33,061 nucleotides of DNA. Source: Desulfobacterales bacterium (GTDB lineage: Bacteria; Desulfobacterota; Desulfobacteria; Desulfobacterales; JAHEIW01). Shown piece by piece: positions 1-33,061 of this stretch (positions within the stretch are counted from its first letter, which is position 1; each line of letters starts with the position of its first letter). The notes beneath the pieces are model-generated. The model made no database searches, had not been told where the DNA came from, and saw nothing but the letters and a program-made list of their open reading frames with translations. The position numbers and the translations under genes are program-made. The stretch is taken from NCBI GenBank assembly GCA_020348305.1, contig CP070746.1, positions 4,311,616 to 4,344,676 of the forward strand. Direction: 5' to 3'.

Positions 1-19
1 GGTCGCCTAATCTAGTGTT

Positions 20-116
20 CAGGTGTCAGGTGTCAGCATTAAAAAACATAAGATCTGAAACCTGACACCATTCTTTTTTATGTTTCTGACACCTGACAGC
101 CGACACCTGACACCAT
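20..116. repeat. Imperfect inverted repeat of ACCTGACACC-type units
   Basis: The left arm has two tandem AGGTGTC units followed by AAAAAACATAA. The right arm has TTATGTTT followed by repeated CTGACACC and CGACACCTGACACC units, so the stretch can fold into a long imperfect hairpin. It does not code. Similar low-complexity CTGG/CCAG palindromes flank tRNA-Pyl further on. Such elements are, to my knowledge, common between genes in Desulfobacterales, but the family was not checked here. Confidence 0.6.
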
Positions 117-128
117 GGTCATTTGGAT

Positions 129-156
129 TTGTTATTTAGCATTTACTTTGTATACT
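129..156 (+). promoter_or_regulatory. Putative sigma70 promoter of the gabT-mtbB unit
   Basis: TTGTTA at 129-134 and TATACT at 151-156 are separated by 16 bp, about 95 bp before the aminotransferase start. The -10 box is good and the -35 box is moderate. It was read by eye and is not confirmed. Confidence 0.45.
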
Positions 157-252
157 AGAGGAAAAAGAAAATCCGTGAAGTTGTATTGATGATCTTCCGG
201 AGACGGAATCAATTCCTGCCAGAGTTATCATTGGTGTGCGAGGAGGAAACGC

Positions 253-1563
253 ATGGAAAATAAACCGACAATTAAGGCTTTAAGTGAATTAAGAGCCAAA
301 GTTATGCCGCCAGGGCTTGCCAGCGGCACCTCCTGCTATGTAGCCTCAGGAAAAGGTGCATTGCTGTACGATGTAGAAGGTCGCGAATACATCGATTTTG
401 CCGGCGGCATCGCGGTGATGAATGTAGGACATAGCCACCCAAAAGTGGTGGCCGCCATAAAAGATCAAGCTGAAAAATTAACCCATACCTGTTTCATGGT
501 GCTGCCATATGAACCGGCGGTGAAATTGGCTGAGAAACTGTGTGCGATTGCTCCAGGTGACTTTCCGAAAACAGCTATTTTTGTAAACAGCGGAGCCGAG
601 GCAGTAGAAAATGCCGTCAAAATTGCCCGCTATTCCACCAAAAAAACCGGAATAATCGCTTTTGAAAATGCCTTTCATGGGCGCACGCAATTGGCCATGA
701 GCCTTACCAGTAAGGTTAAACCGTATAAGTTCGGCTTCGGTCCTTATGCACCGGAAATCTACCGCATGCCGTTTGCCTATTGCTACCGATGTCCCTTTAA
801 TCTGGAGTATCCGGGTTGTGATGTGGCCTGTGCCGATCATCTCAACTACTTTTTAATTACCCATACAGCGCCAGAGACCACTGCTGCGGTGATCGTCGAA
901 CCGGTTCAGGGTGAAGGCGGTTTTCTGACACCGCCTCCGGAATATTTTTCCAAGTTAGCGAAGATCTGCAAGGACAACGATATCTTATTTATTGCAGATG
1001 AAATTCAGTCTGGTATGGGACGAACCGCTAAGATGTTTGCCATCGAGCATTGGAATGTAGATCCGGATTTGATGACTGTGGCCAAGAGTTTTGCAGCCGG
1101 TATGCCTCTAGCAAGCGTAGTTGGCAAAAAAGAGGTTATGGCTTCAGTACACGAGTGGGGTGTGGGCGGAACCTACGGCGGCAACCCGGTTTGTTGCAGC
1201 GCCGCACTTGCTGTTATGGAAATTTTTGAAGAAGAAAACCTGCTGCAAAAAGCTGAGGAATTGGGCCAAAAAGTCCGCAAGCGATTTGACACATTTAAGG
1301 AACAATTTGAAATTATCGGTGACGTCAGAGGCTTAGGTCCTATGTTGGCGATAGAATTGGTCAAGGACAGGGAAACGAAAGAACCTGCGGACGAAGCAGC
1401 TAAAGCATTGGTACAGGCTTGCCTTAAAAAGGGTCTCGTCATCTTGGCTTGCGGCACCCTCGGAAATGTGATCCGTATTTTGATGCCCCTCAACATCGGA
1501 GATGCGGAATTGGACAAAGGTCTCGCGATTATGGAGGAAGGACTCACCGAGTTATCAAAATAG
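253..1563 (+). CDS. gabT: Class III PLP aminotransferase, 4-aminobutyrate aminotransferase-like, with Cys cluster
   Basis: Fold-type I, class III aminotransferase of 436 residues, the usual length for the family. GabT-type enzymes move an omega-amino group to 2-oxoglutarate or pyruvate. The PLP residues are visible: FIADE with Asp249, and the Schiff-base lysine in VAKSFAAGMP (Lys278). The start follows an AGGAGG box at 241-246. An insertion with Cys177, 180, 189 and 193 (CYRC ... C ... C) could bind a metal; I believe such clusters occur in GabT-like proteins of anaerobes. It sits 99 bp before mtbB copy 1, so it is probably co-transcribed and may deaminate a demethylated amino acid. The stop codon is UAG. 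If read as Pyl, 30 residues would be added before a UAA at 1651. The substrate is not known. Confidence 0.85.
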   Translation: MENKPTIKALSELRAKVMPPGLASGTSCYVASGKGALLYDVEGREYIDFAGGIAVMNVGHSHPKVVAAIKDQAEKLTHTCFMVLPYEPAVKLAEKLCAIAPGDFPKTAIFVNSGAEAVENAVKIARYSTKKTGIIAFENAFHGRTQLAMSLTSKVKPYKFGFGPYAPEIYRMPFAYCYRCPFNLEYPGCDVACADHLNYFLITHTAPETTAAVIVEPVQGEGGFLTPPPEYFSKLAKICKDNDILFIADEIQSGMGRTAKMFAIEHWNVDPDLMTVAKSFAAGMPLASVVGKKEVMASVHEWGVGGTYGGNPVCCSAALAVMEIFEEENLLQKAEELGQKVRKRFDTFKEQFEIIGDVRGLGPMLAIELVKDRETKEPADEAAKALVQACLKKGLVILACGTLGNVIRILMPLNIGDAELDKGLAIMEEGLTELSK

Positions 1564-1662
1564 AATATCGAATGTCGAACAAGGAATAATGAATTAAGAG
1601 AGCGTTTATGCCTTAAAGTGCGGATTAGGATAGGACCTTACCATCACGATTAAGGAGGATAT

Positions 1663-3045
1663 ATGGGGAAAATCAGAACCCGCTATGGTGATGGAAGCCC
1701 CATTGAGCTCAGCGAAAGCGAACTCATAGAGGATCTTGAACGGGGAACCGCAGAGGCTGCCGAACGGGGAAATATCCCTGCACTTTCCAAAGAAGAACTG
1801 CAGCATTTATTTGATATTTTCAAGGCACCCTATAATTTTGTCAGCGTAGAACCGGGCAATGAAGTCGTTCTCAGCTATGATGCCGCAACATTAAAAATCA
1901 GACGTGTGGGTGTTAATGTCGATCGGATTCAAGCCCTGCAAATCTACGAAAAATTATTCGGCGCCGACACGATGGAATTGTGTCACGTTGACTATAGCTT
2001 CAAGCCCATAAAACCGATTGTCACCATGGAGCGGCCAATTCTCGAACAGGCCCTGCTGTCAACCCATATCCCGTTGTTCTACGGTGCCATGCCGAATCTG
2101 GGGTTATACAGCCAACCGGACGGCCCCTATCCGAATCCGGCCGAATTGCTTCCACAAGGGAAAATTGACGAAGCCCAGGCATCCTATGAAGCTACCGTGG
2201 ACAGCGCCGTCAGAGATATTCTGTATGCCTCCAATGCGATGCGGGAATCCGGCGCTGATGGGATAAATCTGGACACCGTGGGAGCTGCGGGGGATGCCGA
2301 CTTTCAGGCATCCCTGATTGCATCCCAAAAAATGAGGGAGAAATACCCTGATATTTGTATCGAATTGGGTATGGCCGGAGAATTTATATTAGGCATGCAC
2401 AGCGAGCTCGAATATGACGGGGTTCGTTTAGCCGGCTTATATCCCCATGACCAGGTGAAGCTGGCTGAAAAAGCCGGCGTGACGATTTTCGGACCGGTGG
2501 TCAATACGAATACATCCGAAACGTGCCCCTGGAATTTATCCCGTTCGATTACGTTTATGAAAGCGTGCAGCAAAGTGGCCAATATCCCCATCCATGTGAA
2601 CATGGGCATGGGCGTCGGGGCCGTAACCGTCAACGATCACCCGCCGGTCGATATTGTATCCCGGGCATCCAAAGCCATGGTTGAAATCTGCCGATTAGAC
2701 GGGTTGTAGGTTGGCGTCGGTGATCCGCTGGGTATGGCCCTTACCCACGCGCATGCTTCGGGCATGGGTGGAATGAGAGCTGCCGGAGATCTGGTGGCTC
2801 GCGTGCAAATGGCCCGTGGCATGAGAATTCAAGAGGCCAAGGCATATGTTGCCGAAAGGCTCAAGGTATCGGTTTCCGAGCTGACGGATCCAGTGATCAT
2901 GACCGAAATCCGGGATGATCTTCAAATCGGCCTGGTAACTCCCTTGCCGGGATGTGCCAAAGGTATCGAAGCAAAATTCCGCATTGCTGAAGTACTAGGA
3001 GTTGATATCAATTGCGTTCAATGCTTTAAAGATAGGACGGCTTAA
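1663..3045 (+). CDS. mtbB: Dimethylamine methyltransferase MtbB with in-frame UAG (pyrrolysine), copy 1
   Basis: MtbB transfers a methyl group from dimethylamine to a cognate corrinoid protein. The frame opens after GGAGGA (start 1663), reaches TAG at 2707-2709 (codon 349) and continues without interruption to TAA at 3043-3045. With the UAG decoded the protein has 460 residues, near the roughly 465 usual for MtbB. The context DGL-UAG-VGVGDPLGMA matches the known Pyl site of MtbB, as opposed to that of MtmB, where Pyl lies near residue 200. The C-terminal part (GMGGMRAAGDLVAR and onward) is conserved in copy 2 at 22305. The tRNA and synthetase that decode UAG are in this window. A strong terminator follows. 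No mtbC corrinoid gene is adjacent, so the partner is encoded elsewhere. Confidence 0.95.
2707..2709 (+). other. In-frame UAG decoded as pyrrolysine in mtbB copy 1
   Basis: TAG at codon 349 lies inside a conserved coding context that is nearly the same as in copy 2, and coding continues for 111 further codons. The alternative, termination here, would remove the conserved C-terminal quarter. Confidence 0.93.
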
Positions 3046-3075
3046 ACATCTGAGTATTATCATCCACACCGATTT

Positions 3076-3115
3076 AAAAAGGAGCCTTTTGGGTGTTTTG
3101 CATGGCTCCTTTTTT
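3076..3115 (+). terminator. Rho-independent terminator after mtbB copy 1
   Basis: AAAAAGGAGCC (3076-3086) pairs with GGCTCCTTTTT (3104-3114) across a 17-nt loop, and the distal arm runs into a T tract. It lies 30 bp after the mtbB stop. It argues that the dehydrogenase downstream needs its own promoter or some readthrough. Confidence 0.85.
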
Positions 3116-3301
3116 AATCCTGATGGCTTTTGCCAATGTCATCAAAATTTGTCATGCCAGTGACGTTGTCAAACTTATCGGGTCATTCCCTGTCGATCCA
3201 AGCGATGTCGGTCTGGATGAAAAGCATTTGTATATGAAAATTGGAAAATGCGACCTAAGTTTTAAAACAAGAAAATGAGTCGTTAATTACGGAGGCAAAT
3301 A

Positions 3302-4393
3302 ATGAATTCTTATGACATAGCAATTATTCCCGGAGACGGCGTCGGCAAAGAAATATCCGATGAAGCTGTTAAAATTTTAGATGCAGTCGCGGAGAAATAT
3401 AGCTTTAATGTTAAAATCGAAACTTTCGGTTGGGGCTGCGATTATTATCTCAAACACGGCCAGATGATGCCGGATGACATGCTGACTACGCTAAAAGACT
3501 TTGATGCCCTTTTCTTAGGATGTGTAGGAGATGCCAATAAGGTTCCGGATCACATCTCGTTGATCCTCATCCTTTCCATTCGCAAGGGATTCGACCAGTA
3601 CGTCAACCTGCGTCCCATAAGGCTCTATCCCGGCGTAGAAACACCGATAAAAAATGCCACACCGGAAACGGTGGATATGGTTGTGGTACGCGAAAACACC
3701 GAAGGTGAGTATTCTGCCACAGGCGGGTTTTTCAAAATGGGAACACCGGATGCCGTGGCGACGCAGACTGCAATTTTTACTCAAAAGGGGTGTGAACGGG
3801 TGATGCGCTATGCTTTTGATCTGGCTCGCACACGTAAAAAATTAGGTGATTCTCCTGTCGGGATGGTCACCAACTGCACCAAATCCAATGCCCTGAATTA
3901 TTCCATGGTTTTCTGGGATAAGGTCTACGAGCAGGTCGCCCGGGATTATCCGGACATTAAAACCGATATGGCCCTGGTTGATGCCCTGACCATGTGGCTG
4001 GTGAAAAATCCGGAATACTTTGATGTTATTGTGGCTTCCAATCTTTTTGGAGATATCATCACTGATTTGGGTGCCATGCTTCAGGGCGGCATGGGGTTTG
4101 CCGCCGGCGGAAATATCAATCCAGAGGGAGATTATCCTTCGATGTTCGAGCCGATTCACGGATCGGCACCCAAATATCAAGGCAAGGGTGTGGTCAACCC
4201 GGTCGCTACCATTGAATCGATCCGCATGATGATGGAACACCTGGGTGAAATCGAGGCCAGCCGCGAAATCGAAACAGCCTTAAGCCAGATCCTTAAAGAA
4301 GGAAGAATTAAGACTCGTGATATGGGAGGTTCCCATTCCATTTCGGAAATGGGGGATACTATAAAGGAGGCGATTTTATCAAATAATAAATAG
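3302..4393 (+). CDS. NAD-dependent beta-decarboxylating dehydrogenase (tartrate/D-malate/3-isopropylmalate type)
   Basis: Isocitrate/isopropylmalate dehydrogenase superfamily, 363 residues, full length. These enzymes oxidise a 2-hydroxy acid with a vicinal carboxylate and decarboxylate it. Visible family motifs are IPGDGVGKE near the N-terminus, VVVRENTEGEYS, the metal-binding ASNLFGDIITDLGA and the cofactor loop MFEPIHGSAPKYQGKG. The overall pattern resembles tartrate/D-malate dehydrogenase more than LeuB, but the substrate cannot be fixed by reading. GGAGG sits 5 bp before the start. It ends in UAG; readthrough would add 18 residues, including a run of Phe from the T tract of the terminator, to a UGA at 4445. 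Its last 293 bp recur as a broken copy at 13340-13632. Confidence 0.88.
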   Translation: MNSYDIAIIPGDGVGKEISDEAVKILDAVAEKYSFNVKIETFGWGCDYYLKHGQMMPDDMLTTLKDFDALFLGCVGDANKVPDHISLILILSIRKGFDQYVNLRPIRLYPGVETPIKNATPETVDMVVVRENTEGEYSATGGFFKMGTPDAVATQTAIFTQKGCERVMRYAFDLARTRKKLGDSPVGMVTNCTKSNALNYSMVFWDKVYEQVARDYPDIKTDMALVDALTMWLVKNPEYFDVIVASNLFGDIITDLGAMLQGGMGFAAGGNINPEGDYPSMFEPIHGSAPKYQGKGVVNPVATIESIRMMMEHLGEIEASREIETALSQILKEGRIKTRDMGGSHSISEMGDTIKEAILSNNK

Positions 4394-4405
4394 GGTTTGA
4401 TAATG

Positions 4406-4431
4406 AGGCAGGTTTGTCGGGCCTTTTTTTT
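4406..4431 (+). terminator. Possible terminator after the dehydrogenase gene
   Basis: A short stem AGGC (4406-4409) with GCCT (4421-4424) is followed by eight T. The stem is weak, but the T tract and the position 13 bp after the stop fit a terminator. Confidence 0.4.
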
Positions 4432-4704
4432 CATTTTCCCCTCATGATTTGCCAACGAGCGCACTCAAGATCTTCCTTATTTGCAACGGCTTCATCGCTG
4501 CTGCTGTCCTGAATGGGCTATCATTTCTTGATGTCGAAAGTAGTTAAATAAAACTTTTTAATAAAATGTGCTTTTGAATGAATCTGAATCCGACCCCTAT
4601 TTGGATTTACGGATAAATTCCAGCTTAATATATTGAAATGTAAATAAAAGTAATAGAAAAGAATTTACATCCGACAACTTAATCGTCATTCAGTTAAAAA
4701 AATA

Positions 4705-4733
4705 TTGACACATACAGGATCCAGATTTATACA
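4705..4733 (+). promoter_or_regulatory. Promoter with candidate operator before the ABC transporter operon
   Basis: TTGACA (4705-4710), 17 bp, TATACA (4728-4733): a near-ideal sigma70 promoter. The spacer holds CAGGATCCAGA (4715-4725). The same 11-mer sits at the same distance from an identical TTGACA at 10621, which suggests a shared regulator. The rest of the 4394-4834 gap is AT-rich and shows no gene. Confidence 0.75.
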
Positions 4734-4834
4734 AACTTAACCATCAAGTTGTATCCCCCGGACAACAAAAGAATGATAACGGCCGCCATCAGCGGCGACG
4801 ACGCTGGACCATTTAAACATTTTGAAAGGTCTCA

Positions 4835-6004
4835 ATGACGACAGACAAGACGGAAACATCCTGCGAGACAGTTGACACACATGTCAGTTTCAAGGGTGTC
4901 GGCAAATCCTTCGACGGTAAAGCATGGGCTGTTCGCGACCTCGATCTTCAGATAACTCGAGGGGAATTTCTGACGTTGCTGGGGCCATCGGGATCGGGCA
5001 AAACAACAACCCTGATGATGCTTGCCGGTTTTGAAACGCCGACCGCCGGGGAGATCAGCATTGACAGCCGACGTATCGACCGAACGCCGGCCAATCGTCG
5101 CGGTATCGGTTTGGTTTTTCAGGATTACGCCCTATTCCCCCATATGACGGTTGCCGAGAACCTTGCCTTCCCGCTCCAGGCACGGAAATATCCGCGCGCC
5201 GAGATAGAAAAGCATGTAAAGCATATACTCGATATGGTCCAACTGTCGAATATGGAATCCAGGCGGCCGGACCAGCTTTCCGGCGGGCAACAGCAACGGG
5301 TCGCGCTTGCCCGCGCACTGATCTTCGAACCCAAGCTCGTGCTCATGGACGAGCCGCTTGGGGCTCTCGATAAGAAACTGCGCGAGCAGATGCAGTTTGA
5401 ACTCAAGCACACCCATGATCGTTTGGGAGTAACGTTCATTTATGTAACCCATGATCAGACCGAAGCGTTAACGATGTCAGACAGAGTTGCCGTCTTCAAC
5501 GAGGGTGTCATTCAACAGGTTTCCACTCCCGACGGCGTCTATGAACGACCTGAAACCAGTTTTGTTGCCAATTTTATCGGCGAAAATAATTGTATCACCG
5601 GTACCGTCGTTGGTTCGGAACGACAACAGGAAATAACGATTAAGTTGGAATCAGGCAAAATCCTAAAAGCGACTCCCCGAAATGTCGATACGAACCCTGG
5701 CATTAAAGCTCTTGTCACCGTTAGGCCGGAGCGTGCCGTTATTGACGCTGATCCTGGTGAGTACCCGAATGGATTAAAAGCAACTATAGTCGAAATAGTC
5801 TATGTCGGTGATCATATACGGATTGTACTGGATTCACGGGAAATCAGCGGTTTTGTAGTTAAAATTTCAAATGAATCCAAAATGATAAATGTTCAAAAGG
5901 GTCAAGATGTTCGAATCGGTTGGCGTATCAAAGATTGTCTGGTGTTTGATATAACCGAGCAAGCACACCTGTCCGTAAATGAAATCGGATTAGGGAGTAA
6001 CTGA
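4835..6004 (+). CDS. ABC transporter ATP-binding protein, PotA-like
   Basis: Cytoplasmic ATPase of a spermidine/putrescine-type importer, 389 residues. Walker A is [10 protein letters not shown] (about residues 50-59), the signature is LSGGQQQR, Walker B is LVLMDEP, and the switch histidine is in YVTHDQTEA. The C-terminal third is a TOBE/MOP-like regulatory domain, as in PotA/CysA-type ATPases. AAAGG precedes the ATG. It is the first gene of the operon ATPase, binding protein, permease, permease. The cargo cannot be read from the ATPase. From the context (methylamine, aminotransferase and BKACE genes) a methylated or cationic amine is the likely cargo. Confidence 0.9.
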
Positions 6005-6044
6005 ACTAGACAAAGGTGTTATCGAATTGGAACAGGTAGCTTTC

Positions 6045-6090
6045 CCCCTTTAAAGGGGTGAGTATCCAACCCCGAGTCCTTTGGACGCGG
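6045..6090 (+). other. Two consecutive hairpins between the ATPase and binding-protein genes
   Basis: CCCCTTTAAAGGGG (6045-6058) is a perfect 14-bp palindrome. A second hairpin has CCG-A-GTCC (6072-6079), loop TTT, then GGAC-G-CGG (6083-6090). Neither is followed by a T run. Hairpins just before a binding-protein gene often stabilise that part of an ABC operon mRNA, giving more binding protein than ATPase; that role is inferred. Confidence 0.55.
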
Positions 6091-6126
6091 CAGTTTGTTT
6101 CTTAATAACTTGAAAGGAGGATAAAA

Positions 6127-7182
6127 ATGAAATTAGCTAGAGTATTATTGACCATGGTGTTTGTTGTGTGTTTTTCGGCACAGTTTTTCCCGGCGGCGGC
6201 CGGTGAACAGGTAACCGTTGTTGGATGGGGTGGCAATTGGAATAAAGCCTATGAAAAGGGGGTGTGGAAACCCTACATGAAACAGACGGGTGTAAAAATT
6301 ATTCAAGAGGAATGGATGGGTGAAGTTGCAAAGATTCGTGCTCAAGTTCAAGCCGGCAACATTATATACGATATGGTCTCTGTCGAGGCGCCTGGGGCTG
6401 AGATAGGCTGTGCCGAGGGACTGTTTGTGAAACTGCCCCGCTCGGTAACCGGCGATCCGGACAAATATCATCCTGAAACGATACATGAGTGCGGTGTGGC
6501 TTCGGATACCTGGGCGGACGTTATGGTTTACAATGCGGATTTTATTAAAGGAAAAATCCCCAAAAGCTGGGCCGATTTCTGGGATGTTAAAAAATTTCCC
6601 GGTAAACGCCAATTATACGGCCAGGCACAATTCACATTCGAAAACGCCTTGCTGGCAGATGGCGTTCCGGTATCGGAAGTCTATAAGGTATTGCGGAGCC
6701 CCGGCGGCGTTGACAGAGTCTTCAAGGTATTAGATAGAATACGCCCGCATGTCATTTGGTGGAACCAAACGACCCAGGCGATGCAGAATCTTGCGTCCGG
6801 CGAAGTCGTGATGAGCGATGGATTTAACGCTCGCATTACACACGAAATCGAAGCAGAAAAAAAGAATTATGTGATCCTTTGGGAGGCAGGATATTTTTAT
6901 GGCACGGATTTATGGGTCGTGGTAAATGGAGCGCCAAACATGAAGGTGGCCCTTGATCTGCTAACCTGGTTTTCCGAACCGAAAAATCAGGCGGGTTTTT
7001 CCAACAACTTTGCCTATGGCACAGGACGGGTGGAAGCAATCAATTATGTTTCGGAGACAAAACGTGCGCAGTTGCCGACGGCACCGCAAAATATCAAATA
7101 CGGCGCGCCATACGATATCGAATATTGGGTCGAAAACAAAGAAGCACTGGAGAAACGCTTTAAAACCTGGCTGTCGAAGTGA
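6127..7182 (+). CDS. Extracytoplasmic solute-binding protein, PotD/PotF-like
   Basis: Periplasmic binding protein of 351 residues. A Sec signal peptide is clear: MKLAR, a hydrophobic core to about residue 20, then cleavage near PAAAG-EQ. The mature start VTVVGWGGNWNKAYEKG is typical of polyamine/quaternary-amine family 1 binding proteins. Many Trp and Tyr residues (for example WWNQTTQ, YFYGTDLW) would suit a cation-pi pocket, but the ligand is unknown. AAAGGAGG lies 7 bp before the ATG. The stop codon overlaps the GTG start of the next gene by 4 bp, which shows translational coupling within the operon. Confidence 0.9.
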   Translation: MKLARVLLTMVFVVCFSAQFFPAAAGEQVTVVGWGGNWNKAYEKGVWKPYMKQTGVKIIQEEWMGEVAKIRAQVQAGNIIYDMVSVEAPGAEIGCAEGLFVKLPRSVTGDPDKYHPETIHECGVASDTWADVMVYNADFIKGKIPKSWADFWDVKKFPGKRQLYGQAQFTFENALLADGVPVSEVYKVLRSPGGVDRVFKVLDRIRPHVIWWNQTTQAMQNLASGEVVMSDGFNARITHEIEAEKKNYVILWEAGYFYGTDLWVVVNGAPNMKVALDLLTWFSEPKNQAGFSNNFAYGTGRVEAINYVSETKRAQLPTAPQNIKYGAPYDIEYWVENKEALEKRFKTWLSK

Positions 7183-8411
7183 ATGATGGCATCGATGTAA
7201 AAAGCATGCACGACAGAGGCCGTACGCCCTCGCAATGGAAGTACGTCCTTTGCATTGCGCCAATGGCTGTTTTCCTGATCGTTACGTTCTTCTGGCCGGT
7301 TGCCCGCTTTCTCTTCAAATCGGTTGACAACAGCGATCTTGTTTCCAATCTGCCGAGGACGGTCATCGCTCTGGCAGATTGGAAACATACCGACGGCATT
7401 CCTGGCGAAGATGTTTTTGCGGCGCTGGTTCAGGATTTGGCCGATGCCCATGCGAACGGGAAAGACGGAATTGTTGCGCAAAAGATAAATCAGAGAGTGG
7501 TCGGAACCAGATACCTCGTGATAAAAACCGCCAGAATTGCCGCCAAGGGGGGATTTGCGAAGGAAGCGCTGCGCGAGAACGTTCTCAAACGTTTTTCAAA
7601 ATGGGGAAATATCGAACTCTGGTCTGCGATAGCTAATGATCTAAAGCCATTGACAGAATTCTATCTTCTGATGAGCGTTGACTTGCAGAAAAATCCCGAT
7701 GGACATTACGAATCGGTGCCGGAAGAGCAGGCGATCTTTCTTCAGGTTTTCGGTCGGACGGTCTGGATAAGTATTGTGGTAACACTTATCTGCATCGTTT
7801 TGGCACTACCCGTGGCGCATGCCATCGTCGCAGCTCGCCCGAACGTTGCTCGCGTGCTGATTACCCTGATCCTTTTTCCCCTGTGGACGTCGCTTTTGGT
7901 TAGAACTATCATCTGGATGATTCTGCTGCAAGGCAACGGACCGATCAACAGCACGTTGCAGCTGCTGGGTGTAATCAATAAGCCGCTGAATTTGATTTAC
8001 ACTCGATTTTCGCTTTATGTTGCAATGATCCAGGTTCTATTGCCTATGATGATTTTTTCCATTGTGGCTGTTATGCGTCGAATTCCGGTTAATTTAATGA
8101 AAGCGGCGCTTTCTCTCGGATCGCCGTGGCTTTGGGCCTGGTGGCGTGTGCAATTGCCATTGATTATGCCGGGAATTTTTACGGGGAGTGCAATTGTCTT
8201 TGTTTTCGCCCTTGGCTATTACATAACGCCGGCTCTTATCGGTGGACCGAGAGAACAAATGATTTCTTCGTTCATCGCCTTTTATACAAACAAAACACTT
8301 AACTGGGGATTGGCATCGTCTCTTTCGATACAATTGTTATTTCTCCTTGTTCTTGTGTGGCTCATTATGCTGATGAGTCGTTTCGTATTTTTAAAAAGGA
8401 CGGAAAAATGA
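7179..8411 (+). CDS. ABC transporter permease, PotB-like, with long extracytoplasmic insertion
   Basis: Inner-membrane permease of the importer, 410 residues, about 120 longer than a usual PotB. One membrane segment at about residues 23-45 is followed by about 140 mostly polar residues, then the standard five-helix core, with the coupling motif AALSLGSPWLWAWWRVQLPLIMPG. The extra segment lies between helix 1 and the core and is predicted to face the periplasm. The GTG start at 7179 overlaps the stop of the binding-protein gene (GTGA); an ATG at 7206 is an alternative that would shorten it by 9 residues. It ends in a 4-bp ATGA overlap with the second permease. Confidence 0.85.
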   Translation: MNDGIDVKSMHDRGRTPSQWKYVLCIAPMAVFLIVTFFWPVARFLFKSVDNSDLVSNLPRTVIALADWKHTDGIPGEDVFAALVQDLADAHANGKDGIVAQKINQRVVGTRYLVIKTARIAAKGGFAKEALRENVLKRFSKWGNIELWSAIANDLKPLTEFYLLMSVDLQKNPDGHYESVPEEQAIFLQVFGRTVWISIVVTLICIVLALPVAHAIVAARPNVARVLITLILFPLWTSLLVRTIIWMILLQGNGPINSTLQLLGVINKPLNLIYTRFSLYVAMIQVLLPMMIFSIVAVMRRIPVNLMKAALSLGSPWLWAWWRVQLPLIMPGIFTGSAIVFVFALGYYITPALIGGPREQMISSFIAFYTNKTLNWGLASSLSIQLLFLLVLVWLIMLMSRFVFLKRTEK

Positions 8412-9214
8412 TAAGAAATGCTGAAGACGTCCGCAGATGGCTAATGAATTCCGCTACGTGTCTTGTAATTGTATATTTGGTCCTGCCCCTCATCGTGCTG
8501 ATTCCGATATCGTTTACGAGTGGAAATACCTTGACGTTTCCAACTCCCGGCTGGTCTTTGCGTTGGTACAGCGAAGTATTTTCGGACGAGCGTTGGATCA
8601 ATGCATTCTGGAATTCAGTTGTCATAGCCGTGTCTTCGACCTTTATAGCCTCGGTTTTTGGTATTCTTGCCGCGATCGGCCTTACATGGGGCAAAATTCC
8701 AGGCCGAAACCTAATATTTACTTTGGCTGCCACACCTTTGATCGTTCCCGTGGTGATTGTCGGCGTGGCGTCCTTTTCTTTCTATGCAAGCCTTGAGTTG
8801 GTCGGTAACCGCATATCGATTATCCTTACCCATGCAGCATTGTCCGTTCCGATTGTTCTGACGACGATTTCCGCCAGTCTTAGAGGATTCGACCGAACGC
8901 TATTGCGCGCATCCGCCTCTCTAGGGGCGGGATATTGGCGAACTTTTTATAAAGTGCTTCTGCCGATGATTTCTCCGGGAGTAATGACGGGTGCTTTAAT
9001 CGCTTTTATCATTTCATTCGATGAAATTGTCGTAGCAAGCTTTTTATCGATAGGAAGTCAACGCACTTTGCCGCGTCTGATTTTCAGTGGTGTACGAGAA
9101 TCGCTCAATCCCGCCATTGCATCTGTGGCTATGTTACTGATCGTATTTTCGGCATTCGTGCTTGCGCTTGTTGTCTGGCAGCATTCGCGGCGGGTGCGCT
9201 TATCGAATCGTTAA
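8408..9214 (+). CDS. ABC transporter permease, PotC-like
   Basis: Second inner-membrane permease, 268 residues, the normal PotC length. It has about six hydrophobic helices and the coupling motif RASASLGAGYWRTFYKVLLP with the conserved glycine. I chose ATG 8408 because it overlaps the preceding stop as ATGA. An upstream in-frame start at 8357 would add 17 residues that only reflect the other permease read in a shifted frame. It closes the importer operon, and the next gene is convergent. Confidence 0.88.
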   Translation: MIRNAEDVRRWLMNSATCLVIVYLVLPLIVLIPISFTSGNTLTFPTPGWSLRWYSEVFSDERWINAFWNSVVIAVSSTFIASVFGILAAIGLTWGKIPGRNLIFTLAATPLIVPVVIVGVASFSFYASLELVGNRISIILTHAALSVPIVLTTISASLRGFDRTLLRASASLGAGYWRTFYKVLLPMISPGVMTGALIAFIISFDEIVVASFLSIGSQRTLPRLIFSGVRESLNPAIASVAMLLIVFSAFVLALVVWQHSRRVRLSNR

Positions 9215-9274
9215 CGCAGAATTTCAATCCGTCGCATAAAACAGATGAAGGCAGGATACGACAAACATCGTTTT

Positions 9275-10414
9275 TTAAAGATGTGTAAAAAGAATTTGCG
9301 CTGTTTCACTAATATCTTTGTCTAACCAATAACAAAATTTTTTCGAATCACGTTCTTCAGCGCTTTTTAACATTCCTTTATGCGACGCCACATCCACCAA
9401 ACGCTCGTGTTCTTTCATTTGTCGAAGGAGCATATGGTAATATGGGCTGACGCGATCCCAACCGTCTTCGATCAGTTGTAAAAGATAGGGACGATTGGCA
9501 TCCTTATAGATGGTTCCGTGAAATTGTCGATTCCGCTCCAGCATTTTATCAACATCATTATCCAGGACAGATTTTGAATATCGCTTATAAATATTGTGTA
9601 ATTTTCGAACTGTTGTCTCTCTGAGGATTGGAACGGCGATTTTGGCGATCGTTGTCTCAAGAAGCATGCGGACCTCGATAATTTCTTCAAGATTGTTCCT
9701 TGATAATTGTACGACCTGAACTCCTCCCCTGAATCTTTTCAAAAAACCACGGGCCTCGAGACGACTTAAAGCCTGCCGAACGGGCATCCGGCTAATGCCC
9801 ATCTTCTTTGCGATTTCATCGGCGATAATATTTTTGCCGGGTTTTAGGCGACCCGACAGGATCGCCCGTTCTATTTCCGAAAGGACGGTTTCCTGCAGAC
9901 TCTGCGGTTGAGCTACCGTTTGAAATGCACGATCGATCTCGGTGCTGATTGGTGCTTTATGCCTGGAGGCATCGCGAAAATGAACTTCCCAGGTTTTTCG
10001 CAAACTCAAAATACCCTTGACATTTTTGAGCCCGGCTTTCTTATACCAACTGTTGACGATTTTGTTAACCCTAGCCAATGCAATGTGACTCGACTTGTAG
10101 CTGGAAGAAAAAATGTAATCGTCCTGATCATATTCCCGGGAGGTCGCATATCTATTAAAAGAATTCAAAATGCGACGATTGATGACTATTTCTTTGAAGT
10201 TTCCTGAACTTCCATTGTCTAATACAATTTTATCTCCGGGCTTAAGATTGTAAAAATTGATAAACCTCAACTTAAGAATTTGTCGCGCGGCTGACCCCGT
10301 TTGTGTAACCAGGTCAAATAACAAAAGATCTCTTGGCTGATCTCTCAATATGGATCTGAGTTTTTCGACATCGTTCAGGCTTTTGATCGGTGAGGCATTA
10401 TTGCTGTCCATCAT
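9275..10414 (-). CDS. GntR/FCD transcriptional regulator fused to a degenerate tyrosine-recombinase-like domain
   Basis: 379 residues; FadR-type GntR regulators usually have about 220-240. Residues 171-235 form the winged-helix GntR domain (ETVLSEIERAILSGRLKPG, then MGISRMPVRQALSRLEARG). Residues 240-370 form an FCD ligand domain. Residues 12-150 look like a tyrosine recombinase catalytic fold: RDLLLFDLVTQTG ... LKLRFINF, then YKKAGLKN ... SLRKTWEVHF. The first catalytic Arg position reads Ala, the usual His before LRKT is Ser, and no nucleophilic Tyr follows, so recombination is very unlikely. The start follows AAGG with good spacing. It lies between the importer operon and the aminotransferase, both of which carry the same operator-like sequence, so it is the best candidate to control them. 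Confidence 0.82.
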   Translation of the reverse strand: MMDSNNASPIKSLNDVEKLRSILRDQPRDLLLFDLVTQTGSAARQILKLRFINFYNLKPGDKIVLDNGSSGNFKEIVINRRILNSFNRYATSREYDQDDYIFSSSYKSSHIALARVNKIVNSWYKKAGLKNVKGILSLRKTWEVHFRDASRHKAPISTEIDRAFQTVAQPQSLQETVLSEIERAILSGRLKPGKNIIADEIAKKMGISRMPVRQALSRLEARGFLKRFRGGVQVVQLSRNNLEEIIEVRMLLETTIAKIAVPILRETTVRKLHNIYKRYSKSVLDNDVDKMLERNRQFHGTIYKDANRPYLLQLIEDGWDRVSPYYHMLLRQMKEHERLVDVASHKGMLKSAEERDSKKFCYWLDKDISETAQILFTHL

Positions 10415-10620
10415 AAAAAACCTTAATTCTTTAGTGATAATTTATTCATAATAAATATGACTATTGTAATCAAGTTAAATTGTAAATCAGGTCGTTCGGG
10501 GTGATGAATAAGTGGCGTCGCAAGAAGACATAACATATAGATATAGATTATAATAATTGTATCTTTTTAATAATTTGCGGGGTTGTTTCAACATTTTTAT
10601 CGATAAAGCGAAAATAGTTA

Positions 10621-10650
10621 TTGACATATCCAGGATCCAGAATATATAAA
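10621..10650 (+). promoter_or_regulatory. Promoter with candidate operator before the first aminotransferase, twin of the one at 4705
   Basis: TTGACA (10621-10626), 18 bp, TATAAA (10645-10650). CAGGATCCAGA occupies 10631-10641, exactly as far from TTGACA as in the transporter promoter. Both copies also have TTAACC a few bases after the -10 box. Outside this core the two leaders differ, so the match is unlikely to be a recent duplication. Confidence 0.72.
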
Positions 10651-10712
10651 ATATTAACCTTTTTGGAAATAGTTGACCTGGCAAGATTAGAAATTGCGCA
10701 GTAAGGAGGTTT

Positions 10713-12104
10713 ATGATGCAGCATAATGAAATATTTGAAAACTGGTTTGATAAAAAAGCAGAAGCGTTCAGGCAGCGATGTCCAAATTCAGAAAGGGTCA
10801 ACCGGCATGCTCATGAGTATTTGCCAGGTGGTGATACGCGAACAGCCACATTTTACCTCCCATATCCAGTATACGTGAAAGAGGGTAAAGGGTGTCGATT
10901 CGTAGACATTGACGGTAACGAATATATCGACTTCCTGAACAACTATACCGCCCTTACGCTGGGTCATTGTCATCCATCTGTCGTCAGTGCAATAACCCGT
11001 CAGGCGGGCAAGGGAATATCATTTGCCTCGCCCACCAGGAGTCAGATCGAGCTCGCAGAAATCATTTGCGAAAGGGTGAAATCCATAGACAAGCTAAGGT
11101 TTTGCAACAGCGGTACGGAAGCCACCATGAGTGCGATCCGGGCCGCCAGAATCGTCACAGGGAAAACAAAAGTGGTAAAAATAGAAGGCGGGTATCATGG
11201 GTCACATGACGTGGTGGAGGTGAGCTACAGTCCGGACGCCGCCGAATACGGCCCGATCGAAAAACCGAACAGCGTGCCGCAGAACAAGGGAATCCCGCAA
11301 AGTATTTTACACGAAGTGATCATCATACCCTTCAACAACAAAAAGGTCGCCGAAGAGATTATCGAACGGCAGGCAAGTCAGATAGCATGCGTTATCGTCG
11401 AACCGATGCTCGGTGCAACAGGATGTATATGTCAAGCGGACGGATATTTGGAGCACCTGAGAGAACTGACCAGAAAAAATCATATCATATTGATTTTTGA
11501 TGAAATCGTTACCTTCCGTCTGAACTATCATGCCATGCAGTATCTGTATTCATTGGAACCCGACCTGACGACATTTGGCAAATTAATCGGGGGCGGGCTG
11601 CCTGTCGGCGCTTTCGGAGGTTCTGAAGAGATCATGAACCTGTATTCACCCCTGAATCGCGCTCATGTGGCCCATTCCGGGACTTTCAACGGCAATCCGG
11701 TCACCATGGCGGCGGGAAAAGCCTGCCTGACAGAAATGACGCCTTCTGTATACGATCACTTGAACAAACTCGGTGATGACCTGCGAAACGGCCTGAACAA
11801 TTCTCTCGAAAGGGCCGGAATTAAAGGTGATGTAACGGGTTACGGCTCATTGTCCTGCATTCATTTCAATAAGGAAGAAATTATCGATTACCGATCCGCG
11901 GCAAAAGATAACTTAATGGCTATGGAGCTTGTTCATCTGGAACTGCTGGAAAGAGGGATCAACGTGCCAGCTCGCGGCGGGGAATGCGCAATTTCATCAC
12001 CGATGACTGAAAAGGAGATCGAGGCATTTATTGTTGCCTTTGAAGAATCGCTACTTCAAATTAGGCCGTTTATTGAAGAAACTGCACCCGAACTGTTGTT
12101 ATAA
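10713..12104 (+). CDS. Class III aminotransferase, glutamate-1-semialdehyde aminomutase-like (copy 1)
   Basis: PLP enzyme of 463 residues. Visible motifs are PGGDTRTATFY near residue 40, GHCHPSV, the cofactor-binding CNSGTEATMSAIRAAR, Asp263 in IFDEIVTFR and the Schiff-base lysine in TTFGKLIGGGLPVGAFGG (Lys290). The family contains HemL, but the length (HemL is about 430), the paralogue at 13649 and the catabolic setting argue against haem synthesis. The same branch includes beta-amino acid transaminases. Such an enzyme would supply a beta-keto acid for the BKACE enzyme encoded convergently next door; this is inference. AAGGAGG precedes the ATG. A controlled promoter lies at 10621. Confidence 0.85.
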   Translation: MMQHNEIFENWFDKKAEAFRQRCPNSERVNRHAHEYLPGGDTRTATFYLPYPVYVKEGKGCRFVDIDGNEYIDFLNNYTALTLGHCHPSVVSAITRQAGKGISFASPTRSQIELAEIICERVKSIDKLRFCNSGTEATMSAIRAARIVTGKTKVVKIEGGYHGSHDVVEVSYSPDAAEYGPIEKPNSVPQNKGIPQSILHEVIIIPFNNKKVAEEIIERQASQIACVIVEPMLGATGCICQADGYLEHLRELTRKNHIILIFDEIVTFRLNYHAMQYLYSLEPDLTTFGKLIGGGLPVGAFGGSEEIMNLYSPLNRAHVAHSGTFNGNPVTMAAGKACLTEMTPSVYDHLNKLGDDLRNGLNNSLERAGIKGDVTGYGSLSCIHFNKEEIIDYRSAAKDNLMAMELVHLELLERGINVPARGGECAISSPMTEKEIEAFIVAFEESLLQIRPFIEETAPELLL

Positions 12105-12200
12105 TCAATTTAAGATTTATTGGACCATACGAAGATCACGTATCCAGTAGCTGGGTGCTATCTGGTATGTTTGGGCCCTTCTGATTCTGCCCTTTTTTGC

Positions 12201-13172
12201 TTATGGATAGATGCTTGCTGTTTCTGATATTCCCAGGATCTTGCGGGCCTGCTGGGGAGTGGCAATTTCACGGTTAAGCTCCCGGGCAATACGCACCGCA
12301 CGCTCAACGACCTGGGCATTGCTTTTCAGCTTTTCTCCCCGCCGGTAGTAGATATTGTCTTCCATGCCGACACGCACATGGCCCCCCATCAAAGTGGCTA
12401 GTGTTGTCAGGGGAAGCTGAAACTGACCGATGCCTGAGCACAACCATAAACTGCCCTCGGGTAATTCCCGCAGCAGCACGATAACATTTTCGACCGTCGG
12501 GAAACTGGAAGTCTGGACACCCATCACCGTTTGGACCCAGTACGGTTTTTCGATCAGATCGTTCTGAATGAGATCCCGGATCACCCAGGCGCCGCCCGGA
12601 TGATACGTCTCTAGCTCGGCCTTGATGCCGCGTTTTTTCATTTCGCCAGCGAATTGGTTCACGATTTTGTACGAAAAGGGCAAACAACCATCATACTCAA
12701 CTTCAGGGTGCGGGTGTGGCAAAGGCGGTTTGCGAGCTTTCATCTTGAATTTACTCATGTCCGGGACAAGGTTCAGGGAGGCTACTTCGGGTCGGGCGTC
12801 GAGACAGCTGAGCCGTTCCTCCATCGTCATGTCCATCCCATCGCCAGTGGTATTGTTGATGATGATATCCGGACAACGTGCGCGCACTTTACGGTTGACC
12901 TCGAGCCAATCCTTGGTGGTGCGGGCGTAGTTAGCTAAATTGTTTGGATCACGGACGTGGATATGCACCATCGACGCGCCGGCCTGATATGCCGCGTATA
13001 CCGAATCGGCTATTTCATCGGCCGTCTCCGGCAAATTACTGTTATATTCCTTGCCCTGTATACCGCCGTTACAAGCCACGCAGATGATCAGCGGCGGCAT
13101 CCCTTCTACGGCGCGCTCCATGAATTCATAGGAGTCCGCGTACTTCCAGAGATAGCTTTCGTATTCAGCCAT
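12201..13172 (-). CDS. Beta-keto acid cleavage enzyme (BKACE, DUF849), copy 1
   Basis: TIM-barrel zinc enzyme of 323 residues. BKACE enzymes condense a beta-keto acid with acetyl-CoA and cleave it to acetoacetate plus a new acyl-CoA; the best-known member is Kce of lysine fermentation. The zinc ligands are visible as His70 and His72 in AGASMVHIHVRD, with the glutamate in RVGMEDN near the C-terminus. A GGAG box lies 8 bp before the ATG. It is convergent with the first aminotransferase and on the same strand as the second aminotransferase and mttB homologue, from which it is separated by a dehydrogenase gene fragment. It has a paralogue at 17973. The side-chain specificity is unknown. Confidence 0.88.
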   Translation of the reverse strand: MAEYESYLWKYADSYEFMERAVEGMPPLIICVACNGGIQGKEYNSNLPETADEIADSVYAAYQAGASMVHIHVRDPNNLANYARTTKDWLEVNRKVRARCPDIIINNTTGDGMDMTMEERLSCLDARPEVASLNLVPDMSKFKMKARKPPLPHPHPEVEYDGCLPFSYKIVNQFAGEMKKRGIKAELETYHPGGAWVIRDLIQNDLIEKPYWVQTVMGVQTSSFPTVENVIVLLRELPEGSLWLCSGIGQFQLPLTTLATLMGGHVRVGMEDNIYYRRGEKLKSNAQVVERAVRIARELNREIATPQQARKILGISETASIYP

Positions 13173-13339
13173 TTCGAATCTCCTTATCTAAACTTATGTG
13201 TATTCAAATTATTGCGCGATGCTGCAGGTAGCGTGTCCGCCAAACCATGGCACTGATCCCTCTAATGGCTCTTTCCGGTGCGGAAAAAACAGGGAATCCG
13301 GCTCTGCTAAGAGCGGGGCGGCCGGCTTTTTCTTGATCA

Positions 13340-13632
13340 CCGCCGGCGGAAATATCAATCTGGAGGGAGATTACCCATCGATGTTCGAGCCGATCCACGG
13401 GTCGGCACCCAAATATCAAGGCAAGGGTGTGGTCAACCCGGTCGCTACCATTGAATCGATCCGCATGATGATGGAACACCTGGGTGAAATCGAGGCCAGC
13501 CGCGAAATCGAAACAGCCTTAAGCCAAGTTCTTAAAGAAGGTAAGATTAAAGCTCGTGATATGGGAGGTTCCCATTCCACTTCGGAAATGGGGGATGCGA
13601 TAAAATACGTCATTTTAGCGAATAAAAAATAG
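13340..13632 (+). pseudogene. 3' fragment of the tartrate/isopropylmalate-type dehydrogenase gene
   Basis: These 293 bp align without gaps to 4101-4393, including the UAG stop, and differ at about 25 positions by eye. The middle 125 bp (13402-13526 against 4163-4287) are identical, while both flanks differ clearly. Only the last 97 or so codons remain (AGGNINLEGDYPSMFEPIHG and onward), without the N-terminal substrate and cofactor parts. An open frame continues upstream to 13198, but that part is unrelated to the family. It lies on the opposite strand to both neighbours. Probably the remnant of a second dehydrogenase gene. Confidence 0.85.
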
Positions 13633-13648
13633 ACAGAAACATACCGAC

Positions 13649-15040
13649 TTATATTATCAGCTCTGGAGTAGTCTGCTTGATAAAAGGTTTAATCTCGATA
13701 AGCGATTCTTCAAAGGCAGTGAGGAACATCTTGATTTCCTTCTCTGTCATGGGTGTCGAAATAGCTATTTCTCCTCCTCGAGGAGCTATGTTGATGCCCC
13801 TTTCCAGCAATTCCCTATGGAGAAGCGTTATGGCCTGAAAATTTCCCTGAGCATATGTCCTGTAATCCCTAACCCTTTCTTTATTAAAATGAACATGTGC
13901 CAAAGAGCCTAAGCCGATTGCCATTCCCACTACCCCGTTCTTCTCCAAAATCGAATTGATCCCTTGCCTGATGAGCTCTCCAAGGGAATTGATGCGCTCC
14001 ATCGCCGCAGGAGTCAGCTCTTTCAAACAGGCGATTCCCGCCGCTAGCGTCATCGGATTAGCATTAAAGGTTCCTGAGTGGGTAACAGAGCCCTCCTCGA
14101 GCGGAGAAAAAACTTTCATCAATTCACGCGATCCTCCAAAGGCGCCTACGGGGAGCCCTCCGCCTATAACCTTTCCAAATGTCGTCAGGTCAGGCTGAAT
14201 ATCGTATATTCCTTGCCCACCCCCTTGGCCAAGACGAAAAGTCACGATTTCATCGTAAATAAGAATTATACCCAACTCCCGAGTTAAATCCCTAACAAAA
14301 TCAAGGTAACCATCCTCTGCTGGAATACAGCCTGAAATCGCAACCATCACCTCCATAATGACACAGGCGATTTCTTTCTGATGCTCACGAATTATCTTCT
14401 CGGTTGCTTCCTTATTATTAAAAGGTACTGCAATGACCTCGTCCAAAATGCTTTTAGGAACAGCCCTATGCTCGGGAACACTCACGGGTCTATCATTTGG
14501 CCCTGCTTCTTTCAAAACCGGCAAAACGCTCACCTCAGCCAGATCATGACTTCCATGATATGCGCCCTCTATTTTTACAATTCTGCTCTTGCCCGAATTT
14601 AGCCGCGCAGCCCGGATCGCAAACAGTGTGGCCTCGGTGCCTGAGTTGCAAAAACGAACCTGCTCCACCGACTTAATCCTCTCGCAGATCATCCTCCCTA
14701 AGATGGCTTCTTTCTCAGTGGGAGCTGCAAAAGACAATCCCTTATTGGCTTCTTCATTCACGGCTTCTACAATGGCGGGATGGCAATGCCCATGTATGAG
14801 CGCTGTATATTGATTGAGAAAATCTATATATTCATTCCCATCAACATCATACAGCTTACAGCCCTTCCCTTTAGCCATATAAAGCGGGTACGGAGAAAAA
14901 TAAGTGACTGTGCGGGTATTTCCACCAGGAAGGTTTTCTTGGGCCTTCGCAAACAGTCTCGCGGATTCCTTTGTCTCCTTCTTGAACTCTTCATCTTTAC
15001 GATTTATCCATTTTTCAAAGATTGCTTGCTTATCCATCAT
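13649..15040 (-). CDS. Class III aminotransferase, glutamate-1-semialdehyde aminomutase-like (copy 2)
   Basis: 463 residues, the same length as the enzyme at 10713 and alignable along its whole length: PGGNTRTVTYF, CNSGTEATLFAIRAAR, IYDEIVTFR and the PLP lysine in TTFGKVIGGGLPVGAFGG (about residue 290). It is clearly diverged from copy 1, so the two probably differ in substrate or direction. It lies 183 bp downstream of the mttB homologue on the same strand, so it may act on the demethylated product. The upstream Shine-Dalgarno sequence (AAGGGAAG) is moderate. The gap 15041-15223 shows no gene. Confidence 0.85.
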   Translation of the reverse strand: MMDKQAIFEKWINRKDEEFKKETKESARLFAKAQENLPGGNTRTVTYFSPYPLYMAKGKGCKLYDVDGNEYIDFLNQYTALIHGHCHPAIVEAVNEEANKGLSFAAPTEKEAILGRMICERIKSVEQVRFCNSGTEATLFAIRAARLNSGKSRIVKIEGAYHGSHDLAEVSVLPVLKEAGPNDRPVSVPEHRAVPKSILDEVIAVPFNNKEATEKIIREHQKEIACVIMEVMVAISGCIPAEDGYLDFVRDLTRELGIILIYDEIVTFRLGQGGGQGIYDIQPDLTTFGKVIGGGLPVGAFGGSRELMKVFSPLEEGSVTHSGTFNANPMTLAAGIACLKELTPAAMERINSLGELIRQGINSILEKNGVVGMAIGLGSLAHVHFNKERVRDYRTYAQGNFQAITLLHRELLERGINIAPRGGEIAISTPMTEKEIKMFLTAFEESLIEIKPFIKQTTPELII

Positions 15041-15223
15041 TAATTCTTCCCTTTGCCTCGCGAAATTATGAAAGAGGCGGTTTTTAAGTAATCATTCATT
15101 ATGCTTTTCTTTCATGAAAAAATAAAAAGCAGACTCACAGACCCTGACCTAAACAGAACGTATAATTTTCGTTATTATATAAATTTCACCCAATCCCTCC
15201 TCAATACACAAATTTATTTCTCA

Positions 15224-16660
15224 TCACGATCTAATTTCGGGAAACTTCGCTTTTAATTGATTATTCAGACCATTTGATAGACCCAAGGGCTTGTGCTCTT
15301 TGAGGATTTGCTTTGCCATAGCAACCGCATTTTTTTCCACAGTGGGTTTGCCTGATTTTTCCCAATCTTCCCTTAGCTTCCGGTCACTTAACTTCGGAAT
15401 AAAATGCTCCCTTCTCATCCATTTGACCGTATGAGGCTCAGACAAAAAGTTGCCACCCGGGCCAACCTCGCGATAGACATCCAATGCGATGGTCTCGTCC
15501 GTCACCTCAATGCCCCGTACGGCCCGCATGATCATTCCAAGTATCTCATTGTCTATCACATATTGCTTATAGCTGATCATCGTAGCAAACTCGGTTAAGC
15601 CCGCAGCAGCATGGATAATATTAGACCCTGAGAGGCCAATCAAAAGATTCGAGATGGCCCTCTCATAACCATTCTGAACATCAACAACTTTAGAATCGGA
15701 CATACCACCTAATGTGTAGTTGGGCAGGTCAAGATACTGGGCTATCGCTGATCCGGCCGCATTAATTAATCCATTTTCGACGGCTCCTCCCAGAAAACCC
15801 ATCGTCGAAAAATCAGGGGCAGAGCCTGAAATAGCATAGATGACAGGTGTGCCGGGGTTGACAATTTGAGCAAGGGTCAATCCACTTAAAGCCTCGGCAT
15901 GAAGACCCGTTAGAAGACCTGCCAGCGTAACGGGTGCCGTCACGCCAGCCGTAGGTTCCGATGAAAGGTGAACCGGAATCCCGGCTTCAGCAATGCGATA
16001 GAGCATATCGCCGTAAAGTTCGTCTATTCTAAGAGGGGATACCAGAGCAGTGAGGAAGGAGATAAAAGGCCTTTCCTTTAAAGCCTGTGGACTGCCTGTA
16101 ATCATTTCAGCCATCTTAATGATATCGAGGGTTCCTTTGAGCGTAAAAACACTACCCGCAATGTGCTTTGAGGAGTTCATGATAGCTGAGTGAAAACGGT
16201 TAATATCCACTTCATCTTGAGGAAGCTCATTGGGATAGGGTGGAAGAACAATAAAATGGATATTTTCTAAAGCATCCAGCAATCGCACCACGTCTCGAAC
16301 ATCCTGCAAGGTTGTTTGACGAACCTCATCGGTTTCGAGATCGATTATCCGGAGGACAGTCCCTGCCGTTCCAAAATGGACATTCGCGTCCTCGCAGTAG
16401 ATATCGTGTTTCTCTTCCCGGCCGCGAAGAATTATCTTTTTGGGAGCTTTATCAATCGCATCTTCCACCATCGATTTGGGCAATTTTACAAGCTTTTTCG
16501 AGGCGTCGCAGACGGCGCCGAACTTCTGAAATGCCTTGAAGGCTAATTGACTATAGACCTCAACACCTATCTCCGAAAGGATGGTAAAGCTCGCTTCAAG
16601 GATTTTTCTGATCTCACTCTCCTTAAGCGGGCTGTACTGACCACCAACAACAGGTTTCAT
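15224..16660 (-). CDS. MttB-family methyltransferase without pyrrolysine
   Basis: Trimethylamine methyltransferase superfamily, 478 residues, uninterrupted. Family landmarks are GTAGTVLRIIDLET, the SEPTAGVTAPVTLAG barrel segment and GGMSDSKVVDVQNGYERAISNLL. In true trimethylamine MttB a UAG-encoded Pyl lies just after this region; here it reads AAAGLTEFATMISYKQYVIDNE with no UAG. UAG-free relatives include MtgB (glycine betaine) and enzymes for proline betaine, carnitine and gamma-butyrobetaine, so a quaternary amine is the likely substrate and a corrinoid protein the likely acceptor. AGGAGGT precedes the ATG. It ends TGA TGA. It is divergent from the gntR gene at 17007, which is its probable regulator. 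Confidence 0.88.
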   Translation of the reverse strand: MKPVVGGQYSPLKESEIRKILEASFTILSEIGVEVYSQLAFKAFQKFGAVCDASKKLVKLPKSMVEDAIDKAPKKIILRGREEKHDIYCEDANVHFGTAGTVLRIIDLETDEVRQTTLQDVRDVVRLLDALENIHFIVLPPYPNELPQDEVDINRFHSAIMNSSKHIAGSVFTLKGTLDIIKMAEMITGSPQALKERPFISFLTALVSPLRIDELYGDMLYRIAEAGIPVHLSSEPTAGVTAPVTLAGLLTGLHAEALSGLTLAQIVNPGTPVIYAISGSAPDFSTMGFLGGAVENGLINAAGSAIAQYLDLPNYTLGGMSDSKVVDVQNGYERAISNLLIGLSGSNIIHAAAGLTEFATMISYKQYVIDNEILGMIMRAVRGIEVTDETIALDVYREVGPGGNFLSEPHTVKWMRREHFIPKLSDRKLREDWEKSGKPTVEKNAVAMAKQILKEHKPLGLSNGLNNQLKAKFPEIRS

Positions 16661-16814
16661 ATGACCTCCTAATTTTGTTCTTTAACGTCTACCATCTGCA
16701 TTAATATTTCGAGAGCTTTTACATTAGACCCTGCTTTGCAATACATTTTTCCCCAATTGAAAAAAAGCTTTCTTTTGGCGTAATTGCGATACACACCTAA
16801 AATAAAAATATGAT

Positions 16815-16842
16815 TTATGATCAACTATCATTGATGTCAATA
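16815..16842 (-). promoter_or_regulatory. Promoter/operator candidate for the mttB homologue
   Basis: Read on the minus strand, TTGACA (16837-16842) is followed after about 16 bp by an AT-rich -10 candidate (ATAAAT/TAAATC). The spacer holds the inverted repeat ATCAA-N6-TTGAT (16820-16835). The core resembles the GATCAA half sites in the opposite promoter at 16948-16968, which would allow one regulator to control both directions. Confidence 0.5.
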
Positions 16843-16938
16843 AAAACGTTATAATAAAATATTAATAATAATATTAAAAGTTTAGAATTATTTTGTCTGG
16901 AATATTAAAATGCTAAAAATGTTATTATCGAATTTTTC

Positions 16939-16968
16939 TTGACATATTTTTTGATGTTTGATCAAAAA
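16939..16968 (+). promoter_or_regulatory. Promoter/operator candidate for the second gntR gene
   Basis: TTGACA at 16939-16944 overlaps the flank of a perfect inverted repeat TTTTTGAT-GTTTG-ATCAAAAA (16948-16968). A repressor bound here would block RNA polymerase. This fits autoregulation by the GntR protein encoded 38 bp downstream. The -10 box is not clear. The rest of 16661-17006 is very AT-rich and non-coding. Confidence 0.55.
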
Positions 16969-17006
16969 CTAATAAAATTCACATATCACATGGAGATGAT
17001 TTATTT

Positions 17007-17681
17007 ATGAATTTAAATCCTTTAAAGCCAATCAAACATTTGTCACTGAAGGAGACAGCCTATGAAAATATACTAAAGGCCATTACATCGGGCAGATTCC
17101 CACCGGGCAGTCAGATCACCCTATCTGATCTCGCTCAACAACTAGGAGTCAGCCTGATGCCTGTTAGGGAGGCGGTGAGAAAACTCGAGGCCGGAAATTT
17201 AATTCATGTAAGAAAGAACAGGCGAATTATTATAAAGGAATATACCCCCGATGAGCTCAATGAGCTGCTTCAAATTCGCTTGAAACTGGAATTAATGGCT
17301 ACAAGAAAAGCTGTAAAGAATTGCACTGATGAGACGGTTAAAGAGCTTGAACGTATCCAGGCAGAGATGAATTCAGCAAAAGATATTGAAGATTATTTTG
17401 AAAAAAACTGGATATTTCATCATACCATATATCAGACTGCAAATATGCCCATCCTCGAAGGAATTATTAAAGAGTTGTGGTTGCGGGTAAGTCCCTTTCT
17501 GCACATTTATATAGCTGAAGTCCCTAATTATAAATCCTATACCAAACGCACCCATGGCGGAATGATACGTGGATTAAAAAAACGGAATGCCAAGGAAGTG
17601 TGCAAGTATCTATCACTTGATCTAAGACATGCGGCAGATCTCACCACGAGCCTTCTTAAGAAAAGAAAAAATATTACATAG
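17007..17681 (+). CDS. GntR-family (FCD) transcriptional regulator
   Basis: 224 residues, the normal length for FadR-type GntR proteins. The winged helix is at about residues 15-78 (NILKAITSGRFPPGSQITLSDLAQQLGVS, then MPVREAVRKLEAGN) and the helical FCD ligand domain follows to about 215. GGAGATG lies 9 bp before the ATG. It is divergent from the mttB homologue and 291 bp before a BKACE gene, so it probably senses an intermediate of this pathway. The stop codon is UAG; readthrough would add Pyl plus 48 residues with a hydrophobic stretch (TMVAVLIFAFTVHAIM) to a UGA at 17826. The termination outcome cannot be told from sequence. Confidence 0.88.
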   Translation: MNLNPLKPIKHLSLKETAYENILKAITSGRFPPGSQITLSDLAQQLGVSLMPVREAVRKLEAGNLIHVRKNRRIIIKEYTPDELNELLQIRLKLELMATRKAVKNCTDETVKELERIQAEMNSAKDIEDYFEKNWIFHHTIYQTANMPILEGIIKELWLRVSPFLHIYIAEVPNYKSYTKRTHGGMIRGLKKRNAKEVCKYLSLDLRHAADLTTSLLKKRKNIT

Positions 17682-17838
17682 AATGCTTCCCTTGGCTTGT
17701 TGAGAAGAGCTCCATCGGAAAGAAAAGATCTTGATCGCCGCATAACGTTAACTATGGTAGCTGTGCTTATCTTCGCGTTTACTGTTCATGCGATAATGCA
17801 ATGCCGGCCATGCGTAGACGAGAGATGACCTAGGAGCA

Positions 17839-17857
17839 GATTAATGATTTGTTAATC
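17839..17857. promoter_or_regulatory. Inverted repeat upstream of BKACE copy 2
   Basis: GATTAA-N7-TTAATC, symmetrical and about 115 bp before the BKACE start. It may be a regulator site; no protein can be assigned. Confidence 0.35.
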
Positions 17858-17913
17858 GAAAACTCTAAAAAGTTCTTTGCTTTTAGGCAAGAATCTTTCT
17901 AAAGACAAGAGAA

Positions 17914-17928
17914 TTGTATGTTATACAA
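17914..17928. promoter_or_regulatory. GntR-type operator candidate TTGTAT-N3-ATACAA
   Basis: A perfect 6-bp inverted repeat with a 3-bp centre, 44 bp before the BKACE copy 2 start. FadR-subfamily GntR proteins commonly bind TTGTATACAA-like or TNGTNNNACNA sites, and a GntR gene is directly upstream. Binding is inferred. Confidence 0.5.
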
Positions 17929-17972
17929 CGAATTGAAAAATGGCAGATTGATTAAAGAAAGGAGCTAAAGAA

Positions 17973-18923
17973 ATGGCAGAAAAAGAATACCAAGGTGTCT
18001 ATTGGGCGGATTGGGTGGCGAGGCAGACAAAAAATCTAACCATGGACAAGAAGCTATTTATCACAGTTTGTACCACTGGAGCCACCTTTTCCAGAAAACA
18101 CAATCCAAATCAACCTTACTCCCCACAAGAAAATGCAAAGGAAGCTATTGAAGCCTATCAAGAAGGTGCCTGCATGGCTCACATCCATACCAGAGATAAG
18201 AGTGGAAATCCTGAAACCACATTAGAAAGACTGAAGGAAACTATTGGCTCTGTTTTCGAGAAGTGTCCAGACATGATAATACAGCCAAGCGCATATGAAG
18301 GCCTAGATCCAGAATCTCCTAACTATAGTTATGAGGGGATGCAACCCATGGTGGATGCCTTGCATAATATCAGTCAAAAATATATGCAATCTACCATTTT
18401 CGTGCCGATTTCTTATAGTCAGGACATGTTTGTAAGCCTAGCGACGGAGGAAAATACAGTTAAAACCATCGAGTATCTCCAAGCGAATCAAATAAAACCT
18501 GAGTTTATGGGGCATAATTGGGAGGCACTTGTAAATGTGAGAGAGTGGCTCATTAAACCCGCAATTTTAGAAAAGCCTTATTTCATTTCGATGGGTGCGG
18601 GGATGCATAATGCTGCCGATACATATCCGGACCCATGGGGATATCATTATCTTATGGGCATGATTAATATGATGCCGCAGGATACTGTTGTGGGTGCAAG
18701 CATTGGTGGAAGAAATTGGCTGCCGATAACGGTTTTTGCGATCATGCTAGGGGCTGATTTTGTCCGTGTCGGAATGGAGGATCATCTATGGGTATACCCT
18801 CATAAGGACGAAAAAATTAGAAGCTGTGCAGATATGACAAGAAAAATCTCAACTATTGCCCGAGAACTTGGAAGAGACATAGGCACGCCCGATGAAGCAC
18901 GAAGTCTTTTAAAGATTAAATAA
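17973..18923 (+). CDS. Beta-keto acid cleavage enzyme (BKACE, DUF849), copy 2
   Basis: 316 residues. The zinc ligands His70 and His72 are in EGACMAHIHTRD and the conserved glutamate is in RVGMEDHLW near the C-terminus. The N-terminal WADWVARQTKNLTMDKKLFIT precedes the first strand, as in copy 1. It is diverged from the copy at 12201 and so probably handles a different beta-keto acid. A strong GGAG box lies 8-11 bp before the ATG. It starts a packed operon: a 52-codon ORF begins 2 bp after its stop, then a branched-chain-type aminotransferase and a racemase-family gene. The set resembles an amino acid catabolic cassette. Confidence 0.88.
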   Translation: MAEKEYQGVYWADWVARQTKNLTMDKKLFITVCTTGATFSRKHNPNQPYSPQENAKEAIEAYQEGACMAHIHTRDKSGNPETTLERLKETIGSVFEKCPDMIIQPSAYEGLDPESPNYSYEGMQPMVDALHNISQKYMQSTIFVPISYSQDMFVSLATEENTVKTIEYLQANQIKPEFMGHNWEALVNVREWLIKPAILEKPYFISMGAGMHNAADTYPDPWGYHYLMGMINMMPQDTVVGASIGGRNWLPITVFAIMLGADFVRVGMEDHLWVYPHKDEKIRSCADMTRKISTIARELGRDIGTPDEARSLLKIK

Positions 18924-18924
18924 T

Positions 18925-19083
18925 ATGTCTGTCAGCTGGTTTACTGTTTATGATCACCTTATCGCATGTTGGGAATGTTCGATGCGTTCACCCCAATTCG
19001 TTAAGAGATACGCCAATATTTTGGAACAAATCATGCCTACCCTTAAGGATTTCATTAATGAGTTGGAGAAAGGAAACTTTTGA
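18925..19083 (+). CDS. Small ORF of 52 codons fitted exactly between BKACE and the aminotransferase
   Basis: The ATG at 18925 lies 1 bp after the BKACE stop, and the TGA (19081-19083) directly abuts the ATG of the next gene. The product starts MSVSWFTVYDHLIACWECS and continues with an amphipathic, mostly helical second half (QFVKRYANILEQIMPTLKDF). No Shine-Dalgarno is evident, so translation would depend on coupling to BKACE. The Shine-Dalgarno of the aminotransferase (AAAGGA) lies inside its 3' end. The exact fit to both neighbours favours a real gene. I do not recognise the family. It could be a subunit, or a leader coupling translation of the next gene. Confidence 0.55.
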   Translation: MSVSWFTVYDHLIACWECSMRSPQFVKRYANILEQIMPTLKDFINELEKGNF

Positions 19084-20163
19084 ATGAAAATACGGAAAGA
19101 ATTGTTACCGTCTGAAAAACTGAAACCTTTATTTGAGGATGCTACCAAACTCGAATTTGGAAAGAATTACACCGATCATATGTTCTGGATGGAATTTAAC
19201 AGAGAAGGGGGTTGGAAGAATCCGGCAATCAAGCCTTACCAGCCGTTGGTTCTGGAGCCTGCGACCATGATGTTTCATTATTGCCAGGAGGCTTTTGAGG
19301 GGCAGAAAGCCTATCGCTCCCCCAAGAATGAGATTTTACTGTTCAGACCCATAGAAAATGCGCGAAGAATGAATCGCTCAATGACAAGAATGTGCATACC
19401 GGAGATTCCTGAAGAACTCTTTCTTCAGGCCGAGTGCGAACTGCTCAAGGTAGAAAAACGCTGGATCCCGAAACAGAGAGGAACTGCACTCTATATCCGG
19501 CCGGTTGTCATCGCAACAGAAGCGCTTTTAGGGGCTGTGAAACCTTCGGACAATTATCTATTTTTTATCATCCTCTCACCGGTTGGCTTTTTCTTCCAGG
19601 AAGGATTCAACCCTATGGCGCTATGGGTCGAAACGATGTATTCACGCGCCGCATCTGGAGGAACTGGAGAAGCTAAAACTGGAGGAAACTATGCGGGAAC
19701 CATTGCTGCTACTCAGATTGCTAAAAACAAGGGATACAGCCAGGTGCTGTGGCTTGATGCAAAAGAACATCAATATGTGGAAGAAGTTGGGACAAATAAT
19801 ATCTTCTTTGTCATCGACAAAAAGCTGGTAACGCCTCCCCTGACGGGAACCATTCTCCCCGGGGTCACGCGAAAATCCGTTCTTGAGATGGCAGGCGATC
19901 TGGGCATCTTGGCTGAGGAAAGGTTGATTTCTATTGAGAAGCTGGTTGAGGGAATTGAGTCAGGAATGGTGACCGAAGCTTTCGGAGCAGGAACGGCCGC
20001 CGTGATCAGCCCCATAGGGAAAATCGGATACAAAGATGAAGAATATGTCATCAATAATAATGCAACAGGGTACTGGACCAAAAGGTTTTATGATACCCTT
20101 ACAGGTATCCAATACGGCGAGCTGGAAGACAAATACGGATGGGTTTATAAAGTGAGAGAATGA
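19084..20163 (+). CDS. Branched-chain-type (class IV) aminotransferase, IlvE-like
   Basis: Fold-type IV PLP aminotransferase of 359 residues, the size of the large BCAT subgroup. Motifs are YCQEAFEGQKAYR near the N-terminus, RPVVIATEALLG, the PLP lysine in EAKTGGNYAGTIAATQ and YVEEVGTNNIFFV. BCATs convert Leu, Ile and Val to 2-oxo acids with 2-oxoglutarate. In this operon it may act on another 2-amino acid made from the methylated substrate, or simply supply glutamate; that is inference. AAAGGA precedes the ATG. The racemase-family gene follows after 19 bp. Confidence 0.88.
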   Translation: MKIRKELLPSEKLKPLFEDATKLEFGKNYTDHMFWMEFNREGGWKNPAIKPYQPLVLEPATMMFHYCQEAFEGQKAYRSPKNEILLFRPIENARRMNRSMTRMCIPEIPEELFLQAECELLKVEKRWIPKQRGTALYIRPVVIATEALLGAVKPSDNYLFFIILSPVGFFFQEGFNPMALWVETMYSRAASGGTGEAKTGGNYAGTIAATQIAKNKGYSQVLWLDAKEHQYVEEVGTNNIFFVIDKKLVTPPLTGTILPGVTRKSVLEMAGDLGILAEERLISIEKLVEGIESGMVTEAFGAGTAAVISPIGKIGYKDEEYVINNNATGYWTKRFYDTLTGIQYGELEDKYGWVYKVRE

Positions 20164-20182
20164 AGCTCAGAAAGGAGAAGAT

Positions 20183-20878
20183 ATGTCAAAGCACGTTGGA
20201 ATAGTCGCGTGTAGCGCCGAAGGTGCTGCGCTATGCTACCGGACATTATGCGCGGAAGCGCCAGCTCTGATGGGCGAACACATGCACCCGGAGGTTTCGA
20301 TGCATACGCACCCTCTGGGTGAGTATATGGTTTACATTCGCTCTGGTAACTGGCAGGAAGTTGCCAAACTAATGCTGTCTTCTGCCCGTAAATTATCAGA
20401 CATCGGAGCACAGTTCGCTATTAGTCCAGACAACACTATTCATCAAGCCTTCGATTTAGTCATAGCAGAATCTCCGATTCCGTGGCTGCACATTGCGGAA
20501 GCCGTGGCTGATGAAGCCAAGACCAATGGCTTTAGAAATTTGGCGATCACAGGTACAAAATACCTGATGACAGGCCCTGTATACCATGAAGTGCTCAAAA
20601 AATTCAGTTTATCCTGTCAAATACCGGATGAAGATGATCGGGAGAAGATCGATACCATTATATTCAAAGAACTCGTCAACGGAGTCTTTCTGGAGGAGTC
20701 AAGGCTGTATTTCAACGAAGTAATTCAGAAGGTTAAGGATAGGGGGTGCGATGCAGTGGTACTAGGCTGCACGGAAATTCCCCTTCTTATTGATCCAAGC
20801 GATTGCCCTCTGCCGACACTAGATTCTACGCGTTTGCTCGCGAGAGCGGCATTGAAAAAAGCTTTGAGAGAAGGCTAG
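20183..20878 (+). CDS. Asp/Glu/hydantoin racemase-family protein with altered first catalytic motif
   Basis: 231 residues, normal family length. The second catalytic cysteine is present in VVLGCTEIPLLID. The first motif, usually PCNTxH, reads ISPDNTIHQAFD, so that cysteine is Asp and no cysteine lies next to it. A two-base racemisation by two cysteines is therefore doubtful; an isomerase, a one-sided racemase or decarboxylase-like chemistry are options. AAAGGAG precedes the ATG. It closes the BKACE-aminotransferase operon. The stop is UAG, and readthrough would add 12 residues including Pyl to a UAA at 20912. Confidence 0.82.
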   Translation: MSKHVGIVACSAEGAALCYRTLCAEAPALMGEHMHPEVSMHTHPLGEYMVYIRSGNWQEVAKLMLSSARKLSDIGAQFAISPDNTIHQAFDLVIAESPIPWLHIAEAVADEAKTNGFRNLAITGTKYLMTGPVYHEVLKKFSLSCQIPDEDDREKIDTIIFKELVNGVFLEESRLYFNEVIQKVKDRGCDAVVLGCTEIPLLIDPSDCPLPTLDSTRLLARAALKKALREG

Positions 20879-20956
20879 CAAGTCGCTGCAGCGTATGCCT
20901 TTCGGCACCGCTAAGCTTTAAAGTTATATTCAACGAATACCTAAGAAATACGAGGT

Positions 20957-21145
20957 ATGGTCAGTATCCAGAATGGACCTAACCAAGCATACGCTGATGA
21001 GTATGCAAGAGCTAATAAACATATAAATAAATTATCAGTCGCATTAGCAATCGAAGTCAAAGCCAGAGGTTTTCGGTCCAAACCGCTGGCAGCCTCTGAT
21101 CCTGCCGATACGGTTAATATTAAAGGTGACTTTCCCCTATATTAG
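20957..21145 (+). pseudogene. Probable remnant of a 4Fe-4S double-cluster (QueG-like) protein
   Basis: The 62-codon frame contains YADEYARANKHINKLSVALA and VKARGFRSKPLAAS ... TVNIKGDFP. This resembles the stretch of QueG-like 4Fe-4S proteins just before the conserved HKTAATRAGLGWIGK. That motif and the cysteine clusters should follow but do not: the frame ends at UAG (21143-21145) and no continuation is seen in other frames. The N-terminal part is missing too. Read as a decayed internal fragment; the resemblance is from memory. Confidence 0.4.
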
Positions 21146-21832
21146 TATCATTATCCCGCCCTTCATGGGACAGAAAATTGCCGGTGCCGATGGAATTTAC
21201 CCTGCTTCAGATTAAATAGGAAAAAGTTCTAATAACAAAAAAGAATAGACAGATTAAAGTTCTCGCTGTATTTGGTAGTCCCCTGATGCAAAATGCTTTT
21301 TATTTGGGAAGACGACTGGTTATCGGGCCATAACAAAGAGGCAGTTCAGAGAATATTTAACTTGGGGGCAATTTTTTTGGAATTAAAGTAGGTTATTTTC
21401 GCTTCTATTCTAAACCTCTTCCCGCAGTTAGTTGACTACTAAAGGCCTTAACCTGACCCATAATCTCTGTCAAGAGCCAGCCCGAAAATGAAATTACACC
21501 CACTAATTTGTATCTTTCAGTTCTATCATTCTTAATAAAATGTTCAAAAAAATATACACTACATATGTAGATTTGTAGACAAAAATTATGCTTATTCAAC
21601 ATACTTTTTATTATTTTATTGAAATTATTACAAAATTTTTATTAGCCTAGATTTGCATGATTTTTGCAATATATAAAGCAGTATGAAAAAGTCTAATTTA
21701 ATAGAATTTGGTTATTTCGTAAAATTATATATCAATTAGAAAACAAAATGGATTTATTTGATATTCTCGGCTTTATATTTGCTTTTGCTGCAATATTTCA
21801 GTTACTTTCTTTTTAAAATGTTTTGGTAATTT
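21146..21832. other. AT-rich gap without recognisable genes
   Basis: About 690 bp with high AT content. Only short frames are present, including a minus-strand 65-codon frame and a 22-codon hydrophobic one at 21748-21816, none with a convincing ribosome binding site. It joins the end of the BKACE operon to mtbB copy 2 and may be a site of past insertion or loss. Confidence 0.5.
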
Positions 21833-21868
21833 TTGCTGTATTTTAAAAGATACAGGACCACAATCAAA

Positions 21869-22078
21869 ATGATTTGTGAAAGTTGTAATTATCGCTTTGG
21901 TTGCAAAAGAAAACTGAGCAAAGATAGGCGTTGTGAAAAATATCTAATAGATAAAGAAATGGTTTTTAGTGAAGAATTGAAAATTAATCCTAAAAATGGA
22001 CTAATATTCAATTACGACGTGATTATAAAATTTATTGATAATATCCAGCCTCATATATCCTTAAAACACCCGGCTTAA
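21869..22078 (+). CDS. Small cysteine-containing protein of unknown function
   Basis: 69 residues from ATG 21869; an upstream in-frame TTG at 21833 would add 12. The N-terminus MICESCNYRFGCKRK followed by CEKY gives CxxCxxxxxC and a fourth cysteine about 10 residues later, the pattern of a small zinc ribbon or metal knuckle. The rest is polar with one weakly hydrophobic strand. The Shine-Dalgarno is poor and the region is AT-rich, so reality is uncertain. I do not recognise the family. It precedes mtbB copy 2 by 226 bp on the same strand. Confidence 0.4.
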   Translation: MICESCNYRFGCKRKLSKDRRCEKYLIDKEMVFSEELKINPKNGLIFNYDVIIKFIDNIQPHISLKHPA

Positions 22079-22304
22079 AGTAGATCCTTCTGAAAAGATA
22101 AAATAAAAAATCTTACACAAAATTATAAACGATCCCTCATTGCTCATAACCCCCACCTCTTCCAAAAATTGACAAATCAGTATATATAGTATCGAAATTT
22201 TTTAGCTATATCATAGTTCCAGAGTTAATCATCGTTGAAAATTTGTTTGGGGATTGCTAAATGTGGATACGGAGATACAACCCCTGAAACAAAAGGAGGC
22301 GTAA

Positions 22305-23690
22305 ATGGGAAAAATACATACACGCTATGGCGATGGTTCTCCCGTTGAGCTTGAGGAAAGCGAAGTCATGCGGGACTTGGAGAACGGCACCCAGGATGCC
22401 GCAGAACGAGGCAACGTTCCGGCGCTTTCCAAGGAAGAAATACAACATCTATTTGATATCTTCAGTTCACCTTACCGGTTCGTGGGTGTGGAACCGGGAA
22501 AAGAAATTGTGCTTTCCTATGATGGGACGCCCATTAAACTCAGCCGCACCCAGGTCAATGTTGATCGACTCCAGTGTCTTCAAATCTATGAAAAGCTTTT
22601 AGGCGCAGACACCCTTGAGATGGGTTATCTGGACTATAGTTTTAAACCGATAAAATCCATGGTAACCTATGAACAACCTCTAATTGAGCAAATACTATCA
22701 GTGACCACCGCACCGGTATTTTATGGTGCCATGCCGAATTTGCCGCTCTATACCCAACCCGACGGCCCCTTTCCAAACCCTGCGGAGCTTTTGCCCCAGG
22801 GGAAAATCGAAGAAGCCAGAGCTTCTTATGAGGAATCCGTTGAACATGCAGTTCGAGACATTGTTTATGTATCCAGCGCTTTGTATGAATGCGGGGCGGA
22901 TGCCATTATCCTGGACACGGTGGGTGCCGCCGGCGATGCGGATTACCTCGCTTCTCTTAAAGCCACCGAAGTCCTTAAAGAAAAATATCCGCAGATGTGT
23001 GTAGAGTTGGGAATGGCCGGAGAATTTGTCTTGGGAATGCATGGAGAGATGACTTACAACGGTGAACTACTGGCCGGCATGTATCCCCACGAACAGGTGA
23101 AAGTGGCGGAAAAAGCCGGCGTGACGATCTTTGGTCCGGTGGTCAATACCAATACGAACGAATCCTCACCCTGGAATGTTTCCCGGGCCATCACATACAT
23201 GAAAGCCTGTTGCGAGGTGGCCAATATTCCCGTGCATGTAAATATGGGCATGGGAGTGGGGGCCATGACCGTGCATGATCACCCACCGCTGGATATGGCT
23301 TCCAGGGCTTCCAAGGCGATGGTAGAGATTTGTCGGCTGGACGGGTTGTAGGTTGGCGTGGGTGATCCGCTTGGCATGGCCATCACGCACGCTGTTGCCT
23401 CGGGAATGGGCGGAATGAGGGCTGCCGGAGATCTGGTGGCTCGCATGCAAATTGCCCGTGGCATGCGAATCGACGAAGCCAAAAAATATGTGGCCGACAA
23501 GCTCAACGTATCTGTTAGGGATTTAACCGATCCGATAATCATGAATGAGGTCCGTGACGATTTAGGGCTGGGAATCCTTCACCCAAATGTTAGATCCCCG
23601 AAGTGCATGGAGGCCAAATTTAACATCGCACGATTGCTGGACATCGAAATCAACTGCGTTAATCGGTTCAAGGAGAAGGCCTCATTGTAA
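22305..23690 (+). CDS. mtbB: Dimethylamine methyltransferase MtbB with in-frame UAG (pyrrolysine), copy 2
   Basis: The frame starts after AAAGGAGG, meets TAG at 23349-23351 (codon 349) and continues to TAA at 23688-23690, giving 461 residues with Pyl. It is collinear with copy 1 and strongly similar in protein (MGKIHTRYGDGSPVEL against MGKIRTRYGDGSPIEL; the same DGL-UAG-VGVGDPLGMA site), but diverged at many silent and some replacement positions, so the duplication is not recent. It transfers methyl from dimethylamine to a corrinoid protein. It lies about 210 bp before tRNA-Pyl and thus next to the machinery it needs. Having two copies may give a split in expression or substrate. Confidence 0.95.
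23349..23351 (+). other. In-frame UAG decoded as pyrrolysine in mtbB copy 2
   Basis: TAG at codon 349, followed by 112 more in-frame codons homologous to known MtbB C-termini. The flanking nucleotides are nearly the same as in copy 1. Confidence 0.94.
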
Positions 23691-23820
23691 TTGAGCGTTA
23701 ATGCTGGTCACTGGTTTCGGGTCACTGGCTTCTGGCAGCTTGTCGCTTGTTGCAGACATCTGGATTTTTGAACATCGAACGAATTGGGCGGTGAATTAGC
23801 CCATTATACCCTGATTAAAA

Positions 23821-23849
23821 TTGACCGTTGGCTTCTGTTGCGATAAGAA
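23821..23849 (+). promoter_or_regulatory. Putative promoter of the pyl operon
   Basis: TTGACC (23821-23826), 17 bp, TAAGAA (23844-23849), about 50 bp before tRNA-Pyl. The match is moderate. Confidence 0.4.
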
Positions 23850-23875
23850 AGACTTGATTACTTCAGAAAAAATTC

Positions 23876-23892
23876 CAGCTTCTTCGAAGCTG
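23876..23892 (+). other. Leader hairpin just before tRNA-Pyl
   Basis: CAGCTTC-TTC-GAAGCTG, a perfect 7-bp stem ending 6 nt before the tRNA 5' end. It could help RNase P define the 5' end or block readthrough from upstream. The role is inferred. Confidence 0.5.
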
Positions 23893-23898
23893 AAATGC

Positions 23899-23972
23899 GG
23901 GGGGTGGATCGTTATGTGATCGTGTGGACTCTAAATCCACGTAGGCGGGTGCAACTCCCGTACTCCCCGCCA
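23899..23972 (+). tRNA. pylT: tRNA-Pyl (anticodon CUA)
   Basis: The 74-nt cloverleaf was folded by eye. The acceptor is GGGGGGT with ACTCCCC (one G-U pair), followed by G and an encoded CCA. There is a single base (23906) between acceptor and D stem. The D stem is GATC/GATC with a 7-nt loop. The anticodon stem has six pairs around CTCTAAA, anticodon CTA at 23931-23933, and a 3-nt variable loop follows. The T stem GCGGG/CCCGT has loop TGCAACT instead of TTCNANT. One base at the acceptor-D junction, the small D loop and the 6-bp anticodon stem are hallmarks of tRNA-Pyl. It supplies UAG decoding for both mtbB genes. Confidence 0.96.
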
Positions 23973-23975
23973 CTT

Positions 23976-23993
23976 TTGAGCATAAATGCTCAA
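23976..23993 (+). other. Trailer hairpin just after tRNA-Pyl
   Basis: TTGAGCAT-AA-ATGCTCAA, an 8-bp inverted repeat starting 4 nt after the CCA end. No T run follows, so it is more likely a processing or stability element than a full terminator. Confidence 0.5.
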
Positions 23994-24018
23994 TGTCCGC
24001 TGTTGCTGATTTATGGAT

Positions 24019-24134
24019 TCTGGCACCTGGTCGCTTGTTTCTGGTAACTGGTTTGTTTCGCGTTAGTCGTAGGTTGATTTTGGTATGACCAGTCACCAGC
24101 AACCAGAGACAAGTAACAAGTGCCCAGAGACCAG
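24019..24134. repeat. Imperfect inverted repeat of CTGGT/ACCAG units before pylSc
   Basis: The left arm at 24019-24052 (CTGGCACCTGG ... CTGGTAACTGG) pairs imperfectly with 24087-24134 (CCAGTCACCAG ... AGTGCCCAGAGACC). A related left-arm-like stretch lies at 23704-23750. The elements flank the tRNA and belong to the same style as 20-116. Confidence 0.55.
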
Positions 24135-24246
24135 GGGCCAGCTGCAAGAGTCAAGTATCGAGAGACCACGGACAACTGACAACTGACCGTTAGGTATGAT
24201 CTCGATTATGATTGTACTCACATGAGTATCTTGAAGGAGAGCTGAT

Positions 24247-25089
24247 TTGACCATACCCTGGACCGAAACTCAAAGCCGGCGCTTAAACGAATTGGATGCC
24301 GCCGAATCGGACTTAGACCAGCGCTTCGATAGCAACGCTGAACGAGAACAAGCCTACCATGGGCTGGAAAAACAACTGGTGACGAAGCACCGTCAGCGCT
24401 TACAAGAATTTCGTGAAATTTATCTCCGGCCGGCTTTATGCAGGCTGGAGAGCAAACTGGTGGATGTTATGGTACAAAATGGCTTTGCCCAGGTGACCAC
24501 TCCGATTATTATGTCCAAGGGGCTTCTGGCAAAAATGTCCATCGATGCAACGCATCCCCTGAATTCTCAGATTTATTGGCTGGACAAAAACAAATGCTTG
24601 CGACCCATGTTGGCGCCTCATTTGTATTATGTTCTGGTAGACTTGTTGCGATTATGGGACAGACCGGTTCGAATATTCGAAGTCGGACCTTGTTTCCGCA
24701 AAGAATCGAAAGGATCCCGACATTCCAGTGAGTTTACGATGCTCAATCTGGTTGAAATGGGCTTGCCGGAAGAGACCAGAGAGCAGCGTATCAAAGAACT
24801 GGGTACCCTTGTGTCTGAGGTAGCAGGTGTGAACGATTATCGATTTGAAACCGTTAAATCCGAAATTTATGGCGATACCATGGATATTGTAGCGGGAACA
24901 GATCGTGTAGAGATAGGTTCTTCAGCCATGGGTCCCCATCCCCTGGATCGTCCATGGAAAATTACGGACACCTGGATAGGCATCGGCTTTGGATTAGAAC
25001 GATTGCTAATGGTGGCAGAAAATACCCGAAACCTAGCGAAAATGGGACGGAGCCTTACATATTTGGATGGTATACGATTAAACATTTAA
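24247..25089 (+). CDS. pylSc: Pyrrolysyl-tRNA synthetase, catalytic subunit PylSc
   Basis: Class II synthetase catalytic domain, 280 residues. It attaches Pyl to tRNA-Pyl in an ATP-dependent reaction. Motif 2 is FEVGPCFRKESKGSRHSSEF and motif 3 is GIGFGLERLL. There is no N-terminal tRNA-binding domain, as expected for bacteria, where it is a separate protein (found here at 28294). The start is TTG at 24247, 7 bp after AAGGAGA; no ATG gives a better fit. The operon runs pylT, pylSc, pylB, pylC, pylD, pylSn, the order reported in other bacteria such as Desulfitobacterium. It ends with UAA. Confidence 0.95.
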   Translation: MTIPWTETQSRRLNELDAAESDLDQRFDSNAEREQAYHGLEKQLVTKHRQRLQEFREIYLRPALCRLESKLVDVMVQNGFAQVTTPIIMSKGLLAKMSIDATHPLNSQIYWLDKNKCLRPMLAPHLYYVLVDLLRLWDRPVRIFEVGPCFRKESKGSRHSSEFTMLNLVEMGLPEETREQRIKELGTLVSEVAGVNDYRFETVKSEIYGDTMDIVAGTDRVEIGSSAMGPHPLDRPWKITDTWIGIGFGLERLLMVAENTRNLAKMGRSLTYLDGIRLNI

Positions 25090-25094
25090 TCAAC

Positions 25095-26204
25095 ATGAAA
25101 CAAACTCAACATAAACTTGAAACGATACTTTCCCAAGCACTGCAAGAAGATAAACTATCTACAGAAGATATTATATTTCTGCTAAGTTTGGATAACGCAG
25201 ATCAGATTAATAAACTTTTTGCTGCCGCAAAAAGTTTACGCCGAAAATATTTTGGCGATAAAATCTTTTTGTATGGTTTTATTTACGCCAGCACCTATTG
25301 CCGCAATGATTGCCGGTTTTGCTATTTTCGCAGATCCAATACAGAAAGCCAGCGCTATCGCAAGGCAAAACCGGAAATTGTCACTGCGGCTCACAGATTG
25401 GCGGAGTCCGGTGTCCACCTGATCGACTTGACTATGGGAGAAGACCCTGCCTTATATAACAGCGACGGCGCCGGGTTTGAACGGCTGAATGATCTGGTTG
25501 ACTCGATTCGCCGGGCAACCGGACGACCTATCATGGTTTCACCGGGAGTGATTCCAGACCACGTTTTGAGTAGACTCGCAGAAACCGGTGCCTCATGGTA
25601 TGCCTGCTATCAGGAAACCCATCGCCGCAATTTATTTAACCAGCTCAGACCCGGACAAGATTTTGATCTTCGACTGGAAACCAAAATAAACGCACACCAT
25701 TTAGGATTGCTCATCGAGGAAGGCCTGCTATGCGGGGTGGGTGAAACGGCTGGTGATATCGCGCATTCAATTGACGTCATGCACCAATTAGATGCAGACC
25801 AGGTGCGGGTGATGAACTTTGTTCCGCAGCCGGGAACACCCATGGCCAAACGAACCCCGCCGGATCCCCGGAGAGAAATGCTAATCAGTGCGGTGATGCG
25901 GCTGGCATTTCAGGATCGGTTAATACCGGCATCATTGGATGTGGACGGTCTGGCCGGACTAAAACGAAGACTGGCAGCCGGTGCCAATGTGGTTACTTCC
26001 ATCGTACCACCGGGGGAGGGCCTTGCCGGTGTCGCCCAACATTCGCTGGATATTGAAGATGGAAGACGTACCAATGCATCTGTACTGAAGGTATTAGATA
26101 AATGCAGCCTAAGGCCGGCCACAAACGAGGAATATCAAAACTGGATCAGATGTCGTCGCCAAGCGATCACCAACCGCGAATCTGATAGGGAGGTCGCGTG
26201 TTAG
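25095..26204 (+). CDS. pylB: PylB, radical SAM methylornithine synthase
   Basis: Lysine mutase that makes (3R)-3-methyl-D-ornithine, the first step of Pyl synthesis. 369 residues. The radical SAM cluster motif is Cys69, Cys73, Cys76 (YCRNDCRFCYF). I took ATG 25095, 5 bp after the pylSc stop; a longer frame from 24954 would only add residues overlapping pylSc in another frame. The gene ends with UAG followed directly by UAG, CCG and UGA, so any suppression adds at most three residues. The first UAG overlaps the start of pylC (GTG at 26198). Confidence 0.94.
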   Translation: MKQTQHKLETILSQALQEDKLSTEDIIFLLSLDNADQINKLFAAAKSLRRKYFGDKIFLYGFIYASTYCRNDCRFCYFRRSNTESQRYRKAKPEIVTAAHRLAESGVHLIDLTMGEDPALYNSDGAGFERLNDLVDSIRRATGRPIMVSPGVIPDHVLSRLAETGASWYACYQETHRRNLFNQLRPGQDFDLRLETKINAHHLGLLIEEGLLCGVGETAGDIAHSIDVMHQLDADQVRVMNFVPQPGTPMAKRTPPDPRREMLISAVMRLAFQDRLIPASLDVDGLAGLKRRLAAGANVVTSIVPPGEGLAGVAQHSLDIEDGRRTNASVLKVLDKCSLRPATNEEYQNWIRCRRQAITNRESDREVAC

Positions 26205-27388
26205 TAGCCGTGATCGGCGGTAATCTTCAGGGTGTTGAGGCAACCTACCTCGCCAAAAAGGCCGGTTGGGAAGTATTAGTAATTGACCAAAAACCCGTTG
26301 TTCCTGCAAAAGGCTTATGTGATCGATTTAAACAGCTGGACGTAACTGCGGAAAAAAATTTGAGCAGTGCGTTTAAGGGCGTTGATCTGGTTATTCCAGC
26401 TCTGGAAAATGACGCAGCCCTGGCCTGTTTAAATCAATGGACCCAAAATACATGCACACCGTTTGCTTTTGACCTCGAAGCCTATTCCATGACCTCATCA
26501 AAAAGAAAATCAGACCCGCTTTTTTCTCGAATCGACGTTCCAACCCCCCTACCCTGGCCCAAATGTGGTTTTCCGGTCGTCGCAAAGCCGAGTGTGGGCA
26601 GTGGCAGTCAGGGCGTAAAGGTTTACCATGATTCTGAAAGTTTCCATGCTCATGTGAATGAATCCGATGACAACTGGGTGTTGCAGCAATATGTGCATGG
26701 TCCCTCATATTCCATTGAAGTCATCGGTTACCCCGGTCACTATACTCCCTTGCAGGTAACGGATCTGGAGATGGATGCAGACTATGACTGTAAACGAGTC
26801 CTGGCTCCTACGGATCTTTTTCAAAATCTCATTTCGGATTTTGAACAGATCTCCATATCATTAGCCAACGAATTACAATTAAAGGGTTTAATGGACATAG
26901 AAATTATTTTGCATGATCATAAATTGAAGGTGTTGGAGATTGATGCCAGGCTGCCCAGCCAAACACCGACGGCAGCATATTGGTCGACCGGTCTCAATAT
27001 GGTTCAAATGCTCGGTAATCTTTTTTTAAGTCAAGGTGAAATAAATCTGGAAAGCATGCAATCACCAAAAAGTGTTATTTATGAGCATATCCAAAAAATG
27101 CCAAATCTTTTGGAAGTTGCCGGCGAGCATATTATGTCCGGAGTAGATCCTCTTTATATCCAACAAAATTTTTTTGGTGCCGACGAAGCCATCACAAACT
27201 TCGCTCCAAACCGCGATGAATGGGTTGCGACATTAATCGTCGTTGAGGAAAATCGGAAAGCAGTTTGGGAAAAGCGCAACACGGTGATTGCTGATATTCA
27301 GCAGCATTTTAATATTGAAATATATCGTGATGCTTCCCCGATGGGTGGTAATACATTGCAGAAAAACTTATTGGGAAACCTATCGTGA
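26198..27388 (+). CDS. pylC: PylC, ATP-grasp ligase of pyrrolysine synthesis
   Basis: 396 residues. It joins 3-methylornithine to the epsilon-amino group of lysine using ATP. The N-terminal Rossmann-like part (VAVIGGNLQGVEATYLAKKAGW) is followed by an ATP-grasp core with PVVAKPSVGSGSQGV and the metal-binding MDIEIILHDHKLKVLEIDARLPSQTP. The GTG start at 26198 follows GGGAGG and overlaps the pylB stop by 7 bp. The UGA stop overlaps the GTG start of pylD by 4 bp, so the three genes are translationally coupled. Confidence 0.94.
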   Translation: MLVAVIGGNLQGVEATYLAKKAGWEVLVIDQKPVVPAKGLCDRFKQLDVTAEKNLSSAFKGVDLVIPALENDAALACLNQWTQNTCTPFAFDLEAYSMTSSKRKSDPLFSRIDVPTPLPWPKCGFPVVAKPSVGSGSQGVKVYHDSESFHAHVNESDDNWVLQQYVHGPSYSIEVIGYPGHYTPLQVTDLEMDADYDCKRVLAPTDLFQNLISDFEQISISLANELQLKGLMDIEIILHDHKLKVLEIDARLPSQTPTAAYWSTGLNMVQMLGNLFLSQGEINLESMQSPKSVIYEHIQKMPNLLEVAGEHIMSGVDPLYIQQNFFGADEAITNFAPNRDEWVATLIVVEENRKAVWEKRNTVIADIQQHFNIEIYRDASPMGGNTLQKNLLGNLS

Positions 27389-28233
27389 CCAGACTGACAA
27401 CAGATGATATTATACACAATGCGACTCAACTTGCAGATTACGACAAAGAATTAATTGCAAAAACCGGATGTTCTTTAAAAGCAATTGCGTGTCAAGCTGC
27501 CGGCGTTCAGGAAACTGAAGTTCAAAATATAATAGGAAGCATTTCGGTAGGTGTTATACCCATTACCCTTGGTGAGGGCATTATCAGTGGATTTTGTGAC
27601 ACCGTAACACGCATTGCTTCTCATATCGGCTGTAATGCTTTCATGACGCAAAATACAGATGTAGCCGGAATAGCCGAAGCATTTGAGAAACGAGCTGACG
27701 TTATCATGCTCGCAGACGATGACCGTTTTATTGCTATCCATACACACAGCCGCAGGGTCGTGGACAATGCGGTAGCAACGGGAAATGGATTCGTTGCCGG
27801 ATTAAACCTGATGGCCCATGGTCTTGAGAAAAAAGATGTTTTAGTGATCGGATGCGGTCCGGTAGGTTGCTCTGCAGCAGAGGCTCTGGTTCATTTAGGT
27901 GCCCATGTTTCAGTTTATGATATCAATTTATCTCATCGCAAAGAACTGGCCAATACGATAAAGCAATCATTAAATGCCGAGATTGAAATTGAAGAAGAAT
28001 TAGACCTGGCATTAACCGGGCATCAGTATATCGTCGATGCCTCACCAGCGGCAGATATCATCCAAGCCCATCATATTACCCCTGACACATATATAAGTGC
28101 CCCCGGTGTCCCAATTGGGCTGAGTTCAGATGCGCAATCCAAAATTTCCAACCGGCTGCTGCACGATCCGCTTCAGATCGGTGTAGCAACAATGGTTGTG
28201 TGTGCTTTGAAATTTCATCCCCCGAAAGGATAG
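27385..28233 (+). CDS. pylD: PylD, pyrrolysine-forming dehydrogenase
   Basis: 282 residues. It oxidises the ornithine amine of lysine-N-epsilon-3-methyl-D-ornithine so that it cyclises to Pyl. The C-terminal NAD-binding Rossmann motif is VLVIGCGPVGCSAAEALVHLG. The N-terminal half (GVIPITLGEGIISGFCDTV, then NTDVAGIAEA) is typical of PylD. The GTG start overlaps the pylC stop. The stop is UAG followed by AAA UAA, so readthrough adds only two residues. Confidence 0.94.
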   Translation: MTRLTTDDIIHNATQLADYDKELIAKTGCSLKAIACQAAGVQETEVQNIIGSISVGVIPITLGEGIISGFCDTVTRIASHIGCNAFMTQNTDVAGIAEAFEKRADVIMLADDDRFIAIHTHSRRVVDNAVATGNGFVAGLNLMAHGLEKKDVLVIGCGPVGCSAAEALVHLGAHVSVYDINLSHRKELANTIKQSLNAEIEIEEELDLALTGHQYIVDASPAADIIQAHHITPDTYISAPGVPIGLSSDAQSKISNRLLHDPLQIGVATMVVCALKFHPPKG

Positions 28234-28293
28234 AAATAAACTCCAAATTATCACGGAAAATTTTACTTTCGATAAAAATTATCAGATTCAACC

Positions 28294-28653
28294 ATGACAA
28301 CCGGGAAAAAAACCAAAAAACCCGCCAAACGATACTACCGCAAACGCGTCGAGCTTTTTCGGCTGATCGATAAAATCAAACTGTGGCCATCCCGTAAAGG
28401 AATTCTGCACGGGATCAAAACCATCGAAATGATGGGAGATCAGGCTCGGATTACCACCCACTGTAACAAAACCTTCATGGTAAACGATTCCCGAAACAGC
28501 CGCGCCGCCCGGTGGCTGAGAAACAAGTGGTTCAAAGGCGTATGCGGGATTTGCAGGATTCCCGAATGGAAGCTGGAAAAATACTCATCCACTCAGTTTA
28601 AACGTCATTACGGCTCAATGCTGCTCAATGACAACGAAAAGGCACACCGTTAA
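28294..28653 (+). CDS. pylSn: PylSn, N-terminal tRNA-binding subunit of pyrrolysyl-tRNA synthetase
   Basis: 119 residues. In bacteria this domain, which grips the T and variable loops of tRNA-Pyl, is a separate protein. The match to the archaeal PylS N-terminus is clear: KLWPSRKGILHGIKTIE, then VNDSRNSRAARWLRNKWFKGVCGIC. His39, Cys86 and Cys89, or nearby His and Cys residues, could bind zinc as in archaeal PylSn. It starts 60 bp after pylD with a weak Shine-Dalgarno, so a lower yield than PylSc is possible. It is short and easily missed. Confidence 0.92.
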   Translation: MTTGKKTKKPAKRYYRKRVELFRLIDKIKLWPSRKGILHGIKTIEMMGDQARITTHCNKTFMVNDSRNSRAARWLRNKWFKGVCGICRIPEWKLEKYSSTQFKRHYGSMLLNDNEKAHR

Positions 28654-28686
28654 AAACCAATAACTTTCTCAAAATAAGAGGCAACA

Positions 28687-29766
28687 ATGGAATTAAAGCC
28701 GAACTTTGAGCGGTTGAAGACAGCTATAAATCATCAGGAAGCAGACAGAGTGCCATTTTTTGAAGCATTGATTGATTATTCGATCCAGAGCCGATTTTTA
28801 GGCCGTGAAGTGAAATCCGGTGACCTAAAGTCACAGGTGGAGTTCTGGTCCTCAGCCGGTTATGATTTTGTCCCGATCACGGTGGGCATGATGGAACCGG
28901 GTGAAGTCACAAAGGAATCAGCCATTTCAAAGATCATCGATGAAATTGTGCTCGAAGATAAAGATAAGTCTAAGGATCACGACGATAAATCCTGGAGTCT
29001 GGAATACCACAGTTTTATCAAAAATCGAACCGATTTCGAGGCATTTCCATGGGGCGTACTGGCTGAGCTTAACTTTGACAAGTTTGAAGAAGCTAAAAAC
29101 TATCTTCCTGAGGGGATGAAAGTCATTGCTATTTCAGGCAAAGTATTCACACTCACCTGGATGCTCATGGGCTTTAATCACTTTGCCGTGTCTCTGCTTG
29201 ATGACAGACCATTTGTCGCCGACATCTTTAGTAAAGTCACTGAAATTCAGTATCAATCGCTCACAAATGTTCTGGAAATGGATCACGTCGGCGCGGTTTG
29301 GACAGTTGACGATATCGCCTTTGGCAGCGGTCCGATCATCATGCCTGAAATCTATCGCGAATTCATCTTCCCCGCATATAAAAAAATGGCAGACATGTGC
29401 CATGAGAGTGATCGCTTTTTCTGTATGCATTCCGATGGTGATTTGACGACACTAATGGGGGATTTGATTGAGATCGGAATTGATGTATTACACCCGATTG
29501 ATCCGACCTGCATGGATATTTACAAGGTTAAAAAGGAATTCGGGGATAAAATCTGTCTGGCCGGAAATGTTTCCAATGAAATGCTTCAAAATGCAGAGCC
29601 GGCAGATATTGAGGCTCGGGTCAAGGAGCTTTTGCGTGATATTGCTCCGGGCGGAGGATATCTTCTATCTGCCGGAAATTCAGTCCCATCATGGGCTGAA
29701 TTTGAAAACTACAAAACGATGATCGATACAGGTATCGAATACGGCCGATATCCGATTCAAATTTAA
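28687..29766 (+). CDS. URO-D-fold protein related to MtaA/MtbA, without their zinc cysteines
   Basis: 359 residues of the uroporphyrinogen decarboxylase superfamily, which includes the methylcobamide:CoM methyltransferases MtaA and MtbA. Landmarks are VPFFEALIDYS near the N-terminus, DDIAFGSGPIIMP and FCMHSDGDLTTLM. In MtaA/MtbA a zinc ion is held by HxC and a later Cys. Here HxC reads HSD and the later region reads SAGNSVPSW, so the thiol-activating zinc site is absent. It may act on a different methyl acceptor, or be one of the many URO-D paralogues found beside MttB genes. It lies 33 bp after pylSn with an AGAGG box, so it may belong to the pyl operon. Confidence 0.75.
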   Translation: MELKPNFERLKTAINHQEADRVPFFEALIDYSIQSRFLGREVKSGDLKSQVEFWSSAGYDFVPITVGMMEPGEVTKESAISKIIDEIVLEDKDKSKDHDDKSWSLEYHSFIKNRTDFEAFPWGVLAELNFDKFEEAKNYLPEGMKVIAISGKVFTLTWMLMGFNHFAVSLLDDRPFVADIFSKVTEIQYQSLTNVLEMDHVGAVWTVDDIAFGSGPIIMPEIYREFIFPAYKKMADMCHESDRFFCMHSDGDLTTLMGDLIEIGIDVLHPIDPTCMDIYKVKKEFGDKICLAGNVSNEMLQNAEPADIEARVKELLRDIAPGGGYLLSAGNSVPSWAEFENYKTMIDTGIEYGRYPIQI

Positions 29767-29974
29767 TGAATCTCAGCTTGGGCTAATCCATATTCACTCT
29801 TAGCCAGGATAATTATGGCAGAGATGACCAAGAAGGTTCCGAAAATCTTTGGCAAACTGAATCCAAACTAATCTGCAATTTTCTATATAATTCTGGTTTC
29901 TTATATTGATAAGGATAGGAAATCAAAGTAATCCATAGGTCTCACCATCCAAAAAGAAGATACGGGGGAATCTT

Positions 29975-32083
29975 ATGAAATTACGATGGAAATATTTTAT
30001 CGTTCTTCTCATGGTCAGTCTGGTTCCGCTGGTAACAGTCACCTGGATCAGCCAGAAAGCCTCCGGGAAGCTGGGGGAATCCATTTCGGCCCAGGCTCGC
30101 CAAACGCTGACGGAAAAAGTAAGCAGGGAGATGATGTTTGCTACAGAAAATTACGCCCGGATCACTCGCCGCGCAAAATCCTCTTTGGAATTCGCGCTTC
30201 AGGTTTTGGCAAAGGAAGCCGAACGCACTTTGGTCCTGCCTTCTCCGATACCACCCAAGATCTATTTTGCAGACGATTTTGACGATTCCAAGGTCGCACC
30301 GAAAGATTTGGCTCCATCCTTAACTCACATGAAACTCTCGAAAGATGGACAACTTTCACCCAAACCGGTCAGTTACCATCACCCGAACTTTCTGGTCGCC
30401 CCGGGGGTGGCTCGAAAGGATGTTAAGACGGATATTGACAGGTTTACGCGTCTGATTCCTGTGCTCAAAAATATTGCCCGTGAATTCGGCGGGGAGCTTT
30501 TCTGGATATACGCCAGTTTGGAAAGCAGTGTTCACATTTCCTACCCCGGCCATGGCGGATATCCTAAGGATTACGACCCTAGGGTTCGTCCTTGGTACAC
30601 CAGGGCCAAGAAAAAGGGTTCTATTTTATGGGGGCCCCCTATTGTGGATGCCACAACCAAACAGTTGACCTTTACCGTTTCGGCACCATTTTTCAAGCCA
30701 GACGGTTCCCTGGCCGGGGTAGCTGCGATAGACGTTTTGATTCAGCATGTGCTTTTGGAAAGCGAGATCTCGTCGCAGTGGTCTGAAAGTATGCGCTCCT
30801 TTCTGGTCGGCTCTGAGGATATTCGCGGTAGTGGAGAAAAAAAGTTATGGATATTGTCCCAAAAGAAAAATGCGGTTATAGTCAGAGATCCAAATACAGG
30901 ACTGCTCCTACCAGAAGAAAATAGTGAATTCCACGAATTGATCCGTTACTCAAGGGGTAAAAAGTCTGGATATATAGATATGCCGTATCAGGGAGTAGAC
31001 TCATTTTGGGCTTTTGCCACCATCTTTCCTGATCTTCATTTCGTGATCGTAGTGCCCAAATCAGTGGTTATGGACTTGCCTGAAAATATCGCTGAGATGT
31101 TTATCAGTTACACGCAAGCTCAGGCGGCAATCTCCGGAACAGCCGTTGTTTTAGCCCTTGTTTTCGTACTCTGCATAGCTTTTTTCACCTCCAGAGCCAG
31201 TACCAGGCACGTGATGAGCATCGTAGGTGCGTTCAGGCGTTTGGCCCAAGGTGACTTCTCGGTGAGATTGAACTTTCGCTTAAAGGATGAGCGTAACCTA
31301 ATGATAACGACTTTTAATGAAATCGTCCCCAAGCTAGAGGAACATCTTCGCATGAGCACTGCTCTTGGACTGGCCCAGGAGGTCCAACAGAGTCTCCTGC
31401 CCAAAGATGACCCTACACTTCAAGGATTCGATATATCCGGCTCGAGTGTGTACTGCGACGAAACAGGCGGAGATTATTACGATTTCATAGATATCGACCA
31501 GGACCGGCTCGCGGTGGTCGTTGGAGATGTGTCGGGACACGGTGTATCATCGGCCCTGCTAATGGCCACGGCCAGGGCTCTAATTATGCTGCGCGCCTCC
31601 ATGCCAGGTCAGGCGGCAGGGATTATTAATGATGTAAATAAGCATCTGAGCCAGGATTCGCATCAAACAGGCAATTTTATGACCTTTTTTTATTGCGAAT
31701 TATCATGGGCAGAACGGAAGGTGTGTTGGGTAAGGGCGGGCCACGACCCGGCTTTGCTTTATGATTCGGACACGGGTGAATTTGATGAACTCAAAGGCCA
31801 CGGTCTGGCTCTCGGCGTGGATTACACGTTTGAATATGAAGAATTCAATCGTACACTCGCCCCCGGACAAATTGTGCTGATCGGAACAGACGGCATCTGG
31901 GAAATGCCTAATGAATCAGGTGAAATATTCGGTAAGGATCGACTCAAAGAAATCATCCAGACAAATGCTTCATTGACCGCTAAGGAGATAATAGCGGCTG
32001 TTTATGATGCATTGAATAAATATCGTGGAACCAAACAACCTGAGGACGATATCACTATGGTGGTGATCAAAGTCAAACGGTAA
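29975..32083 (+). CDS. Membrane sensor phosphatase: Cache, HAMP, SpoIIE/PP2C
   Basis: 702 residues. One membrane helix lies at about 8-27 and a periplasmic sensor follows to about 370, with the double-Cache hallmark DPRVRPWYTRA. A second helix is at about 380-403, then a HAMP linker, then a PP2C-type SpoIIE phosphatase at about 475-700 with GGDYYDF, VGDVSGHGVSSALLM, GTDG and the final EDDITMVV. These proteins dephosphorylate an anti-sigma-factor antagonist or similar target when the sensor binds a ligand, often an amino acid or amine. No partner kinase or antagonist is in the window. A GGGGGAA box precedes the ATG. Gene spacing suggests its own unit. Confidence 0.9.
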   Translation: MKLRWKYFIVLLMVSLVPLVTVTWISQKASGKLGESISAQARQTLTEKVSREMMFATENYARITRRAKSSLEFALQVLAKEAERTLVLPSPIPPKIYFADDFDDSKVAPKDLAPSLTHMKLSKDGQLSPKPVSYHHPNFLVAPGVARKDVKTDIDRFTRLIPVLKNIAREFGGELFWIYASLESSVHISYPGHGGYPKDYDPRVRPWYTRAKKKGSILWGPPIVDATTKQLTFTVSAPFFKPDGSLAGVAAIDVLIQHVLLESEISSQWSESMRSFLVGSEDIRGSGEKKLWILSQKKNAVIVRDPNTGLLLPEENSEFHELIRYSRGKKSGYIDMPYQGVDSFWAFATIFPDLHFVIVVPKSVVMDLPENIAEMFISYTQAQAAISGTAVVLALVFVLCIAFFTSRASTRHVMSIVGAFRRLAQGDFSVRLNFRLKDERNLMITTFNEIVPKLEEHLRMSTALGLAQEVQQSLLPKDDPTLQGFDISGSSVYCDETGGDYYDFIDIDQDRLAVVVGDVSGHGVSSALLMATARALIMLRASMPGQAAGIINDVNKHLSQDSHQTGNFMTFFYCELSWAERKVCWVRAGHDPALLYDSDTGEFDELKGHGLALGVDYTFEYEEFNRTLAPGQIVLIGTDGIWEMPNESGEIFGKDRLKEIIQTNASLTAKEIIAAVYDALNKYRGTKQPEDDITMVVIKVKR

Positions 32084-32550
32084 AGTTGGCGATGATATGA
32101 CTTAACTTTCCATTTTCATATTTGATGGATGGATGTTAGGCTATTAAGAGGTTCCCGATGATTTGGCAATTACCTTAATATTGCTCTTTTAAAACGCATA
32201 TTTTCTGCGAACTGTATTTTTCATCGGCTACTTTTTTCTTTGATACCTTCTATTCACTTCCCATAATCCAGCTATAAACTGTGTGCAAAATTCACAGCTT
32301 TTAGGAAATTTTGTGATTTATTGCGAGAATGGGCCGACCAGTTGTGGGTTAAATGAATAAATATACAATAGAATCAGAATATTGTCAGGATTTGACTTGG
32401 GGTACGATATGTTTAAATTTTAGCCTTAATTAAAATTGATACAAATTAACCAATTAAGTTATCATATGTGAACAATTGAAATAGGAGTTGACTGAAAAGA
32501 AAATTAATGTTAATTGAGAAGAATTATTATTTAGGATAAAGAGGCTTCAG
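32084..32550. other. AT-rich intergenic region before the fur-type gene
   Basis: About 470 bp without a convincing gene. It probably holds the promoter of the fur-type gene. AT-rich palindrome-like pieces (for example around 32425-32460 and 32500-32535) could hold an autoregulatory Fur/PerR box, but none matches the consensus well by eye. Confidence 0.45.
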
Positions 32551-32994
32551 TTGGCAGACCATAAAAAAAGATTTGAAATCATCATCCAAAAATTAAGGGA
32601 TAAGGGCCACAAGATAACGCCTCAGCGGCTGGCTATCGTTAAAATTCTTGCCAAAAGTGAAGGCCATCCCAGTGTTGAAAATATCCACGTCCAGTTAAAA
32701 AAAGACTTTCCGACAATGAGTCTTGCCACTGTATACAGAAATATTGTATTAATTAAATCATTTGGTGAAGTTCTTGAATTAGGGTTCCCGGATGGGAGCA
32801 ACCGATATGATGGAAACAAGCCTACCCCCCATCCACACGTCATCTGTATCAAGTGTAAAAAAATTGTCGACCCAGACCTGGATAGCCTGGATGAAATGAA
32901 AAAAGAGGTCGCATTAGAGACTAATTTTAAAATTCTGAATCATAGGTTGGACTTTTTCGGTATATGCAGCAATTGTATGGCAGAGGAAGTTTAA
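32551..32994 (+). CDS. Fur-family metalloregulator, PerR-like
   Basis: 147 residues, normal Fur size. The N-terminal winged helix (ITPQRLAIVKILAKSEGHPSVENI, MSLATVYRNI) is followed by the dimerisation domain with HPHVICIKCKKIVDPD and FGICSNC, two CxxC pairs that form the structural zinc site as in PerR/Fur. PerR and Fur cannot be separated by reading alone; peroxide sensing would be sensible in an anaerobe. The start is TTG at 32551, preceded by AAAGAGG at 32538-32544. The window ends 67 bp after its stop. Confidence 0.88.
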   Translation: MADHKKRFEIIIQKLRDKGHKITPQRLAIVKILAKSEGHPSVENIHVQLKKDFPTMSLATVYRNIVLIKSFGEVLELGFPDGSNRYDGNKPTPHPHVICIKCKKIVDPDLDSLDEMKKEVALETNFKILNHRLDFFGICSNCMAEEV

Positions 32995-33061
32995 TACAGA
33001 TTTTGCGCTCAAAAAATGGTGCGACGTTCTTCTAACGATCCTTCAAGTCCCCCATTGTCAA

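Follow-up and report, generated by a model that had tools for sequence, protein, structure and literature searches.

A linkage between a HemL-like class III aminotransferase and a beta-keto acid cleavage enzyme (BKACE) is already known from Kat and Kce in the Cloacamonas variant of lysine fermentation, where Kat acts after Kce and on CoA thioesters only (PMC3149608). Kat is remote from the Mesorhizobium beta-transaminase (24% identity) and inactive on free beta-amino acids (PMC3149608). In the beta-transaminase VpAT, the carboxylate-binding residue for beta-amino acids is R41 (PMC9850050), and StoTA (Sphaerobacter thermophilus omega-transaminase, PDB 6K8H) has an Asn in place of E75, yet accepts beta- and gamma-amino acids (PMC10589169). 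PF05853, the profile family of the BKACEs, has seven published groups, of which two are not BKACEs (PMC4922564). The MttB family without pyrrolysine (Pyl) includes MtgB, MtpB, MtcB, MtyB, and MthB, and its characterized enzymes convert a quaternary to a tertiary amine (PMC8604678, PMC12155760). MtyB was not detectably active on the tertiary amine that it forms, MtyB and MtcB differ in specificity while being 53% identical, and a linked corrinoid gene is not obligatory, with MtpB, MtcB, and MtyB sharing MtqC (PMC8604678). Substrates have not been assigned to the majority of MttB homologues, nor to many members of the BKACE family, and genomes like the one studied here carry dozens of MttB homologues.

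We analyzed a window of 33,061 nucleotides (the whole stretch of DNA under study) from a Desulfobacterales bacterium. An earlier note had proposed for positions 10713-18923 a linear route that starts with import of an N-methylated (possibly beta-) amino acid and continues with demethylation by an MttB, transamination, and cleavage by a BKACE. Our preferred reading, to which we give a probability of about 0.5, is that at least three catabolic units, each under its own control, make up a mosaic in this block, in an organism specialized in methylated amines. The distinction between linked genes (importer and AT3a; aminotransferase and BKACE) and a merely adjacent one (MttB) means that fewer assays are worthwhile.

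Gene content and layout of the block

The features of the block and its surroundings are as follows.

4705..4727, + strand: operator-like motif TTGACACATACAGGATCCAGATT (23 nt), upstream of the importer operon
4835..9214, + strand: PotABCD-type ABC importer (NCBIfam)
4835-6004, + strand: PotA of the importer
6127-7182, + strand: importer binding protein (Pfam SBP_bac_8)
7179-8411 and 8357-9214, + strand: importer permeases
9275..10414, - strand: GntR1, GntR/FCD regulator (PF00392 and PF07729)
10621..10643, + strand: second copy of the operator-like motif, upstream of AT3a
10713..12104, + strand: AT3a, class III aminotransferase of the beta/gamma-amino acid type (PF00202)
12201..13172, - strand: BKACE1, beta-keto acid cleavage enzyme family (PF05853, 271 bits)
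13340..13632, + strand: truncated duplicate (3' end) of a tartrate-dehydrogenase-like gene
13649..15040, - strand: AT3b, class III aminotransferase, paralogue of AT3a (PF00202)
15224..16660, - strand: MttB, non-pyrrolysine MttB-superfamily methyltransferase (PF06253, 328 bits)
17007..17681, + strand: GntR2, GntR/FCD regulator
17973..18923, + strand: BKACE2, divergent BKACE-family protein (PF05853, 161 bits)
19084..20163, + strand: branched-chain amino acid aminotransferase (IlvE type II; TIGR01123 and PRK13357 above cut-off)
20183..20878, + strand: Asp/Glu racemase family protein (TIGR00035 above cut-off)

The named genes are intact open reading frames, and profile matches place them in the families that the earlier note had stated; carnitine dehydrogenase, which it had not seen in the block, was likewise absent from all family-searched genes of the window. 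Two regulators and an importer are indeed present, but only GntR2 lies inside 10713-18923, with GntR1 and the importer just outside. The block is not one operon, as both strands are used and at least four gene groups can be distinguished. MttB, AT3b, and BKACE1 are co-directional on the minus strand with gaps of 183 and 476 nt, and they could be co-transcribed. GntR1 carries an additional N-terminal domain of ~165 aa with weak Phage_integrase similarity, and its core is 32% identical to GntR2.

In the mosaic that we propose, a first unit would consist of the importer and AT3a under one operator-like motif, by which a small beta- or gamma-amino acid would be imported and transaminated; GntR1, encoded between the two, presumably binds their motif. 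In the second unit, BKACE1 would form acetoacetate and an acyl-CoA from acetyl-CoA and a beta-keto acid, the latter probably supplied by AT3a or AT3b. In the third, MttB (with AT3b behind it) would convert a quaternary to a tertiary amine with a corrinoid protein encoded elsewhere, as a neighbor rather than as the opening step of the transaminase-BKACE route. GntR2, BKACE2, the branched-chain aminotransferase, and the racemase form a fourth group, which may act on alpha-amino acids or another substrate. The substrates, the target of the regulator, and any flux between units are what we infer; the gene families, the conserved residues, the common motif, the dehydrogenase remnant, and the lack of the set in the other genomes searched are observed.

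Importer, aminotransferases, and cleavage enzymes

The motif at 4705..4727 is an exact match to TTGACANATNCAGGATCCAGANT, where shuffles of the window predict 0. Across the 6.97-Mb genome, a search that tolerated up to three mismatches gave two sites only, one preceding the importer and one preceding AT3a, and this confinement to two upstream regions argues that the importer and AT3a form one unit without MttB. Judged by the sequence match, 4705-4727 and 10621-10643 are putative promoter/operator sites, although the two copies could partly reflect duplication; classical GntR operator patterns were searched and none matched. The closest PDB entries to the importer binding protein are GABA-sensor, opine, and polyamine binding proteins. 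An importer that feeds demethylation is thus not borne out, since its motif is common to AT3a only and its binding protein is GABA/opine-like. Elsewhere in the same genome (locus L029), a further AT3-type gene (44% identity) adjoins a similar importer.

AT3a and AT3b are 57% identical to each other and share the class III fold of StoTA, which is the best structure match of both (6K8H; E 1.3e-111 for AT3a and 6e-119 for AT3b). Their nearest structures (6K8H, ForI, GSAMs, and the Mesorhizobium and Variovorax beta-transaminases) agree with the assignment to an aminotransferase type that includes beta-transaminases, and both fall below the HemL cut-off (392 and 391 bits versus 527 for TIGR00713). 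Both also have the LPGGxTR motif of StoTA and of the Mesorhizobium and Variovorax enzymes, in which R43 aligns with the carboxylate-binding Arg (R41 of VpAT). The aromatic beta-transaminase signature R41/V43/E75/Y76 is incomplete, reading R/A/N/Y in AT3a and R/V/Q/Y in AT3b; because of this departure from VpAT, the substrate preference may differ.

For the cleavage enzymes we take H46, H48, and E230 to be the zinc ligands of Kce, with E143, R226, and D231 as further residues. BKACE1 keeps all six of these zinc-ligand and catalytic positions in the alignment (Kce numbering), but Glu14 of Kce is Ile. BKACE2 keeps the zinc ligands, R226, and D231, whereas E143 is replaced by Met and Asn108 is also lost. 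Glu143 is present in 25 of the 26 other aligned sequences, and the one close relative of BKACE2 found in 297 genomes (L128, 43% identity) has Gln at this position. The block was said to hold two BKACE enzymes, and both match PF05853 by profile, but BKACE2 is without Glu143.

Transamination and BKACE cleavage do appear to belong together, since AT3-BKACE neighbors recur: a BKACE adjoins an AT3 gene in 3 of 15 AT3 loci of related genomes (G012, G055, and G228). This part of the linear route stands, while the order import, demethylation, transamination, and cleavage does not. We regard aminotransferase-BKACE coupling as one plausible sub-pathway within an overall scheme that is not supported. The recurring pair of beta-transaminase and BKACE offers a testable route of anaerobic beta-amino acid breakdown.

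Against this coupling, BKACE1 might be an unrelated neighbor, an acyl-type enzyme of fatty-acid-like degradation placed here by rearrangement. Its homologues of 49-55% identity lie in beta-oxidation-like operons with thiolase, acyl-CoA ligase, MaoC, and acyl-CoA dehydrogenase, and its closest relatives have no association with methylated amines. The GC content of BKACE1 is 53% versus 40-49% in its block neighbors. The 293 nt at 13340..13632, between BKACE1 and AT3b, are 91% identical to 4101-4393, the 3'-terminal part of the tartrate-dehydrogenase-like gene 3302-4393, and this duplicated, truncated dehydrogenase is a mark of rearrangement. These features of BKACE1 and its surroundings also count in favor of the mosaic reading. 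The recurrence of a BKACE beside an AT3-type aminotransferase speaks against an unrelated BKACE1, though the BKACEs of these pairs are only 32-33% identical to it. On balance we consider this explanation rather unlikely.

A Kat-like order, with the BKACE acting first and the aminotransferase then acting on a beta-aminoacyl-CoA, seems improbable. The published gene context of Kat and Kce is a precedent for a HemL-like class III aminotransferase tied to a BKACE, with a reaction order opposite to the one proposed here. However, AT3a and AT3b match the Mesorhizobium beta-transaminase well, from which Kat is remote by its published distance (PMC3149608), they keep the carboxylate-binding Arg, and position 14 of BKACE1 is Ile versus Glu in Kce. 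Lysine 5,6-aminomutase had no match in the genome, which is a weak negative as the control matched nowhere either.

The methyltransferase and routes that include it

The MttB gene is free of UAG as claimed, with Met320 (ATG at 15701-15703) where Pyl-MttB has UAG. An Rfam PYLIS_3 match inside the gene (39.6 bits, threshold 38) is not taken to indicate pyrrolysine, since the codon is ATG. The best structures are the glycine betaine methyltransferase 9YCE and 2QNE at about 250 bits, and no relative found exceeds 49% identity. Because the characterized non-Pyl MttB reactions end at a tertiary amine, the MttB product would not be transaminable; to our knowledge, tertiary amines are not usable by PLP transaminases. 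No corrinoid protein is encoded in the window, and the nearest of 13 PF02607 matches genome-wide is more than 230 kb away. Most of the nearest-MttB loci carry corrinoid, pterin-binding, or betaine-transport (OpuAC) genes, whereas the block has none of these and no pterin methyltransferase gene nearby.

The linear route as first proposed is therefore very improbable in our view, and demethylation before transamination in particular lacks support, given the tertiary product and the absence of a corrinoid protein within 230 kb. The route has in its favor that every enzyme class lies within 14 kb, that AT3b adjoins MttB in the same direction, and that mtbB-type enzymes could complete the demethylation. 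However, MttB alone would stop at the tertiary amine (cf. MtyB; PMC8604678), and MttB is without the promoter motif common to the importer and AT3a. The loss of Glu143 from BKACE2 and the dehydrogenase remnant between BKACE1 and AT3b also speak against one linear pathway. The earlier note had named a lack of co-occurrence as refuting its proposal, and for the whole set this is what the search gave: pairs recur, but the full gene set is together in no other genome searched, and none of the 13 BKACE1-homologue, 18 nearest-MttB, or 15 AT3 loci holds all three gene kinds (phyla beyond that of the window were sampled through plasmid records only).

We give very little credence to MttB acting after the BKACE, in which a trimethylammonio-beta-keto acid (dehydrocarnitine type) would yield betainyl-CoA and the released glycine betaine would be demethylated: the best MttB structures are glycine betaine methyltransferases and in Pseudomonas a BKACE lies on the path from carnitine to glycine betaine (PMC12482172), but ~250 bits is too distant for substrate transfer (cf. 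MtyB and MtcB; PMC8604678), no carnitine dehydrogenase was found in the window, and position 14 of BKACE1 is hydrophobic. Equally remote is a stepwise route for an N-methylated beta- or gamma-amino acid, served by the Pyl genes next door (mtbB-type genes for secondary-amine methyltransferases number five in the genome, of which two lie in the window), with MttB (quaternary to tertiary), another methyltransferase, a Pyl MtbB-type enzyme (secondary to primary), AT3a or AT3b, and BKACE1 in turn, which if true would amount to a full anaerobic pathway for betaine breakdown that supplies both the methyl branch and acetyl-CoA.

As a precedent for MttB beside a class III aminotransferase, we considered and rejected the Ruegeria pomeroyi locus with two FAD oxidoreductases, whose aminotransferase is 33% identical and without LPGGxTR. 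Demethylation and BKACE cleavage can nevertheless go together, since two genomes of the same family (loci L067 and L068) hold a corrinoid-MttB-BKACE operon.

Gene content of the block

The genome is a single contig of 6.97 Mb with 24 MttB-family and five BKACE matches. Open reading frames and family matches bear out the gene content that the earlier note described; inside the block 10713-18923 the genes are AT3a, BKACE1, AT3b, MttB, GntR2 and BKACE2. The block is bordered by GntR1 and the importer on the left and by a branched-chain aminotransferase and a racemase on the right. The features are:

1663-3045, first mtbB gene, with a GABA aminotransferase gene 99 nt upstream
3302-4393, tartrate-dehydrogenase-like gene
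4835-9214 (+), PotABCD-type importer
9275-10414 (-), GntR1, GntR/FCD regulator
10713-12104 (+), AT3a, class III aminotransferase
12201-13172 (-), BKACE1, PF05853 protein
13340-13632, 293-nt truncated duplicate, 91% identical, of the last part of gene 3302-4393
13649-15040 (-), AT3b, class III aminotransferase
15224-16660 (-), MttB, non-pyrrolysine MttB homologue
17007-17681 (+), GntR2, GntR/FCD regulator
17973-18923 (+), BKACE2, PF05853 protein
22305-23690, second mtbB gene, adjoining the pyl genes
23899-23972, tRNA-Pyl

The pyrrolysine genes carried are those for the large and small subunits of PylS, PylB, PylC and PylD. The two mtbB genes of the window each have an in-frame TAG and a PYLIS_2 match; they are 72% identical, and three further copies lie elsewhere in the genome. 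This gene content suggests a member of the Desulfobacterota.

Rearrangement and possible separate control

The earlier note had joined these genes in one possible route, running from import through MttB demethylation and AT3 transamination to BKACE cleavage. Transamination feeding a BKACE is plausible, with AT3-BKACE pairs recurring outside the window; the attachment of MttB and the importer to this route is unsupported. The block may instead be a mosaic of several separately controlled units, to which we give roughly an even chance (0.5). The dehydrogenase duplicate between BKACE1 and AT3b, taken with the paralogy within the aminotransferase and regulator pairs and with a BKACE1 gene richer in GC than its neighbours, indicates a shuffled region, where adjacency is a weaker sign of joint function than usual.

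The sequence TTGACANATNCAGGATCCAGANT has exact matches at 4705-4727, upstream of the importer, and at 10621-10643, upstream of AT3a, with none expected by chance; when up to three mismatches are allowed, these are still the only two sites genome-wide. It overlaps a consensus -35 box, and a TATA-like -10 box follows 17-18 nt further on. Since both upstream regions share this sequence, found nowhere else in the genome, the importer and AT3a probably form one regulon, for which GntR1, encoded between them, is the obvious candidate regulator. About 165 extra N-terminal residues of GntR1 weakly resemble a phage integrase catalytic domain (21 bits, under the cut-off of 27.1), which suggests that the GntR/FCD part is joined to a degenerate recombinase-like domain. 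The closest matches of the importer's binding protein are GABA-sensor precursors and binding proteins for opines and polyamines. An AT3-type gene (44%, with the beta-type motif) again lies near a PotABC-type importer about 2.1 Mb away in the same genome (L029:3119-11320), along with creatininase-like and radical-SAM-like genes annotated by eye.

Aminotransferases and BKACE proteins

AT3a and AT3b are 57% identical and do not reach the HemL cut-offs; a further, more distant copy in the genome (37%) falls in the range of other genomes' HemL genes. The nearest structure for both is 6K8H, a Sphaerobacter omega-transaminase with beta-amino acids and one gamma-amino acid as substrates (PMC10589169), and the Arg through which beta-transaminases bind the substrate carboxylate (PMC9850050) is kept in both. 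Beyond the window, a search of 291 genomes from the class gave a best match of 45%.

In BKACE1, alignments show every zinc and catalytic position kept, with Ile in place of Glu14 (Kce numbering, also for BKACE2). In BKACE2, R226, D231 and the zinc ligands are intact, but Met takes the place of E143 and N108 is lost; among 27 aligned sequences, E143 is absent only from BKACE2 and one other (L128). A single relative of BKACE2 was found in 297 genomes, adjoining an acyl-CoA ligase.

The comparison of gene neighbourhoods covered 13 loci with a BKACE1 homologue (42-55% identity), 15 with AT3, and the 18 whose MttB is closest in sequence. Some draft-genome contigs among them are short, so that neighbours may be missed, and phyla beyond the window's own are barely sampled. 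MttB, BKACE and AT3 occur together at none of these loci, MttB or AT3 at 0 of 13 BKACE1-homologue loci, and BKACE or AT3 at 0 of 18 MttB loci. A BKACE adjoins AT3 at three of the 15 AT3 loci (G012, and G055 and G228 from one genus), followed in two by a short-chain dehydrogenase gene. With an average of fewer than one BKACE per genome, chance alone would put one within 2 kb at well under 1% of loci; the link between aminotransferase and BKACE is therefore a real one in two lineages at least.

Kat, the characterised HemL-like transaminase in a BKACE context, differs in acting after the cleavage enzyme and on thioesters only (PMC3149608). BKACE is found together with a carnitine dehydrogenase in Pseudomonas (PMC12482172) and with a short-chain dehydrogenase in deoxyribonate oxidation (PMC6365646). 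No report combining a free-beta-amino-acid transaminase, BKACE and MttB was found in the open-access literature.

MttB and the demethylation steps

Most of the nearest MttB relatives (42-49%) lie near corrinoid proteins, pterin-binding methyltransferases or OpuAC-type transporters, neighbours that agree with quaternary-amine demethylation. None of these partners is in the block, and the corrinoid protein nearest to MttB is more than 230 kb off. A PLP transaminase requires a primary amine. The non-pyrrolysine MttB enzymes characterised so far demethylate quaternary amines once (PMC8604678, PMC12155760); activity of MtyB was undetectable on the tertiary product and below 1% on a secondary amine (PMC8604678), and choline demethylation likewise stops after one methyl group (PMC12155760). 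In the earlier note's route, the step from MttB to AT3 thus requires at least two more demethylations, which are not encoded in the block. MtbB-type genes are present both in the window and in other parts of the genome; these enzymes act on secondary amines, leaving the tertiary step uncovered.

Among structures, MttB matches best the glycine betaine methyltransferase 9YCE, together with 2QNE. At this distance the matches do not fix its substrate, since MtyB and MtcB are 53% identical yet differ in preference (PMC8604678). An Rfam PYLIS_3 match at 15604-15703, just over threshold, was rejected as a sign of pyrrolysine in MttB, which has ATG where the pyrrolysine codon would stand. The Rfam model picks up gene homology, and a match by itself does not demonstrate pyrrolysine insertion. 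The closest MttB relative (49%; L115:3639-8400) adjoins hydantoinase A and B and an Asp/Glu/hydantoin racemase.

A stronger case than the window for demethylation coupled to BKACE is an operon in two genomes of the same family (L067:7600-15651 and L068), encoding FAD oxidoreductases, a corrinoid protein, MttB, BKACE and an FAD oxidoreductase. On the Ruegeria pomeroyi megaplasmid, a compact operon (L066:8914-18234) encodes MttB, a class III aminotransferase, two FAD oxidoreductases and a TPP enzyme, for which N-demethylation followed by transamination in an aerobe is plausible.
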